Positions 1-64,000 of a stretch of 64,000 nucleotides of DNA are shown here, piece after piece. The notes under the pieces are model-generated. The model had not been told where the DNA came from, did no database searches, and saw only the letters and a list, made by a program, of their open reading frames with translations. The first letter of the stretch is position 1; every line of letters begins with the position of its first letter. Made by a program: the position numbers and the translations under genes. The DNA is from Sedimentibacter sp. MB31-C6 (GTDB taxonomy: Bacteria; Bacillota; Clostridia; Tissierellales; Sedimentibacteraceae), in the NCBI RefSeq assembly GCF_035934735.1, contig NZ_CP142396.1:806001-870000 (forward strand), in the 5' to 3' direction.

Positions 1-1318
1 GTCGCATCTGATTATTATTGTACTCAATAATCTTAGTTAAAGAATCTTTAATAGGACTTAAGTCTCCATCATAATCTAATGTAACTATTGTTGTTAAATC
101 TCCATCAGCCATAGAACCTAAATGATAAGAAATATCGTTTATTAATTCTTTTAATACAGCTACAGTTTTACTTAAAGATTCAAGAAGTACACCAGTTTCG
201 TCTTCACTAGATGTTGTTGGTATTTCAGTATGCAAATCACCTTCTGAAAGAAGCTTGAGTCTATTAGCACAAGCAATCACAGGGTCTGCTATTTTCTTTG
301 ATACTATAGTAGCTATAATAAATGCTGCTAAAATAGAAATAATTATTAATACAATAGTTAATATAATACTTATGCTAGTATTTCCCATATACTGTGATTG
401 AGGTGTATTAATAAGCATTCCCCATCCATTAGTTCCTTCTATAGGAGAATACGCTAGAAGTGTAGTTAATCCATCCATTTCATAACTTCCGAATTGTTCT
501 TCACCATTTAACATCTTGGATTCTATACTTGCCAACTTTTTAAAGCTATTGTCAACTTCTGCATTCTGTATTGCATTCTCATGGTCTATAACTCTTTGAT
601 ATTCAAGGTGTGCAATGGTAAATCCATCCTTATCAATAATCGAGCCAAAACCACCATCTCCAACAGCTATACCTGAAACAAAATCCGATAACATTCTACC
701 GTTTATTTCTAAAATTATTGCTCCTTCTGTAGATGTATTAGATTTACCATCTTTCCATAATGGAGCTGATACTATAAAATACATTTCACCACTTATTTTA
801 AAAATTGGATCAGAAACATATGTATCACCTTTCATAGCAGTTTTGAAATATTCTGAATCAGATACATTTATATTTCTTTTATCTACTGTAGTTATTGCAT
901 TTCCATTGCTATCAGCAAAATAAGCATCTATAAATTTAAAATTATCTATTCTTAACTGAAAAAGTTCTTGCTTATCTGCTAGCTTTACTTCTGGATTAGT
1001 TAATTCTGGTAAAAGTCCTAAATCTGATGCTACTGTTTTAAGTTCATCAATTTTACTTACTATAACTTCAGAAGCTACGACAGATACCTCACTTAATGTT
1101 ATCTCTACTGTATCTATTGCTGTTTTATAATTAAGAAATGCTGATATACCACCTACTAAAGTTACTGAAACTAAAACAACAGCCATAATATATAATAATA
1201 TTTTACTTTTTATACTTTTTATATTTTTAAAATCTACTTTATTTTTAATTCCTTTAATATTCTTAAATCCTTTAAATTTAAATTTATTTATTTTCTTCTT
1301 CTGCTTTAATTTCTTCAT
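1..1318 (-). CDS. Methyl-accepting chemotaxis protein, truncated by the window edge
   Basis: Transmembrane chemoreceptor that senses an external ligand and controls CheA. The reading frame opens with ATG at 1318, preceded by GGGAG, and stays open for 439 residues to the window edge. A lysine-rich cytoplasmic start (about residues 1-38) is followed by a membrane helix (about 40-62), a large extracellular region of dCache type (about 63-290), a second membrane helix and a HAMP segment. The methylation and CheA-contact region lies outside the window. It sits downstream of flagellin but is separated by a hairpin terminator, so it is probably a separate unit. Its ligand cannot be told. The family is clear; the C-terminal part is not seen. 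Confidence 0.9.
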   Translation of the reverse strand, partial: MKKLKQKKKINKFKFKGFKNIKGIKNKVDFKNIKSIKSKILLYIMAVVLVSVTLVGGISAFLNYKTAIDTVEITLSEVSVVASEVIVSKIDELKTVASDLGLLPELTNPEVKLADKQELFQLRIDNFKFIDAYFADSNGNAITTVDKRNINVSDSEYFKTAMKGDTYVSDPIFKISGEMYFIVSAPLWKDGKSNTSTEGAIILEINGRMLSDFVSGIAVGDGGFGSIIDKDGFTIAHLEYQRVIDHENAIQNAEVDNSFKKLASIESKMLNGEEQFGSYEMDGLTTLLAYSPIEGTNGWGMLINTPQSQYMGNTSISIILTIVLIIISILAAFIIATIVSKKIADPVIACANRLKLLSEGDLHTEIPTTSSEDETGVLLESLSKTVAVLKELINDISYHLGSMADGDLTTIVTLDYDGDLSPIKDSLTKIIEYNNNQMR

Positions 1319-1381
1319 TAGTGTCTCCCATTATAATGCTAAGTTATATTGTCTTGTATAAACATTGTGTATTCATACAAC

Positions 1382-1408
1382 AAAGGTGCAGTATTAAACT
1401 GCACCCTT
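1382..1408 (-). terminator. Hairpin terminator after flagellin
   Basis: Inverted repeat GGTGCAGT (1385-1392) / ACTGCACC (1398-1405) with a five-base loop, flanked by A/T pairs and followed on the minus strand by a short T-rich stretch. It lies about 30 bases past the flagellin stop. It is a strong stem with a modest T-tract, so it may also protect the mRNA 3' end. Confidence 0.7.
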
Positions 1409-1434
1409 AGGTTACAAATTATAGCATGTCTATA

Positions 1435-2256
1435 TTATTGTAATAACTGTAATACACCTTGTGGTTGTTGATTAGCTTGAGCAAGCATTGCTTGAGCAGC
1501 TTGAGTAAGAATATTATTCTTAGTGTATTGCATCATTTCTTTTGCCATATCAACGTCTCTTATACGAGATTCAGCAGCTGTTAAGTTTTCTGAAGTTACT
1601 CCTAAGTTGTTGATTGTGTGCTCTAATCTGTTTTGTAAAGCACCTAAATCTGCTCTTGTTCCAGATACTTCATTGATAGCTGCATCTATTGTACTAATAG
1701 CAGCAGTTGCTAAAGCTATAGTAGATACAGATATTGTTGATACACCTAATCCGTCAGCTGACATACTAGTTATTGCTAAACTAACAGCTTCAGCAGATGT
1801 ACCATTTGCTCCTATTTGTAAAGATAATGAAGTCATTGTACCATCTATTACAGCTTTTCCATTAAATTTAGTTGAATTAGCTATTCTATCAATTTCAGTT
1901 GTTAATGCTTCAACTTCTTTTTGTATATTTGCTCTATCAACATCATCATCATAAGTACCATTAGAAGATTGAACTGCTAATTCTCTCATTCTTTGAAGGA
2001 TAGCATGAGTTTCATTTAATCCACCTTCTGCTGTTTGAATTAAAGAAATACCATCTTCAGCATTTTTAGAAGCCATTTCTAATCCATTGATTTGACCTCT
2101 CATCTTTTCAGATATTGCCAATCCTGCAGCATCATCACCAGCTCTATTAATTCTATATCCTGATGATAATTTTTCTAAGTTTTTACCTGTGTTTGAATTG
2201 TTCATTCCTAATTGTCTTAAAGAATTTAATGCGTTAATATTATGTTGTATTCTCAT
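1435..2256 (-). CDS. hag: Flagellin
   Basis: Filament subunit exported through the flagellar type III apparatus. The protein is 273 residues. It has the conserved N-terminal D0/D1 helices (starts MRIQHNINALNS, with SSGYRINRAGDDAAG near 32-46) and the C-terminal D1/D0 helices (ESRIRDVDMAKEM near 228, then a Gln/Ala-rich end). The variable middle (about 140-200) is short and rich in Ser, Thr and Ala, giving plausible sites for O-linked glycans made by the nearby sugar genes. ATG at 2256 follows a GGAGGT ribosome site. Transcription is probably from the SigD promoter at 2367-2393, and translation is probably held by CsrA through the leader hairpin at 2282-2293. Confidence 0.97.
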   Translation of the reverse strand: MRIQHNINALNSLRQLGMNNSNTGKNLEKLSSGYRINRAGDDAAGLAISEKMRGQINGLEMASKNAEDGISLIQTAEGGLNETHAILQRMRELAVQSSNGTYDDDVDRANIQKEVEALTTEIDRIANSTKFNGKAVIDGTMTSLSLQIGANGTSAEAVSLAITSMSADGLGVSTISVSTIALATAAISTIDAAINEVSGTRADLGALQNRLEHTINNLGVTSENLTAAESRIRDVDMAKEMMQYTKNNILTQAAQAMLAQANQQPQGVLQLLQ

Positions 2257-2281
2257 TTTTTTACCTCCATGTAATTTTATC

Positions 2282-2293
2282 GGGATCCTTCCC
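2282..2293 (-). promoter_or_regulatory. Probable CsrA-binding hairpin in the flagellin leader
   Basis: On the minus strand the sequence reads GGGA-AGGA-TCCC, a four-base-pair stem presenting GGA in a tetraloop, which is the classic CsrA target shape. It lies about 25 bases upstream of the flagellin start codon. A second GGA is in the ribosome-binding site (ATGGAGGT). This is the two-site arrangement known for the hag leader of Bacillus subtilis. csrA and its antagonist fliW are both in this window. Binding itself is inferred. Confidence 0.7.
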
Positions 2294-2366
2294 TCATTTA
2301 TTTAGTAATCATAGATTTCGAGACCGGCGCCAGTTTTAAAATCCATCATTTACTGTTACAATACAT

Positions 2367-2393
2367 ATATCGTATCAATTAAAATTAAGTTTA
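2367..2393 (-). promoter_or_regulatory. SigD (sigma-28) promoter of flagellin
   Basis: Minus strand: TAAA (2390-2393), 15-base spacer, TACGATAT (2367-2374). This differs from the SigD consensus TAAA-N15-GCCGATAT at two bases. It would start transcription about 105 bases upstream of the flagellin ATG, giving a structured leader with the CsrA hairpin. Confidence 0.85.
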
Positions 2394-2430
2394 GTTATTT
2401 TCAATATTTTTTTTTATTTTTTTACTATTA

Positions 2431-2835
2431 TTACTTGTTATTATTTACATACTCCCCTATTTTTCTATCTACCGAAGAAATATGCTTTATTAGCCAATCT
2501 AGCATAAATTGATTAGCATTAATAATAACACTGATACTAGCACCTGAATTTTCATAATCTTTTCTTAACTTAGATAACTTTTCGATAAATCCATCATGAA
2601 GTTGCTTTTGGATTTTATAGTCTGGATAATTTATGCTTAACATATAATTTTCCTCATCTTTAAAATGAGTTTTAGTATATTCATCTAAATAATCAAATAA
2701 CTGAATTATGTATTCCTTTGTTTTACCTTGTTTTCCTGCTTCAAAAAGTTTATCTGCCTTTTCAAACCAAATTTTATGTTGCTGATCAATCTTTTCAACT
2801 CCAATCTCCAAACTTGGTTTCCACTGTATACTCAT
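2431..2835 (-). CDS. Bacteriohemerythrin (one ligand position changed)
   Basis: Small four-helix diiron protein that binds or senses oxygen in the cytoplasm. The 134 residues carry the family's metal ligands: His20, His57, Glu61, His80, His118 and Asp123. The family normally has a fifth histidine four residues before His80, in a HxxxH pair, but here that position is Gln76. The loss could weaken or alter the diiron site. It lies between the fliS-linked small gene and flagellin, with no terminator before it, so it is probably read with fliD-fliS. Such proteins often accompany motility genes, and oxygen-responsive behaviour is a reasonable but unproven role. Confidence 0.88.
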   Translation of the reverse strand: MSIQWKPSLEIGVEKIDQQHKIWFEKADKLFEAGKQGKTKEYIIQLFDYLDEYTKTHFKDEENYMLSINYPDYKIQKQLHDGFIEKLSKLRKDYENSGASISVIINANQFMLDWLIKHISSVDRKIGEYVNNNK

Positions 2836-2865
2836 ATTTTACCTCCAGAATATCTAAATAGTTTC

Positions 2866-3231
2866 TTATGCTTTTATGTTTACGAATTTAGAAGAATTTT
2901 TTGGTTGATTTAAGTTATCCTTTACAGTTTTAATTTTTTTGTTAATAATCGTACGAATAACCTTGTCCTTTTCTATTGTATCCTTAATTAGTTCTTGAAC
3001 TTTCATTTTTAATAATTTCATTTCTTCAGTTTCAACAAACTTTTCATTAGAACTCAAGTAATCTTCAATCATTGAACTTATTACTTCTATCTCTTCAATA
3101 AGTTTTTGCCTATCTAATATCATAGAACTAATTTTATCTTCTTCTATTTTAGGTGATAAGGATATAATTTCTTCAGTAAATTTGTTTAGTTTTTCAGCAG
3201 CTTTTAATTTTTTCTCCCATAAATTTAACAT
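2866..3231 (-). CDS. FliT/FlgN-like small helical protein (probable flagellar chaperone)
   Basis: A 121-residue, highly charged, all-helical protein, likely a coiled-coil bundle. It directly follows fliS, where many Firmicutes carry fliT, the export chaperone of the cap protein FliD. A central stretch (DRQKLIEEIE, near 43-52) resembles the FlgN/FliT type but gives no firm family match by eye. I prefer ATG at 3231 over an in-frame GTG at 3237 that abuts the fliS stop. Function is inferred from position and helix pattern. Confidence 0.6.
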   Translation of the reverse strand: MLNLWEKKLKAAEKLNKFTEEIISLSPKIEEDKISSMILDRQKLIEEIEVISSMIEDYLSSNEKFVETEEMKLLKMKVQELIKDTIEKDKVIRTIINKKIKTVKDNLNQPKNSSKFVNIKA

Positions 3232-3237
3232 AATCAC

Positions 3238-3615
3238 CTAACCCTTTGTAACTCTTGCTATTTTGTCTGCTTCTGACCATGTTTCCCTTAAATCTTTCAC
3301 TATTGGCAAGATACTTTCTATATACTTCGTTTCTTTATACGACGCAGCCTTTGTTATTTCTCTATTGAAAAATAAATACAACTCCATTAGTTCATTTGAC
3401 ATATCATATTTATTATCCAACGTCTCCATTAAATGATAGAATATTTTTCTACATTTTTCTAAAATTATACTTGCTTGTTTATAGTCATTGTTTTCAATTA
3501 ACAATATGCTATGATTTAACTTTTTTATTACTTCATCATACAATAATATGAGAAGTTCTCCTTTTGTCATTGTAGTTACGGTTGTCCTTTTATATTGTTC
3601 ATATGGATTTACCAT
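3238..3615 (-). CDS. fliS: Flagellin export chaperone FliS
   Basis: Cytoplasmic chaperone that binds the C-terminal helix of flagellin, prevents early polymerisation and helps deliver it to the export gate. The 125 residues are of normal length. They begin MVNPYEQYKRTTVTT and contain the LLILLYDEVIKKL helix typical of FliS. It follows fliD by about 35 bases and touches the next gene, so it belongs to the fliD-fliS-fliT-like unit. Confidence 0.95.
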   Translation of the reverse strand: MVNPYEQYKRTTVTTMTKGELLILLYDEVIKKLNHSILLIENNDYKQASIILEKCRKIFYHLMETLDNKYDMSNELMELYLFFNREITKAASYKETKYIESILPIVKDLRETWSEADKIARVTKG

Positions 3616-3651
3616 TGTGATACTCCTTACATTATATTAATAGAATGCATA

Positions 3652-5925
3652 TTATTGACCCATCATATCTACGAGCCATGAACTTTGAGCATTTAAATTA
3701 CTTAATGTTTTTTCAAGTGTAGTAAATTGATTCCAATATCTTTCTCTTTCTTTTTTTAAATCCTTTTTTAATTTTTCCATTTTATTATCATATTCTTCCA
3801 TTTTTAAAGAAATATAGTTTGAATCTGAGGTAGAGCTATCAGGCATACCGGCTTCTTCTATAAGTACTCCTGAAGTTCCATAAGTTCCTACATTATATTT
3901 AATTAACTCTTGAATCTGTATAGCTATTCCAGGTTTTGCATCTGTATCAGTTGTATTTTCTGTAAATAAACTTGCTATTTCTTCAGGATTTTGCAATAAT
4001 TTTTCTTTAAATTTTTCCTCATCAAAAACTAGTTTTCCGCTAGTATCCATTCTTGCAGCAGATATACCAATATTAGATAAAGTCAAATCACTTACTGATG
4101 TTTTGCTTGACATAGATTCTCTTAAACTGCGTAATACAGTATTCATCTTACTATCTCCAAACAAAATCCCTTTTTTAGCTTCTGTTGTCCAATTTTCTAT
4201 TTCATCTTTTTCCATTTCATCTTGCTGTTCTGGAGTCAAAGGTAGATAATCTCTATTTGGTTTTTCTTTTGTTTTAGTGCCAATTAAATCTATAATCTCG
4301 TTATAGTCATCTATAAATTGTTTTACTCTTTCTACAACTTCATCTGTATTATGCGTTACATCGAAGGTTATAGGTTCATCAATGTCTGCAGCCCTTTCAT
4401 TTAATTCAACATTTATTCCGTCTATAGCAAAGTTTGCAGTACTTCTAGTTACTTTAGTACTAACACCATTTAAAGTATAGTTAATTACTGTATCTGTAGC
4501 ATTTTCCATTGATACGCTATCGCTTCCAAATAAAGCATTAACAAGGTTTCCCCCTCCTGTCGCATTTTCTATTGCCATTCCATTGCTATTTGTTCCTGAC
4601 TCTTTTGCTTTTACAACGAATTTATCAGAAGTCGATGAATAGGATATATTTACATCAGATTCTTTATTTATTTTATTTATTATGTCTTTTAATGAAGCAT
4701 CTTTATTTATTTCTAATTCTTTTCCATTTATAGATATAATATAACCAAACTTATCATCCTCTGTATCATCAGGTGTTAAATCTACAGGAGTTAATCCTGT
4801 AAAATTCAAACCATTACTAGGATCACTTATGGACATATTCATATTTATCCTGTTGCTTCTTCCTGCCTTAATACCTGTTAAATCACTTAATTCACTACTT
4901 ATACCGCTAATTCCGATTAAATCAGTCTCCTCCAAGCCAAGAGTTTTAAAAGTCAACGCACCGTCAGATTCTGTCACTTCTATTTTTCCTGTTCCATAAA
5001 TTTCATTTAGTTTGTCTTGGAGAAATGACTTTATTCCACCAGCATCATAGGTATAGCTATCCTTCATTTCAGACATATTTATAGTTTTTACAACACCATT
5101 GTAATCAAATTTAATAAATGCATCTTCATTAGTTAATACTTGTTCAGCTGTTCTCGTTAAGTTAGCTGTATCTATAACATCAACTGATGAACCTTCATAT
5201 TCCTTTCCTACTTTCATTTCCAAAACATTTAAAAAGTCTTTGCTAGCAGCTGACAAATATGCAACATCTTCTTCAGTTTTATTTTTTATAACAAGCTCCA
5301 ATTTATTATCAGTATAAGTGTATTCCAACTTAGCATTACTGTCATTACCTTCTATTGTAGCTAGTTGTTCATTTAATACATCTACTACCTCTTCAGGCGT
5401 TGTCCCTTCAAAATCTTTAGGAATGGTCAAATTGTGTGTTGTACCGTTAAAGGATATACTAAAAGTCTCACCTGCTAAAGGTGAAATATAATCCTTTACA
5501 TTACCTGAAGTATAGGCTTTACTTGATACATTATTTGTTGATGTTAAAGAAGCATAAGTCGCAACACTTTCTATGCTATCTATAGAAAAATTCTTAATAT
5601 TTTCTGCATCTCCAGTAACATTAACATATTTTGATGATGGCTCTATTGTGTTTGACTTAAAGAAATTAGGACTTAATATATTCGTTTTTGATCCTGTTGA
5701 ATAAGAAAAATACTTGTTACTAAATGATAAAAGTTTCGTACTAATTTCCCTATACGCTTCTTGCCTATACAATAAACTTTGCTTTGCTTGATATTCCCTG
5801 TTAATTCTATTTCTTGTTCGAGCAGTCATTTGATTAACTAAATCGTCCGTATCAAGTCCTGACATTAGACCGCCTATGCCTTTATTTGTTGATGAACCAT
5901 ATATACTTGTTGATAATGTTGACAT
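3652..5925 (-). CDS. fliD: Flagellar filament cap protein FliD (hook-associated protein 2)
   Basis: Forms the cap at the filament tip under which flagellin monomers fold. At 757 residues it is on the large side for the family, the extra length lying in the exposed middle domains. The N-terminal FliD signature (IGGLMSGLDTDDLVNQM, near 17-33) and the C-terminal coiled-coil region with YNEIIDLIGTKTKEK and the closing helices are clear. The ribosome site AAGGAG lies upstream of ATG 5925. No good SigD promoter was seen directly upstream. The short palindromes at 5990-6106 separate it from cheB. Confidence 0.95.
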   Translation of the reverse strand: MSTLSTSIYGSSTNKGIGGLMSGLDTDDLVNQMTARTRNRINREYQAKQSLLYRQEAYREISTKLLSFSNKYFSYSTGSKTNILSPNFFKSNTIEPSSKYVNVTGDAENIKNFSIDSIESVATYASLTSTNNVSSKAYTSGNVKDYISPLAGETFSISFNGTTHNLTIPKDFEGTTPEEVVDVLNEQLATIEGNDSNAKLEYTYTDNKLELVIKNKTEEDVAYLSAASKDFLNVLEMKVGKEYEGSSVDVIDTANLTRTAEQVLTNEDAFIKFDYNGVVKTINMSEMKDSYTYDAGGIKSFLQDKLNEIYGTGKIEVTESDGALTFKTLGLEETDLIGISGISSELSDLTGIKAGRSNRINMNMSISDPSNGLNFTGLTPVDLTPDDTEDDKFGYIISINGKELEINKDASLKDIINKINKESDVNISYSSTSDKFVVKAKESGTNSNGMAIENATGGGNLVNALFGSDSVSMENATDTVINYTLNGVSTKVTRSTANFAIDGINVELNERAADIDEPITFDVTHNTDEVVERVKQFIDDYNEIIDLIGTKTKEKPNRDYLPLTPEQQDEMEKDEIENWTTEAKKGILFGDSKMNTVLRSLRESMSSKTSVSDLTLSNIGISAARMDTSGKLVFDEEKFKEKLLQNPEEIASLFTENTTDTDAKPGIAIQIQELIKYNVGTYGTSGVLIEEAGMPDSSTSDSNYISLKMEEYDNKMEKLKKDLKKERERYWNQFTTLEKTLSNLNAQSSWLVDMMGQ

Positions 5926-5989
5926 AATTTACTCCTTTCATACTTTTCATAGTTTAATTATCAATTATTGTTATTGAGCCTTTCTTGCT

Positions 5990-6041
5990 GTAGGGGACGC
6001 ATTATATGCGTCCTGCGGTATGCATACAATGCATACCCTAC
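5990..6041. repeat. Head-to-head pair of REP-like palindromes
   Basis: Two copies of a short palindromic unit face each other. Copy A (5990-6018) begins GTAGGGG and has the stem GACGCAT/ATGCGTC. Copy B (6015-6041), inverted, has the stem GTATGCAT/ATGCATAC and ends CCCTAC. The composite therefore starts GTAGGG and ends CCCTAC. Related copies lie at 6081-6106, 41689-41716, 45368-45394 and 45423-45449, always between genes. Confidence 0.8.
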
Positions 6042-6080
6042 ACTTCGACGTCTCTAAATCTATCGTGGGATTGCCTGTCT

Positions 6081-6106
6081 GCGGTATGCATGCAATGCAT
6101 AACTAC
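6081..6106 (-). repeat. REP-like palindrome, degenerate copy
   Basis: Third copy in the fliD-cheB gap, in the same orientation as copy B. It starts GCGGTATGCA and ends TGCATAACTAC, so the CCC of the consensus end is mutated. It lies 8 bases beyond the cheB stop codon. Confidence 0.75.
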
Positions 6107-6114
6107 GTTGTAAG

Positions 6115-7146
6115 TTATTTGCTATTATTATTTAAGTGTTTTATAAGTAAGTTTGCTATATTACTAATTGATGCTTGTACTGTAACTGCACCGATGTTGT
6201 ATGATACCATAGGCATTCCATACACTACTGAAGACTCTTTATCTTGTCCTATCGTATAGGCGCCTGATTTCTTCATATTTAATAAACCTTGGGCTCCATC
6301 CTTTCCCATACCTGTCAGTATAATACCAACTGCATTTTTGCCTGCATTTTCAGCCACTGAATTAAACAGTACATCTACTGATGGACGATGGCCACTAACT
6401 TTATCACCTGGTCTACAAGTAACATAATATCCTTTTGCGTCTTGTGCAAGTTTCATTTGCATATCGCCAGGTGCTATCAATGCTAATCCATATTTTATTC
6501 TATCTCCATCAGATGCCTCTTTTACTTCCATATTACAAATTTTATTTAATCTATCAGCATACATCTTTGTAAAACCAGAAGGCATATGCTGTGTAATTAA
6601 TATCCCTGGTACTTCTTTTGGTAGTGCTTTTAAAATCTCAAGGGTTGCCTCTGTTCCTCCTGTCGATGCTCCTATAGCAATAATTTTTTCTTCGGAACAT
6701 CTTTTAAGTTTAAGTGTTGATAAATTCCTTATAGCAATATTTGTTTTCAAATTTGCAATTGATGCAATTTTTATTTTACCTTTTAGGTCTCTTAAAAAAT
6801 TATTTAAGTCGTTTTCCGAAGACATATCAGGTTTTTTAACAAAATCTACTGCTCCTGAATGCAAGGCATCAAATACACTTAAATTCATAGAACTTACAAG
6901 AACAATCTTTATAGGATTTTCAATCATAATCTTTTTTAAAAAAGTTAAACCGTTCATTTTTGGCATTTCTATATCTAACGTCAATATATCTGGCTTAAGT
7001 AATTCTATTTTATCCAAAGCATCTATTGGATTTTCTGCTAATCCTACCACTTCAATACCAGAGTCTTCACTTAACTCTTTGTTTAGAATCCTTCTAAAGA
7101 ATAGTGAGTCATCTACAATTAGTACTTTAATTCTTTTTGCTGTCAT
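6115..7146 (-). CDS. cheB: Chemotaxis protein-glutamate methylesterase/response regulator CheB
   Basis: Removes methyl groups from chemoreceptors during adaptation. The 343 residues comprise an N-terminal receiver domain (phosphorylated Asp in LTLDIEMPKMNG) and a C-terminal methylesterase domain with the catalytic Ser in IGASTGG, His in ITQHMPSG and Asp in GMGKDGAQG. I place the start at ATG 7146 (MTAKRIKVLIVDDS), four bases after the cheR stop and behind AAGGAA; a longer frame to 7221 would overlap cheR. It is co-transcribed with cheA and cheR. Confidence 0.96.
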   Translation of the reverse strand: MTAKRIKVLIVDDSLFFRRILNKELSEDSGIEVVGLAENPIDALDKIELLKPDILTLDIEMPKMNGLTFLKKIMIENPIKIVLVSSMNLSVFDALHSGAVDFVKKPDMSSENDLNNFLRDLKGKIKIASIANLKTNIAIRNLSTLKLKRCSEEKIIAIGASTGGTEATLEILKALPKEVPGILITQHMPSGFTKMYADRLNKICNMEVKEASDGDRIKYGLALIAPGDMQMKLAQDAKGYYVTCRPGDKVSGHRPSVDVLFNSVAENAGKNAVGIILTGMGKDGAQGLLNMKKSGAYTIGQDKESSVVYGMPMVSYNIGAVTVQASISNIANLLIKHLNNNSK

Positions 7147-7150
7147 ATAA

Positions 7151-7960
7151 TCATTCCTTTTTGTATGTGGCAGGACATATGTATTTAAATTTTGATTGAT
7201 CCCTCTGTATTGTCTCAGCATGTCCTATCATTAGATGTCCGCCCGTCTTTACCGCCTCATAAAATTTATTTACAAGATTTATTTTTGTATTTATATTAAA
7301 ATAAATCATTACATTTCTACAAAATATCACATCATACTTATTTCTTTCCCTTATTGGTTCCATTAAATTAAATGCCTTAAAGGTAACACATTCTTTTATT
7401 TCCGGAATTACCTCATATTTACTATCCTTAGTTTTAAGAAAATATCTTTTTACAAAAGACGGAGGCATTTTGCTTAAACTTTCTTCTGAATATACTCCTT
7501 CTCTAGCCTTTAAAAGTACATTTTCTGATATATCAGTTGCTAAAATTTGGATTTTCCACTTTGATTTTTTTAAAGCAAAATAATCATTAATTATCATAGC
7601 GATAGTATAAGGTTCTTCTCCTGAAGAGCAACCTGCACTCCATATATTTATAACTTTCGCTGTGTTATTTTTCTCTTCATAAGGTAAAATAACTTCCTTT
7701 AAATATTTAAAATGGTTCTCCTCTCTATAAAAATATGTATAATTTGTTGTAAGTTTATTAATAAGGGTTGTAATTTCTTCCCTGTTATTTCTTTTAATAC
7801 TTGTCATATACTGACCGAAACTTTTCATGCCTTTTCTTTCTATCATATTTGATAGACGGCCTTCAATAAGTTGCCTTTTTTTTGTAAGATCTATGCCATA
7901 ATTTTTATGCATATAATCCACAAATTCTAAAAATTCAGAATCTGTTAATTTAACCATCAA
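7151..7960 (-). CDS. cheR: Chemotaxis protein methyltransferase CheR
   Basis: Methylates chemoreceptor glutamates using S-adenosylmethionine. The 269 residues include the small N-terminal helical domain (about 1-75) and the SAM-binding Rossmann domain with WSAGCSSGEEPYT near residue 109 and the ICRNVMIYF-type motif (here FCRNVMIYF) near 213. Length is normal. It lies between cheA (35 bases upstream) and cheB (4 bases downstream). Confidence 0.96.
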   Translation of the reverse strand: MMVKLTDSEFLEFVDYMHKNYGIDLTKKRQLIEGRLSNMIERKGMKSFGQYMTSIKRNNREEITTLINKLTTNYTYFYREENHFKYLKEVILPYEEKNNTAKVINIWSAGCSSGEEPYTIAMIINDYFALKKSKWKIQILATDISENVLLKAREGVYSEESLSKMPPSFVKRYFLKTKDSKYEVIPEIKECVTFKAFNLMEPIRERNKYDVIFCRNVMIYFNINTKINLVNKFYEAVKTGGHLMIGHAETIQRDQSKFKYICPATYKKE

Positions 7961-7995
7961 TTACTCCTTCTTAATGTAAATGGTAGTATTAATTT

Positions 7996-10059
7996 TTATA
8001 TACTTTCTATTAAGCTTCCAACATCTAAAATAAGGTTTATAGACCCATCTCCTAATATTGAACAACCTGAAACTCCAGATTCTTTAATATTATATTTATT
8101 AAGTATTGTTGGTAATGGTTTAACAACAACTTGTTGCTCGCCTATTATAGTATCTACAAACAAACATGCACTACTTTCTCCAGATTCAACAAGTATGAGA
8201 ATACCATCATCAATATTATTAATATCAGTTTTCATATTAAACATATCATTTACTCTTATAACTGGATAGCATTTATCTCTTACCAATATCATTTCATTGC
8301 CATCTGTACTCTTTATTATATCTTCTGACTTAACCTTAAATGATTGTTGAATATTTTTTATTGGAATTATTAATTCTGAGTCTCCCACAACTACTTGCAT
8401 ACCTGATACAATTGTAAGAGTTAGAGGTATCTTAAAGGTAACTGCAGTTCCTACATCTTCTTTACTATCTAATACTACAGTTCCTCCTACTTTCTCAACA
8501 TTTGACTTAACAACATCCATTCCAACGCCTCTGCCAGAATATTCAGTTACAGCTTCATTAGTTGAAAAGCCCGGCATCATAAGGAATTGGTATATTTCTT
8601 TTGAACTATATTCACTATCCGCTTTACTTAAGAGTCCCTTATCTTTAGCTTTTTCTAATATTTTATTTGTATCAAAGCCTTTACCATCATCTTCAACAGT
8701 AATATGTATTTCACCGCCTGTATTAGAAGCAGAAAGTTTTATTGTTCCTTTAGAATCCTTCCCCTTATCTATTCTTTCTTCTGTTGACTCTAAACCATGA
8801 TCCATGGCGTTTCTAACGAGATGCATAATAGGATCTGAGATTCCATCAACTATTGTTTTATCTACTTCAGTTTCTTCTCCTGATAAAACCAATTCTACTT
8901 CTTTATTTAACTCCTTACCCATATCTCTAACAATTCTTTTCATTTTTTGGAATATTCCAGACACAGGCACCATTCTAAGAGACATAACAATATCTTGAAG
9001 TTCGTCTGTAAGTTTTCTTAACTGTCTAGTGGATTTTGTAAAGCTTTCTGAATTCAATTTTTTAATTTCACTATTTGAGGAAACCATAGATTCAGCTATT
9101 ACTAATTCTCCTACTATATCAACTAAATTGTCAAGTTTAGATAAATTTACTGTTATAAGACTGTGTTTGTTATGTTTTGATTTTTCTTTTTCTTTAACTT
9201 TTATATTGTTATTTTTATTATTTTGAATATTATTTGCTTGTTTTGTATTATTTTGCTTGTTCGATGAATCCTTTTTTTCTTCATTATCTTCATTTAATTC
9301 TATTACAGTATAATTCTTCACGTTTAATGCACTCTTTATAATATTAATGCCTAAATTTAAGGATTCATTATCATCAAAATATACAAAAAAACCTTCCTTA
9401 ATTATTTCTTGAGCAGTTTTATTATCATTCTCAATATTATCAGGCTTATATGTAAATTTAACCCCTGTATCATTTAATTGATTGACTATAAAAAATGCTC
9501 TTAGATTTTCCATTCCACTGTCATCATCAAAGTAAACTTTAACTGCATATTTTTTTTCTGTTTTAGATTCTTTTAATTCCATTGTTTTTGTTAAAGCAAC
9601 TTCTTGTTCTGATTGATTTTCCATTTCAGTACTTCCACCGCTTTCATCGCTTACATCACCTGATATTAAATGTAAGAAACTTAATATTTCTTTTTCTATT
9701 AATTCTAAGTCTTCAACTAAAGGTTGGCCTTCTTCTATTTTGGTTATTTCTTCTTTTATAAAATCGGTAAACTTAAATACCAAATTTACAAGTTCTTCAT
9801 TATATTTATGATCTATTCCATTTTCTCTTATATAATAAAATAAATCCTCTACTTTGTGAGAAATAGTCATAATACTGTTAAACTGCATCATTGCAGATGA
9901 GCCTTTTATTGTATGCATTATTCTAAAAATTTCATCTATACATTCTTTGTCGAAAGCTTGTTCCTTTTCTGCTCTTAATAATATGTCGTCTAATTGTTCT
10001 AATAAAGAGTTTGCTTCAAATAGATACATATCAAGTACAGAATCTAAATTATTATCCAT
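7996..10059 (-). CDS. cheA: Chemotaxis histidine kinase CheA
   Basis: Receptor-coupled kinase that phosphorylates CheY and CheB. Domains in order over 687 residues: HPt with the phospho-acceptor His49 (IMHTIKGSS); a P2-like CheY-binding region (about 170-260); a low-complexity Asn/Lys linker (about 262-300); the dimerisation helices; the HATPase core (HLVRNAMDHG, then EDDGKGFD and GRGVGMDVV); and the C-terminal CheW-like domain. First gene of cheA-cheR-cheB. A SigD-like promoter candidate lies at 10100-10126. The two cheW genes are about 50 kb away at the other end of the locus. Confidence 0.96.
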   Translation of the reverse strand: MDNNLDSVLDMYLFEANSLLEQLDDILLRAEKEQAFDKECIDEIFRIMHTIKGSSAMMQFNSIMTISHKVEDLFYYIRENGIDHKYNEELVNLVFKFTDFIKEEITKIEEGQPLVEDLELIEKEILSFLHLISGDVSDESGGSTEMENQSEQEVALTKTMELKESKTEKKYAVKVYFDDDSGMENLRAFFIVNQLNDTGVKFTYKPDNIENDNKTAQEIIKEGFFVYFDDNESLNLGINIIKSALNVKNYTVIELNEDNEEKKDSSNKQNNTKQANNIQNNKNNNIKVKEKEKSKHNKHSLITVNLSKLDNLVDIVGELVIAESMVSSNSEIKKLNSESFTKSTRQLRKLTDELQDIVMSLRMVPVSGIFQKMKRIVRDMGKELNKEVELVLSGEETEVDKTIVDGISDPIMHLVRNAMDHGLESTEERIDKGKDSKGTIKLSASNTGGEIHITVEDDGKGFDTNKILEKAKDKGLLSKADSEYSSKEIYQFLMMPGFSTNEAVTEYSGRGVGMDVVKSNVEKVGGTVVLDSKEDVGTAVTFKIPLTLTIVSGMQVVVGDSELIIPIKNIQQSFKVKSEDIIKSTDGNEMILVRDKCYPVIRVNDMFNMKTDINNIDDGILILVESGESSACLFVDTIIGEQQVVVKPLPTILNKYNIKESGVSGCSILGDGSINLILDVGSLIESI

Positions 10060-10099
10060 ATCCAGTTCTCCTTCATTTGCCTTTTACATCTTATCATTT

Positions 10100-10126
10100 A
10101 TATCGACATTTTTTATTGTTTATTAA
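10100..10126 (-). promoter_or_regulatory. Possible SigD promoter for cheA-cheR-cheB
   Basis: Minus strand: GTCGATAT (10100-10107) matches the SigD -10 at seven of eight bases. With a 15-base spacer the -35 position reads TTAA (10123-10126) instead of TAAA. Position, 41 bases upstream of the cheA ATG, fits. Weaker than the other SigD sites in the window. Confidence 0.5.
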
Positions 10127-10175
10127 GCTTTTATATATATTTTTTTATACTTATATTAAATTTTTTATCTTTTAA

Positions 10176-10202
10176 TAAATTTTAATCGAAAAGTGCCGAT
10201 AT
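10176..10202 (+). promoter_or_regulatory. SigD (sigma-28) promoter of the 10283-16912 operon
   Basis: Perfect match: TAAA (10176-10179), 15-base spacer, GCCGATAT (10195-10202), reading rightward and ending 80 bases before the ATG at 10283. It is back to back with the cheA promoter region in a 223-base divergent gap. Confidence 0.9.
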
Positions 10203-10282
10203 ATATAATGTTATATTTTTGCTTTAAATTTTCATCTTAATACTATATAATAATATTAAATATTAATTACTGGAGAGTTATT

Positions 10283-11719
10283 ATGATAGATAATGATATT
10301 CGCGTAAGTACAAAAAATCCTTTAAGTGACAATACACTTAATAAACAAAAAATAAAAACAGAACCAATTACGCCTTTTGATGTCATTGATCCTACTAAAG
10401 TTACAAAACCTAATAAGCAAGACCCTAGTAATCATACAAGCCAAAATTGGCTTAATTATAATCCTGATTCAGTATTTGAAAAATTTTTAAAATCTCTTGG
10501 AAACTCTCCTATACTGTCTGATAATTTGAAAAAATTACTTTTGAATAATCAGTTTATAAATCACAATATTAAAAATGATCCCGTTTTAAATACACTATTT
10601 GAAACATTCATTAAAAATATTGAAATGGATGACAAAGAAATTTTAAATTTTTTAAAACTACAACAAAATACTTATACTAAATTTAATGGAGACTTTTTTA
10701 ATTCCCTGAGAAATCTTTACAAACTCAACTCTAATAATGAGGACTTTAAAATTATATTAAGGAATTTTTTAAGAAGTTATGATTGTTTTGTTTCTATTAA
10801 CGATACTTATAAATCAATAAATTCTACATTGAAAAATATACATGAAAATATACCTGATATTTTAAAAGAACCATTTAAAGAACTATTAGATAAAATGGTT
10901 ACTGAAAATTACACTAAAAGTAATGATTTAAATTTAAACTTGTTGAAAAATGAGATTTTGCCTTTTATTGGTCGTTATGTATCTAAAATGAATGATTTTG
11001 GTCCTGTTAGGGATTATGTTTCCGTACTAGTACATAATTTAATCAGATTAGAAACTGCATCAAAAGATACTTTTTCTACTGATTTAGATAATTTATTTGA
11101 CTATATAAAATTTAATTTACAAATAGAAGATAAAGAACTTAATAATTTAAAGTTGTCTCTAATTAATTCATATGAAACGTCTTCAAATACAAAAAATAAT
11201 TCTATTGACTCCTTGATAGACATTATAAGAACTGGTATTAAAGATAGTAATAATGTAGTAAACAAAGGAGTTATGGAAGACATGGCTGACTCATTATTAT
11301 TTAATCAAAGTGTTCATATACCATTAATGCACTTATTTATGCCATTAAATTACAATGGTATGTTTATGTTTTCTGAACTATGGATTAGTAAAGATTATGA
11401 AGATTATACAGAAAACAAAAAAAGCAATTATGAAAAAAAGGAAACTTTCAATGTATTTATTACCTTTGAAATTCAAAATGTAGGTTACTTTGAAACAACC
11501 TTATTGTTAAAAGATAATAACCTATCTCTTGAAATTTTAATACCTAATAAATTTGTAAATCATATTGATAAAATAAGAAATGATATCAGTGAAATTATTC
11601 AAAATAAAAATATATCTATTTCTGATATAAATGTATCTGAATGTATTAAAAGAAGAAGATTTAATGAAGTATTCGATAATCTTGCTGAAAGGAAAAACGG
11701 TGTAAATGTCGTCATATAA
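10283..11719 (+). CDS. FliK-like protein (YlqG type), first gene of the SigD operon
   Basis: A 478-residue protein with no signal peptide. The N-terminal ~60 residues are polar and probably disordered, as in secreted flagellar rulers; the middle is helical. The C-terminal part (about 345-460) has a strand pattern recalling the FliK hook-length-control domain: FNVFITFEIQNVGYFETTLLLKD-type strands and the following helix and strand. It overlaps by 14 bases the gene for a free-standing FlhB C-terminal domain, the natural partner of FliK. The same pairing is known as ylqG-ylqH in Bacillus subtilis. The FliK relationship is inferred by eye and needs a profile search. ATG 10283 follows GGAG. Confidence 0.6.
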   Translation: MIDNDIRVSTKNPLSDNTLNKQKIKTEPITPFDVIDPTKVTKPNKQDPSNHTSQNWLNYNPDSVFEKFLKSLGNSPILSDNLKKLLLNNQFINHNIKNDPVLNTLFETFIKNIEMDDKEILNFLKLQQNTYTKFNGDFFNSLRNLYKLNSNNEDFKIILRNFLRSYDCFVSINDTYKSINSTLKNIHENIPDILKEPFKELLDKMVTENYTKSNDLNLNLLKNEILPFIGRYVSKMNDFGPVRDYVSVLVHNLIRLETASKDTFSTDLDNLFDYIKFNLQIEDKELNNLKLSLINSYETSSNTKNNSIDSLIDIIRTGIKDSNNVVNKGVMEDMADSLLFNQSVHIPLMHLFMPLNYNGMFMFSELWISKDYEDYTENKKSNYEKKETFNVFITFEIQNVGYFETTLLLKDNNLSLEILIPNKFVNHIDKIRNDISEIIQNKNISISDINVSECIKRRRFNEVFDNLAERKNGVNVVI

Positions 11720-12002
11720 TAATAAAAATAAAGCTAAAGCTAAACGTGCTGTTGCTATAAAGTATGATGCTAATAAAAATAATGCCCCTGTGGTTATTGC
11801 ATCAGGATCAGGATATATAGCCAACAAAGTAGTTGAAATAGCAGAAGACAGTGGTGTACCCATTTATAAAGATGACTCCCTTTCTGTATTGCTATCACAA
11901 TTAGAAATAGGTAGTGAAATTCCTGAAATACTTTTTGGTGCAATAGTAGATATATATATATATTTCTTAAATTTTAAGATTGATTCTTCAGATGATATTT
12001 AA
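11706..12002 (+). CDS. FlhB C-terminal paralogue (FlhX/YlqH type)
   Basis: A 98-residue stand-alone version of the cytoplasmic export-switch domain of FlhB. Its KRAVAIKYDANKNNAPVVIASG stretch (near 13-34, written here in parts) aligns with the segment just after the NPTH cleavage site of the full FlhB at 33825-34886. The membrane part and the NPTH site are absent, so it resembles an already cleaved domain. In the known family such proteins can bind or partly replace the FlhB C-terminus. It overlaps the FliK-like gene by 14 bases, which suggests coupled translation. A 63-base gap precedes the FtsA-like gene. Confidence 0.85.
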   Translation: MSSYNNKNKAKAKRAVAIKYDANKNNAPVVIASGSGYIANKVVEIAEDSGVPIYKDDSLSVLLSQLEIGSEIPEILFGAIVDIYIYFLNFKIDSSDDI

Positions 12003-12065
12003 GAATTACATATAATAATATCTTGTTAATTAAAATGTTAATAATATTAATGAAAGGTTTAATCT

Positions 12066-14090
12066 ATGGATAACATAATTTTTGCTTTAGATATTGGTAC
12101 ACGTTCAATAGTAGGTGTAGTCTGCGAAATTATTGATGGATGTCTTAAAGTTGTCGCAATAAAAAGTGTCTTTCACAATCAAAGATCTATGATTGATGGG
12201 CAAATAGAAGATATAGCTGAGGTTAGCCGAATTATAGGAATTGTTAAAGAAGATTTAGAGAGTAGTTTGAATATTAAACTAGATAAAGTGTGTATAGCGG
12301 CTGCCGGAAGGTCATTGAAAACCGAGCGTATAATGTTAGAAAAAGAGTCAGACATAAGAGTACCTATTACTGAAGATTTCAAAAATGCAATGGAATTAGA
12401 AGCATTACAACTTGCACAAAAAGTATTCTCAAAGGATTCTTTAAATGAGGATTTATTTTATTGTGTAGGATATAGCGTATTAAACTATATTCTAGATGAT
12501 AAAACTATTTCCAATATTGTAGGTCACAGAGGCAAAAAAGTTTCTATAGAAATAATTGCTGCTTTTCTACCTCACACTGTTATCGAAGGTCTTTATTCAT
12601 GTATGGATAACAATGATTTAGAGGTTGTGAATTTAACTTTAGAGCCTATAGCTGCCATGGATTTAATTATTCCTAAAGAACTTCGTTTATTAAATTTGGC
12701 ACTAATAGATATAGGCGCGGGAACTTCAGATATAGCAATATCAAAGGTTGGAACCGTAGTTGGTTACGATATGGCTACATTGGCTGGAGACGAAATAACT
12801 GAATGCATCATGAAAAATTATATAGTAGATTTTAATAATGCTGAATCGATAAAAGCTTCTTTAATTGAAAATATAGAAGAATACACCATAACAAATATAC
12901 TTGGTATTCCACAAAAAGTTTCTAAAGATCAAATTTTTGAAACTATAAGGCCATCTATATTAGACTTGTGTTCAGATATAGCTTCAAAAATTTTAAAATT
13001 AAATAACGAGCCTCCTGCTGCTGTTTTCTTAGCTGGCGGAGGAAGTAAAATACCATTTTTAAGAGAAGTTTTATCAGAACTTTTAGATGTCCCACTAACT
13101 AGAATAGCAATTGCTGAAAAAAACAGTATTAAGGATATTGATTTATCTTTAATAAATGAATTTGGTCCTGAGTTAATAACTCCAATAGGAATTGCATACT
13201 CTGTTATTTTAAATAAAAATTATGATTTTTTCAGCGTAATCGTTAATAATAAAAAAGTTAGGTTATATAGCATAAGACAAATGAAGGTTATGGATGCCTT
13301 GTTAATGTCAGGATTTGATACAAAACAACTTATAGGAATTTCTGGTAAAAGTCTACGATTCTACGTAAATGGCAAGGAACATTTTTACGCAGGAGAATAT
13401 TCAACCCCTGCTCAAATTTATGTTAATTCATTGCCTGCTAATATTGAAACAACTATTAATCCTGGAGATTTAATTAAAGTTGTACCTGCAACTGACGGAG
13501 CATCTCCTAAAATAAAAATATCTGATATTGACAAGTGCGAAAAAAATGGACAAGTTTATTTTAATGGCATAAAAACAGAAATAGGCACAAAGTATTATGT
13601 TAATAACGTATTAGTTAACTCTGATTATATAATTGGAAATTCAGATTTAATAGAAATTTCAAAAATAAGTAGTTTAAAAGATTTAATAAATCTATTTAAT
13701 ATATATGATGAAACCAATAATACATACTTTGTTAATGGTAAATTAATTGAAATGGACTTTGAATTATATGATGGATGTATAATAGATATTTCAAGTAGTA
13801 GTGAAAAAAATATGAACAATACAGAATATGAAAATAATAATAAATCAAATGAATTAGAAGAAAAGTCAGAAATAAACTCTATTGAAGTGACAATTAATAA
13901 TGAAAATGTAAAATTACCTGTTCGAGAAGATAATACTCCTTATATTTTTGCTGACATGTTAAATTATACAGATATTGATCCAGCTAATCCAAAAGGTAAT
14001 ATTATCTTGCTACACAATGGCAAAGAAGCATCATATTTGAACTTAATATCTAACAAAGATGTAATAATAATTAAATGGGATACTGAGTAA
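12066..14090 (+). CDS. FtsA/PilM-like actin-family ATPase with C-terminal extension
   Basis: Cytoplasmic actin-fold protein of 674 residues. The nucleotide-binding motifs are clear: phosphate-1 ALDIGTRS near residue 8, phosphate-2 LIDIGAGTSDIAIS near 216, and the adenosine motif FLAGGGSKIP near 322. The region between (about 85-165) fits the SHS2/1C insert of FtsA. Beyond about residue 390 a 280-residue extension carries several small beta-rich repeats, the last possibly ubiquitin-like. No C-terminal amphipathic membrane anchor is evident. It is not in a cell-division cluster but in a SigD-controlled operon with an FlhB paralogue, PilZ, SLH and ComFB genes. Its cellular role is unknown; linking motility to the envelope or division is only inference. 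Confidence 0.8.
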   Translation: MDNIIFALDIGTRSIVGVVCEIIDGCLKVVAIKSVFHNQRSMIDGQIEDIAEVSRIIGIVKEDLESSLNIKLDKVCIAAAGRSLKTERIMLEKESDIRVPITEDFKNAMELEALQLAQKVFSKDSLNEDLFYCVGYSVLNYILDDKTISNIVGHRGKKVSIEIIAAFLPHTVIEGLYSCMDNNDLEVVNLTLEPIAAMDLIIPKELRLLNLALIDIGAGTSDIAISKVGTVVGYDMATLAGDEITECIMKNYIVDFNNAESIKASLIENIEEYTITNILGIPQKVSKDQIFETIRPSILDLCSDIASKILKLNNEPPAAVFLAGGGSKIPFLREVLSELLDVPLTRIAIAEKNSIKDIDLSLINEFGPELITPIGIAYSVILNKNYDFFSVIVNNKKVRLYSIRQMKVMDALLMSGFDTKQLIGISGKSLRFYVNGKEHFYAGEYSTPAQIYVNSLPANIETTINPGDLIKVVPATDGASPKIKISDIDKCEKNGQVYFNGIKTEIGTKYYVNNVLVNSDYIIGNSDLIEISKISSLKDLINLFNIYDETNNTYFVNGKLIEMDFELYDGCIIDISSSSEKNMNNTEYENNNKSNELEEKSEINSIEVTINNENVKLPVREDNTPYIFADMLNYTDIDPANPKGNIILLHNGKEASYLNLISNKDVIIIKWDTE

Positions 14091-14114
14091 ATTCTTTTTA
14101 AGAAAGGAGTATGT

Positions 14115-14747
14115 ATGATTAATAGATCTTCATTAGTTAAAATTTATGATTTTAAAAAAGAATTTATAGGAAAAGGTAGGTTGTTAAACTTAAATAAACC
14201 GACGATTATTGTTAAAGGAAATAATTTGCCAGTTTTAAGTTATGATACAAAAATATATATATATGTATATGATTCCCTTAAAGGAATATTTCCTTATCTA
14301 TGTAAGGTGAGCGTAGCTTCAAGCAAACAAATTACTGCTAATATCATAGGTGTAGAACCAGTCATAGAACGCAGAACTGCTTTGAAGGTTAATACCAACT
14401 TGACCTTTTATTTAGATAAGATTTATAGAGATGATGAAGATTTAACTGAAGATTTACCTCGCATAAAAATCAACTTGCATAATTTAAGTATAAGAGGAAT
14501 GTTAATATCATCTAATTTTGAATTTCAAATTAATGATAGAATTATATTTTGTTTTAAAACTTTTAAATCTACACCTATATTTTTAGAAGCTAAGGTTATA
14601 AGAATCGATGATATTATTGATGAAGAAACTAATAATGTAATATCAAACAATTATGGATGTATTTTTTTAAATACTTCAAATAGTGATGAGTCTATAATAT
14701 TAAAATATCTTTTTGATAGGCAACTTCAATTATACAAGGGCAGATGA
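14115..14747 (+). CDS. PilZ-domain protein, flagellar-brake (YcgR) type
   Basis: Predicted c-di-GMP effector of 210 residues. An N-terminal beta-rich YcgR-like region (about 1-88) is followed by a PilZ domain (about 89-205). The PilZ signature is present in part: ERRTALKV gives RxxxK instead of RxxxR, and NLSIRG supplies the (D/N)xSxxG motif. Proteins of this build slow the motor when c-di-GMP is bound. It follows the FtsA-like gene by 24 bases behind AAGGAG. The Lys substitution may lower or change ligand affinity. Confidence 0.85.
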   Translation: MINRSSLVKIYDFKKEFIGKGRLLNLNKPTIIVKGNNLPVLSYDTKIYIYVYDSLKGIFPYLCKVSVASSKQITANIIGVEPVIERRTALKVNTNLTFYLDKIYRDDEDLTEDLPRIKINLHNLSIRGMLISSNFEFQINDRIIFCFKTFKSTPIFLEAKVIRIDDIIDEETNNVISNNYGCIFLNTSNSDESIILKYLFDRQLQLYKGR

Positions 14748-14810
14748 ATTTTAAATATTACATATTCCTAAGTCAACAAATACATAAAATTGAAACAAAA
14801 GGAGTTTTTA

Positions 14811-16625
14811 ATGAAAAAATTATTAATTATTATTGCAACAATTGTAATAATTTTTAACATAAATAGTACATGCTATGGCGCAGAAGATAACACTTTAAGA
14901 GCTAGCTTTGACGTAGAAGACGTATCTGGTACAAATTTTAAGGAAATCACTATAACACCATATCGTTATATAAATAACAGAAGGATAGAAGAAGACGAAG
15001 ACGATGAATTTTATATATACCTGCCTTCTGGTTACCAAGTTATAGGAAAATCTGCATCATTTATAGTAGATAAAGATGGAAAATATCCATTCACTATTTA
15101 CTATGGAAGAAATCCTAAAACAATTTTTTATACTGTTAAAGATATTGATGAAGATGATGATGATGATAATAAATATTCCAATAAAGATGATAGAGATGAT
15201 ATATTCTTCGACTATGAACTTAAATATGACTATGAAAAAAAGCAAGTACTTTTTTATATGAATCTCGATAAGGTACGTTCAGTAGTTACCCCTGATAACA
15301 AAACAACTATATCAAATGAAATTAATTATTACTTGAATAAATTAGAAAACAATGTTCCTTTTAGCTTCACTATTTATGTTGATGATGAAAAATATGATTA
15401 TAAAGTAATTAAGCAAGGTGAATTTTACCTTTTAATAACACTTTCACCTATAAACTATGATGACTATAGTACAATTGTAAAATATTCTGGATACAATTTT
15501 ACTGATAACGATAATTACACAACTATTCCTAGTATGGACATATACGATGATAATGGTAATTATGAAGTTCTTGTTAAATCAGATACTAATTCTCAAGAAT
15601 TATTTAATTTCAATATTACGGGAATTGATTACAGAAGACCTGATATAGATATTAGTTTCTTGAATGATTATACTTTTGAATTAGATGTTAAAGATGACTT
15701 TGGACTGGATTATTTAATAACTTTTGATGGAAAATATATTCCAATAAGTAAAGGTAAAGATGATATAAAAGAGTTTAATTATAAACATAATACAATAATA
15801 AATTATGATGGTATATACTATTTTACAGTTGTTGATAAAGCTGGAAATAGATCTGTTGCATCTACTAAAATTACATCCAGAAGAAGACCTCGTAAGCATT
15901 CATTGGATTATGATGTGCATGATTATAAATATACTGAGGATTTATTTGAAAATAAAGGTCTAAAATATAAAAAAACAGAGGAAACTGCGAGTACCTTTGA
16001 AATATTAATTCCTGCTTATATGAATGGCGTCAATTCTACTAATTTTAACCCAGATTCACCAATTACACGAGCAGAAATGGTAACTATTTTTTGCAGAATA
16101 AATGACCTTCCCTATGACACAACTGCTTATTTAAAAAATAAATTTACGGATATAGATAATCATTGGGCAAGGGATTATATCTCAATGGGCAGTAAAAAAA
16201 GATATGTTTCAGGATATAAGGACAAAACTTTTCGCCCAGATAGTAATGTAACTAGAGCTGAATTTTGTGAGATGTTATCAAAAATAAGTAGCTTTAAATC
16301 AAAAATAAACGCATTGCCAGCTACTAGTAACTTTAATTTCTCTGATATAAATGGCCATTGGGCAAAAAGTGCAATAATCAAAATTTCAAATAGAGATTTA
16401 GTTTCAGGTAATGGTAATTATTTTTATCCTGATAAACCAATAACTAGAGGTGAAGTTGTACATGCTATAAATAATCTTTATAATTATAGTCCTTCAGACA
16501 ATGAGTTAGTTTATATTAATTCATTGTACAATAAATACTATAACTTTAAAGATATTTATTATCATAAGTATTATAATGACATAATTATTTCAGTTGTAGG
16601 TATGTATAGAGAAATTATTGATTGA
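14811..16625 (+). CDS. Secreted S-layer-homology (SLH) domain protein
   Basis: Exported, wall-associated protein of 604 residues. It has a signal peptide (MKKLLIIIATIVIIF, then CYGAED near 24). A large region rich in Asp and Tyr includes very acidic runs (near 62-70 and 110-130). Three SLH repeats sit at the C-terminus (about 400-580; ITRAEMV, VTRAEFC and ITRGEVV mark them). SLH domains usually bind secondary cell-wall polymer, often pyruvylated; a pyruvyl transferase gene lies 3 kb downstream. I prefer ATG 14811, with AAGGAG eight bases upstream, over a TTG at 14790. The N-terminal two-thirds is not recognised. Confidence 0.88.
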   Translation: MKKLLIIIATIVIIFNINSTCYGAEDNTLRASFDVEDVSGTNFKEITITPYRYINNRRIEEDEDDEFYIYLPSGYQVIGKSASFIVDKDGKYPFTIYYGRNPKTIFYTVKDIDEDDDDDNKYSNKDDRDDIFFDYELKYDYEKKQVLFYMNLDKVRSVVTPDNKTTISNEINYYLNKLENNVPFSFTIYVDDEKYDYKVIKQGEFYLLITLSPINYDDYSTIVKYSGYNFTDNDNYTTIPSMDIYDDNGNYEVLVKSDTNSQELFNFNITGIDYRRPDIDISFLNDYTFELDVKDDFGLDYLITFDGKYIPISKGKDDIKEFNYKHNTIINYDGIYYFTVVDKAGNRSVASTKITSRRRPRKHSLDYDVHDYKYTEDLFENKGLKYKKTEETASTFEILIPAYMNGVNSTNFNPDSPITRAEMVTIFCRINDLPYDTTAYLKNKFTDIDNHWARDYISMGSKKRYVSGYKDKTFRPDSNVTRAEFCEMLSKISSFKSKINALPATSNFNFSDINGHWAKSAIIKISNRDLVSGNGNYFYPDKPITRGEVVHAINNLYNYSPSDNELVYINSLYNKYYNFKDIYYHKYYNDIIISVVGMYREIID

Positions 16626-16639
16626 AGGGGGGGAAGTAA

Positions 16640-16912
16640 ATGGTAGTAAATTATTTAGAAGTATGCGTTGAAAATTATTTACACAAATTATTAGAAACTG
16701 ACCCGAATTACAATGATATCTGCAAATGCGAACAATGTGCTGATGATATCATGGCTATGGCATTAAATAACCTTAAACCTTACTATATAACTTCAAAAAA
16801 AGGTGAAGTTTTTGCTGAATACAGTTCCTTAGAATGTCAGAATCACGCAGAAGTTGTTAAGGAAGTCATTAAAGCAATTGAATTCATTTCAAAAAATAAG
16901 AATCATGAATAA
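16640..16912 (+). CDS. ComFB-domain protein (possible cyclic-dinucleotide receptor)
   Basis: A 90-residue cytoplasmic protein made of a single ComFB domain. The cysteine cluster CKCEQC (near 29-34) followed by DDIMAMALNNLKPYY is the family signature. ComFB proteins have been reported to bind c-di-GMP or related dinucleotides in cyanobacteria and other bacteria, so this may be an effector for the operon. It ends the SigD operon, directly before a terminator. A second, longer ComFB gene is at 59486-59983. Family call is firm; ligand is inferred. Confidence 0.85.
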   Translation: MVVNYLEVCVENYLHKLLETDPNYNDICKCEQCADDIMAMALNNLKPYYITSKKGEVFAEYSSLECQNHAEVVKEVIKAIEFISKNKNHE

Positions 16913-16936
16913 AAAGGGGTAATCACTCCTTTTTTT
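16913..16936 (+). terminator. Rho-independent terminator of the FliK-like to ComFB operon
   Basis: Stem AAAGGGGT (16913-16920), loop AATC, ACTCCTTT (16925-16932) with one G-T pair, then a run of T to 16936. It starts right after the stop codon. Confidence 0.85.
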
Positions 16937-17029
16937 AATTACACTATTTTAATTAATTGAATATTTTACCTAACAAATAAAAATATACCTAAATAGTTCT
17001 CAGTTTCATTATATTGGAATTAATATAAT

Positions 17030-17056
17030 TAAAAAAAAACTGAAAAATGCCGATAT
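17030..17056 (+). promoter_or_regulatory. SigD (sigma-28) promoter of the 17109-20995 glycan operon
   Basis: Perfect match: TAAA (17030-17033), 15-base spacer, GCCGATAT (17049-17056), ending 52 bases before the TTG start at 17109. An inverted repeat, ATTATATT (17008-17015) / AATATAAT (17022-17029), ends exactly at the -35 box. Confidence 0.9.
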
Positions 17057-17108
17057 ATTATATATTAGGTATATAAATTAATCATTTAGTTTAATTAAGG
17101 AGAGAAAA

Positions 17109-18464
17109 TTGAAGAAAGTTATTACATACGGTTCTTTTGATTTGTTTCACGATGGCCATTATAGATTGTTAAAAAGAGCAAAAGAATTAGGTGATTACCT
17201 TATTGTTGGGGTTACAACAGAGCAATATGACGAGTATAGAGGTAAGCTTAATATTATTGATTCTATAGTAAATAGAATTGAACATATAAAACAAACGGGT
17301 TTTGCAGATGAAATTATAATTGAAGACCACATGGGCCAAAAAATCGAGGATATATTAAAATATAATATTGATATTTTTACTGTTGGCTCGGATTGGACTG
17401 GAAAATTTGATTATTTAAAGGAGTACTGTGAAGTTATATATCTAGAAAGAACAAAAGGTATTTCCAGTACAATGCTAAGAGTTACTAATTATAATATTAT
17501 TAAAATTGGAATTATAGGAAGCGGAAGAATAGCAAATAGATTTGTGCCAGAATCAAAAGCAGTAAATGGTGTAAATGTTGAATCTGTTTATAATCCACAT
17601 TTACAAAGTGCAAAAAAATTAGCTGATAAATTCGAACTAAATACCTATACTGATAATATCGATATATTTTATAATGACATTGATGCAGTATATATTGCAT
17701 CTCCACATAATACTCATTATGAATATATAAAATCATCTTTAATTAATGGAAAACACGTATTATGCGAAAAACCTATGGTATTAAGTAAATCACAGGCTGA
17801 AGAATTATTTGATATAGCAATAAGTAACAATCTCGTTTTATTGGAAGCAATTAAGACTGCATATACTCCAGGATTTTTAAAGCTAATAGGAATCGCTAAA
17901 AGTGGTGAAATTGGAGTGATACGGGATGTTGAAGCATGCTTTACGAAGTTAGTTTCTGGAAATATTAGAGAATTGCAAAAGGAAGAAAATGGCGGTAGTT
18001 TTACTGAACTTGCAAGCTATCCACTATTAGCCATAATAAAAATACTAGGTACTGATTATAAAGAAGTTCGGTTTGATTGCTTTGTAGATAAAAATGGTAT
18101 AGATTTATATACGAAAGCCTATTTATATTATGACACTACTATAGCCACTGCTAAGGTTGGTTTAGGAGTAAAGTCAGAAGGTCAACTTATTATATCAGGA
18201 ACTAACGGATATCTTTTAGCAGAAGCTCCATGGTGGAAAACACAACATTTTGAAGTAAGACATGAAGACTCTAATAAAAATGAAAAATTTTACACAAAAT
18301 TTTATGCTGAAGGTTTAAGATATGAAATTAGTGATTTTGAATCCCTAATTAACGGCAATAAAAAAAAGGAATTTAAACTTACAGCTATTGAATCAGTTGT
18401 TTTAGCAAAAATAATGGAAGACTTCATAAATGGTAAGAACAAAAATATAATTACAATTAATTAA
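17109..18464 (+). CDS. Cytidylyltransferase-Gfo/Idh/MocA dehydrogenase fusion
   Basis: Bifunctional sugar or polyol enzyme of 451 residues. The N-terminal part (about 1-128) is a TagD-like glycerol-3-phosphate cytidylyltransferase with the HDGH nucleotidyl-transfer motif (residues 14-17) and the ISSTMLR motif near 118. The C-terminal part (about 131-451) is an NAD(P)-dependent Gfo/Idh/MocA oxidoreductase with GIIGSGRIA near 135 and the CEKPM active-site loop near 219. The pair could make a CDP-activated polyol. The start is TTG 17109, behind AAGGAGAG. First gene of a SigD-driven operon, so probably for a flagellar or surface glycan. The true substrate is unknown. Confidence 0.87.
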   Translation: MKKVITYGSFDLFHDGHYRLLKRAKELGDYLIVGVTTEQYDEYRGKLNIIDSIVNRIEHIKQTGFADEIIIEDHMGQKIEDILKYNIDIFTVGSDWTGKFDYLKEYCEVIYLERTKGISSTMLRVTNYNIIKIGIIGSGRIANRFVPESKAVNGVNVESVYNPHLQSAKKLADKFELNTYTDNIDIFYNDIDAVYIASPHNTHYEYIKSSLINGKHVLCEKPMVLSKSQAEELFDIAISNNLVLLEAIKTAYTPGFLKLIGIAKSGEIGVIRDVEACFTKLVSGNIRELQKEENGGSFTELASYPLLAIIKILGTDYKEVRFDCFVDKNGIDLYTKAYLYYDTTIATAKVGLGVKSEGQLIISGTNGYLLAEAPWWKTQHFEVRHEDSNKNEKFYTKFYAEGLRYEISDFESLINGNKKKEFKLTAIESVVLAKIMEDFINGKNKNIITIN

Positions 18465-18481
18465 CAATGATGAGGTGTACT

Positions 18482-19435
18482 ATGAAAAATTTAATCTCAA
18501 TTATTGTCCCTGTATATAATGTAGAAAGACACATTATAAAATGTATTGAAAGCATTACTAATCAAACTTACACGAATTTAGAAATTATTTGCATAAATGA
18601 TGGTTCTACTGATGATAGTGGTAAAATATGTGATGATTATTCTAAAAGGGATAATAGAATTAAAGTAATTCATAAAAAAAATGAAGGTGTAAGTTCTGCA
18701 AGAAATTTCGGCTTAAAATATGCGACCGGCGAATTTATTGGATTTGTAGATCCAGATGATTGGATTGAAAATAGAATGTATGAAGTTATGATTGATGCTT
18801 TATTAGAGAATAATGCTGATATAGCAATAGCTAATTATTACATTGACACTGATGAAACTACTACTCCAATGATTAATCAAGAACAAATTGATTATAAACC
18901 TTTTAATCAAGAAAAACTTATTACCTATGCGTTTAAAAGAGATGAATACAAAGGTTTCGGTGCGTATATTTGGAATAAATTATTTAGAGCTTCTTTGTTT
19001 AAAATGAATGATAGCTCTACATTAAATTTTGATGAAAATATTACATTTTGTGAAGATATTATATTTTTTACAAACTTAGCACTAAATTCAAAAAAATCAA
19101 TTTATATAACAAAACCTATGTATCATTATTATAAGCGTAACAGTTCTCTTTCACATACAGCAGATATATCTAAAAGAGTAGGTAGTTTACATGCTTATAA
19201 AAGAATAATCGAAATGTTAGAAAATAAGCATATAGTTACTTGGCTTAAACGTTTCTATACATATCATGCTAGTCTTATCCTAGAAATTTGTGTGAATAAC
19301 AATTATGATGACAAAATAACAATTTACGCTAATGAAACGAAAAGATATATTAAAGAGTACATAAATACTAATACTGAATACCCCGAAAGAATTCAACGAA
19401 TGGAGAAATTGCTTCAATATAATGTGAATGTATAG
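18482..19435 (+). CDS. Family 2 glycosyltransferase
   Basis: Cytoplasmic GT-A-fold transferase of 317 residues that would add a sugar from a nucleotide-sugar donor. Near the start are SIIVPVYNVE and the ICINDGSTDDSG donor-binding motif; VDPDDWIE near 88 holds the DxD-type metal site. The C-terminal part is helical. I choose ATG 18482, behind GATGAGGTG, over an upstream in-frame ATG at 18467. It is 17 bases downstream of the fusion gene. Its place in a SigD operon suggests flagellin glycosylation. Acceptor and sugar are not known. Confidence 0.88.
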   Translation: MKNLISIIVPVYNVERHIIKCIESITNQTYTNLEIICINDGSTDDSGKICDDYSKRDNRIKVIHKKNEGVSSARNFGLKYATGEFIGFVDPDDWIENRMYEVMIDALLENNADIAIANYYIDTDETTTPMINQEQIDYKPFNQEKLITYAFKRDEYKGFGAYIWNKLFRASLFKMNDSSTLNFDENITFCEDIIFFTNLALNSKKSIYITKPMYHYYKRNSSLSHTADISKRVGSLHAYKRIIEMLENKHIVTWLKRFYTYHASLILEICVNNNYDDKITIYANETKRYIKEYINTNTEYPERIQRMEKLLQYNVNV

Positions 19436-19483
19436 TATAAAGTGATTTTCAAATTAATGAAAATATAAAAATGAGGTGGCTTA

Positions 19484-19912
19484 ATGTTTTATCTTCGAAG
19501 AGGTACAAATCAACAAGAAGAATATGCATACTGTTATTTAACGTCCATGCAATACCTGAAACTTAAAAACAATAATAAAAATATAAGTAAGTTTTTTATA
19601 GATAATAACTTTAAAAGAATAGCTATTTATGGTTTAGGACAATTTGCTGATATATTATATAATGACTTAATAAAAACAGATGTTCAAGTAATGTATTTCA
19701 TTGATAAAGAATGTAAAAAATTCACATATGGGTATAATGATATACCTGTAGTTAATGTGAACTCTATCAGTAAGGAACCCGATGTAGATGTTATTGTTAT
19801 CACATCAGTATATCATTGCAATGAGGCAATAGATGAACTGTTGAAAAACGGTAAAGAGTTAGAAAGCATAATTAATTTTAATGATGTTGTATTTGGAATG
19901 GAGAGTGAATAA
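19484..19912 (+). CDS. Small Rossmann-like protein of the glycan operon
   Basis: A 142-residue protein I do not fully recognise. After a 45-residue helical start it has a nucleotide-binding type strand-turn-helix, IAIYGLGQFADILYND (near 47-62), then alternating strands and helices. The shape recalls the NAD(P)-binding half-domains found attached to glycosyltransferases or the N-terminal part of PglD-type acetyltransferases. It lies between a glycosyltransferase and a pyruvyl transferase, four bases before the latter, so a helper role in surface sugar synthesis is likely. No catalytic residues can be named. Confidence 0.6.
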   Translation: MFYLRRGTNQQEEYAYCYLTSMQYLKLKNNNKNISKFFIDNNFKRIAIYGLGQFADILYNDLIKTDVQVMYFIDKECKKFTYGYNDIPVVNVNSISKEPDVDVIVITSVYHCNEAIDELLKNGKELESIINFNDVVFGMESE

Positions 19913-19915
19913 CCA

Positions 19916-20995
19916 ATGAAGAAAATAGGTATTTTAAATTTTCATTTTTGTGATAATTATGGAGCTGTTTTACAATGTTATGCTTTAAAATATACAATAA
20001 ATAAATTAGATGGATGTTATGCAGAAGTTATAAACTTTAATCCCAATTGGAAACCTAGTTCTTTTGAAAATGAAATTATTAAAAATAAATATATTAGTAA
20101 ACTAGATAAATATGAAAAATTCAGAGAAAAGTATCTAGAAATTGAGAGTGACTTTATTTATGACATGACTTCAGATAAATGTCCTAAGTTTGACTATTAT
20201 ATTGTAGGTAGTGATCAGGTTTGGAATACTACTTTTAGTTTTTCCAATACTGCTTACTTTCTCGATTTTGTAGAGGATAATTCAGTTAAGATTTCTTATG
20301 CAGCAAGTATTGGAATTGGACTTGAAGATAAAAGGTTAAATCCTAAGATATTTGAAAAATATATACCTAATTTTAATTATTTATCAATCAGAGAAAAAAC
20401 TCACGAGGCTTTTGTACAGCAATTTACAGAAAAAAAAGTTCATACTGTGTTAGATCCAACTCTACTACTTGAAAAAGAAGAATATGATAAATTAATTGAT
20501 AATACAAAAAGTGAAAAAGAAAAAGATAAATATATATTTTTTTACTTTCTTAATCATGATAAAACTGCTCCATTAGCCATAAGTTTTGTAAATATGTTAG
20601 CTAGAAAATATAATTTAAAAGTTATTCATTTTTTTACAGAGGCACCAAAAGGATTATTTAAAAATAATTCAGATAGTTTTTTCTTTGATGGACCAATTGA
20701 CTTTCTATGGTACATTAAAAATGCAGAAATAATAGTGACTAATTCCTTTCATGGAACTATTTTTTCAATACTATATCAAAAACCATTTTATACTTATATA
20801 GTTAAAAGTATGTCATCAAGAATTTATGATTTATTAGAAAACTTAGGCCTTAAAAATAGAATAATCTCTGGATTTAAAAAACTAAGAGATGTTGATTTTA
20901 ATATTGATTACACTGAAGTAAATAAGAAAATTAAATTTTCTAGAGAATATTCCTTGAACTTTTTAAAAAAGTCATTGAATATTAAAAAATTTTAA
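19916..20995 (+). CDS. Polysaccharide pyruvyl transferase family protein
   Basis: A 359-residue protein of the CsaB/PssM family, which transfers pyruvate from PEP to a sugar as a ketal or acts as a related glycan transferase. Signature parts are the start KKIGILNFHFCDNYGAVLQ, the YYIVGSDQVWN segment near 98, and the late TNSFHGTIFSILY motif near 280. It is the last gene of the SigD glycan operon, before a shared terminator. Pyruvylated wall polymer is the usual ligand of SLH domains, and an SLH protein is encoded 3 kb upstream. It could instead decorate the flagellin glycan. Confidence 0.85.
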   Translation: MKKIGILNFHFCDNYGAVLQCYALKYTINKLDGCYAEVINFNPNWKPSSFENEIIKNKYISKLDKYEKFREKYLEIESDFIYDMTSDKCPKFDYYIVGSDQVWNTTFSFSNTAYFLDFVEDNSVKISYAASIGIGLEDKRLNPKIFEKYIPNFNYLSIREKTHEAFVQQFTEKKVHTVLDPTLLLEKEEYDKLIDNTKSEKEKDKYIFFYFLNHDKTAPLAISFVNMLARKYNLKVIHFFTEAPKGLFKNNSDSFFFDGPIDFLWYIKNAEIIVTNSFHGTIFSILYQKPFYTYIVKSMSSRIYDLLENLGLKNRIISGFKKLRDVDFNIDYTEVNKKIKFSREYSLNFLKKSLNIKKF

Positions 20996-21000
20996 TATTG

Positions 21001-21039
21001 AGAAATGTCCGGAAAATTAGTAATTTTTCGGACATTTCT
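21001..21039. terminator. Bidirectional terminator between convergent glycan operons
   Basis: Long inverted repeat: AGAAATGTCCG (21001-21011) pairs with CGGACATTTCT (21029-21039), extended inside by AAAA/TTTT around one bulged G. T-rich ends occur on both strands. It separates the plus-strand pyruvyl transferase gene from the minus-strand acyltransferase gene. Confidence 0.88.
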
Positions 21040-21056
21040 TCGAATTGATGCATTAA

Positions 21057-21749
21057 TTAAATGTTAGTACTTTTACGACTCCATGAAGCATGATTACTAA
21101 TAATTTTAGCTGTAGCTCCACCTCCAGCTACAGAATTATGTGGAACATCCTTTCTAACTAACGTCTGCGCTGTAACTAAACTACCTTGCCCTATATGAAC
21201 TCCTTTTAGTACAGTTACATTAGATGTCAACCACACATTATCCTCTATAACAACCTTCTGAGGAGGATTAGTCATCCTTCCTTCTGCATCCAAAACTTGA
21301 TGATGATCACTGTCATAAACTAAAATATTACGACCTAACATTACATTATCTCCAAAGATTATATTTTGGGCAACAATAATAGTACTACCTCCATTTACGG
21401 TGAAATACCCTGCTTCAAATATTGCGTTATTTTTTAATTCTAAAACTGTATCATAAAAGAGTTTTGCCCCACCTTTTGAAATCCATTTTGAGTTTTTTTC
21501 CATACGTAAATAGGTTTCTGCTTTTGATTTTCTTAATTTATTATGACCAATAGTAATGTTATTACCACTAAGAATAATTCGTGCACTTTTATCAATATCT
21601 AATACTGAATTTTTCATTGTAAAAATATAGCATTTCTCTTCTCGTATTACACAATTAGAAATAAAATTCCAGTATATAAATTTAAATATGTCAATTCTTT
21701 TCAATATATATATATAATGTTTACATTTTTGAATTATTTTTTCTTTCAT
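21057..21749 (-). CDS. Left-handed beta-helix acyltransferase (hexapeptide type)
   Basis: A 230-residue protein with the repeating hexapeptide pattern of acetyl- or succinyl-CoA sugar transferases (about 100-215; for example IEDNVWLTSNVTVLKGVHIG). The likely catalytic His is in YDSDHHQV near 146. The C-terminus GGGATAKIISNH resembles the CoA-binding end of the maltose or galactoside acetyltransferase group. I choose ATG 21749, behind GAGGG, over ATG 21761. It lies 67 bases downstream of the iron-sulfur gene and probably O-acetylates a surface or flagellar glycan. Confidence 0.82.
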   Translation of the reverse strand: MKEKIIQKCKHYIYILKRIDIFKFIYWNFISNCVIREEKCYIFTMKNSVLDIDKSARIILSGNNITIGHNKLRKSKAETYLRMEKNSKWISKGGAKLFYDTVLELKNNAIFEAGYFTVNGGSTIIVAQNIIFGDNVMLGRNILVYDSDHHQVLDAEGRMTNPPQKVVIEDNVWLTSNVTVLKGVHIGQGSLVTAQTLVRKDVPHNSVAGGGATAKIISNHASWSRKSTNI

Positions 21750-21816
21750 ATAATCCCTCATATCAATATTTTTTTACCACTAAAACTTTTTAATGCTTTA
21801 TGATACAAATATAGCT

Positions 21817-22917
21817 TTATTTATCTGTAAAACACATTTGAACTGCTGTAGTAAATGGATATTTTTCTAAAAGTTTAAAAAATCGATTGCGCTCTGTTCC
21901 TTCTTGTGCAGATGTTAATATGCAAGGGTTTCCTTTAATAGCACTTTCTAATGATTGTTCTTCTAAAGTAATTGAATCTTTTATAGACGTAATCAAACTC
22001 TTCCCTTTTTCTGAATTTACCATAATTACTGATATTCCATTAAACATATCTTTAGAATCTGCTCCTTGTATTCCCCAAAAATCACCGATAGTTATATCAG
22101 CAATCCTTGGTAACTCTTTATATTTGCAATTATGACACGAAGGTCTCATATACAAATTCCCTTTAATGAAACCTTTTACCCACAAATCATTATTTTTATC
22201 TTTATAATATTCAGAACCATTTTTAAACTTAACTAAAGTAGCTAAACTTGTCCAGCCATTTTTCTTATTTTTTAAATGAACAAATTCAATTTCAGAATTA
22301 TATTCATTCTCCAATTCTTCCATATAACTTTTAAAGACCATTGGTGAATTAACACCTCTACAAATAAAATCAGCTATAACAAGATTGTTATAGTCTTTCT
22401 TCAAAAATGATTGCAATGCACCCCCCTGACAAGGAGTACCACAAAATAGTACTTTCTTACCTTCTTCAAGAAGTTTTTTAACAGTAAGATAAATTCCTTT
22501 AGCATCACTTTGAAAATACTTGGAACCCATAACCTGATTTAAGCCTTCAATTGTATTAGAATATATATGCTTAGCTCCTTTATAATTGCCCGTATACCTT
22601 GATCCTACAATATATCCTCCTGAGTTTATAAAATAACTTGCCATAGCATAATACATACCACCTGAAGTGCTTTTTAATCTAATATCAGTATTATTAATCC
22701 ATCCTGAATAAACTTCAGGCTTATTCTTCTTAAAATCAATTTTTGTTAAACTTGGACATGACTTAATGCAGTTTTGGCATTTTATACACTTACTATAGTC
22801 AACATCAGGATACCAAAATCCTTCTTTGTCTAGTGGGTAAGTGATTGCATCAACCGGACATACATCTGAACACATTTTACATCCAGTACATTGTTCCTTC
22901 TTAATATTATTAATCAT
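21817..22917 (-). CDS. Iron-sulfur protein of the F420-hydrogenase beta-subunit family
   Basis: A 366-residue cytoplasmic redox protein. Two 4Fe-4S clusters are bound near the N-terminus (CTGCKMCSDVCP at about 9-20 and CIKCQNCIKSCP at about 42-53). The FrhB/FdhB-type flavin and FeS domain follows, with conserved CGTPCQ near 158 and a later CHNCKY motif. In Firmicutes these proteins commonly sit in surface-polysaccharide loci next to pyruvyl transferase genes, and F420 itself is not implied. ATG 22917 lies behind GAGAGG; a longer frame would overlap the aldo/keto reductase. The exact reductive step is unknown. Confidence 0.82.
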   Translation of the reverse strand: MINNIKKEQCTGCKMCSDVCPVDAITYPLDKEGFWYPDVDYSKCIKCQNCIKSCPSLTKIDFKKNKPEVYSGWINNTDIRLKSTSGGMYYAMASYFINSGGYIVGSRYTGNYKGAKHIYSNTIEGLNQVMGSKYFQSDAKGIYLTVKKLLEEGKKVLFCGTPCQGGALQSFLKKDYNNLVIADFICRGVNSPMVFKSYMEELENEYNSEIEFVHLKNKKNGWTSLATLVKFKNGSEYYKDKNNDLWVKGFIKGNLYMRPSCHNCKYKELPRIADITIGDFWGIQGADSKDMFNGISVIMVNSEKGKSLITSIKDSITLEEQSLESAIKGNPCILTSAQEGTERNRFFKLLEKYPFTTAVQMCFTDK

Positions 22918-22945
22918 AACCTTACCTCTCATATTTAATATATAA

Positions 22946-23893
22946 TTACAATCTGTCAAAGTCGCAATTATCTGGATCATATCTTAACCTTGAATTAATA
23001 TTTATACTATTAATTTGTTCGACTTCTTGATTAGTTAATTCGAAGTCAAAAATATCCATATTCTCCCTTAGATGATCAAGCTTTGTGGTGTTTACTATTG
23101 GGATATTTCCATTTTGCATATGCCATCTTAATATAATTTGTGGTATTGACTTATTATAATTTTTTGATATTATTTCTAACTTTCTATTACGTTTTAAACG
23201 AAAATCCATTCTTCCTGTAGGGGTATATGCCATAACTTGTATACCATTTTCATTACAATAGTCAATTAAATTATTTTGAGTAAATAATGGGTGACATTCA
23301 AATTGATTAACCATTGGCATTATTTCAGCAACTTTTTTCAACTCTTCTAAATGATGAATATTAAAGTTACATACTCCAATTGCTCTACACAGTCCCTCTT
23401 TATATATTTGCTCCATTTGCTTCCAAGATTTTAAATATGTATCTGTTTGTGGCCAATGAATTAAATATAAATCAACGTAATCCATATTTAATTGCTCAAG
23501 ACTCGATATAATAGCTTCTTTAACTGTTTTATTTTTTTGATCAAAATTACTAAGTTTAGTTATTATAAAATAATCATCTCTATTATACCCCTTAAGCTCA
23601 TGTCCCAATACGTATTCACTCCCACCATATGCTCTCGAAGTATCAAATAACCTACAATTTAATTTAGGTGCATATTTTACAATCTTAGGCAAAGAATTAT
23701 CTACTTTTAACCTTTTAAAATTCTTGCTCTTTACTAATTTGTAATATTGTTTAGTTCTTCTATAAATTTTGGTAACTCTATTACTTGAGTTTCTCCAAGT
23801 TTGAGCTATATCTGTTCCAAAACCCATTTCAGGTATACTTATTCCATTTGATAAGATTCTTTTATAACTTGTTGTTATTTCACCGTTAATCAC
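22946..23893 (-). CDS. Aldo/keto reductase
   Basis: An NADPH-dependent (beta/alpha)8 reductase of 315 residues, starting at GTG 23893 behind AAGGAGGTGA. The catalytic tetrad is visible: Asp and Tyr in FDTSRAYGGSE, Lys in IITKLS, His in LIHWPQ. Between the first strand (EMGFGT) and FDTS there is an unusually long, basic segment of about 60 residues, where the family normally has 15-25. The usual C-terminal NADPH-binding segment is present (VNTTKLDHLREN). First gene of a minus-strand trio with the iron-sulfur and acyltransferase genes, so a polyol or deoxysugar step is plausible. Confidence 0.87.
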   Translation of the reverse strand: MINGEITTSYKRILSNGISIPEMGFGTDIAQTWRNSSNRVTKIYRRTKQYYKLVKSKNFKRLKVDNSLPKIVKYAPKLNCRLFDTSRAYGGSEYVLGHELKGYNRDDYFIITKLSNFDQKNKTVKEAIISSLEQLNMDYVDLYLIHWPQTDTYLKSWKQMEQIYKEGLCRAIGVCNFNIHHLEELKKVAEIMPMVNQFECHPLFTQNNLIDYCNENGIQVMAYTPTGRMDFRLKRNRKLEIISKNYNKSIPQIILRWHMQNGNIPIVNTTKLDHLRENMDIFDFELTNQEVEQINSININSRLRYDPDNCDFDRL

Positions 23894-23930
23894 TTTAAAT
23901 CACCTCCTTGAATTATGTGCTTTTAAGTAT

Positions 23931-23981
23931 ATAAAAATTCCTCATGACCTTCAAAATATTTTTACTAGTCTTGAGGAATTT
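23931..23981 (-). terminator. Hairpin terminator after the CDP-glycerol-transferase-like gene
   Basis: AAATTCCTCA (23935-23944) pairs with TGAGGAATTT (23972-23981), continued by GAC/GTC inside. On the minus strand a run of T follows. It lies 16 bases beyond the stop codon at 23998 and ends the long flagellar transcript's tail. Confidence 0.75.
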
Positions 23982-23997
23982 GACATAATACAAGATT

Positions 23998-25488
23998 TCA
24001 TTTTTTATATACTTCGTCGTATATTTTACTATGTATTCGCTCCCCTGCTTTTCCATCAAGATTAGGAAATGTATCTTCAGTAATTTTTAATCTATTATGC
24101 AAATTATAATCTTTATCATTAAGTATCATATCCCTAAAATCTGTAATAGAAGTACCTAAATAATCAATATAAAATGCTGAAGGATCAGTAAAATAATTAA
24201 AAGTCTTAATTGAACCATATGGTTCTAAATGATAAATAGGTTTTTTAGTGATTAAATAATTATTTATTATAGAACTACCATCACTAATAAGTGCATCTGA
24301 TAAAATAAACGATAAAAGGTATGTAGATGTAGTATCCAAAATACAATTTTCTATTTTTTCTACTGATTCCTCTAATTTCACGTATTTGTTATATAAATCT
24401 GGTGTATATTTCTTAATGCCAGAACGTGCTAAAGGATGTGGTCTCCATATTAAAGCACAATTAGGATTATCAATAATAGAATGTATTAAATTTTCTAAAT
24501 CTTCAACAGTTTCCTGTCCTTTTATACTAAAGTGAAAAATTTTTGTATTTAATAAAAATACCTTTTTCCCTTGAAGCTTTTTTATCCATTCTTTAGGAAT
24601 ATTATAATTTTTATTATGCAAATTATAAATAACAGAATCTATTTTTGGAGACCCATATGTTAACAAATTACTAGAATCAAAACCGAAACCAGTTAAAAAA
24701 TTGCTAAATGCTACGGATTGACAAATTACCTTATGTGAATTATAAATTCCAGGCATTTTGTAGAAATTATTAATTTTATCATCTTTATTAAGACTATATG
24801 ACATACTTACAAAGTATGGGCAATATACCAGCATATTAGTGTATTTTACTAAATTCCTAGAATAATATTGAGTAGGTACTCGAGTCAAAGTATTGTATTC
24901 ATCATATGGATTGTGAAAATAAATAATATCAGGTTTTTTTACAGAAATATCATAATCCTTAAAATGTGTTACTGGAACCTCTTCATTAAAATTATCACCC
25001 TCATACTCTAAGGTAGAAAAATCATTTTTTTCTGTATTAACATAGTAAGGAATTGGAACTACATGACAGTTACACCTTGGGTCATCTTTAGCTGCTCTCC
25101 AAATACTTTCCATTGAATCCCACATCGAAGACTTGTACGGTAAAAAAACTATTTCCAGTTTAACTTCTGATTCATCCAATAGACTACCTTTTAAACTAAT
25201 TATTAAGTTTTCTATTTTATATGAAATTTCTTTAGTATTTTGGCCGTTATTAACAAAGGTCTTCATTTGCATTATTTTTTCAATTATGGAGTTTATTTTT
25301 ATAGCATAAAAAGATATCCTATTTTCTGATAACCCTGATTCTAAAGAATTAAAGATTGAAGAAATTGCATTTATACAGTCATCTAATACTTGAATTGCTA
25401 AATGGCTTTCAGCATTTTGCGCATATGTTATCCCTTCTATAATAGTAGGAATTAATTCAATTATTTTATTTCTAATGTTAAGTCTCAT
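23998..25488 (-). CDS. CDP-glycerol glycerophosphotransferase-like protein
   Basis: A 496-residue protein. The N-terminal ~110 residues are helical. The rest fits the CDP-glycerol:poly(glycerophosphate) transferase fold (TagB/TagF type, GT-B-like): WRPHPLARS near 345 holds the conserved His-Pro of the donor site, and SDALISDGSSIINNYL near 410 the Asp-Gly-Ser motif. No membrane helix is evident. It would add glycerol-phosphate or a similar alditol-phosphate to a surface polymer or glycan, using a CDP donor such as the fusion enzyme at 17109 could supply. It lies 36 bases after the glycosyltransferase-TPR gene. Confidence 0.8.
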   Translation of the reverse strand: MRLNIRNKIIELIPTIIEGITYAQNAESHLAIQVLDDCINAISSIFNSLESGLSENRISFYAIKINSIIEKIMQMKTFVNNGQNTKEISYKIENLIISLKGSLLDESEVKLEIVFLPYKSSMWDSMESIWRAAKDDPRCNCHVVPIPYYVNTEKNDFSTLEYEGDNFNEEVPVTHFKDYDISVKKPDIIYFHNPYDEYNTLTRVPTQYYSRNLVKYTNMLVYCPYFVSMSYSLNKDDKINNFYKMPGIYNSHKVICQSVAFSNFLTGFGFDSSNLLTYGSPKIDSVIYNLHNKNYNIPKEWIKKLQGKKVFLLNTKIFHFSIKGQETVEDLENLIHSIIDNPNCALIWRPHPLARSGIKKYTPDLYNKYVKLEESVEKIENCILDTTSTYLLSFILSDALISDGSSIINNYLITKKPIYHLEPYGSIKTFNYFTDPSAFYIDYLGTSITDFRDMILNDKDYNLHNRLKITEDTFPNLDGKAGERIHSKIYDEVYKK

Positions 25489-25524
25489 ATTTGTCCTCTT
25501 ATTCTAATCAGTAAAATTTATATA

Positions 25525-26838
25525 TTATTCAGATTCATTTGTTAATTTTGAATTCTGTACCACTTCAAGTTCTTCTTCGTTTAGTAAGCTTCTATAAAAT
25601 TCACTAAGTTTTAATCCCCCACTAAATTCGCTTGCTTTTAACAAATATAGTTTATCTTTAAACTTACTAATATCATATAATTTATTTAAAAATATAATGA
25701 TATCTTCTTCTTTTTCCTGAGTTAAAAATGTTTTAATTAGTATTGTCAGTCTTTCAAAATCGTACTTATTTGTTTTTAATAATGCAACTGCCAACTCTAC
25801 AATTTTAGGTTTATTATCACTTAATCGATATGCATTTAGTAAATTAGTATAAACTCTATCTATTTTACCAATAGTAAAACTCTCAATATCCTTTGTATAA
25901 TGTTCACAATAGTAGATACACTTTTCTAAATACTCTATAGATTCATCTATCATATTTTCTCTCAATGTAACTGTACTTATATGCATATAATAATCTGGAT
26001 AATCAGGGAAATTTTTTATTGCTTCATCGAATATTTTCTTTATATCTATATAAGGCATTGATAATGCTATCATGTTTATCATAATATTGCTATAAATAGT
26101 ATAATAATAATCAAAAATTAAGCTTTTATCCATATACTCTAATGACTTGAGACTATAATTGAGAGCTTCTTCATATTTCCCTTCCATATTAAGCTGTTTA
26201 CTTAAATAAAGATTTAATTTACAATCTTCTGGGTTTTCTTCAAGTTCTTTTTTTAATAAATTTTCATTTCTTTCATTCTTATTTTTATTCTTTACTTCTT
26301 CTTTATCATACCCAGTATGAAATATTTTTAAGTGTTTACTTACATCAGATAACAAAGGATTAGCATTTGAAGTTCTTGTATTACTAAGAACTTCATGTAT
26401 TTTTTTATTATATCTAATATAGTCTTTTCGTTTAAAGATTCTAGGACTTATATTTTTTACCGTAGCTAATATATTATTGTTTGAATCAATATTAATTAAC
26501 TCACAAGTTAATCCATCAACATTTTTCTTTTCACCGTATTTAATTATACATTCTTTAATCAATTTCACAGATTCTTCTGAAAAATATTCGTCACAGTCAA
26601 GAAATATAATCCAATCACCTTTGGCTTTGTCTAACGCAAAGTTTCTTGCAGCGCTAAAATCATCAATCCACTCAAAGTGAAATATTTTTGCTCCTGCTTT
26701 TTTAGCTTTTTCTACTGTTCTGTCAGTGGAACCTGTGTCTACTACTATTTGTTCATCTACTATATCTTTAAGATGATTTAAGCAGTATTCTATATTATTT
26801 TCTTCATTTTTTGCTATTAAACATTGTGAAATATACAT
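25525..26838 (-). CDS. Family 2 glycosyltransferase with C-terminal TPR region
   Basis: A 437-residue cytoplasmic enzyme. The GT-A domain (about 1-190) starts ISQCLIAKNEENNIEYCL, with VDTGSTDRT and the LDCDEYF metal site near 78. The C-terminal half (about 195-430) is made of tetratricopeptide-like helix pairs. This SunS-type architecture is known to glycosylate proteins directly, and TPR-bearing transferases are common in flagellin-glycosylation loci. It follows cheD by 48 bases without a terminator, so it rides on the flagellar operon. Flagellin as the acceptor is inferred. Confidence 0.87.
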   Translation of the reverse strand: MYISQCLIAKNEENNIEYCLNHLKDIVDEQIVVDTGSTDRTVEKAKKAGAKIFHFEWIDDFSAARNFALDKAKGDWIIFLDCDEYFSEESVKLIKECIIKYGEKKNVDGLTCELINIDSNNNILATVKNISPRIFKRKDYIRYNKKIHEVLSNTRTSNANPLLSDVSKHLKIFHTGYDKEEVKNKNKNERNENLLKKELEENPEDCKLNLYLSKQLNMEGKYEEALNYSLKSLEYMDKSLIFDYYYTIYSNIMINMIALSMPYIDIKKIFDEAIKNFPDYPDYYMHISTVTLRENMIDESIEYLEKCIYYCEHYTKDIESFTIGKIDRVYTNLLNAYRLSDNKPKIVELAVALLKTNKYDFERLTILIKTFLTQEKEEDIIIFLNKLYDISKFKDKLYLLKASEFSGGLKLSEFYRSLLNEEELEVVQNSKLTNESE

Positions 26839-26886
26839 ATTTTTGCTCCTTACGTTAGTTTGCTAATTGGCAGTGAAAGTTTTTAT

Positions 26887-27384
26887 CTATATAATCTTAA
26901 CATTCTTTGCAAAGGATTTTATTGTCAATTCTCCATTAATGCTGTCAAATATTATTGTTCGTCCATAATTTTCTCCTACATCTTGAGCTATAATTTTTAC
27001 ATTAAGCTTACTGAGTATTTCCTTTGTTGCTATAACATTTCTTTCTCCTATATTTCCTATAGCTGAATTACTTTTTATTTCAAACATCTTTGCTCCACCT
27101 GCAATTTTTGCAGTCATTCTAGTTCTCAAACATCCCATAAGTTCCATTTTTTTAATCATTTCAGTAATTCCTGTATCTGCATATTTAAAAATATTTGATT
27201 TATCTTTATTATTGTTTGTTGGAAGCATTATGTGAGCCATCCCTGCAATTTGTTTAACCTTATCATATAAACAAATACCTACACAAGACCCTAATGCATA
27301 CGAAATTAATTTATCTGGAGCATCAACTATTTTCATGTCAGATATGCCTACGTTAACTGTCGAACGTACAATCGTTACACTCAT
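26887..27384 (-). CDS. cheD: Chemoreceptor glutamine deamidase CheD
   Basis: Deamidates receptor glutamines and activates CheC. The 165 residues have the catalytic Cys34 in GSCVGICLYD and His51 in MAHIMLP, with AKIAGGAKMF further on. The start overlaps the cheC stop by four bases, so translation is coupled. This matches the CheC/CheD adaptation system of Bacillus. Confidence 0.95.
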   Translation of the reverse strand: MSVTIVRSTVNVGISDMKIVDAPDKLISYALGSCVGICLYDKVKQIAGMAHIMLPTNNNKDKSNIFKYADTGITEMIKKMELMGCLRTRMTAKIAGGAKMFEIKSNSAIGNIGERNVIATKEILSKLNVKIIAQDVGENYGRTIIFDSINGELTIKSFAKNVKII

Positions 27385-27995
27385 ATATCAACTCCAAATT
27401 TTTTAAGTAGAATTTTCAGGGATGACATACTAGGTAAAAGTAACATGTTACTATATACAGTTTCTTCACTGCAGAAATACTTTTCTTTTATAAAGATAAC
27501 TTTATCTGCTACTTCTGCAAACTCAGCTGTAACAGCGTCTAATAAAGCTCCTGTCATATCAACATTTAAAGAAGGAACTGTTATATCTATTTTCATATTA
27601 GTCAGACTAGCAATGGAATTTACATAGGAAGAAACCATAATATTTCCTATCTCCGATAACGCTGACATTTCCATTTCTGAAATTTCTTCAAAACTATGTA
27701 ATTCCGTCCCTAACAAAGAATTTAAAATAAGGTGGACAAATTCTCTTTTTAATAAAAACAAAATTACACCTTCTATATCTCCTGAAAAGCTTACTAAAAT
27801 GCCAACTACCACATTTTCTGCACCACCCATAGAGTCTATGGCAGCATCGAAATTCAATATACTTACTTCAGGAACATTCATATCTATTCTTTTAGATAAC
27901 ATACTTGAAAGAGAGGTTGCAGCGTTACCTGCTCCTATATTTCCAATTTCTTTTAATAAATCTATATGCATTTCATTTAATTCACTATAGTTCAC
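27381..27995 (-). CDS. cheC: CheY-phosphate phosphatase CheC
   Basis: Dephosphorylates CheY and partners with CheD. The 204 residues carry the two phosphatase signatures typical of CheC, E16-IGN19 in LLKEIGNIGAGNAAT and a second EIGNIM near 118. Both halves keep the Glu and Asn, so an active bi-lobed enzyme is expected. It lies 12 bases after fapA. Confidence 0.95.
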   Translation of the reverse strand: MNYSELNEMHIDLLKEIGNIGAGNAATSLSSMLSKRIDMNVPEVSILNFDAAIDSMGGAENVVVGILVSFSGDIEGVILFLLKREFVHLILNSLLGTELHSFEEISEMEMSALSEIGNIMVSSYVNSIASLTNMKIDITVPSLNVDMTGALLDAVTAEFAEVADKVIFIKEKYFCSEETVYSNMLLLPSMSSLKILLKKFGVDI

Positions 27996-28007
27996 ATGTA
28001 AACCTCC

Positions 28008-29474
28008 TTACTCTATATCTGATGAATTTAATGTTACTATAGTAATATCATTTCCATCATTGTATATTTTGCTATAACTAATATCTTGTCTAACATTATA
28101 TTTCATCCATCCAATTGTAATCCTGGTATTTGAATAAATAATCCCAGTACATATTATTTTATGATCTGCTAAATTGTCTGTTTGTACAACATCATTTAAC
28201 TTACTTTTAATTTCAGATATTTCATTGTTTATTTTTATTTTCTTTAAGACAAATTGTTTTTTTATATTAATTTTATTTGAATCATCTAAACTAGAGTTTT
28301 CAATTAAAGCAGCTTTTTCTTCTATTTCTTGTAATTCTTTGTTCTTTTTTTCCAAATCAACTTTTAAATGATGATTTCTTTTATTATTCTTTTCTATTTC
28401 TGCTTGTTTTTTTTGATATTCACTTAAGTCTAAAATCAAGTATGTTTCTGAATTTGTTTTATTACCGATTGTTTTTGCATAAATTAAATTCATTGCTTTT
28501 GTAGTTCCACCTAAAATAGCAGCATTATGTCCCCTTAATTTTACAGAATCTTTAGCTACAACCTCACTATTAATTAAAGCTTCCGCGTAAACAGTTTTAT
28601 CAGAAACCACCATTGCATTCTCTATATATTTACTTGTTACATTACCTTTTGCATATATAGAGCCTTTCCCCATTCCATTCATGCCTTTACTTATAACTAC
28701 ATCACTGTCAGATTCTATAAATGCTCCTTCAACCATTCCCCGAATTTTTATATCACCCTTTGCTTTTACAGAAAATCCAGCCTTAACATCTCCGTTTATT
28801 ACTACACTACCAATAAAATCAATATTTCCAGTTTCGTTATCTACATTATTTACCCTGTAAACATTTTCTACATATACTTTATCATTTTTTAATTCTACAC
28901 ATCCATCAGTACTTGCCCTTAGTTCTAGCTCATTTTCTGATATATATGTATTATTACCGCTAGAAAAACTAACTGTTTTTCCTTCTTTAAATTTTATGGG
29001 TTCTCCATAAACATCTACTCCATCTACTCCATCTTCAACTGGTTTAATATGACATAATATATCATCTTTCTTTACATTGATTACATTATTTAAATTTCTA
29101 AAGTTTATTGTACCGTCTTCTTCTTCTATAAATTTACTATCTGTCGATGTGTCAAAATCATAAACTATTTCTGCATCTTTCCCATTTATTGGGTCTAATC
29201 CACATGCTGCTACTAGCTCCTTGGAATAATCTTTACTTTCACAATAGTCTTTTATTTCCTGCTCTTTTATTCCATATACAATGCCGTACTCTTTTAAATA
29301 ATTTATTATTTCATCTGCTACTAATTCTGCCTGTTTGTCAATTAACTCAATTCTAACATATGCTTTTAGTTTATTCGCTGATACAAGATGACTAATATTA
29401 TACTTTGGCATAATTTTCTCTTCATTATTTTCAATGTTATCAATTTTATCATCAATCCTAATTTCTTTATCCAT
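28008..29474 (-). CDS. fapA: FapA family protein (DUF342)
   Basis: A 488-residue protein with an N-terminal helical region, a central right-handed beta-helix-like repeat (about 205-315, turns such as GSVVINGDVKAGFSVKAKGD) and a C-terminal coiled coil (about 335-435). FapA proteins are linked to flagellar assembly and, in Vibrio, to polar localisation of motility factors. It lies between flgG and cheC in the operon, a usual site in Clostridia. Its exact role here is unknown. Confidence 0.85.
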   Translation of the reverse strand: MDKEIRIDDKIDNIENNEEKIMPKYNISHLVSANKLKAYVRIELIDKQAELVADEIINYLKEYGIVYGIKEQEIKDYCESKDYSKELVAACGLDPINGKDAEIVYDFDTSTDSKFIEEEDGTINFRNLNNVINVKKDDILCHIKPVEDGVDGVDVYGEPIKFKEGKTVSFSSGNNTYISENELELRASTDGCVELKNDKVYVENVYRVNNVDNETGNIDFIGSVVINGDVKAGFSVKAKGDIKIRGMVEGAFIESDSDVVISKGMNGMGKGSIYAKGNVTSKYIENAMVVSDKTVYAEALINSEVVAKDSVKLRGHNAAILGGTTKAMNLIYAKTIGNKTNSETYLILDLSEYQKKQAEIEKNNKRNHHLKVDLEKKNKELQEIEEKAALIENSSLDDSNKINIKKQFVLKKIKINNEISEIKSKLNDVVQTDNLADHKIICTGIIYSNTRITIGWMKYNVRQDISYSKIYNDGNDITIVTLNSSDIE

Positions 29475-29494
29475 AGTGCCACCTCGTTTTATTA

Positions 29495-30196
29495 TTAGCC
29501 CTTCAATGAGTTGATTGTTTGTTCTACTTCATCTGCTGTCTTTATTACACTTGAGTTAAGCTGAAAGGCTCTTTGTGTCTGCAAAAGCTTAACCATTTCT
29601 TCTGACACTTCTACAGTTGACGCTTCTAAATATCCTCTCATTATTTTTGAATTTTCTGATAAGTTATATTCTGCATCTTCATTAGATATTTGGAATAAAT
29701 TATCTCCTGACCTTTGTAAATCTGAATTATTGGTAAATTCATACACACCTACATTTATTTCATCTTCTAAATTTTCAAGCAATATATATTCCTCATTATT
29801 ATCAAGAACATATCCTCCTTGATACATAAGATAGTTTCCATCATCCATATTAGTTACTTGAAAACTACCATCTCTTGTAAAGAAAATTTCATCTTCATAA
29901 GATATAGCAAAAAAACCATCTCCATTAATTGCAAAATCTGTTAAGCTGTCTGTTCTATATGGTGCACCTTGATTGAATAAAATGTCTATCTTTTCCAGTC
30001 TAGATCCACTTCCCGATTTTAATTGAGTATTTTCTCCCTGTACACCTCTAATATTTGTATACATTAAATCTGAAAATTCTGATTTTGATTTTTTGTATCC
30101 TGTAGTTTGAATGTTTGACATATTGTTAGATATAACGTCTAAATAATTTTGATTACTATTTGCTCCATTAACTCCAGTATAGAATGCCTTTATCAT
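29495..30196 (-). CDS. flgG: Flagellar basal-body rod/hook family protein (FlgG/FlhP type)
   Basis: Axial protein of 233 residues with the N-terminal rod signature (FYTGVNGANSNQNYLDVISNN, given in part; SNNMSNIQTTGYKKS near 28), a central domain around INGDGFFAIS, and the C-terminal helix ending EVEQTINSLKG. It is shorter than enteric FlgG. The pair with the next gene upstream corresponds to flhO/flhP of Bacillus, the distal rod proteins. It directly follows that gene by 13 bases. Confidence 0.87.
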   Translation of the reverse strand: MIKAFYTGVNGANSNQNYLDVISNNMSNIQTTGYKKSKSEFSDLMYTNIRGVQGENTQLKSGSGSRLEKIDILFNQGAPYRTDSLTDFAINGDGFFAISYEDEIFFTRDGSFQVTNMDDGNYLMYQGGYVLDNNEEYILLENLEDEINVGVYEFTNNSDLQRSGDNLFQISNEDAEYNLSENSKIMRGYLEASTVEVSEEMVKLLQTQRAFQLNSSVIKTADEVEQTINSLKG

Positions 30197-30209
30197 ACAT
30201 TACCTCCAC

Positions 30210-30962
30210 CTAGTTTATTTTACCAATTTGATTTGCTGCCATATCTTGTACCATATCATAAATTTTTAAAGCTTGTGATGCTGTTTCCAACGCTCTTTGA
30301 GATGACATAATACCCGATAACTCTTCAGTGACATTTACATTTGATCTCTCAATAGTTTTATTTGCAATTCTCTGATATTCTAATATTTCAGGTTCTTCTT
30401 CTGAAATATACATTCCTTCTCCTTGTTTTTGCAAGTTATTATAATCAAGGAAATCATAAACAGCTATTTTATCTATTATTTCTCCATCTACTCTAATGCT
30501 ACCGTCTTCTAATGCTTCAAACTTATCTGTTCCAATGTATATGTCACCATATTCACCTTGTACTCTTCCTGCGCTTGAAAGAATTAAATAACCTTCATTA
30601 TCTAAGTTAAAGCTTCCATTCCTCGTGTATAAAATATCGTCATTACTATCAACTGCAAAAAACCCTGAACCCATTATAGCAAAGTCAGTTATATTACCTG
30701 TTTCTTCTAAACTTCCCTGTGAATGTATGGTGTTGTTTTCTTCAATCGTCCTTATAACTGAAACATTACCTAATTCAGTTGATTCTTCATAAATACCATT
30801 TTGCTTGTATTTATTTATTAGCAAATTACCAAAGTTTGATGTAACTGCTTGTTCTTTTTTATATCCTGCAGTATTTATATTAGCTACATTGTTACTAGAT
30901 ATATCTATTTTCCTTTGTTGAGTTAACATACCTGATGTTAACGTATAAAAACCTCTTGACAT
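30210..30962 (-). CDS. flgF: Flagellar basal-body rod protein (FlgF/FlhO type)
   Basis: Axial rod protein of 250 residues. The N-terminal motif ISSNNVANINTAGYKKEQA near 22 and the central IMGSGFFAVD are diagnostic; the C-terminal helix is the usual coiled-coil partner. It lies right after sigD (16 bases). The choice between FlgF and FlgG naming is uncertain because the two families are close. Confidence 0.85.
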   Translation of the reverse strand: MSRGFYTLTSGMLTQQRKIDISSNNVANINTAGYKKEQAVTSNFGNLLINKYKQNGIYEESTELGNVSVIRTIEENNTIHSQGSLEETGNITDFAIMGSGFFAVDSNDDILYTRNGSFNLDNEGYLILSSAGRVQGEYGDIYIGTDKFEALEDGSIRVDGEIIDKIAVYDFLDYNNLQKQGEGMYISEEEPEILEYQRIANKTIERSNVNVTEELSGIMSSQRALETASQALKIYDMVQDMAANQIGKIN

Positions 30963-30978
30963 AAATCCACCCCTTTTT

Positions 30979-31752
30979 TTATTTGTTATAACTATTTAAA
31001 TATTCTCTAATGCTTTCTTTTAATTTTTCTAATACTTTAGTATGTATTTGAGAAACTCTTGAAGTACTAATGTTCAATATATTTGCAATATCCTTAAGTT
31101 TTAATTCTTCTTTATAATAAAGGGATACTACTAATTTTTCTTTTTCTTTAAGTTCTTTTATGCTTTCTTTTAAAACCTTGTATAACTCCTTTGTCTCTAA
31201 AACATCCTCAGGCAATTCATAACCATTACTAATTTCATTTTCTCTTAAGTTAGCTTCTCCTAGTAAATCTTCAAAGGATAATATGCTTGTCTTATAAGAA
31301 TTGCTAAGTATCTGATTATAATCATTTATATCTATTTTTAGATAATCTGCTATTTCATTATCATTAGGTGTTCTCCCCAGTTTTATATATAACTCGTCTT
31401 CAGCTTTCTTTACTATTTTAGCCTCATTTTTAACTTTTCTTGGTATCCAATCCTGTTTTCTAACATAATCAATTATAGCACCTTTTATACGAATTGTTGC
31501 ATATGTTTCAAATTTTACATTATGAGATAAATCAAATTTATCAATAACATCCATTAAAGCAATTATACCTTCGTTAACAACGTCATCTACTTCCCCAAAT
31601 TGTTGATAAGATCCTCTAAGTTTCAAAGCGATAACTTTAACTAGATAGCTGTATTTTTCAATAATTTGATTTCTAATATTAATATCTTTAGTTTCTAAAT
31701 ATTGCTCCCATAATTTTTCATCATCTATTACTTTTTCTCTTATAAAAGTCAT
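30979..31752 (-). CDS. sigD: RNA polymerase sigma factor SigD/FliA (sigma-28)
   Basis: Directs transcription of late flagellar, chemotaxis and here also glycan genes. The 257 residues contain sigma region 2 (YSYLVKVIALKL ... VDDVVNEGIIALMDVIDKFD), region 3 (RTPNDNEIADYLKI) and region 4 helix-turn-helix (LKDIANILNISTSRVSQIH). Length and motifs fit the FliA/WhiG group. It lies 14 bases after flhA. Its probable targets in this window carry TAAA-N15-(G/T)(C/A)CGATA(T/A/C) promoters. The anti-sigma FlgM is at 56144. Confidence 0.96.
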   Translation of the reverse strand: MTFIREKVIDDEKLWEQYLETKDINIRNQIIEKYSYLVKVIALKLRGSYQQFGEVDDVVNEGIIALMDVIDKFDLSHNVKFETYATIRIKGAIIDYVRKQDWIPRKVKNEAKIVKKAEDELYIKLGRTPNDNEIADYLKIDINDYNQILSNSYKTSILSFEDLLGEANLRENEISNGYELPEDVLETKELYKVLKESIKELKEKEKLVVSLYYKEELKLKDIANILNISTSRVSQIHTKVLEKLKESIREYLNSYNK

Positions 31753-31766
31753 ACTATCACTCTTTC

Positions 31767-33821
31767 TTAAATAGATATATTACCTAATGCTTGTATTTGT
31801 ACAGAATTGTCAATTTCATTAAATGATAATACTACTGCTTTGGGATAAAATTGATCTAGTAATTTTCTAAAGTATCCCCTCACAAAAGGAGATGTCATGA
31901 TGATTGGTATATTTATGTCATTTTTAATCTTATTTATTTCTTCTATTAATTGTCCTACCAATTTCTGCATTAATTCCGGGTCAATTGATAAATAATTTGC
32001 TTTGTCATTTTTATTTATTGAATTAATAATTAACTTTTCTACATCAGTACTTAATGTTATAACTTTAATTTGTCCTCCTTCAGACCACTTATGAGTTATT
32101 GTTCTCTTAAGAGCCTGACGAATATATTCTGTCAATACTTCTGTGTCTTTAACAGAGTTTCCATAATCACTAATAGTTTCTAGTATAGTTTCCATATCTT
32201 TTATAGGAATTCCTTCTCTTAATAAGTTTCCTAATATTTTTTGTAAATTACCATACGAAACTATGCTAGGAACCACTTCTTCTACTAAAGGCTCATTAGT
32301 TTTCTTTAAATTATCAACCAATTGATTTATATCCTGCCTAGAAAGTAATTCATGAGAATGTACCCTTATTACTTCAGATAAATGAGTAACTAATACTGAA
32401 AGAGGATCTATGACTGTATATCCATATATTTCTGCCAACTCTTTTTTATCTTTAGCTATCCATTTGCTAGGTATACCGTAAGCTGGTTCTATAGTTTCTA
32501 TACCATCAACTTCTCCAGTTAAATTTCCTGGATCAAGGGCTAGATAATAATCTACAAGTATCTCACCTTTTGCAACTTCTTCTCCCTTGAGCTTTATTAT
32601 ATATTCATTTGGATTAAGATATCCATTATCTCTCAATCTAACAGAAGGCACCACCATCCCCATTTCAGTTGCAAATTGTCTTCTAAACATTACAACTCTA
32701 TCAATAAAACTTCCTCCACTTGATTCGTCTACTAATGGAATTAAACTATAACCTACTTCCATTTCTACAGGATCAATTTGTATAAGTTCATAAATATTAT
32801 CTATATTTCTAAAGTATTCGTCCTCTGTTGGTGCAGGCTCGTTCTCTTTTTCTTCAGCTTCATTATTTTTCATTTCATATATTTCATTACTTCTATATAG
32901 TTTATATCCTAAAAAAATCAAAATAAACGCTAACGTAAAAACCTGTAATTTAGGAAACCCAGGAATCATCCCCATTATGACTAATACTATACCTGATATT
33001 ATAAGGGACATTGGCTGTGACCTAAATTGTTTAGTTAAATCAACATTTAAACTTGATTCAGATGCAGCTCTTGTTACAATCATACTTGTTGCAGTAGATA
33101 TTAATAAAGCCGGAACCTGTGATACAAGCCCATCACCAACAGTAGCTATTGAAAAAGTCTGCAAAACTTCCGAGAAAGTCGAGCCACCTTGTACCATGCC
33201 TATAATTACACCACCTATGAAATTAATGGCAGTAATTACTATCGACATAATAGAGTCACCTTTTACGAATTTTGTTGCTCCATCCATTGCTCCGTAAAAG
33301 TCAGCTTCCCTTTGAATATTGCTTCTTCTTAATCTAGCCTGTTCCTCTGATATTAGACCTGAACTTAAATCAGCATCTATTGCCATTTGTTTACCAGGCA
33401 TTGCATCTAATGTAAATCTTGCAGTAACTTCAGCTATCCTTTCTGCGCCTTTTGTAATAACTATAAATTGCACTAATACTATTATTATAAATACTATAAA
33501 TCCTATTACCGCATTTCCTTGCAAAACAAAGTTTCCAAAGGTAGCTATAACTGCTCCTGCATTACCCTCATTAGAAAGTATAAGTCTAGTAGAAGAAATA
33601 TTTAATGATAAGCGGAATAAAGTTGTAATGAGTAGTAACGATGGAAATACTGAAAATTCCAAAGCTTCTTTTATATACATTGTAGTAATTAATATAACAA
33701 CAGATAATGCAATATTAATAATAAACATCATATCCAGAAAAAAAGCTGGCAATGGTATTATTATCATAAGTATTACTGCTATTATAAATAGTGATATAGA
33801 GTTATTAAATATCTTCTTCAT
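31767..33821 (-). CDS. flhA: Flagellar export gate protein FlhA
   Basis: Membrane component of the flagellar type III export gate. The 684 residues have eight predicted membrane helices in the first ~310, including the FHIPEP-family proton-channel region (DAMPGKQMAIDADL near 155), and a large cytoplasmic domain (about 345-684) that docks chaperone-substrate complexes. Normal length. It lies 3 bases after flhB. flhF and flhG, which often follow flhA in Firmicutes, are not here. Confidence 0.97.
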   Translation of the reverse strand: MKKIFNNSISLFIIAVILMIIIPLPAFFLDMMFIINIALSVVILITTMYIKEALEFSVFPSLLLITTLFRLSLNISSTRLILSNEGNAGAVIATFGNFVLQGNAVIGFIVFIIIVLVQFIVITKGAERIAEVTARFTLDAMPGKQMAIDADLSSGLISEEQARLRRSNIQREADFYGAMDGATKFVKGDSIMSIVITAINFIGGVIIGMVQGGSTFSEVLQTFSIATVGDGLVSQVPALLISTATSMIVTRAASESSLNVDLTKQFRSQPMSLIISGIVLVIMGMIPGFPKLQVFTLAFILIFLGYKLYRSNEIYEMKNNEAEEKENEPAPTEDEYFRNIDNIYELIQIDPVEMEVGYSLIPLVDESSGGSFIDRVVMFRRQFATEMGMVVPSVRLRDNGYLNPNEYIIKLKGEEVAKGEILVDYYLALDPGNLTGEVDGIETIEPAYGIPSKWIAKDKKELAEIYGYTVIDPLSVLVTHLSEVIRVHSHELLSRQDINQLVDNLKKTNEPLVEEVVPSIVSYGNLQKILGNLLREGIPIKDMETILETISDYGNSVKDTEVLTEYIRQALKRTITHKWSEGGQIKVITLSTDVEKLIINSINKNDKANYLSIDPELMQKLVGQLIEEINKIKNDINIPIIMTSPFVRGYFRKLLDQFYPKAVVLSFNEIDNSVQIQALGNISI

Positions 33822-33824
33822 ATT

Positions 33825-34886
33825 CTAATGTCGTTCCTTTTCTTTCAGTTTATAAACCCAAGCTAGAATTTCAGCAATAGGTTCATAATACTCTAATGGT
33901 ATTTCGTGGTTAATTTCAGCGCTATTGTATAGGGCTCTAGCCAAAGGTTTGTTTTCAATCATATTAATATTATTTTCCGTTGCCTTTTCTATGATTTTTT
34001 TAGCTATATTGTCTTTACCTTTTGCTAAAACAATTGGTGCACTGTCCAATTCTAAGTCATATTTTATCGCAATAGCAAAGTGTGTTGGATTTCTTATTAT
34101 TACATCTGCTTTAGGAACTTGTTGCATCATTCTAGTCATAGAAATAGCTCTTTGTTTCTCTTTGATTTTTCCTTTAACTTGAGGGTCTCCTTCTAGTTGC
34201 TTGTACTCTTCTTTTACTTCTTGCTTTGACATTTTTATATTTTTTTCATATTCCCACCATTGAAACAAATAATCAAATGCAGATATTGCAACAAAGGCAA
34301 TTACAACATTTTTAACTAATAACAAAATAGTGGAAAAAATAAATTTTATTCCTGACATTAAAGCGACATCTACTAATTTGGGTACTTCAAATAATACTTT
34401 TGATATAGTTGAGTATATTATATACGCTAATATTGATATTTTTATTAAATTTTTTGCCAATTCTACCAATGAACGTATAGAAAACATCTTTTTAATCCCT
34501 TTTAAGGGGCTGATTTTCGAAAATTTAATCTTAATAGTTTCCTTTGAAATTAAGAATTTAGTTTGAGCTCCAGTCAATATTATAGTTATAATGATTATAG
34601 ATATAAATAATATTCCAGCTGATTGAAATATTGTAACTGCGATATCTTTGAAAGTCCGAACGATAAATCTGTCATTTATGTATGTTGTTGTTCCTATTAG
34701 TGATATGTATTTAACTAATGCATTTTTGGTAAACCTAAAAATATTAGGCATCCATATTCGCAAAATAATAAAGGATATTGCTATTACACCTACAGTTATA
34801 ACATCTTTACTTTGAAATACATTACCTTTTTTTCTCTCATCCCGCCTCTTCTTCGAGGAGGCCTTTTCGGTTTTTTCACCAGCCAT
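33825..34886 (-). CDS. flhB: Flagellar export switch protein FlhB
   Basis: Membrane export protein that changes substrate specificity from rod/hook to filament proteins. The 353 residues have four membrane helices (about 30-210) and a cytoplasmic domain with the autocleavage site NPTH at 266-269, followed by FAIAIKYD. A second copy of this C-terminal domain, lacking the membrane part, is encoded at 11706-12002. It lies between fliR and flhA. Confidence 0.97.
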   Translation of the reverse strand: MAGEKTEKASSKKRRDERKKGNVFQSKDVITVGVIAISFIILRIWMPNIFRFTKNALVKYISLIGTTTYINDRFIVRTFKDIAVTIFQSAGILFISIIIITIILTGAQTKFLISKETIKIKFSKISPLKGIKKMFSIRSLVELAKNLIKISILAYIIYSTISKVLFEVPKLVDVALMSGIKFIFSTILLLVKNVVIAFVAISAFDYLFQWWEYEKNIKMSKQEVKEEYKQLEGDPQVKGKIKEKQRAISMTRMMQQVPKADVIIRNPTHFAIAIKYDLELDSAPIVLAKGKDNIAKKIIEKATENNINMIENKPLARALYNSAEINHEIPLEYYEPIAEILAWVYKLKEKERH

Positions 34887-34898
34887 TTACATCCTACC

Positions 34899-35669
34899 TT
34901 ATGTTATTAATAAAGATAAACTCTTTTCAATCGTTTCAAACATCACTGTCAACATATTATGTATAAATGAAGAAAATGTTGGAACTAGTATTATTAGTAA
35001 TAAAAATCCAACTATCATCTTAAGCTGAATATTAACAGAAAAAACCTGAATCTGCGGTATAGCCTTCATTAAAATTCCAATACCTGCTTCGGAAATTATT
35101 TCAACTGCAATTATTGGTAAAGCTAATTTTGCTGCCAAAGTTAATATTTGGGTCATCATTTCTACCATATTTAAAAATAAATTTTGTGGTATAGTAAATT
35201 TCCCAATACTTATTAGCTTACAAGAAGTAATAAATATTTGTATTAATGATAAATGTCCTCCAACACTGAAAAATAACAATATAGTAAATGCATTTAAAAA
35301 GCTACCTGATATACCCATTGATACTTGGCTATTTGGATCATATAATTGTGCCATAGACATTCCGATTTGTAAATCCATCGCTTTGCCGCCTATTACAACT
35401 ATAGAAAAAAACATACTAACTATGTATCCAATTAAAAAACCTATAAATAATTCCTTTAATATAATAATTGCATATTGTAAAACTGAATTAATAATAATAT
35501 CGTTACCTGGTGGTAAGACGTTATAAACTGTAATAGCAAGAAAAACACTTAGTGATGTTTTAAACATTACAGGTAAATTTCCTCTTCCAAATATTTGATT
35601 AAAAAAAACACAACTACTCATTCTGACTAATATTAATAAAAAGTATGTAAGATCTCCTGTTAATGACAT
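34899..35669 (-). CDS. fliR: Flagellar export protein FliR
   Basis: Integral membrane part of the FliP5-Q4-R1 export pore. The 256 residues are mostly hydrophobic with about six membrane segments; the FIGFLIGYIVSM and GGKAMDLQIGMSMAQLYDP motifs are typical. It lies 12 bases after fliQ and 12 before flhB. Confidence 0.95.
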   Translation of the reverse strand: MSLTGDLTYFLLILVRMSSCVFFNQIFGRGNLPVMFKTSLSVFLAITVYNVLPPGNDIIINSVLQYAIIILKELFIGFLIGYIVSMFFSIVVIGGKAMDLQIGMSMAQLYDPNSQVSMGISGSFLNAFTILLFFSVGGHLSLIQIFITSCKLISIGKFTIPQNLFLNMVEMMTQILTLAAKLALPIIAVEIISEAGIGILMKAIPQIQVFSVNIQLKMIVGFLLLIILVPTFSSFIHNMLTVMFETIEKSLSLLIT

Positions 35670-35681
35670 ATCATTACCTCG

Positions 35682-35948
35682 TTAATTAACTGTTAACATT
35701 AAATCAAATACATAATATGTGAAATCTGATATTATACCTATCATCCATGGACCAAGTACAATTAAGACTATTGCAGTTATAAGCAATTTAGGAACAAATG
35801 TCAGTGTTTGTTCATGTATTTGAGTTACAGCCTGAAAAACTGCTATTAAAAGCCCTATTGTTAAACTTAGTAATAATATTGGAGCTCCAACTTTCATACC
35901 TGTAACTAATGCTGCTTGCATTATTTCTATTACTGATGACGAATTCAT
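35682..35948 (-). CDS. fliQ: Flagellar export protein FliQ
   Basis: Small membrane part of the export pore, 88 residues with two hydrophobic helices and the conserved AVFQAVTQIHEQTLTFVPK turn between them. I choose ATG 35948, with GGAGGG just upstream, over an in-frame start 12 bases earlier. Confidence 0.95.
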   Translation of the reverse strand: MNSSSVIEIMQAALVTGMKVGAPILLLSLTIGLLIAVFQAVTQIHEQTLTFVPKLLITAIVLIVLGPWMIGIISDFTYYVFDLMLTVN

Positions 35949-35962
35949 ATTTCCCTCCAAAT

Positions 35963-36712
35963 CTAAAAGTTAAAGGTTGTTATTAAAGTCTTAAATAATA
36001 GAGACCAACCATCAACAACAATAAATAATAAAAGTTTAAATGGCATAGATATCATAACAGGTGGTAACATCATCATTCCCATTGACATGAGCACACTTGC
36101 AACTATCATATCTATTATTAGAAATGGAATATATAATAAAAATCCAATAATAAATGCTCTTTTTAATTCACTTGTTATAAATGCTGGAATTATAACAGTT
36201 AATGGCAAACCACCAACATCTTCAGCACCTATTATTTCTTCATCCCTTGACATATCCATAAACATTTTCATTTCATTCTTACCAGTTTGCTTAAGCATAA
36301 ATTCTTTTATAGGTCCAGATGCAGCAACATAAAATTCATCCAAAGTTATTTCTTCATTTTTATATGGTTCATATGCTACCGTATTAACTTCTTCTATTAC
36401 AGGAGACATAACAAATAAAGTGAGAAACAAAGCTATACCAATTAATACTTGATTCGGCGGTGTTTGTTGCAACCCAATTGCATTTTTAAAAAAAGACAAA
36501 ACCATTATTATTCTAGTGAATGATGTCATCATTATCAAAATTGATGGTAATAATGTAACTACCGTTAACAGAACTAATATTTCAATCGTATCCACAGCAC
36601 TCCCATTAATATCCATATTTAGAACACTACTATAGGCAGTTGATTTATTAATATTTAATAATAAAATTATAGTTAATACAATTTTTAAAATTTGTCTTCT
36701 TTTCACAATCAT
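35963..36712 (-). CDS. fliP: Flagellar export protein FliP
   Basis: Core ring protein of the export pore, 249 residues with a cleavable-type N-terminal hydrophobic segment (about 8-25) and four further membrane helices. Family motifs include MMTSFTRIIMVLSFFKNA, QTPPNQVLIGIALFLT and the late IIPAFITSELKRAF. It follows fliO by 22 bases. Confidence 0.96.
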   Translation of the reverse strand: MIVKRRQILKIVLTIILLLNINKSTAYSSVLNMDINGSAVDTIEILVLLTVVTLLPSILIMMTSFTRIIMVLSFFKNAIGLQQTPPNQVLIGIALFLTLFVMSPVIEEVNTVAYEPYKNEEITLDEFYVAASGPIKEFMLKQTGKNEMKMFMDMSRDEEIIGAEDVGGLPLTVIIPAFITSELKRAFIIGFLLYIPFLIIDMIVASVLMSMGMMMLPPVMISMPFKLLLFIVVDGWSLLFKTLITTFNF

Positions 36713-36734
36713 TGTTGCCTCTCATGTTTAGTGA

Positions 36735-37064
36735 TTATTTTTTCATTATTTTCGAAAAAAGCTTTTTAAACTCCATATCCTGATTAATATTTTCTTTAGG
36801 TTTTATTTTAAAATCATCTAATTCCTTAATTATGTTTATACTTTCATCTGTAATACTCAACAAATAGTACTTATTTGTAATTTCTACTATAGCTAAATAT
36901 TTATTTTGTCCTAACACTATTCTGTCTACTATATTGATATACTGAGAACTAACTGTAAAGTTTGCTTTCTTTGAAAGCCATTTAGTACCATAATAAGTTA
37001 AGAATAGAATAAATATTATACCTACGAAAGAAAAAACTAATGATAATAAATCTTTAATTGCTAT
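36735..37064 (-). CDS. fliO: Flagellar assembly factor FliO with an apparently non-ATG start
   Basis: Small membrane protein that helps FliP assemble. The frame is open from right after the cheY stop (37077) down to 36735. It encodes a single membrane helix (LLSLVFSFVGIIFILFLTYY, near 5-24), then a short cytoplasmic tail with a GQNKYLAIVEI strand typical of FliO. No ATG, GTG or TTG precedes the membrane helix in frame. The codon at a normal distance from the ribosome site (AGGAG, 9 bases) is ATA at 37062-37064; ATT at 37068-37070 is too near. From ATA the product is 109 residues. A GTG at 36917 would delete the membrane helix and is unlikely. Confidence 0.75.
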   Translation of the reverse strand: MAIKDLLSLVFSFVGIIFILFLTYYGTKWLSKKANFTVSSQYINIVDRIVLGQNKYLAIVEITNKYYLLSITDESINIIKELDDFKIKPKENINQDMEFKKLFSKIMKK

Positions 37065-37076
37065 GGTAATCCACTC

Positions 37077-37442
37077 CTATTGGTTAATTATGCTTTCTAC
37101 TGTTTTCAAAACCCTATCTGATTTAAATGGTTTAACAATAAAATCTTTTGCACCACTTTTTATAGCATCAACCACCATTGATTCTTGTCCCATAGCAGAA
37201 CACATAACCACTCTTGCATTAGGATCAAATTCTTTAATTTCCTTTAATGCTTCTAAACCATTTTTATTTGGCATTGTTATATCCAAAATAACTAATACTG
37301 GTTTTTCTTGTTTATATGTTTGTACTGCAATTTCACCGTCTGCTGCCTCTAAAATATTTTCATATCCATTTTTTTTAAGTGTATCCCTTAACATCATTCT
37401 CATAAATGCAGCATCATCTACTATTAATATTTTACCTTCCAT
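37077..37442 (-). CDS. cheY: Chemotaxis response regulator CheY
   Basis: Single receiver domain of 121 residues that carries the signal from CheA to the motor. The acidic pocket (IVDDAAF near 7-13), phospho-acceptor Asp54 in ILDITMPNK, Ser in MCSAMG and Lys in FIVKPF are all present. ATG 37442 lies four bases after GGAGGG. It sits between fliY and fliO, the usual place in Firmicutes. Confidence 0.95.
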   Translation of the reverse strand: MEGKILIVDDAAFMRMMLRDTLKKNGYENILEAADGEIAVQTYKQEKPVLVILDITMPNKNGLEALKEIKEFDPNARVVMCSAMGQESMVVDAIKSGAKDFIVKPFKSDRVLKTVESIINQ

Positions 37443-37471
37443 TTTTCCCTCCAAATAATTATAAGCATAAT

Positions 37472-38617
37472 TTATAATGTTAATCTAATAATTTCATCTT
37501 TTTTTATTATTTCAGATATTCTTACACCAAAGTTATCATTAACAACTACTACTTCACCTTTTGCTATTAGCTGACCATTAACTATAATGTCTACTAAAGC
37601 ACCAGCCTGTTTATCAAGTTCTACTATAGTCCCCTGTGAAAATTCAAGAATATCTTTTATTTGTCTTTTTGTTTTTCCAATTTCAACGCTAATATCTAAT
37701 GGTACAGACATTATTAATTCTAAATTTGAAAATTGTTCCTCTGACAAATTTTCTTCTTCAAAATCATCAAAACTTTCATACTCCATTGGTTTAATATTAA
37801 TTGGAACACTTTCCTTTTTCCTTTGTTTTATGTTTAAGCTGTTTCTATTTCTTCGTACAGCTGTTTTATTTTCAATGTTTTCATTAACCTCCTCCTCATG
37901 ATTGATAATATCATTATTTGAATTATCTATAATTTCATCTTCTACAGCTTCATCTTCTATATTACTTAAATCAATTTGTAATTCTTCTTCAGAAGATTCA
38001 TCTTCTTCTCCAATAGCATCTGTTCCCTTTAAAAATATTGATACTATCTCTCTTGCAAGAGAAATTGGCATAACATTTACAAATTCACTTTTGACAGCAT
38101 CTTCTATAAATAAACTAAAACTTACAGCAACTAAAATATCTTCTTCATTAAAATATTTGTTTTTAAACTCTGCCTTATCGTCAATTTCAGCTGCTATAGG
38201 AGTCGATATGTTTATTGATTTACCTAAAAAATCAGAAAGCGCCGTAGCTGCTGACCCCATCATTTGGTTCATCACTTCACAAATTGCACTAGTATTTATT
38301 TCGTCCATTTCAAATTCATCATCTGAGATAGTGAGTCCCATCAAAATTTCCACTATTGCCTTAGCATCCATACGCTTTAAAATCATTAAGTTTACGCCAT
38401 CTAGCCCTTCAACATAACTAATTTCCACTCCAATAGCTGGTTCCATGCCTTCAAAATTAAATTCAAATGCCTTGACTACTTTTACTTTTGGTACAGTAAT
38501 CTCTACTCTTTTACCTAACAATGTAGATAGCGATGTAGCAGAAGAGCCTAAACTAATATTCATAACTTCTCCTATTACATCTCTTTCCATATCTGAAAAA
38601 ATAACTTCATTTGTCAT
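37472..38617 (-). CDS. fliY: Flagellar motor switch phosphatase FliY
   Basis: Switch-complex protein and CheY-phosphate phosphatase, 381 residues. The N-terminal half (about 1-200) is CheC-like, with VIGEVMNISLGSSATSLS near 14 and AICEVMNQMMGSAATALS near 110, each keeping Glu and Asn. A long acidic linker (about 205-290) leads to the FliN/SpoA domain (about 295-381; LDISVEIGKTKRQIKDILEF, in part). The linker is longer and more acidic than usual. It lies 11 bases after fliM. Confidence 0.95.
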   Translation of the reverse strand: MTNEVIFSDMERDVIGEVMNISLGSSATSLSTLLGKRVEITVPKVKVVKAFEFNFEGMEPAIGVEISYVEGLDGVNLMILKRMDAKAIVEILMGLTISDDEFEMDEINTSAICEVMNQMMGSAATALSDFLGKSINISTPIAAEIDDKAEFKNKYFNEEDILVAVSFSLFIEDAVKSEFVNVMPISLAREIVSIFLKGTDAIGEEDESSEEELQIDLSNIEDEAVEDEIIDNSNNDIINHEEEVNENIENKTAVRRNRNSLNIKQRKKESVPINIKPMEYESFDDFEEENLSEEQFSNLELIMSVPLDISVEIGKTKRQIKDILEFSQGTIVELDKQAGALVDIIVNGQLIAKGEVVVVNDNFGVRISEIIKKDEIIRLTL

Positions 38618-38628
38618 AATAGCTCCTC

Positions 38629-39615
38629 TTAACGAATAATATTATTAATTTTTATTACATTTTTATTTTTCTTAACTCCCCATTTTCCTTCAAACCATTT
38701 TTCACCATCTACTCTTACATCAACATCAGAATCTGCTCCTTTGTCTAGTATTATCACATCTCCTGCCTGCATATTTAATAGTTCAAAAAGAGATGCCTGA
38801 GTATTACCCAGTACTCCCGCCACTGTAAGCTTAGAAGTTTTAAGTGTATCCATTATTGAATCTCTCTGGCTAATTTCATCGTGTTCATTTTTCTTTTTAT
38901 TATTTTTAGAAAAGATTTCTGCCTTTTTAAATATCTCATCAATTAAATCTGTAGGTATACACAATGTAATTTTGCCAGTAACATGATTTAATGTTGCATT
39001 AAGAACTATAACAACTACAGTATCATTGTAATTTATTGATTGTATAAATCTAGAATTTGTTTCTATTTTTTCAAATTCTGTCTCCATACTAATAGTTCCT
39101 TCCCAAGAAAATCCCATCGGCTTAACTAGTTGATTAAATAAATTACTTAATAATGATAATTCAATATCTGTATAATCCCTAATATTATCATACTCTTCTC
39201 CACTTCCACCTAAAAGCCTATCTATAATTACAAAAGATAATGGCTTTGAAATTTCCATTAATATCTGATGATCAGAAATAGTATCGTCTATATATTTCAC
39301 ATTAACAAGACCCATAAGTACATAATCGTCAAGAGCATTATTGTATTCTTGATAAATGCTCTCTTCAACTTGTTCAATAGTTACATCACTTAATAGCCTT
39401 AGTACTGAAGTTAAATTTGATGATAGGGACCTACAATAATTTTCAAAAACGCCCTTTATAAGTTTTACAGTTTCTTTTGTTATTTTTTTTGGGCTTCTAA
39501 AGTCATATTCTTTAACTTTTTTTTCTTTAACATCTATTTCTTGTATATCAATGTCACCACTATTTAAGTTGTTCAATAACTCATCTATTTGGCTTTGCGA
39601 TAATATTTCTGCCAT
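38629..39615 (-). CDS. fliM: Flagellar motor switch protein FliM
   Basis: C-ring protein that binds phosphorylated CheY, 328 residues. The N-terminal LSQSQIDELL (5-14) is the CheY-binding motif. The middle domain contains VLMGLVNVKYI and GGSGEEY. The C-terminal SpoA domain (about 255-328) has LLNMQAGDVIILDKGAD. It is preceded directly by motB; fliL, often found here, is missing. Confidence 0.96.
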   Translation of the reverse strand: MAEILSQSQIDELLNNLNSGDIDIQEIDVKEKKVKEYDFRSPKKITKETVKLIKGVFENYCRSLSSNLTSVLRLLSDVTIEQVEESIYQEYNNALDDYVLMGLVNVKYIDDTISDHQILMEISKPLSFVIIDRLLGGSGEEYDNIRDYTDIELSLLSNLFNQLVKPMGFSWEGTISMETEFEKIETNSRFIQSINYNDTVVVIVLNATLNHVTGKITLCIPTDLIDEIFKKAEIFSKNNKKKNEHDEISQRDSIMDTLKTSKLTVAGVLGNTQASLFELLNMQAGDVIILDKGADSDVDVRVDGEKWFEGKWGVKKNKNVIKINNIIR

Positions 39616-39638
39616 ATTGCTGCCCTCATTCCATAAAT

Positions 39639-40442
39639 TTAATCTATAACATTATTACTTTGATAATCTATATTATTTTCTTGATTTTTACTGTTATTTG
39701 AATCATTAATAACATTTTTTATCATATTAGTATAACTGATTGGATATCCCTTTCTGCTTATATAAATTTCTACTCTTCTATTTTTAGCTCTCCCCTCTGA
39801 AGTGCTATTATCTGCTATAGGACTATATAATCCATATCCAATAGCTAAATATTTAGCTGGACTTATAACATTTTTTCCTTCCAAATATTCTAAAACTGCA
39901 TTTGCTCTATCGGTTGACAATTTTCTATCTATTTTTGTTTTATCTTTTTCAACTTCTGCTGTATGTCCTGCTATAATAACTTCTTCTATGTAGTCTTCAA
40001 CTAAACCTAATCCTTTTGCTAATACATCTAATATGTCACCACCACTTTTATTTAATTTATTACTATATCCTCCAAAAGTTATATCATCAGAAAATCTTAT
40101 AAAAACATATTCTTCACTTTTACTTATTTCAACACTTTCACTTAAATTATTTTCTACTATATATTCTTTTAACATAATATATAATTGATCTATTTCTTCA
40201 TCTGATGATTCTATAATTTCAATTGGTTCACTTTCTCCGGTTTCGCTTTCTGACATATTTTCTTCAACTATGACTTCTTTTCCTTTTGCGAATGCTTCTA
40301 CTATCATTGCATATTTTTGAGCATCTATAGTTGACATTGCATATAGCATAATGAAAAATGTTAAAAGTAATGTAACCATATCGCTGTATGTTTCCATCCA
40401 GCTAGCTCCACCCTTAGTTCTTTTTTTTCTTTTTCTAGCCAT
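39639..40442 (-). CDS. motB: Flagellar stator protein MotB
   Basis: Stator subunit anchored to peptidoglycan. The 267 residues comprise a basic cytoplasmic start, one membrane helix with the ion-carrying Asp21 (YSDMVTLLLTFF), a plug segment, and an OmpA-like domain (about 135-240; IAGHTAEVE, DRANAVLEYL, NRRVEIYIS). Whether the ion is H+ or Na+ cannot be decided here. It lies 29 bases after motA. Confidence 0.95.
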   Translation of the reverse strand: MARKRKKRTKGGASWMETYSDMVTLLLTFFIMLYAMSTIDAQKYAMIVEAFAKGKEVIVEENMSESETGESEPIEIIESSDEEIDQLYIMLKEYIVENNLSESVEISKSEEYVFIRFSDDITFGGYSNKLNKSGGDILDVLAKGLGLVEDYIEEVIIAGHTAEVEKDKTKIDRKLSTDRANAVLEYLEGKNVISPAKYLAIGYGLYSPIADNSTSEGRAKNRRVEIYISRKGYPISYTNMIKNVINDSNNSKNQENNIDYQSNNVID

Positions 40443-40471
40443 ATTTACACCTACTTAATATTAGTATCTAG

Positions 40472-41326
40472 CTACTTCTCTTTTTTATTTTTTCTTTTTT
40501 TTAATTTTTTCTTTGGTTTTTCTTCTTTATCTGCTTCTAGCAATAAATCACGTTCTTGATATGATATATAAGAACTTAATTTTTCTTTTATATATTTTGG
40601 ATTCTCTCCAGATTGAATCGAAAGAACACCTTCCATTATTAACTCCTTAGACAACATTTCCTCTTCATGTTTAGCTTTTAACCGATTTGATACAGGAGCA
40701 CATATCATATTGTTAAGAAAGGTTCCATAAAATGTCGTAACAAGTGCTATGGACATGCCTTTTCCAAGTGCATCCGCTCCACCAGTTGGATCCATATTAG
40801 CAAGCATATTAATCAAACCTATTAATGTTCCTAACATTCCAAAGGCCGGTCCAAAGGAACCTAAAGTATCGAAAACACTCCATGCTGAAGCATGTCTTGC
40901 TTCAATACAAGATATTTCATTTTCTATTTGTGCCCTTACCTTTGTTGGTTCAATGGCATCGACTATAAGCATTACACAATACTTTAAAAACTCATCCTGT
41001 AATTCTATAGTATTTACCTTTTCTTCGAGAACTAATAAACCCTTTAGCCTAGCTTCTCTTGCAAGCTCTTCTATAGCATCAATATATTGACTTAAATCAA
41101 TTTTCTCGCCTTTCATCAATACCTTTATGTTTTTTGGTACTTCCTTTAAATAACTTAGAGGAATTGACATAATAGTTGCTGAAAAAGCCCCACCAAAAGT
41201 TATATACATACTAGGAATATTTATAAAACTTTGAGCAACCTGAGTTACATTGCTTCCACTATTAAATATTCCGAAAAAAACTAAACCGAGTCCAGCTACT
41301 AGACCTATTATAAATGTAATGTTCAT
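40472..41326 (-). CDS. motA: Flagellar stator protein MotA
   Basis: Membrane stator subunit, 284 residues with four membrane helices. The loop charges that meet FliG lie in the cytoplasmic region near 85-110, and FGMLGTLIGLINML near 158 leads into helix 3 with the conserved Pro. The C-terminus is a very basic tail (KKKLKKRKNKK). It lies 21 bases after flbD. Confidence 0.95.
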   Translation of the reverse strand: MNITFIIGLVAGLGLVFFGIFNSGSNVTQVAQSFINIPSMYITFGGAFSATIMSIPLSYLKEVPKNIKVLMKGEKIDLSQYIDAIEELAREARLKGLLVLEEKVNTIELQDEFLKYCVMLIVDAIEPTKVRAQIENEISCIEARHASAWSVFDTLGSFGPAFGMLGTLIGLINMLANMDPTGGADALGKGMSIALVTTFYGTFLNNMICAPVSNRLKAKHEEEMLSKELIMEGVLSIQSGENPKYIKEKLSSYISYQERDLLLEADKEEKPKKKLKKRKNKKEK

Positions 41327-41347
41327 TTTACACCCCTTCTGCGTTAA

Positions 41348-41542
41348 TTATAAATTATTGCCTCTAAAAATTTTTTGATTATATTCTATTATCTTATCTA
41401 TAATCTCTTCTTTAGGGTCTCTTACTAAAAAATACTTACCTGTCGTTAATGTTATTTTTGTCTCTGGTATAAATTCAATTGTCTCTATTAAATTTGCATT
41501 TATGACAAATTCTTCACCATTTAAACCAATTACTTCTACCAT
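41348..41542 (-). CDS. flbD: FlbD-family flagellar protein
   Basis: A 64-residue small protein with the FlbD core, VEVIGLNGEEFVINANLIE followed by TTGKYFLVRDPKEEI. It usually lies between flgE and motA, as here. Its role is unclear; it is not the sigma-54 activator FlbD of Caulobacter. It is separated from flgE by 182 bases that hold a hairpin and a REP-like palindrome. Confidence 0.9.
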   Translation of the reverse strand: MVEVIGLNGEEFVINANLIETIEFIPETKITLTTGKYFLVRDPKEEIIDKIIEYNQKIFRGNNL

Positions 41543-41586
41543 ATTTCCTCCTATGATTTGAACTTTACATTGTAAAATTCTTATTG

Positions 41587-41620
41587 CAATGGCTGATTCT
41601 TTATAATTGGTTAGCCATTG
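41587..41620. other. Intergenic hairpin between flgE and flbD
   Basis: Perfect 8-base inverted repeat CAATGGCT (41587-41594) / AGCCATTG (41613-41620) around an 18-base loop, without a T-run. It may be an mRNA processing or stability element inside the operon. Function not known. Confidence 0.45.
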
Positions 41621-41688
41621 ATTATAAAAGTATTAAATATACTCACAAAAATTTGTAAGCATGTTTAATGCTTTTATTAATTTATATT

Positions 41689-41716
41689 GTAGGGTGCGCA
41701 TTGAATGCGCACCGCT
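41689..41716 (+). repeat. REP-like palindrome
   Basis: Copy of the GTAGGG...CCGC palindrome with stem GGTGCGCATT/AATGCGCACC around one base. It lies 8 bases beyond the flgE stop codon. The stem bases differ from the other copies yet pair fully, so the changes are compensating. Confidence 0.8.
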
Positions 41717-41724
41717 AAATGAAA

Positions 41725-42597
41725 CTATCTTTTAAGATTAACTAGTTCCTCTAACATTTGATCTACTACAGAGATAATCTTTGTATTAGCTTGGAAACCT
41801 CTTTGAGTAACAATCATATCAGAAAATTCATTTGCTAAGTCAACATTAGACATTTCTAAACCACCTGTAACTATAGCGCCAGTTCCTACTAATCCTGGTT
41901 CATGAAATGTTATATCTCCTGTGTTGTTTCCAGCTGAATAATATGAATTACCTTCAAGAACTAAAGCATTTTGATTTGGTACATATGCAACAGCAACTTG
42001 TCCAATTGTTACGACAGTATCATCTGGATCAGTTGCATCCATGTCATATGCACTAATTGTACCATCTGCATTTATTGTTATATTTTTATATCTATCATAT
42101 TCGTCTATTACAATTGCTTCAACATTAGACATTTCGCCATCAGTAACACCTGAATCCACATCATCCATATTTAAACCTAATACTTTATTACCGTTAGAAT
42201 CAACCATATTACCAGCAGAGTCAAAGTTAAATGCACCATAACGAGTATAAAATGGAACACCACTAGCATCTTCAACCATAAAGTATCCTTCGCCATTAAT
42301 ATATAAATCTGTTGATTTATTTGTAGGTGCATACCCAGACAATGTATGAATTGTATCTATAGAACCTACCTGAGCTCCATAACCAACTTGCGAAGAGTTT
42401 GTACCTCCCCTAACAATAGTACCATCATCACTTGGTGCTGTTGGAGTACTCATTGTTTGATAGTATATATCTCTAAATGTTGTTCTTTGTGCTTTATATC
42501 CATTTGTATTTACATTTGCTATATTGTTACCTATTACATCCATTTTTGTCTGGTGACTTCTCATTCCTGATACACCAGAATAAAGTGCTTTCATCAT
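41725..42597 (-). CDS. flgE: Flagellar hook protein FlgE
   Basis: Hook subunit of 290 residues, similar in size to the short hook protein of Bacillus. The N-terminal rod-family motif (DVIGNNIANVNTNGYK near 20-35), the central LYINGEGYFMVED and the C-terminal helix (LANEFSDMIVTQRGFQANTK) are present. The position after flgD and before flbD supports hook rather than rod. ATG 42597 lies behind GGAG; the next codon is also ATG. Confidence 0.9.
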   Translation of the reverse strand: MMKALYSGVSGMRSHQTKMDVIGNNIANVNTNGYKAQRTTFRDIYYQTMSTPTAPSDDGTIVRGGTNSSQVGYGAQVGSIDTIHTLSGYAPTNKSTDLYINGEGYFMVEDASGVPFYTRYGAFNFDSAGNMVDSNGNKVLGLNMDDVDSGVTDGEMSNVEAIVIDEYDRYKNITINADGTISAYDMDATDPDDTVVTIGQVAVAYVPNQNALVLEGNSYYSAGNNTGDITFHEPGLVGTGAIVTGGLEMSNVDLANEFSDMIVTQRGFQANTKIISVVDQMLEELVNLKR

Positions 42598-42630
42598 AAT
42601 AATTCATTCTCCTTTTTTATTAAGCTGGTT

Positions 42631-42677
42631 AGTCCTTCAAAACGTCCGGACTTTAGCCTCCATAAAAGGACCGGCTA
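42631..42677 (-). other. Two tandem hairpins in the flgE leader
   Basis: On the minus strand TAGCC...GGCTA (42654-42677) and AGTCC...GGACT (42631-42652) form two small hairpins between the upstream gene's stop codon and flgE. Both contain GGA in or next to the loop. This could be a CsrA-responsive or otherwise structured leader; no known riboswitch class is recognised. Confidence 0.45.
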
Positions 42678-43061
42678 TTTTATTACAGCTCCATCGATAT
42701 TTGTAAAAATATTTTCTTTTAATTCATTACTATTTACAGCCGTTATAACTTTGTTATTTATTGTACTTACAATAAATGCTGCATTGTCTATCATCACCAA
42801 TACATTTTTTAAGCCTTTATCTTTTGCTTGTCCAACAGCCTCACTTAACTTACTTGAAACATCTTCATCAATATCTATATTTCTCTCTTCTATTCTACTA
42901 TTTGCATGTTTAGAAAAAGACACTTCGTTAACTTCATTAACCTTATTGTTTAATATATCTTTAAATGTTGAATTGTTTTTTTCTACACTTTTTACAGATG
43001 GATTACTTTGAAGATTATTGTTTATGTTGCTTAAATTTCTGATAAAATTTATATCAGTCAT
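42675..43061 (-). CDS. Flagellar operon protein, TIGR02530 type
   Basis: A 128-residue protein found between flgD and flgE in many Firmicutes. After a low-complexity start, FSKHANSRIEERNIDI near 49 and a C-terminal alpha/beta part with VLVMIDNAAFIVS and NNKVITAVN mark the family. Its start shares one base with the flgD stop. A hook-assembly role is assumed from position only. Confidence 0.82.
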   Translation of the reverse strand: MTDINFIRNLSNINNNLQSNPSVKSVEKNNSTFKDILNNKVNEVNEVSFSKHANSRIEERNIDIDEDVSSKLSEAVGQAKDKGLKNVLVMIDNAAFIVSTINNKVITAVNSNELKENIFTNIDGAVIK

Positions 43062-43573
43062 TACTCATCACTACTTTCTTCTATTCTATTTCCTTTTTTT
43101 ATTTCTTCTAATATTTCATCTAATGTTTCTTCAACAACATTTGTTTCTTCTTCCTTTTCTTCTGCCTTTACTTCCATAACATTAGAGATAGTATATGGCT
43201 GTCCGTTTACATAAAGGTTTGTCTCTCCACTGTAAATAGTTACTTTTTCAACTTTCCCTTCATCAACAACCAATTCTCCTACTTCATTATAGTTAGCGAC
43301 TATTACGGTTTTTCCTATTAAAGATGTTGCTTGCTCTTGTTGAGAAATTTCCGATAAATCTGTCATAGCTTGCAGTGAAGAAAATTGTGCAAGTTGTGAT
43401 ACAAATTCAGTATTTTCCATTGGATTCATTGCATCTTGATTTGACATCTGAGCAACTAATAAATTTAGAAAATCCTGCATATCTAATGATGATCCGCCTG
43501 GATTAACTATATTTAAATTTTGTGAATTACTTAATGAGTTAATACTATTTTGATTATATGCATTTATTTCCAT
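43061..43573 (-). CDS. flgD: Flagellar hook scaffold/cap protein FlgD
   Basis: Needed for hook growth; exported by the flagellar apparatus. The 170 residues carry the N-terminal signature (LDMQDFLNLLVAQMSNQD, PMENTEFVSQLAQFS) and a short beta part (GKTVIVANYNEVG). A strongly acidic tail (about 135-170) replaces the longer C-terminal domains of enteric FlgD, as in other Firmicutes. It lies 13 bases after fliK. Confidence 0.93.
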   Translation of the reverse strand: MEINAYNQNSINSLSNSQNLNIVNPGGSSLDMQDFLNLLVAQMSNQDAMNPMENTEFVSQLAQFSSLQAMTDLSEISQQEQATSLIGKTVIVANYNEVGELVVDEGKVEKVTIYSGETNLYVNGQPYTISNVMEVKAEEKEEETNVVEETLDEILEEIKKGNRIEESSDE

Positions 43574-43586
43574 ATTTCACCTCCTG

Positions 43587-44843
43587 TTATACAACTTTGT
43601 TCAATTTCATATTTCTTAAATTCATCATCTCTGAAATAAGACCGACTTCATCATTGTCTTCATTATTACTTTCTGTATAGTAATATTCACTTTTAGTATC
43701 TCTTTGGTAACTACTTTGTTGCCCATTAGAATTTAAATTATTAGTATCATATTGCAACATGTCATTTTTAATAGATATCTGCACAGCTGTATCCATTTTA
43801 TTTTCTAAGATACTAGAAAGCTCTTTAACATTTGTCATAAGTATACTCTGTGTTTCCTTATCCAAAGCCATTATATCAACTGTAAGTTTTTCATTTTCAA
43901 AGCTCATTTTTATGTCAACTTTCCCTAAATTTTTAGGATATAGTTCCATGACTACATGTTGCGATTTTTCTTCATACATTAAATCTATTCTGTCTTTTAT
44001 CTGAGTTAATACAGTTGATTTTAATAAAGATGATTCGTCACTTACTTTAATAATTTTATTTTCAAAGTCATATGTAGTTTTACTAATTCCCATCTGCTCT
44101 ATCTGAAAATTAATTTTTTCCTTGAAATTTTCCTTATCAGTTTCAATGATAGATACTAAATTATCCTTTAAAATTGTTTTTTCACTGACAACCTTATGCT
44201 TATTTAACTCTGATGCTAACTTTGGATCTAAGACCTTTTCTTCAAGTTTCGTATCAATTTGTACTAAATTATCAGGCTGATATTCATTAGAATAAAGATT
44301 ATGATTATTAGTAAACAACTCCGAATTATTACTATTTATAACAGTACCATCGTTATTTACTACAATATTGCTAGCATTTGCAACATTACCCTTATTTCTA
44401 ACATCACTATTCATAATATCATTAACTATATTTTCAAAATTTACAGAATTGTTACTAATTTCAAAATTTTGAAGAGAATTAGTTAAACCAGTTAAATCAG
44501 TTAAGTCAGCTCCATAGATCATGTTTATCATGCTACTATAATCATATTGCAATTCAGTATTATCTTCTTGATTCTCTTGTAAATTCGGAACTGTTGGCAA
44601 TACAGGATTATATCTTTCAGTATTAATCAAATGCTTATTCAAGTCATTACCAAGTAATAAATTTTGCATATTTATATCAGCATCAGAATTTTCAGATAAA
44701 TTTGTACTTGTCATATTTTTATTTTGCAAAAGCATAGCTAATAGATTTATAAATTTACCTTGGCTATTATTTGTTTGCATGTTGCTATTTAAATTATTAG
44801 TTGTTCCAATATTAGGCAACAAATTTGCTATATTCATCTCCAT
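43587..44843 (-). CDS. fliK: Flagellar hook-length control protein FliK
   Basis: Exported ruler that triggers the FlhB switch. The 418 residues have a long Asn-rich, disordered N-terminal part (about 1-220) and the Flg_hook domain (about 285-370; VVMELYPKNLGKVDIKMSFE is the core). A shorter tail follows. It lies 32 bases after fliJ. A second, weaker FliK-like protein is encoded at 10283-11719. Confidence 0.92.
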   Translation of the reverse strand: MEMNIANLLPNIGTTNNLNSNMQTNNSQGKFINLLAMLLQNKNMTSTNLSENSDADINMQNLLLGNDLNKHLINTERYNPVLPTVPNLQENQEDNTELQYDYSSMINMIYGADLTDLTGLTNSLQNFEISNNSVNFENIVNDIMNSDVRNKGNVANASNIVVNNDGTVINSNNSELFTNNHNLYSNEYQPDNLVQIDTKLEEKVLDPKLASELNKHKVVSEKTILKDNLVSIIETDKENFKEKINFQIEQMGISKTTYDFENKIIKVSDESSLLKSTVLTQIKDRIDLMYEEKSQHVVMELYPKNLGKVDIKMSFENEKLTVDIMALDKETQSILMTNVKELSSILENKMDTAVQISIKNDMLQYDTNNLNSNGQQSSYQRDTKSEYYYTESNNEDNDEVGLISEMMNLRNMKLNKVV

Positions 44844-44875
44844 ATATCATCACCTCCTTTATTTAATTTTTTATA

Positions 44876-45325
44876 TTAAACATATTGTTTTAATATCTTA
44901 TTGTTAGAAACAAATTCTTCAATGTAAATTTCTTCTTTTTTATCTAATTCATATTTATATTTATCTAGTTCTTTTTCTTTTAATTTTTCAAGACTTGAAA
45001 TTTCCTTGTTTACATCAACAATTTCTCTTCTTTTTGCCTCTATTTTTTTATCTATTGCTTCTTTTTCTTTTTGTTTATCCTCAATATTTTTGAATATATT
45101 TTCCATATACATTTTATAATATAACATTTCTCCAACAGTTATCGATTTAGAAGATTTTTCGTTTAATTCAGTATTTGCAGTAGCGTACTTCATATTTAGA
45201 TTTCTAATATCTAGCTCAATTTGTCTTTTTTCATGATTGAAGTTTGACATTTCCATCCTTAAACTTTCTAAAATCTGTTCTTTTATTTCTAGAACTTTCT
45301 GTAGTGAAAAGTTGAATTTCTTCAT
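44876..45325 (-). CDS. fliJ: Flagellar export protein FliJ
   Basis: Coiled-coil stalk that links the FliI ATPase ring to the FlhA gate. The 149 residues are almost entirely helical, starting KKFNFSLQKVLEIKEQ, as is typical. AAGGAG precedes ATG 45325. It is separated from fliI by 125 bases that contain two tandem REP-like palindromes. Confidence 0.93.
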   Translation of the reverse strand: MKKFNFSLQKVLEIKEQILESLRMEMSNFNHEKRQIELDIRNLNMKYATANTELNEKSSKSITVGEMLYYKMYMENIFKNIEDKQKEKEAIDKKIEAKRREIVDVNKEISSLEKLKEKELDKYKYELDKKEEIYIEEFVSNNKILKQYV

Positions 45326-45367
45326 TTGTAACTCCTTTGTTTACGTGTGTGTAATGTGTAGCTACAA

Positions 45368-45394
45368 GCGGTACGCATACAATGCGTCCCCTAC
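45368..45394 (-). repeat. REP-like palindrome (fliI-fliJ gap, copy 1)
   Basis: Starts GCGGTACGCATAC and ends GCGTCCCCTAC; the stem is ACGCAT/ATGCGT type. It is a near-exact direct repeat of the copy at 45423-45449, 55 bases apart, and matches copy A at 5990 in inverted orientation. Confidence 0.82.
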
Positions 45395-45422
45395 GTTGTG
45401 TTCGTGTGATGTATTCAATCAA

Positions 45423-45449
45423 GCGGTACGCATGCAATGCGTCCCCTAC
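45423..45449 (-). repeat. REP-like palindrome (fliI-fliJ gap, copy 2)
   Basis: Starts GCGGTACGCATGC and ends GCGTCCCCTAC, one base from the fliI stop codon at 45451. It differs from copy 1 mainly at one loop base. Confidence 0.82.
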
Positions 45450-45450
45450 G

Positions 45451-46746
45451 TTAGATTTCTTCCATTAATTTCAAGACTTCTTCGTATGTATATTTTTCAT
45501 TTACTCCTTGTTTTAAAAAGCTGTTAACTTGGTCTATCTTTGTAATTGCTTCATCTAATTTTAAATTTGTACCCTTTTTATAAGCACCTATTGATATCAA
45601 ATCATAATTAGCATAATATACCGAAAGTATGTCTCTCAATTTTTTTGCGTTGTCATTTTGTTCTTCACTGACTATATCATTCATTAATCTTGAAATACTC
45701 GAATTTATATCTATTGCAGGATAATGATTGGAATTCGCAAGTTTCCTTGTTAGAACTATATGACCATCAACAATTCCTCTTACTGTATCAGAAATAGGTT
45801 CATTAGTATCATCCCCCTCAACTAAAACGGTATAAATTCCTGTTATTGAACCATTGTTGAATTTTCCACTTCTCTCCAACAACTTAGGTAGCTCTGCATA
45901 AATTGAAGGAGTATATCCTCTAGAAACTGGGGGCTCACCAGTAGCTAACCCAATTTCTCTTTGTGCCATAGCAAATCTAGTAAGGGAATCCATCATTAAC
46001 AATACGTCTTTACCTTTATCCTTAAAATACTCTGCAATAGTAGTTGCAACTAAAGCACACTTTACTCTAAGCATAGCTGGTTGGTCTGACGTAGCAACAA
46101 CTAGTATGGATCTTTTTAATCCTTCTTCACCTAAATCTTTATCAATAAACTCTCTTACTTCTCTTCCTCTTTCTCCAACTAACGCAATAACATTTATATC
46201 TGCTTTAACATTTTTTGCTACCATTCCTAATAATGTGCTTTTCCCAACACCGCTACCTGAAAATATACCCATACGTTGGCCTTTACCAATAGTTAAAAGA
46301 CCATCTATAGCTTTAACTCCAAAGCTTAAACTACTGTCTATTCTTGGTCTCGACAATGGATTAATATATTCATTTTCAACATAACAATATTCATTACAAC
46401 AAAATTCTTCGCCGCCATCCATAGGTTGTCCCTTAGCATCAACTATTCTGCCAATAAGAAAATCTCCAACTGGTATTTTTAATTTATGTTTTGTTGAAAT
46501 AACTGTGTTTCCAAGACCTATTCCTTTTATATCTTCATAAGGCATCAGTAATACTCTTCCATCATTGAAACCAACAACTTCTGCATCAACTTTTTTATCT
46601 TTATCAGTGTTTATTTCACAAACTTCTCCAATTTTATAATTTGTTCCTGTTGCTTCAATCATCATACCTGATATTCTTTTAACTTTGCCTATATAAGTAC
46701 ATAAGTCTTCTTTTACAATTGTTTCATGAAGCCTATTAAAATTCAC
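45451..46746 (-). CDS. fliI: Flagellar export ATPase FliI
   Basis: Energises export of flagellar proteins; F1-beta-like hexamer of 431 residues. The Walker A motif GSGVGKST lies near 164, ALVGERGREVREF near 190 and the Walker B segment DVLLMMDSLTRFA near 240. Normal length. The start lies one base beyond the fliH stop. Confidence 0.97.
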   Translation of the reverse strand: MNFNRLHETIVKEDLCTYIGKVKRISGMMIEATGTNYKIGEVCEINTDKDKKVDAEVVGFNDGRVLLMPYEDIKGIGLGNTVISTKHKLKIPVGDFLIGRIVDAKGQPMDGGEEFCCNEYCYVENEYINPLSRPRIDSSLSFGVKAIDGLLTIGKGQRMGIFSGSGVGKSTLLGMVAKNVKADINVIALVGERGREVREFIDKDLGEEGLKRSILVVATSDQPAMLRVKCALVATTIAEYFKDKGKDVLLMMDSLTRFAMAQREIGLATGEPPVSRGYTPSIYAELPKLLERSGKFNNGSITGIYTVLVEGDDTNEPISDTVRGIVDGHIVLTRKLANSNHYPAIDINSSISRLMNDIVSEEQNDNAKKLRDILSVYYANYDLISIGAYKKGTNLKLDEAITKIDQVNSFLKQGVNEKYTYEEVLKLMEEI

Positions 46747-46747
46747 G

Positions 46748-47521
46748 TTATATCTCCTGCTTATTTAATATTAAGTCCTTTAAATTTTTAAGTTGAGTAT
46801 CTATACTTGCATCTACTATATTGTCAGGTGTTTCTACAATACAACTTCCTTCGGATAATTCTTTTGATGCCTCTATTTTTACATCCTTTGAAATCTTTTT
46901 TAGTTCCTTTATTATAAATTTATCTGCTTCAATATTTTTACCTTCATCTTCGCTAGATACATAAACTTTAATCCATTCTACATTCTTATAATCTTTAATT
47001 ACGTCTTCAACAATTTTTGATATAACATCTTCTTGTAATTCTATTTTTTTACGTATTATTTTTTCTGCTATTTCAATTGATATTTTTTCCAATTTATCTT
47101 CATATTTGGATATTATATTTTGTTTTTCTCTTTCTATTGATTCTATCATGCTATTAATTTCATTAATTTTAGACTTATTTATATTATTAAGTTCAATAGA
47201 AACTTCTTCTTTACCTAAATTATATCCTTCTTCATATCCCTTGCTTTTGCCAATTTCCAAACCAGCATTAAATCCTTCTTCATATCCTCTATTTTTTTGT
47301 TCTATAATTTCAGATTGAGCATTTCTTTTTGCTGTTTTTATAATTTTTTCTGCTTCTTCATTTGCTTCAGTCAATATGACTTCTCTTTGATTATATATTT
47401 CATATATATCTTCTTTAGGACAATCAACAAACTTAGGTGCGGTTTTTTCTACTTTCTTTTTATTGCTACTGTCATCAAAAAATACATTTTCCGCCTTAAT
47501 TATACTAGACAATAACATCAT
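46748..47521 (-). CDS. fliH: Flagellar assembly protein FliH
   Basis: Regulatory partner of FliI that tethers it to the C ring. The 257 residues contain an N-terminal tether, a long coiled coil with glycine-spaced repeats (YEEGFNAGLEIGKSKGYEEG, near 81-100), and a C-terminal domain like the ATP-synthase peripheral stalk. It overlaps the fliG end by 17 bases. Confidence 0.92.
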   Translation of the reverse strand: MMLLSSIIKAENVFFDDSSNKKKVEKTAPKFVDCPKEDIYEIYNQREVILTEANEEAEKIIKTAKRNAQSEIIEQKNRGYEEGFNAGLEIGKSKGYEEGYNLGKEEVSIELNNINKSKINEINSMIESIEREKQNIISKYEDKLEKISIEIAEKIIRKKIELQEDVISKIVEDVIKDYKNVEWIKVYVSSEDEGKNIEADKFIIKELKKISKDVKIEASKELSEGSCIVETPDNIVDASIDTQLKNLKDLILNKQEI

Positions 47522-48512
47522 CCTTTCCGCCTTTAGCTATATATAATTCTCCCTCTTCCTCTAAACGTCTTATTACTGAAACTATTCTTTGCTGAGCTTC
47601 TTCGACATCTCTCAATCTTAGGTTGTGAGTATATTCTAATTCAGATTTTATAGTATCTACCATCTTTGTTGACATATTGTTGAATAATACTTCTGTAACT
47701 TCTTTATTTGAACCTTTAATAGCATAAACTAAATCTTTATTATCAACTTCACGCAAGAATCTTTGTATACCCATTGAATCTAATAAAACAATATCTTCAA
47801 ATACAAACATTCTCTTTCTTATTTCATCAGCAAGTTTAACATCTTTTTTGTTCAACTCATCAAATATGTATTTTTCATTACTTCTATCCATATTGTTCAT
47901 AATATCTGCAATATAATTTACTCCACCAATTTCGGTATAATCGACTGATATTATCGAGTTGAATTTCTTTCGTAAAGCTTCTTCTACATTCTTTATAATT
48001 TCAGGTGATGTTCTATCCATTTTAGCAATTTTCTCTACTACTGTTATCCTTTTTTCCTTTGGAAGTTCAGCTATAACTGCTGAAGCTTGATCTGCTCTTG
48101 CATAGGATAAAATTAAAGCTATCGTTTGAGGATGCTCATTCTGAATAATTGTCAAAAGGTTCTTATAATCTGCCTTTCTTATAAATTCAAATGATTTAGT
48201 CCTTAAAGTCTTTGTTACTCTTTCCAAAAGACTTGAGGCAACCTGTGAACCAAAGGCTTTTTCCAACACATTTTTCGCATATTCAAAACCACCTTCGGTG
48301 ATTACCTTTTGGGTTAAACACAAATCATAAAAATCTTTTAATATTCCTTCCATATCAGTAGGATTTAAATGCTGCAGTCTTGATATTTCATATGTAAGTT
48401 GCTCTATTTCGTCTTCTTTAAGATTTTTGTATATTTTTGATGCATCTTCAGCACCAAGAGAAATTATTATTGCTGCAGCTTTTTGTTTTCCTGTTAATTT
48501 AGTTTCTGCCAT
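47505..48512 (-). CDS. fliG: Flagellar motor switch protein FliG
   Basis: Torque-generating C-ring protein. The likely product is 335 residues from ATG 48512, one base after the fliF stop; ATG 48521, three residues longer, is possible. The N-terminal domain binds FliF (AAAIIISLGAEDASKIYK), the middle contains EHPQTIALIL, and the C-terminal motor domain (about 235-330) has DIVLLDSMGIQRFLREVD with the charged stator-facing residues. Confidence 0.96.
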   Translation of the reverse strand: MAETKLTGKQKAAAIIISLGAEDASKIYKNLKEDEIEQLTYEISRLQHLNPTDMEGILKDFYDLCLTQKVITEGGFEYAKNVLEKAFGSQVASSLLERVTKTLRTKSFEFIRKADYKNLLTIIQNEHPQTIALILSYARADQASAVIAELPKEKRITVVEKIAKMDRTSPEIIKNVEEALRKKFNSIISVDYTEIGGVNYIADIMNNMDRSNEKYIFDELNKKDVKLADEIRKRMFVFEDIVLLDSMGIQRFLREVDNKDLVYAIKGSNKEVTEVLFNNMSTKMVDTIKSELEYTHNLRLRDVEEAQQRIVSVIRRLEEEGELYIAKGGKDDVIV

Positions 48513-48513
48513 A

Positions 48514-50070
48514 TTAATCATCTTCTCCCTTGAGCCATGTTCTGATAAGCTGTGATGCTATCTCTGGATTAGTATTTGTAAATTCTTTAATTTGCTTAAC
48601 CATCACTTGTTCTTGAGTTTCTTGTAATTTAATTTCATCTTGTATTTCGTCCCATGAGAAATTTTCTGTTTGATTTGCCACAACATTCTCATTTGCTTTT
48701 TTCTTTCTTTTCTTTCTTATAATTACACTTATTATGAAAATTAATATTGCCACTAATGCTAAAGCTATACCGCCATATATGAGTATTTTACTCATCATGT
48801 TAGCTTCTGAAGGGTCAGTTACTGCTACAGGTACAGTAGGTGAATCTGGATCATAAAACTTCATATTATGTAATGCTATTTTTTCAGCTTCTACCCCTGA
48901 AGAAAATGCAACTAATTGTCTTACTTCGTCTGTCTCATCATCACTCATACTAGCTTTATTAATTGCTACAGCAACAGTTAATTCATCTATATTTCCTGGG
49001 TTATACTCTATTTGTTCTTTTAATTGACTTACTAAATAGTTAATAGTATTGGAGTCTTTGAAATAAATATCATCACCTTCAATAGTAACTCCAGGATATG
49101 TAGGTACTTCTGCATTTGTTTCAGCCCCTGGTATTCCTTCTACAACTTCACCAGGACCAGCAATTTCTCTTTCATTTTGGGTATCGCTTGGTACTCCCAA
49201 CTTAGTTTCTTCATCTGGTAAATACTGCAATATTTCACTTATTTTTTTATCAAAATTAATTGTGCATTTTGCTGAAACTTGCACATTTTCAGGACCATAC
49301 ATGGTTGATAATAATTCAAAAGCACTTTTTTCAATTTCTTTTTCAAATTCCTTTTCGATTTCTAGCTTTAACTTAATCTTATTAGTTTGTAAAACTTCAT
49401 CATTAACTTTTAAGCTATTTCCATCAGTATCAATAATTGCAACATTTTCTTCTTTCAATCCTTCTACACTTTTACACACAAGTTGGATAATTCCATCAGT
49501 TTGTGAGTTTGTTAGAGATTTTCCATTTACTAGGTTTAACTTTACTGATGCTGAAGATTCACTTCTATCAGTTTCCCAAGCAAAACTTTTATCTTCTGGT
49601 AGATTGATTGTAACTATTACTTCTTTAACTCCATTAATAGTTTTTATAGAATCTTGAAGCCTTTCTTGTAATTGAAAAACTTCGTATTGCCTTTTTTCGT
49701 AGTCTGTAGTCATAAAGTCAATGTTTTGAGTAAACACATCATAGTTTGAACCAGTTCTTGGGTGACCACTTTGGGCAAGTTGCATTCTTAATATACTTTC
49801 CTGTTCTTCAGGAATCAATATCGAACCATCATTATTATATTTATAATCAATTTTATTTTCTTGGAGCTGTTGCAAGACCTCAACGGATTCCTCTTGATCG
49901 ATGTTTTTAAATAATACTACATATTCTTTATTATTTAATATGAATGCTAGTATTAGTGCCATAACTATAAGACCTGTTACACCACCTATTATAAGGTTTC
50001 TGTTTTTCTTACTAAGTTTACTCCAAAATTCAGTTATATTTTTACCTATATTTTTCAATTGTTCTATCAT
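48514..50070 (-). CDS. fliF: Flagellar MS-ring protein FliF
   Basis: Forms the membrane ring that nucleates the basal body. The 518 residues have an N-terminal membrane helix (about 26-46), the ring-building domains with LAQSGHPRTGSNYDVF, a second membrane helix (about 430-450) and a C-terminal FliG-binding tail ending WLKGEDD. Normal length. It lies 48 bases after fliE. Confidence 0.96.
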   Translation of the reverse strand: MIEQLKNIGKNITEFWSKLSKKNRNLIIGGVTGLIVMALILAFILNNKEYVVLFKNIDQEESVEVLQQLQENKIDYKYNNDGSILIPEEQESILRMQLAQSGHPRTGSNYDVFTQNIDFMTTDYEKRQYEVFQLQERLQDSIKTINGVKEVIVTINLPEDKSFAWETDRSESSASVKLNLVNGKSLTNSQTDGIIQLVCKSVEGLKEENVAIIDTDGNSLKVNDEVLQTNKIKLKLEIEKEFEKEIEKSAFELLSTMYGPENVQVSAKCTINFDKKISEILQYLPDEETKLGVPSDTQNEREIAGPGEVVEGIPGAETNAEVPTYPGVTIEGDDIYFKDSNTINYLVSQLKEQIEYNPGNIDELTVAVAINKASMSDDETDEVRQLVAFSSGVEAEKIALHNMKFYDPDSPTVPVAVTDPSEANMMSKILIYGGIALALVAILIFIISVIIRKKRKKKANENVVANQTENFSWDEIQDEIKLQETQEQVMVKQIKEFTNTNPEIASQLIRTWLKGEDD

Positions 50071-50118
50071 TTACATAGCTCCTACATTATGTATGTGATT
50101 TTCACTGACTTGTTCACA

Positions 50119-50418
50119 TTAAACATTTACCCTCATTATTTCATTGTATGCATCTAATGCTTTATTTCTTAACTGTAATACTAAATCTAAAGACAATTGT
50201 GCCTTTTGAGTATTTATCATTAAATTATGTAAATCATCGCTATTTCCAACAGATAAATTATATATATCTTCGTCAACTTTATTCTCTGCTTCTACGTAAT
50301 CGTTCAATGCTTCACTGAAAATCGACTTAAATGATAGTTCATTAGTATTATTATTTGTACTATCATGTTTCTTTATGTCATTTATTCCATTTATTAGTTG
50401 TATAGGTTCTATAAACAT
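50119..50418 (-). CDS. fliE: Flagellar hook-basal body junction protein FliE
   Basis: First exported protein, joining the MS ring and rod. The 99 residues carry the C-terminal family helix (LMINTQKAQLSLDLVLQLRN and AYNEIMRVNV). Length is normal. It follows flgC by two bases. Confidence 0.94.
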   Translation of the reverse strand: MFIEPIQLINGINDIKKHDSTNNNTNELSFKSIFSEALNDYVEAENKVDEDIYNLSVGNSDDLHNLMINTQKAQLSLDLVLQLRNKALDAYNEIMRVNV

Positions 50419-50420
50419 TA

Positions 50421-50858
50421 TTACCTCCCAATTTCTAAAGCTTTTGAAGCCATTTGCTTCATTGTATTTAGTGCTGTTACATTAGCCTGATACGCTCTAT
50501 ACGCTTCCATCATATCTACTGTTTCCTTTAAAGAATCTACATTAGGCATATTTACATATCCATTTTCATCTGCATCAGGATGCTCTGGATTGTAGACAAG
50601 TTTAAACTCACTTTGATCTTCTACTATATCAGAAACTTCAACTCCACCAACTTTATGTTCATCTAAGTTATTAATTAGCATATTTTTAAAGTTATTTGAA
50701 CCTGTAGACGAAAGAACTATCATTTTTCTTCTATAAGGTCCTCCTGCTTCAGTTCTCGTTGTATCAATATTAGCAATGTTCTCTGCTATTATATCCATCC
50801 TAAATTTTTGTGCAGTAAGTCCTGACCCGCTAATATTTAAAGATTGCAAAAAAGACAT
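50421..50858 (-). CDS. flgC: Flagellar basal-body rod protein FlgC
   Basis: Proximal rod protein of 145 residues. The N-terminal motif DIIAENIANIDTTRTEAGGP near 22 and the C-terminal helix (VDMMEAYRAYQANVTALNTM) are characteristic. It lies 12 bases after flgB. Confidence 0.96.
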   Translation of the reverse strand: MSFLQSLNISGSGLTAQKFRMDIIAENIANIDTTRTEAGGPYRRKMIVLSSTGSNNFKNMLINNLDEHKVGGVEVSDIVEDQSEFKLVYNPEHPDADENGYVNMPNVDSLKETVDMMEAYRAYQANVTALNTMKQMASKALEIGR

Positions 50859-50870
50859 AGTTACCCCCTA

Positions 50871-51263
50871 TTATTTTTTTCCTTCTGAAATTACAGATGA
50901 AAGTTTTGAAAAATAAGAATTGATTTCAGTTACTGTATACATATACTGAAGTTGTGTTTTTGCAAGTTGTAAATTTTCCTTCTCTAAATCAACATTATTT
51001 CCATCTAGGCGAAGTGATTGTTCGTCATTTTCCCCTATAATAATGTTGCTAGATTGGATCTTTTCTTTTATGGTGGAAGATTTATCTTTTTCAGAAATGT
51101 TTGTTAATTTGTTTTTTAACTGGCTTTCGAAATCTACATATTTGCTTTTATATCCCGGTGTGGAATAATTAGCAATATTTTCCATTGAGATTTGCTGTCT
51201 TAACCATAATCCATCTATACTTTTATTTAGCATAGCAAAATTAATGTTTTTTTCGATAATCAT
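50871..51263 (-). CDS. flgB: Flagellar basal-body rod protein FlgB
   Basis: Proximal rod protein and first gene of the main flagellar operon. I place the start at ATG 51263, behind GGGGTG. A longer open frame to 51368 would run through the terminator hairpin and is rejected. The 130 residues contain ISMENIANYSTPGYKSK near 25 and the C-terminal helix ending SKLSSVISEGKK. Expression is governed by the SigA promoter, c-di-GMP riboswitch and terminator upstream. Confidence 0.95.
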   Translation of the reverse strand: MIIEKNINFAMLNKSIDGLWLRQQISMENIANYSTPGYKSKYVDFESQLKNKLTNISEKDKSSTIKEKIQSSNIIIGENDEQSLRLDGNNVDLEKENLQLAKTQLQYMYTVTEINSYFSKLSSVISEGKK

Positions 51264-51291
51264 GTTACACCCCCTGAAACAAGTATTTTGC

Positions 51292-51330
51292 AAAAAAAAC
51301 CATAGTATTATATTAAATATTATACTATGG
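51292..51330 (-). terminator. Riboswitch-controlled intrinsic terminator before flgB
   Basis: On the minus strand a long hairpin closes with CCATAGTAT / ATACTATGG (51300-51308 and 51322-51330), followed by eight T (51292-51299). It lies in the flgB leader, so full readthrough is needed to express the operon. Its 5' arm overlaps a segment that can pair instead with the riboswitch. Confidence 0.92.
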
Positions 51331-51392
51331 AGCCAGCTTAAAATCGAAGGCATATCAAAATATACCAATGCAAATTGATATTTACATTATTC

Positions 51393-51478
51393 GAGCAACT
51401 GGCTACCATAGATTTTTCTAGAATTATCTTTAGGCCCTATAGCTTTGTGTCTTTACCTTTCGATAAATTTACCTTTTT
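51393..51478 (-). promoter_or_regulatory. Cyclic-di-GMP-I (GEMM) riboswitch controlling the flgB operon
   Basis: Minus-strand RNA carries the core features of the c-di-GMP-I aptamer: GGTAAA, a CGAAAG tetraloop hairpin, ACACAAAGC, GGGCCTAA, and then GGTAGCCAG. The 3' segment CTATGGTAGCCAG (51399-51411) can pair with CTGGCTCCATAG (51325-51336), leaving one U bulged. That second segment includes six bases of the terminator's 5' arm. Pairing is thus an antiterminator, and ligand binding, which uses the same aptamer segment, should free the terminator. This predicts an OFF switch, as reported upstream of flgB in Clostridioides difficile. Confidence 0.88.
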
Positions 51479-51526
51479 TTGAATATTATTCTATTATTTC
51501 AAATATTAACTTAATTAATTATACAC

Positions 51527-51555
51527 ATTATATATTAATAACAACAAAAATGCAA
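51527..51555 (-). promoter_or_regulatory. SigA promoter of the main flagellar operon
   Basis: Minus strand: TTGCAT (51550-51555), 17-base spacer, TATAAT (51527-51532). Transcription would start near 51520, just upstream of the riboswitch, giving a leader of about 255 bases before flgB. The rest of the 483-base flgB-csrA gap, up to the csrA terminator, shows nothing else that I can name. Confidence 0.8.
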
Positions 51556-51699
51556 GCTTTTTCGACATTAAATGACATTAATTTTTAATATTTATTATTG
51601 CATTAAGAGTTGATATGTATATATATTCCTAATTTATAAATTTGCTATGAAAAAAATTGCAATTTTCCTTTATTGTTTACTGACATAATTAAATTTTTA

Positions 51700-51757
51700 A
51701 CAAAAAATAATTTGTATAAATATGTGTCAGGATGTATTTATACAAATTATTTTTTGT
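51700..51757 (-). terminator. Terminator overlapping the end of csrA
   Basis: A perfect 23-base inverted repeat (51700-51722 and 51735-51757) around a 12-base loop, with T-rich 3' arms in both directions. The csrA stop codon (51747-51749) lies inside the arm, so the last three csrA codons are part of the hairpin. It should end the flgM-to-csrA transcript. Confidence 0.8.
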
Positions 51758-51980
51758 TCTTTAATTTATTTTTTATACTGTTAACAACTTCTAAATTAGT
51801 TTTTTCTGAAGCTGTTATATTAAATTCACAGGTTTCAGCAAGTTCTTTTCTAGTAATATTAATTTCCTTAGGTGCATTTATACATATTTTAACCTTATCT
51901 GAAGATATTTCAGAAATAATTATTTCTATATCATCTCCTATAAGTATTGACTCTGATTCTTTTCTTTTTATAACTAGCAT
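51747..51980 (-). CDS. csrA: Translational regulator CsrA
   Basis: RNA-binding repressor of flagellin translation. The 77 residues follow the family plan ([37 protein letters not shown]). The start overlaps the fliW stop by one base. In Firmicutes free FliW binds CsrA and releases it from the hag leader; the matching hairpin is at 2282-2293. The C-terminus is a short Lys-rich tail. Confidence 0.96.
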
Positions 51981-52414
51981 TATATATCCTCCTCAGTGCT
52001 AAATAAAGGACACCTTAGAGGATAGGTATTTTGAAGTATTACTTGCTTTGCTATTTTTAATTCAGGATTAATGGCTATTGGGCTTTTTAAATTGATTACT
52101 GAGTTTTGAATTTCATCTCTTATTATTGCAATAACCAAAAACTTTAATTCTATTTCTAAGTTAACTTTTAATTCACTTAAATCTTCTTCATTCAAAATTG
52201 GTTTATATGTATTAAAAACATAATATGGGTCTACTAATACAAAAGATAATTCCTTATTGTCAATAGATTGAAGATACATAATATCATCTTCAGGATTATC
52301 TTTTAATATTAAATAATCAGTATAATCTTCAAAACCATACATACCTTTTGTAAATCTAATTATATCTTTTTCTTCTGCTTTTATTTCTCCATAGTCTCTT
52401 GTTTTAATTATCAT
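51980..52414 (-). CDS. fliW: Flagellar assembly factor FliW
   Basis: CsrA antagonist that also binds flagellin. The 144 residues begin [15 protein letters not shown] and contain [17 protein letters not shown] and the late [17 protein letters not shown], all typical. It lies directly before csrA, as is usual, and 9 bases after the DUF6470-type gene. Confidence 0.95.
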
Positions 52415-52423
52415 AAATTCACC

Positions 52424-53032
52424 TTAAATTTTTTCATCGATTGGTTTGTATGTTGGATCAGCGCTTGGAGGAACAAATATTGGGGTTCCTACATAATTAA
52501 TTTCTACCCTTGGGTATTCATTAATTATAAATTCTATACTACCAGGAATGAATTCTATTTGAGGCCTATTAATATTCCAATCAAAATTTAATTCATCCAT
52601 ATTGTACTTAACTGATAATTCATATGGTTCCCAAGATATATCAGGTCCCACTTTGGGACTAAATCCTAGATTAAAATTAACATCACTATAAAATTTTCTT
52701 AATGCAATTTCTGGTATGGGGTTACCCATAAGGTCAATATTAAGCATTAAGTTTCCTTCTTCAGCATAATTTGCTGTTGCTTTATATGCTGCTTGAATCC
52801 CTTTTTCAGCATAATCCTCTACTGATCTCATTGCACTCTTTATTCCAGCAGAATACCTTGCTTCAACAGTATCTATATTTAATTTAGTAGGCTTAACACG
52901 CATTTGTAAGCCGCCTTTATTACGTGTAACCTCTACATTTGCATTTGCATTAACCATTTCTACACGCGCATTATTAACTTTTAATTCCATTGACATAGGG
53001 ATGGTTTTTATCTCCAAAAGTGGTTCCATCAT
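52424..53032 (-). CDS. DUF6470-type protein (YviE-like) of the flgL-fliW segment
   Basis: A 202-residue beta-rich protein of unknown function located between flgL and fliW, the place held by yviE in Bacillus subtilis. It has alternating hydrophobic strands with many Pro and Asn, and a segment DTVEARYSAGIKSAMRSVED near 57 (in part) that forms the only clear helix. I take ATG 53032, eight bases after GGAG. No catalytic motif is seen. Confidence 0.75.
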   Translation of the reverse strand: MMEPLLEIKTIPMSMELKVNNARVEMVNANANVEVTRNKGGLQMRVKPTKLNIDTVEARYSAGIKSAMRSVEDYAEKGIQAAYKATANYAEEGNLMLNIDLMGNPIPEIALRKFYSDVNFNLGFSPKVGPDISWEPYELSVKYNMDELNFDWNINRPQIEFIPGSIEFIINEYPRVEINYVGTPIFVPPSADPTYKPIDEKI

Positions 53033-53059
53033 ATATATCACTCCTTTTTAATTTTATAA

Positions 53060-54067
53060 TTAACGCATAAAATCAATAAAACTATTTTGAAGTATTTTGT
53101 TTCCCATTGACAAAGCTGCATTATATGAGTATTCTTGCATTTTAAAGTCGACTATAGCTTCTGCCTTATCTACATATTCAACATCTAGAATTTTTTCATT
53201 TAAGTTAAATTGATTGTCTTCATTTCTTAATTTTAAAAAATCTAAATAATTTGTTTTAGCACCAATATCCGTAACATTTACTAATACTTCTTTTTTCTGT
53301 GTTTCATATTCTTTGATATATGGACTTATTTTTTCCATGGAAAAATCAGGACTTTCCAATTCTTCTTTTATTTTTCCTATAAGTGAATATAAATTATTAG
53401 GAATTTCATTTCCATCACCGTCTGTATAGCTACCATAACCCATAAATTTAATCCCAGACATAGACATATCAAACACAGTATCTTCATTTAAATCATTACC
53501 ATTAAAAGTCATTCCTAACCCTAAATCAATATTAATTACTTCTTCTGATAATAACTTAAGCTGATCTAATTCATCTGAATCAGTTGTATTTACATTAATG
53601 CCTTTAAAATGTAATTCTCCATTGACTAATGTAAATGGTATCTCATCTTTACTTGTTCCACCAAACACATATCTATCTTCGAATTTGGCATTTAACGATG
53701 TTAATATAGAATTTTGTAGGTTTTCTAATTCTTTACCTATTATTTCCCTATCTTCTAGTTTCATTGTTCCATTAACACCCTTTAAATATGATGTATATAC
53801 TGTTTCTAGATTATTGCTTATTTCCATAAGATTAGTTTCTGCTGATGTAAGAAAAGAATCTACATCACTTATATTTGTATCGTACATTTCTGTTGACCTG
53901 TACTCTCTTCTAAGTTTATATGCTTTTATTGCAGATACAGGATCTTCGGAACCCTTCATGAATTTTCTACCTGTTGTAACTTGTTCATTTAAATAATTCA
54001 TTTCATTAGCAGACTTATTTAAATTTTTGATATATTTATTTGACATCATACTTGTTGTAATTCTCAT
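53060..54067 (-). CDS. flgL: Hook-filament junction protein FlgL
   Basis: Hook-associated protein 3, 335 residues. The flagellin-like N-terminus (MRITTSMMSNKYIKNLN; VTTGRKFMKGSEDPVSA near 30) and the C-terminal helix (YNAALSMGNKILQNSFIDF) frame a variable middle. It follows flgK by 11 bases. Confidence 0.95.
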   Translation of the reverse strand: MRITTSMMSNKYIKNLNKSANEMNYLNEQVTTGRKFMKGSEDPVSAIKAYKLRREYRSTEMYDTNISDVDSFLTSAETNLMEISNNLETVYTSYLKGVNGTMKLEDREIIGKELENLQNSILTSLNAKFEDRYVFGGTSKDEIPFTLVNGELHFKGINVNTTDSDELDQLKLLSEEVINIDLGLGMTFNGNDLNEDTVFDMSMSGIKFMGYGSYTDGDGNEIPNNLYSLIGKIKEELESPDFSMEKISPYIKEYETQKKEVLVNVTDIGAKTNYLDFLKLRNEDNQFNLNEKILDVEYVDKAEAIVDFKMQEYSYNAALSMGNKILQNSFIDFMR

Positions 54068-54078
54068 ATTTCCCCCTC

Positions 54079-55644
54079 CTATACAGCCATTCTATTAATA
54101 AGTGTATCTAACATTTCATCTAATGTTGTCATAAGCCTCGCTGCAGCATTATATGATTTACTATAGTTCAATAAATTTACCCCTTCTTCATTTAAATCTA
54201 CAGAAGACATACTACTTCTTGCATAATCTAATTGAAACTGAGATTCATTATATATGTCATATGATGTTTCAACGTCATTTACTTGTAAATTCAATCTTGT
54301 TGTTGAAAATGTAAGAAACTCTTGAAATGTTCCTTTAAACAATGGCTTATCTATTGATGAATCAATTTGATTTACATTAAAATCATATTTCTTTTCAAAC
54401 AATGATATCATTTTAAGTATATTATCTGTTCCTCCAGTAGTATCTCCCTCTATGTCTATATTTGTATTTGTAATATATGATTCTGTTGCATCAGCCCAAT
54501 CTTTATGTATTGCTATGTTGCCTGCTGTAATTTGAGAAGTACCGTCTCTTGAATCAAACAATGGTTTATCTTCGCTATTTATAGTATCATAATTTGCTGC
54601 ATTCATTTCTTCTGCAAATTTATTGGCCAAAGTATCTAACATGTTGCTATAATATTGTACTCCTTTATTATCATTCTCAGTTAAATCTGCAAAGTCACCT
54701 TTACCATTTAAAAAATTAATATATCCATTAAGTTGTCCATTATCCAATATTTCTGTTAAATAATTACTTGAATCACTCGGATCATTAACTGATTTGTCAA
54801 AATTTTGACTTATATATATATCAATATCTTTTCCATTTTCTATTACATCTAATTGAATGAATTCATCATCATCTATCAACACAACTTCTGGACTTTTATC
54901 TCTTAACTTTATAGACAATTCATCTACAGTTCTGCCTCCACCAATAGGAACTTGAGTTAAATCTACTTCAATGTCTATATAAGAGGATAATTCATCTATT
55001 AGCATATTTCTTTCATCATTAAGTTCTAATGCCGGATTTCCGCTTATATTATCTTCTTTTATCTGCTTATTTAAATCTGCAATATTATCCATAAGTTGAT
55101 TTACTTTTACTATCGCACCATCTTCTAAATATGTAAGTTGTTGATTTCTAATTGTATTTATTTGTTTTGAATAATCATTGAACATTTGAGTTAACATTTT
55201 AGCAGATGTTCTTACAACGCCTTCCATAACAGGGTCTGATGTACTAGAAGTTAAAGAATGTAACTGTTCTAATAAATCAGAAAATTGAGCATCAAGACCT
55301 TCCATAGCTACTTCATCAAAAACAGTTTCTAAATCACTTAACGCCTCTAACTGGGCACTTTCGCCTCCTGCATTAGCAGCTTGCATCCTATATCTTAAAT
55401 CAAGGAAAGAGTCTCTGTATTGACTTACACCATCTGCTCCTACTCCTTGTCCTATAACTACACCATCAATACCAAATTTTAAATTTTTAGTACTAAAAGA
55501 TACAGAAGATATATCCAGTCTTTGTCTTGTATATCCCTTTGTATTAACATTTGAAATATTTTGTCCAACAATATCCAACATATTTTGATTCACAGTTAAT
55601 GCGCTAGTTGCTGTTTTGTACCCTAAAAATGTTGATCTTAACAT
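54079..55644 (-). CDS. flgK: Hook-filament junction protein FlgK
   Basis: Hook-associated protein 1, 521 residues. The rod-type motif near the start (LDIVGQNISNVNTKGYTRQR) and the C-terminal helix (GVNLLNYSKSYNAAARLMTT) are typical. Normal length for Firmicutes. It lies 13 bases after flgN, its chaperone. Confidence 0.96.
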   Translation of the reverse strand: MLRSTFLGYKTATSALTVNQNMLDIVGQNISNVNTKGYTRQRLDISSVSFSTKNLKFGIDGVVIGQGVGADGVSQYRDSFLDLRYRMQAANAGGESAQLEALSDLETVFDEVAMEGLDAQFSDLLEQLHSLTSSTSDPVMEGVVRTSAKMLTQMFNDYSKQINTIRNQQLTYLEDGAIVKVNQLMDNIADLNKQIKEDNISGNPALELNDERNMLIDELSSYIDIEVDLTQVPIGGGRTVDELSIKLRDKSPEVVLIDDDEFIQLDVIENGKDIDIYISQNFDKSVNDPSDSSNYLTEILDNGQLNGYINFLNGKGDFADLTENDNKGVQYYSNMLDTLANKFAEEMNAANYDTINSEDKPLFDSRDGTSQITAGNIAIHKDWADATESYITNTNIDIEGDTTGGTDNILKMISLFEKKYDFNVNQIDSSIDKPLFKGTFQEFLTFSTTRLNLQVNDVETSYDIYNESQFQLDYARSSMSSVDLNEEGVNLLNYSKSYNAAARLMTTLDEMLDTLINRMAV

Positions 55645-55657
55645 ATTAATCTCCTAA

Positions 55658-56125
55658 TTATATTTTTTTAGAAATTAAACGGCTCTTATATTTACTATTT
55701 TTTGCTTCTCTATTAGTATAGGTATTATTATTTTCACCCATTTCACTCATTACTTTGTCAATTCTGTGAAGTCTTACTTCAATAAGTGTTTTGCATAAAC
55801 CATTTATTTTTTTTACATCTGTTATAAGTTTAGTTAATTTATCGTATAAACTTGTCATTATATGTTTTTTATCTTCTTCAGACAACAATATAATTTCTTT
55901 GAGAGTTTTTTCTTTCATATTCATATTTACAATTAATTTCTCTCTTTTTTGTTCAACGCCTCTCATTTTCATATAAAATACTTGCTCTTTAGCTACTATT
56001 TCATCAAGTTTTTCGATATCATTTTTTATTACTACATCATATTTTTCATATTCCAACTCCAGAAAATTTTCATATAATTCAATACATTCTTGGAGTATTC
56101 TATATAAAGCATCCATTTGTTCCAT
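55658..56125 (-). CDS. flgN: FlgN-type export chaperone
   Basis: Cytoplasmic chaperone for FlgK and FlgL. The 155 residues are almost wholly helical, with LDEIVAKEQVFYMKMRGVEQ-type spacing near 45 and a basic tail. Position between flgM and flgK is the usual one. The sequence is weakly conserved, so the call rests partly on context. Confidence 0.85.
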   Translation of the reverse strand: MEQMDALYRILQECIELYENFLELEYEKYDVVIKNDIEKLDEIVAKEQVFYMKMRGVEQKREKLIVNMNMKEKTLKEIILLSEEDKKHIMTSLYDKLTKLITDVKKINGLCKTLIEVRLHRIDKVMSEMGENNNTYTNREAKNSKYKSRLISKKI

Positions 56126-56143
56126 TATTGTACCCCACTTTAA

Positions 56144-56434
56144 TTAATTATCTAAAAGTCTTCTGACGATTTCATCAACGTCTATTTTATAGTTATTGTT
56201 ATCAATTCTATTTTTAATTTTAGCTATCTTATCGGTGCTAGCTTCTTTATTGATTTGAGTTGTAATATCTTTTTTTATATTATCTAGTTCTTTTTTAGAA
56301 ATATTATAATTATGCTTTGTTTTATGTTTTATTTCTATTACATCATATTTATTGTTTTTTGTGAAATCATCACTTTTTACAGGTTTGGAATTACCTTTAA
56401 AGTTAATATATTTATTTATATTTTGGATTTTCAT
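56144..56434 (-). CDS. flgM: Anti-sigma-28 factor FlgM
   Basis: Binds SigD until it is exported through the finished hook. The 96 residues are mostly disordered and Lys/Asn-rich, ending with the family signature IAKIKNRIDNNNYKIDVDEI (near 70-89). It has its own SigD-type promoter at 56467-56493, which would give feedback control, and heads flgM-flgN-flgK-flgL-DUF6470-fliW-csrA. Confidence 0.92.
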   Translation of the reverse strand: MKIQNINKYINFKGNSKPVKSDDFTKNNKYDVIEIKHKTKHNYNISKKELDNIKKDITTQINKEASTDKIAKIKNRIDNNNYKIDVDEIVRRLLDN

Positions 56435-56466
56435 TGATTATCCCCTATCTTATATTCTCAATATAT

Positions 56467-56493
56467 TTATCGTATGAAACAAATAAAAGTTTA
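56467..56493 (-). promoter_or_regulatory. SigD promoter of the flgM operon
   Basis: Minus strand: TAAA (56490-56493), 15-base spacer, TACGATAA (56467-56474), almost identical to the flagellin promoter. It ends 33 bases before the flgM start codon. Confidence 0.78.
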
Positions 56494-56518
56494 CCTTTTT
56501 TTATTTATTTTTATAACT

Positions 56519-58303
56519 TTATATTGCATATTCCTTTTCTTCTATACTTTTTAACTTAAATTTATCAACTAATTCTTTTAAAACAATTGCCTGTCCGCTT
56601 AATTCTTCACTGGCAGCTGCACTTTCTTCCGCTGTAGCAGAATTTGTTTGAACAACAGCTGATACTTGTTCGACACCTTGTGTGATCTCCATTATAGAAG
56701 TAGCTTGTTCATTAGATGCATCCGTAATTTTATCAATTAATTCAGAAGAAGTATGCATTTCTTCAACTATTATTTTCATAATCTCAGATGTTCCGTCAGC
56801 AATTTTATTTCCATTTTTAACTGCTTTAATTGAATTTTCAATTAGTGCTGTAGTATTTTTAGCTGCTTCTGCACTTTTTGAAGCAAGATTCCTCACTTCA
56901 TCAGCTACTACTGCAAAGCCTTTACCAGCATCTCCAGCTCTGGCAGCCTCAACTGCTGCATTTAATGCAAGTATATTAGTTTGAAACGCTATATCATCAA
57001 TAACTTTTATGATTTTCGCTATATTTTCTGATGATTTCTTAATATCTTCCATAGCATCCGTCATTAATTCCATTTGTTTACTGCCATTTTCAACACGTTT
57101 TGCTACATTTTTTGTTTTTTCGCTAACATCATTAGATATCCCTGCATTAGCTTTTACTTGTTCGGATACTTCACTTATGGATGCAGATAGCTCTTCAATT
57201 GAACTTGCTTGTTCAGTTGCCCCTTGAGATAATGCTTGAGCTCCTCCAGCCACTTGGTTTGAACCACTAGAAACATGTTCTGCCGATTCATTTATTTTAT
57301 TAAGGGTACTATTTAAAGAAGCTAATATTTGATCTACAGAATCTTTAATTGGAGCAAATCCACCTACAAAGTCTATATCAATATTAGCTGTCATATCTCC
57401 TGTAGCCATTTTATTTAAAATATCATTAATTTTTCCAATATAAAGTTGCAAAGTGTCCATAGTATTGTTCATTCCCATTGCTGCTGCACCTAATTCATCA
57501 TCAGAAGTATAACTAATTTTGTAGTTTAAGTCGCCCCTACTTATTGCATTAGCAGCCTCTGATATTTCTTTTGTAGGTGTTACAATACTTTTAGTTACAA
57601 GTCCGCTTAAAAATATAGCTATTATAATATCTATAGCAAGAAGAATTGCTAACACTATCATAGAATTTCGAATTGTAACATTTGACTGAACTACAAAGCT
57701 TTCAGCAACATCACTTAAGTCAGAGCTTAACACATTCATTGAACTTTCAATTGTTTTTAAAAGTGGCATTAATTGATTGTTCATAATATCTAATGCCTGT
57801 GTATTTCTACTTTGACTTAATAAATCAATAAGTTCAACGCTAATTTCAGAAGTTAAGTTCAATGTATTTTCTATTTGAACAATTATATCATTATAATCTG
57901 GAAGTTTTTTCTTTAATTCAGAAATAGAATCTTCTGATTCTTTAAGTCCATTTGATATTTCATTAGTATATTGCTCAATTAAAGATTTTGTAGGTGTTGT
58001 AGTACTTTTAAAAATAGCGCTTTCTACATTACTAATATTTAATTTTGTTTCTAAAGCTAATTTTTCAACCTCATAACATTCTTCATTAAAACGATTCATA
58101 TTGTTAGAAACTGTTTTTATATTTATTATTGAAAAAATCATCGATATAATAAAAACACCAATAATTATACTAAAACATAAAAGTAATCTTCTGCCTATTT
58201 TCATATTTTTAAAGTTTTTTGAACTTTTCATGTTTTTCATACTTTTTGAATTTTTTCTACTAAACTTATTACCTAGATTTCCTATTTTAAACTTTCTCTT
58301 CAT
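56519..58303 (-). CDS. Methyl-accepting chemotaxis protein with four-helix-bundle sensor
   Basis: Chemoreceptor of 594 residues. A very basic N-terminus (about 1-38) precedes a membrane helix (about 40-63). A periplasmic-side helical sensor (about 64-215) of the 4HB type is followed by a second membrane helix (about 218-240), HAMP, and the signalling domain with [20 protein letters not shown] near 440. It lies in an operon with two cheW genes under a SigD promoter. The ligand is unknown. Confidence 0.95.
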
Positions 58304-58332
58304 TTTAAACTCCCGTTAAAAATTATTATAAT

Positions 58333-58860
58333 CTAAGCTAGATTCATTAATTTGTCTTCATCTAAAATTAAAAGTATGTCATTACTCTTTTCGCCTTTAG
58401 CAACTCCTTTTATATAATTACTTTTATTAATTTTTTTAATTTCCTCTGTTTCTTCAAAAGGAATTATATTATCGACTGAAAGTACTTCATCAACCATAAT
58501 ACCTACGAAAGTATTGTCATTTTCTAAAACAACTACCATTTCTTTTTCATTATCATTATCATTTTTATTGTTATTTGTTTCATTTTGTTCTGATAAGTTT
58601 TTTGATTCTTCAAGTTCTTCTTTAATTGATTTCATGTTAAAAAGAACCCTCAAATCAATTAGAGGAATTACATTCCCTCTTAGGTGTATCAATCCATTGA
58701 TATATTTAGGAACATTGGGGACGTACGTTATATTTTCAGGTGTTATTACTATTGAAGTAATCATTTTGCTGTTTACAGTATATAAATTCTCCTTAAGTTT
58801 AAATATTAACCAAGGAAATTCCATCTCTTCATTTTGTTCCTTATTTATTTCATCAAACAT
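58333..58860 (-). CDS. cheW: Chemotaxis coupling protein CheW (second copy)
   Basis: Links chemoreceptors to CheA. The 175 residues form a CheW SH3-like domain: VPNVPKYINGLIHLRGNVIP near 46 and PLIDLRVLF are the family core. An acidic, Asn-rich insert (about 77-108) is unusual and splits the domain. It lies between the other cheW and the chemoreceptor gene, so the two copies may serve different arrays or assemble together. Confidence 0.92.
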   Translation of the reverse strand: MFDEINKEQNEEMEFPWLIFKLKENLYTVNSKMITSIVITPENITYVPNVPKYINGLIHLRGNVIPLIDLRVLFNMKSIKEELEESKNLSEQNETNNNKNDNDNEKEMVVVLENDNTFVGIMVDEVLSVDNIIPFEETEEIKKINKSNYIKGVAKGEKSNDILLILDEDKLMNLA

Positions 58861-58907
58861 ATTTTTCTCCTGTTATGCCATATTCAGTATTATCATAATT
58901 ATTTTTA

Positions 58908-59414
58908 TTAATCGAAACTTGTTACCATTTCTACTTCTTTTTCATTTAGCAGCTTTTGAGTGTTTAATAACAATATTATTTTATTTTCTTGTTTTGCAAC
59001 TCCAGTAATATAAGAATTAATATAATCCACACCCATTTTAGGTGGTTCTGATATATTATTTTTATCTATATTCGTAACTTCATTTACTGAATCTACTATG
59101 AATCCAATAAAAACTCCTTGAATATTAGTTACAATTATACAAGTTCTTTCATTATATTCAATTTCTTCTTTATTAAGTCGCAATCTCATATCAATAATTG
59201 GAATAATTGTACCTCTCAAATTGATTATTCCCTTTGCATAATTTGGAAACTCAGGAACTGATGTGATTTCTTGCACTCCTACTATTTGCACAACATCAGC
59301 TATAGGAATTCCAAAAAGCTGCTTATCTGTAAAAAAAGTTAGATATTTATCTCTTAAAGTATCCTCATTGTTTATTTCTTTTAAATCCCTTAATGTATTT
59401 TCCATATAAACCAC
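58908..59414 (-). CDS. cheW: Chemotaxis coupling protein CheW
   Basis: Receptor-kinase adaptor of 168 residues with the standard CheW pattern: FGIPIADVVQIVGVQEITSV-type start near 34, FPNYAKGIINLRGTIIPIID near 56 and the IIVTNIQGVFIGFIVDSV segment. No insert. First gene of the cheW-cheW-receptor unit, behind a SigD-type promoter. Confidence 0.94.
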   Translation of the reverse strand: MVYMENTLRDLKEINNEDTLRDKYLTFFTDKQLFGIPIADVVQIVGVQEITSVPEFPNYAKGIINLRGTIIPIIDMRLRLNKEEIEYNERTCIIVTNIQGVFIGFIVDSVNEVTNIDKNNISEPPKMGVDYINSYITGVAKQENKIILLLNTQKLLNEKEVEMVTSFD

Positions 59415-59441
59415 CTCTATTTAATAGTCTTTATAATAAAA

Positions 59442-59468
59442 GTATCGTCATAATTTAATAAAACTTTA
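59442..59468 (-). promoter_or_regulatory. SigD promoter of the cheW-cheW-receptor operon
   Basis: Minus strand: CTAAA with TAAA at 59465-59468, 15-base spacer, GACGATAC (59442-59449). It is close to the consensus and 28 bases before the cheW start codon. Confidence 0.75.
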
Positions 59469-59485
59469 GTATAAAAATTTAATTT

Positions 59486-59983
59486 TTAATGTCTCGGATT
59501 CTTTCTTACAGTTAAAGCTGACTTTAACACTGCTGTCGTAACTTGAAGTCCTATCTTGTCATATTCTTTGATTTTTTTCTCAACTTCATCCTTTGTAGCA
59601 ACAACATATATTGGTTTAAGATTGTTTAACGCTAACGCAACTACATCCTTTTTACAACGATCGCACTTGCAACAATTCATCTTTTTAAGAGTAGAGTCAA
59701 GCTTATTAAGTACGAGTTTCTCCGTTATGTTATATAATATTACTTCATCTTTTTCTTCTCTTCTTACATTTATCTCTTTGTTTTGAAACATTGAAGATTC
59801 ATCTTTGAATTTTATAGCATCTACTGATGTGGCTATTTTTGTCTTTATTTCATTTTGCAATTCTAGTTCATCTTGTACATCTTCTATCTCTTGTTTCTCA
59901 TTATCGTTATTTTTTTTAATATTAGAAGGCATTATTTTTTTGTACATTAATTCTTTATCAAATGTTTTCTTTGTCTTTGCCAT
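59486..59983 (-). CDS. ComFB-domain protein with N-terminal extension
   Basis: A 165-residue cytoplasmic protein. The N-terminal half is charged and probably disordered or helical (about 1-80). The C-terminal ComFB domain (about 90-160) has CCKCDRCKKDVVALALNNLK with the cysteine cluster and the Asn-Leu-Lys-Pro turn. ComFB proteins are reported cyclic-dinucleotide receptors. The gene starts three bases after the parA stop, so the two are translated together, next to the cheW genes. A role in signalling or array placement is inference. Confidence 0.83.
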   Translation of the reverse strand: MAKTKKTFDKELMYKKIMPSNIKKNNDNEKQEIEDVQDELELQNEIKTKIATSVDAIKFKDESSMFQNKEINVRREEKDEVILYNITEKLVLNKLDSTLKKMNCCKCDRCKKDVVALALNNLKPIYVVATKDEVEKKIKEYDKIGLQVTTAVLKSALTVRKNPRH

Positions 59984-59986
59984 TGT

Positions 59987-60748
59987 TTATATACCTCTTT
60001 CTAGAAGTTCTTCTACCAAATTCATATAATCCAATGTTGCACCATTTTTAGGTGAATATTCGTATACAGTTTTTTGACTTGTTTGAGCTTCTTTTACAGC
60101 AACACTTGCCCTTATTGTAGTATTTAACAAACTAGTTTTAAGTTCATCTGCTATTAACTCCGCTGTACCCCTTATTTCTCTACTTAAAATTGTTCTTTTG
60201 TTAAATTTTGTAAGTACAATTCCTTCTATTTTTAAATTTGGATTACAATACTTCTTAACTTTATCAATAGTTTCTGATAATTGAGCAATACCTTGTAAAC
60301 TAAAAATATCAGCTAGCATTGGAATTATTATATAATCAGAAGCAGTAAAGGCATTAACTGTTAAAATACTTAAAGCAGGAGGCGTATCAATAAATATATA
60401 ATCATATTTATCTTTTATTGTATTTAATGCTTCCCTTAATAGAAATTCCCTACCTGTTTGTGTGAATTCCAACTCAATTCCGCTCAAAAGTATATTAGAA
60501 GAAATAATATCAAAGGAAGGAGTTTTTTGAATTGAAAAAGATGTCTTAGCTTCGCCTTTTAATATATCATAAATAGTTGGGCAATCTTCGGATTCAGCTC
60601 CAACACTAAAACTTAAATTTGATTGAGGATCTAAATCAAGACACAAAACTCTATAACCCTTTAATTTATATCCAGCGGCAACCGCTCCTGTTGTCGTTGT
60701 TTTTCCAACTCCACCTTTTTGATTTGATATTGATATAACCTTTGCCAT
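59987..60748 (-). CDS. ParA/Soj-family ATPase
   Basis: Deviant-Walker ATPase of 253 residues, of the kind that positions DNA or protein clusters. Walker A is KGGVGKTTT (10-18), with LDLDPQSNL near 37 and FIDTPPALS near 118. The surface residues for DNA binding seen in Soj (a late basic stretch, FNKRTILSREIRGT) are present. No parB follows; instead a ComFB gene and cheW genes do. Chromosomal Soj normally sits with ParB near oriC, so a motility-linked ParA such as those that place chemotaxis arrays is possible. AAGGAG precedes ATG 60748. Confidence 0.82.
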   Translation of the reverse strand: MAKVISISNQKGGVGKTTTTGAVAAGYKLKGYRVLCLDLDPQSNLSFSVGAESEDCPTIYDILKGEAKTSFSIQKTPSFDIISSNILLSGIELEFTQTGREFLLREALNTIKDKYDYIFIDTPPALSILTVNAFTASDYIIIPMLADIFSLQGIAQLSETIDKVKKYCNPNLKIEGIVLTKFNKRTILSREIRGTAELIADELKTSLLNTTIRASVAVKEAQTSQKTVYEYSPKNGATLDYMNLVEELLERGI

Positions 60749-60812
60749 CTATAAAACTCCTTTATATAAATTAATTTTATTATAGAAATTGTAACAAAAT
60801 TTTAAATATATA

Positions 60813-60846
60813 ACAATATTATTTTGCAAAACTTTGTAAAATATTG
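60813..60846. promoter_or_regulatory. Imperfect dyad upstream of parA (possible operator)
   Basis: ATTTTGCAAA (60821-60830) faces TTTGTAAAAT (60833-60842) across two bases, flanked by ACAATATT (60813-60820) and AATATTGT (60839-60846). It lies 65-98 bases upstream of parA in a 201-base gap. It could be an operator for self-regulation, but the region is AT-rich and chance is possible. Confidence 0.35.
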
Positions 60847-60884
60847 TGTTATTATAGATTATTATTTTTGTTATAAAGCAAAAA

Positions 60885-60910
60885 CAGCCAACGGATTTCT
60901 CCGTTGGCTG
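60885..60910 (-). terminator. Rho-independent terminator of groESL
   Basis: Perfect stem CAGCCAACGG (60885-60894) / CCGTTGGCTG (60901-60910) with a six-base loop, then five T on the minus strand (60880-60884 region). It lies 40 bases after the groEL stop. Confidence 0.93.
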
Positions 60911-60949
60911 CTTTCATATTTCTAAAAGGGGCTTTCTCCCTCTTTGCAT

Positions 60950-62896
<1,947 letters not shown>

Positions 62897-62939
62897 TTAA
62901 ATTTAATTTAAAATTAATTTAATTATCTACTCAGAATTG

Positions 62940-62966
62940 TTAGCACTCATCTTTGTAGAGTGCTAA
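62940..62966 (-). promoter_or_regulatory. CIRCE operator (HrcA binding site)
   Basis: TTAGCACTC (62940-62948), nine bases, GAGTGCTAA (62958-62966): an exact CIRCE element. It lies between the groES promoter and start codon, so HrcA should repress groESL until heat stress. hrcA itself is not in the window. The 364-base gap 62882-63245 holds this element, the groES promoter and the leader of the aldolase gene; nothing else was seen. Confidence 0.97.
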
Positions 62967-62980
62967 CACTTACAATGTAT

Positions 62981-63009
62981 ATAATACTCAATTGTTGCCC
63001 TGTTTTCAA
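62981..63009 (-). promoter_or_regulatory. SigA promoter of groESL
   Basis: Minus strand: TTGAAA (63004-63009), 17-base spacer, TATTAT (62981-62986). The CIRCE element begins 15 bases downstream, at the expected start of transcription. Confidence 0.78.
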
Positions 63010-63245
63010 GTATTGTTTTAACGCAAATTAATCAATTATAGTCAAATATGCTATTAATTATAACTATTTCTTAAAATTGCTTTTATTTTCTTTTTATTTC
63101 TTTATTTTGTATCTATTTTCAAATATTATACAAATAAATTTAAAGTATATTACAAAATATAGCTGTTTTTTATTTTTCATTATAGTATAATCAATATATA
63201 ATCACTTAAATATCAATAATTTACAATATACCAGGAGGTAATAAA

Positions 63246-64000
63246 ATGTCACTTGTAACATCAAAAGAAATGTTTAAAAAAGCTTATGAAGGAAATTATG
63301 CTGTTGGTGCCTTCAATGTAAACAATATGGAAATTATTCAAGGTATTGTTGAAGCTGCTAGACAAGAAAATGCACCATTAATCCTTCAAGTGTCTGCTGG
63401 AGCAAGAAAATACGCAAATCCAATTTATTTAAGAAAGCTTGTTGAAGCAGCTATTGAAGATTCAAATCTTGATATAGTTTTGCATCTTGACCATGGTGAA
63501 AGTTTTGAAATATGCAAATCATGTGTTGATGACGGTTTTACTTCTGTTATGATTGATGGTTCAAAATATCCATTCGAAGAAAATATAGCTCTTACGAAAA
63601 AGGTTGTAGAGTATGCTCATAGTAAAGGCGTCGTAGTAGAAGCTGAACTAGGAAAATTAGCTGGAGTTGAAGATGCCATAAAGGTTAATACAAAGGATGC
63701 TACATATACAGACCCTGAACAAGCAGCTGAATTTGTACAAAGAACAGGTGTTGATTCATTAGCAATTGCTATTGGTACAAGTCATGGTGCTTATAAATTC
63801 AAAGGTAATCCAAGTCTTGATTTTGATAGATTAGAAACTATTGCAAAATTGTTACCAGATTTTCCTCTAGTACTACATGGTTCATCATCAGTACCTAAGG
63901 AGTTCGTTGATTTATGCAATAAATATGGAGGAAAAATCCCAGGAGCTGCCGGTGTACCTGAGGCGATGCTGAAAAAAGCATCAAAAATGGGAGTTTGTAA
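63246..64000 (+). CDS. fba: Fructose-bisphosphate aldolase, class II (cut by the window end)
   Basis: Zn-dependent aldolase of glycolysis and gluconeogenesis that splits fructose-1,6-bisphosphate. 251 complete codons are visible. NYAVGAFNVNNMEIIQGIVE begins the barrel. HLDHGES near 80 carries the catalytic Asp and zinc His; AELGKLAGVED near 137 and GTSHGAYKF near 178 are the other active-site loops; LHGSSSVP near 211 binds phosphate. AGGAGGT precedes ATG 63246. A TATAAT at 63186-63191 may be its -10. It is unrelated to the flagellar genes and marks the edge of the locus. Confidence 0.96.
   Translation, partial: MSLVTSKEMFKKAYEGNYAVGAFNVNNMEIIQGIVEAARQENAPLILQVSAGARKYANPIYLRKLVEAAIEDSNLDIVLHLDHGESFEICKSCVDDGFTSVMIDGSKYPFEENIALTKKVVEYAHSKGVVVEAELGKLAGVEDAIKVNTKDATYTDPEQAAEFVQRTGVDSLAIAIGTSHGAYKFKGNPSLDFDRLETIAKLLPDFPLVLHGSSSVPKEFVDLCNKYGGKIPGAAGVPEAMLKKASKMGVC

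Follow-up and report, generated by a model that had tools for sequence, protein, structure and literature searches.

How does a gene resembling that of the cell-division protein FtsA come to stand in an operon headed by a SigD-type promoter, and does its product belong with division or with the flagellum? Here we address this question for a 64,000-nt stretch of DNA from Sedimentibacter sp. MB31-C6 (NZ_CP142396.1, positions 806,001 to 870,000; hereafter the window, to which all coordinates refer), where the original prediction had proposed a six-gene device linking flagellar export or motor state to the envelope or to division under c-di-GMP control.

Organization of the operon

Six open reading frames on the forward strand span positions 10283 to 16912, the first two overlapping by 14 nt and the others following, 5' to 3', at gaps of 63, 24, 42 and 14 nt. 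An exact SigD-type promoter (TAAA-N15-GCCGATA; 10176 to 10201, forward strand) lies 107 nt 5' of the first start codon, and an intrinsic terminator hairpin with a T run closes the operon (16911 to 16934, forward strand; -9.5 kcal/mol, z -4.0); a simple consensus scan of the window for terminators reported none. The layout originally described, six closely spaced genes running from a perfect SigD promoter to a terminator, is thus confirmed. None of 200 shuffles of the promoter region reached 11 of 11, and a looser SigD pattern matched the window three times against 0.66 expected. Among 17 Sedimentibacteraceae operons, the strict pattern was found in the window's alone, and it is the -10 element by itself that makes a shared promoter pattern visible: NCGATA occurs within 100 nt upstream of 14 of the 17, the window's included (a raw count), and CCGATA within 300 nt upstream of 11 against 0.7 expected, the latter also being present at 20 of 237 other genes from the same loci. 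The idea that the FtsA-like gene has a SigD-type site of its own was rejected, as none lies within 250 nt upstream of it in 61 loci, Sedimentibacteraceae included (versus 3 of 867 other genes).

Proteins encoded by the operon

The second gene (11706 to 12002) encodes FlhX, a free FlhB C-terminal domain of 98 aa that lacks the N-terminal membrane part and matches PF01312 (8e-17) and, over residues 12-88, TIGR00789 (1.2e-22); its 79.9 bits fall below the TIGR00789 cut-off of 117.35 bits, which is exceeded in none of 249 genomes of the order and in 2 of 14 control genomes. Full-length FlhB is encoded elsewhere in the window (33825-34886; PF01312, 1.3e-116). The first gene (10283 to 11719; 478 aa) was called FliK-like in the original prediction. 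By Pfam, FliK membership was rejected: the protein has no Pfam or NCBIfam match above cut-off, and Flg_hook (PF02120) matches neither it nor two Sedimentibacteraceae relatives, although it exceeds the cut-off in one of four counterparts from other families (1.5e-7). A weak C-terminal profile match to those counterparts (probability 57, E 1e-4) identifies it as a probable equivalent of the protein whose gene other families carry between rnhB and flhX, and the FliK-like label is weak because it is drawn from this match and the place beside FlhX alone. PHROGs yielded nothing for the FliK-like or the FtsA-like protein. A passage of one paper mentions flhX-fliK as a pair (PMC9321776), and a table in another includes a ylqG mutation among evolved B. 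subtilis clones, its function not being given there (PMC11523185).

The third gene (12066 to 14090) encodes the FtsA-like, actin-type protein of 674 aa, which matches PF14450 (5e-11) and TIGR01174 (2e-26), the latter at 92.8 bits in one search and 94.2 in another, under the equivalog cut-off of 175.85 bits. An FtsA domain at approximately residues 1-380 is followed to the C terminus by some 290 aa of repeated short modules, probably beta-grasp-like, the family alignment terminating in a conserved module that ends GDxIxIYW, at the end where division FtsA bears its membrane-targeting amphipathic helix. Across 30 sequences the ATP motifs (DIGT, D-GAGTSD and the GG residues) are invariant or nearly so. 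The PilM family PF11104 also matches residues 198-377 (1.4e-8). The AlphaFold model is poor, with a mean pLDDT of 50.

Of the remaining products, the 210-aa PilZ-domain protein (14115 to 14747; 3e-8) belongs to a family whose known c-di-GMP receptor motifs are RxxxR and (D/N)xSxxG; all 17 aligned Sedimentibacteraceae members carry ERRxxLK and NLSxxGM, so that the second arginine is lysine (RxxxK) throughout. The 611-aa product of 14790 to 16625 (TTG start) contains three SLH stretches (1.7e-31) and is probably exported and wall-bound. The 90-aa ComFB-family protein (16640 to 16912) matches PF10719 (3e-22; 78.9 bits against a cut-off of 25), falls below the NCBIfam equivalog cut-off (44 against 120) and keeps CxCxxC in 13 members; cyanobacterial members of the family are reported to bind c-di-AMP and c-di-GMP (PMC12313861). 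The PilZ and ComFB proteins are probable cyclic-dinucleotide receptors.

Phyletic distribution of the FtsA-like family

In a sample of the class Clostridia, the FtsA-like gene was found in 73 of 293 genomes, and FlhA was present in 72 of the 73 carriers versus 46 of 220 non-carriers (p 1.7e-35). The association persists at genus level (44 of 44 carrier genera versus 29 of 137), relatedness being controlled by pooling genomes at genus and family level rather than with a species tree. In an overlapping sample of the order, FlhA accompanied 54 of 58 carriers versus 40 of 191 non-carriers, the 58 being 60 matches less two genomes (G188 and G190) that matched in the FtsA domain alone at 26-27% identity and whose 419-aa frames score as canonical FtsA. 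Presence sets for both samples were compiled by hand from match listings. Exceptions run in both directions: FlhA was undetected in one carrier of the class (G310) and four of the order, and the gene is missing from all 46 flagellated non-carriers of the class sample and from 12 flagellated Sedimentibacteraceae genomes. A link of the FtsA-like family to flagella across Clostridia is nevertheless well supported, which bears out the flagellar connection originally proposed.

The family is further associated with free FlhX among flagellated genomes, counted by the proxy of at least two TIGR00789 matches. In the order, free FlhX was present in 52 of 54 carriers versus 23 of 40 non-carriers; in a hand-picked subset of the class (13 of the 72 flagellated carriers and 13 of the 46 flagellated non-carriers) the figures were 12 of 13 versus 6 of 13 (p 0.03). 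Three flagellated carriers (G023, G024 and G433) have a single TIGR00789 match and hence no free FlhX.

Conservation and genomic context of the operon

The operon was mapped in 18 of 22 flagellated Sedimentibacteraceae genomes and was not seen in any locus examined from other families. Its make-up is that of a mosaic: elsewhere the FliK-like/FlhX pair usually resides in the ylqF-rnhB...dprA-topA locus, and the FtsA-like gene usually neighbors nth. Nine of the 18 mapped operons lack the FtsA-like gene; the other five genes are all visible in six of these, and three are cut by contig ends. On a tree of the 18 operons its presence and absence require three changes, most simply read as ancestral presence followed by repeated loss. 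In this tree the FliK-like protein is missing for L088 and the SLH protein for L084 (both at contig ends), FlhX was unpicked by the ORF caller in L065 and L066 and detected in both genomes by profile search, and the absence of the FtsA-like gene from L089, whose FlhX-PilZ junction contains unknown letters, rests on a search of a genome 62% complete. PilZ is additionally absent from L063, and ComFB from L063, L067 and L068. An obligate six-part device, as the original prediction could be read, is rejected by the nine operons without the FtsA-like gene and the three changes on the tree.

Outside the family, neighborhoods were examined for 32 of 48 order carriers and 20 class carriers. None of these 52 loci contains flagellar-region genes near the FtsA-like gene, compared with 8 of 8 inside Sedimentibacteraceae. 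A flagellar neighborhood was accordingly rejected as a general trait of the gene, and its association with flagella does not arise from gene linkage. Co-occurrence of the six families, on which the original prediction had staked its proposal, therefore holds for the operon within Sedimentibacteraceae and fails for the cluster beyond it, while the pairings of the FtsA-like protein with the flagellum and with FlhX do recur. In 7 of the 20 class loci, from five families, a GGDEF gene lies 3' of the FtsA-like gene on the same strand, within 63 nt in six. This adjacent cyclase is a second c-di-GMP connection of the gene, and the c-di-GMP link first suggested for the operon thus gains from the recurrence of cyclic-dinucleotide genes in two unrelated contexts and is tempered by the uniform RxxxK of its PilZ proteins. 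Other neighbors elsewhere are VanW/PG-binding/G5 proteins and DUF2225.

These patterns bear on whether the six products act together at all. They may simply be co-expressed with late flagellar genes, the FtsA-like protein tracking flagella indirectly, for example through the wall or shape needs of motile cells. The presence or absence of its gene independently of the others, the operons lacking PilZ or ComFB, and neighbors elsewhere that hint at the wall are all consistent with such a scenario; we consider it unlikely on balance, yet the strongest of the alternatives, since the correlation with FlhX exceeds that expected from flagella alone and c-di-GMP genes recur beside the gene in other families. 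Alternatively, c-di-GMP may be incidental, and FlhX and the FliK-like protein may be the specific partners of the FtsA-like protein in substrate switching or in controlling the hook. Adjacency to FlhX in Sedimentibacteraceae and the near-universal free FlhX of flagellated carriers favor this possibility, which we regard as doubtful given that FlhX is kept in the nine operons without the FtsA-like gene, that the two genes lie apart in other families and that three flagellated carriers have no free FlhX.

Relationship to division FtsA and to sporulation

In the window's genome the FtsA-like protein is the best TIGR01174 match and no canonical FtsA exceeds the cut-off, as would be expected if it served the organism in division, whether as its FtsA or as a second one. 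Such a role is improbable. Phylogenetic reconstruction places the FtsA-like proteins (40 long rows) and canonical FtsA (15 rows) in separate clades (support 100/98), the two occur together in 15 genomes, and the distribution of the former tracks flagella. Moreover, neither form was detected in 17 of 27 Sedimentibacteraceae genomes, seven of them at least 94% complete, and these genomes apparently divide without either. The possibility raised at the outset, that it is simply the sole division FtsA, is thus rejected, and in sequence terms the protein is distinct from division FtsA. A sporulation protein following flagella because many motile Clostridia sporulate is highly improbable: the order sample alone cannot separate the two (SpoIVA in 53 and FlhA in 54 of 58 carriers), but the class sample rejects it, SpoIVA showing no association (58 of 71 carriers versus 57 of 70 non-carriers, drawn from 73 and, at even steps, 220).

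Discussion

The reading that we favor, with a probability of roughly 0.55, is that this is a flagellar accessory operon of Sedimentibacteraceae, expressed late under SigD, and that its FtsA-like protein is a flagellar scaffold tuned by c-di-GMP. The operon would have been put together from an export-switch pair (FliK-like and FlhX) that had relocated, the PilZ and ComFB proteins, the SLH protein and a member of the FtsA-like family. The latter may be a cytoplasmic scaffold that depends on ATP and lies at the flagellar base or close to it, with putative ATPase activity and with its C-terminal modules docking partners, and its state could be set by c-di-GMP, via PilZ here and, in other families, via the diguanylate cyclase encoded next to it. 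Export switching during the same period may fall to FlhX and the FliK-like protein.

More tentatively, flagellated Clostridia at large may own a dedicated FtsA-family actin-type ATPase, a flagellar counterpart of PilM and c-di-GMP-regulated base scaffold that has been mistaken for a division protein and whose gene has, in Sedimentibacteraceae, joined those of its partners in a SigD operon. A gene family nearest to cell-division FtsA, carried by roughly one in four of the Clostridia sampled, appears to belong with the flagellum. If so, annotations would likely need correction, clostridial flagella would gain a named accessory component open to testing, and an actin-type ATPase would become a candidate for connecting c-di-GMP with the flagellar base. 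No description of such a link was found in the titles and abstract openings of the open-licence PMC papers that our searches listed; in one published table, an entry 'Cell division protein FtsA' stands next to families of chemotaxis and the flagellum that are depleted in gut bacteria, the form of FtsA being unstated there (PMC4945068).

Among known systems, the smaller components each have recognizable relatives. FlhX, the free FlhB C-domain (TIGR00789), is the YlqH of B. subtilis, and a free FlhB C-domain was reportedly the subject of a 2006 Helicobacter study. FlhX is found elsewhere in the ylqF-rnhB-dprA-topA locus; here the 98-aa domain, again beside a FliK-like gene, is part of a SigD operon. 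YcgR and MotI are PilZ flagellar brake proteins, and the PilZ protein described here resembles them in belonging to a flagellar regulon, but differs in the RxxxK of all aligned members. The small ComFB protein resembles ComFB/CdgR (PF10719) and, in contrast to these, is part of a flagellar operon, its ligand binding being putative.

The FtsA-like protein shares with canonical FtsA (TIGR01174, PF14450; PDB 7q6f and 1e4f) the actin/FtsA fold, matched by 7q6f across family-profile positions 4-340 (4.5e-21), and the ATP motifs; it differs in its separate clade, its C-terminal modules, its tracking of flagella and its coexistence with the canonical form. A functional analogy may be offered by PilM, the cytoplasmic FtsA-fold protein of type IV pili, themselves a surface-appendage machine. 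The protein described here is tied to flagella instead and scores far under the PilM cut-off (TIGR01175; 41.3 versus 133 bits), and by this analogy it would serve the flagellum roughly as PilM serves type IV pili.

Conservation of the operon within Sedimentibacteraceae

The original prediction of a six-gene SigD operon was borne out in the window, where the open reading frames (10283-16912, + strand), their families, the short junctions between them, a SigD-type promoter (10176-10201) and a terminator hairpin (16911-16934) were all confirmed. Its individual parts all belong to known families, among them the free FlhB C-terminal domain, for which the name FlhX is already established (PMC10746217, PMC9321776). 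The host is Sedimentibacter-like, since three of the five named relatives of its FtsA-like protein (all at 65-68% identity) come from Sedimentibacter records and the other two from unclassified Firmicutes MAGs.

The operon is flanked on one side by a fliS/fliD/cheB/cheR/cheA run on the opposite strand, and on the other by a glycan island followed by cheD/cheC/FapA and the main flagellar cluster; this placement between flagellar and chemotaxis regions is by itself enough to make a late flagellar role plausible. The glycan island (17030-26838, between ComFB and cheD) has a SigD-type site of its own (17030-17055) and encodes a cytidylyltransferase/Gfo-Idh fusion, glycosyltransferases, a pyruvyl transferase, an FrhB-type protein, an aldo/keto reductase and a glycerophosphotransferase. 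Most relatives' loci, unlike the window, have a cheD-cluster gene directly after the operon. We also observed a hemerythrin-domain gene (2431-2835) inside the flagellin/fliS/fliD run.

The SigD operon is real and conserved in Sedimentibacteraceae. FlhA, our marker for flagella, was present in 22 of 27 sampled genomes, and the operon was mapped in 18 of these 22 (the window, L061-L068 and L081-L089); left out were G184, where it is visible on a 3-kb contig only, and G162, G175 and G183, each with one match to the FlhB-related profile TIGR00789. Gene order is FliK-like, FlhX, [FtsA-like], PilZ, SLH, ComFB, with FliK-like, PilZ and SLH genes each present in 17 of the 18 loci, ComFB in 13 and FtsA-like in 9, some absences coinciding with contig ends. 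FlhX was called as an open reading frame in 16 loci, the remaining two genomes being positive by TIGR00789 profile search, and NCGATA occurs within 100 nt upstream in 14 of 17 family operons.

The FtsA-like gene is missing from nine loci, eight of which have an intact FlhX-PilZ junction, while the ninth (L089) has unknown letters inside it. On a tree built from the remaining proteins of the operon, three state changes are needed, at least two of them forced by well-supported branches. Since the gene is present in the outlying genome G187, and also in G000 and G163, ancestral presence with repeated loss is the simplest story on this tree, which is rooted at the midpoint only. Such repeated loss argues for a tuning rather than an essential role.

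Separate locations of the components in other families

Ten loci from order members outside Sedimentibacteraceae (L091-L100) were retrieved by their FlhX matches. In six (L091-L096) a housekeeping layout, judged by gene order and size, encloses the FliK-like/FlhX pair, with gene names tested in L093 and partly in L094 (YlqF, RnhB, [FliK-like, FlhX], YraN, YifB, DprA, TopA); L097 and L098 are similar, though no FlhX ORF was called in either, and L099 and L100 are left unassigned. We take the place of the pair in this layout to be the ylqG-ylqH position of B. subtilis. The FliK-like proteins of the two sets have a weak C-terminal profile match in common.

Outside the family, the FtsA-like gene often adjoins nth, DUF503, VanW/PG-binding/G5 and DUF2225 genes (across 41 order loci, family loci included, nth lies near it in 28 and a VanW-type gene in 26), with other settings in some loci. 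Searching with 36 proteins from the window's flagellar/chemotaxis regions, we found similar genes in 8/8 family loci with the FtsA-like gene versus 0/52 loci outside the family. Gene order is kept across the 18 Sedimentibacteraceae loci, nine of which lack the FtsA-like gene, and the six families were not seen clustered in the loci from other families; because the component genes lie apart elsewhere, the operon is an assembly specific to this family.

The FtsA-like protein and division FtsA

Over residues 1 to ~380 the FtsA-like protein is an actin domain of FtsA type, with matches to solved FtsA chains down to 4.5e-21 (profile positions 4-340) and with phosphate and adenosine motifs invariant or nearly so in 30 sequences. 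The C-terminal 290 residues can be aligned across the order and, at E 0.01, matched no PDB sequence. This extension comprises short modules that recurrently end in GDxIxI and are similar to one another (probability 90-95 in single profile comparisons); in one class member it matches ThiS over the cut-off, and also TGS, the window protein reaching only 0.84 against ThiS/TGS. Structure prediction from six sequences gave a poor model.

The possibility, raised with the original prediction, that this is simply the organism's sole division FtsA is rejected, since FtsA-like (40 long rows) and canonical (15 rows) sequences form separate clades (support 100/98), 17 of the 249 order genomes contain a canonical FtsA that passes the curated cut-off, 15 of them alongside the FtsA-like form, and 17 of 27 Sedimentibacteraceae have neither. 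Seven of those 17 are at least 94% complete and the rest are drafts (62-88%). With the FtsA-like form in 10 family genomes and canonical FtsA over the cut-off in none, division here seems to run without the latter. In the window genome, the next two matches to the FtsA profile TIGR01174 are MreB-type.

Phyletic association with flagella

The most interesting part of the operon is this FtsA-type family, which tracks flagella across the sampled Clostridia and reaches well beyond the operon. Among 293 class genomes at least 90% complete (FtsA-like form in 73, FlhA in 118), FlhA occurred in 72/73 carriers versus 46/220 non-carriers, and in 44/44 carrier genera versus 29/137 others, in comparisons made without a species tree, so that p values overstate independence. 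All 19 carrier families fall within the 37 FlhA-bearing families. In the order sample (249 genomes, any completeness) the figures were 54/58 and 40/191, and three of the four carriers lacking FlhA keep a free FlhX (G086, G193, G203). The gene nearly implies flagella; the converse fails, as in the 46 flagellated non-carriers of the class. FlhX occurred in 52/54 carriers versus 23/40 non-carriers among order flagellates, and in 12/13 versus 6/13 among those of the class.

Sporulation is the obvious confounder: its marker SpoIVA is present in 53/58 order carriers, and that sample cannot separate it from flagella. Across the class SpoIVA is alike in carriers (58/71) and non-carriers (57/70), and sporulation was rejected as the cause.

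Rare carriers without detected FlhA (G310, G004, G086) may have lost their flagella recently, may reflect a gap in binning, or may be true exceptions.

The literature searched did not yield a flagellar association of this family. An independent printed hint comes from PMC4945068: where that paper deals with functions that are rare among gut bacteria, a table places 'Cell division protein FtsA' (bactNOG01470, bactNOG04846; 26.1 versus 82.6) alongside groups for flagella and chemotaxis. The two FtsA groups could hold either FtsA form.

Cyclic-dinucleotide context and proposed role

Cyclic-dinucleotide-type neighbours of the FtsA-like gene within Sedimentibacteraceae are PilZ and ComFB. Cyanobacterial ComFB proteins bind c-di-AMP and c-di-GMP (PMC12313861). 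The PilZ protein (14115-14747) and its relatives keep NLSxxGM, with RxxxK replacing RxxxR (second R to K) in 17/17 aligned members, which leaves it a putative c-di-GMP binder. Elsewhere in the class, a GGDEF diguanylate cyclase gene follows the FtsA-like gene directly on the same strand in 7/20 loci from five families (L121, L125-L127, L129, L132, L138), as a raw count, at 3 to 63 nt in six loci and 250 nt in one, and an HD-type (HD_5) gene lies nearby in L121 and L125. The pairing in families f24, f41, f64 and f73 may be a single inherited arrangement; L138, from f42, retains the pair with different upstream genes. This context points to cyclic-dinucleotide input.

Overall, our analyses favour a flagellar accessory role for the FtsA-like protein. 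Our best guess, drawn from its fold, its company and analogy, is that it would serve as a scaffold at the flagellar base, comparable to PilM of type IV pili, which we take to be its analogue.
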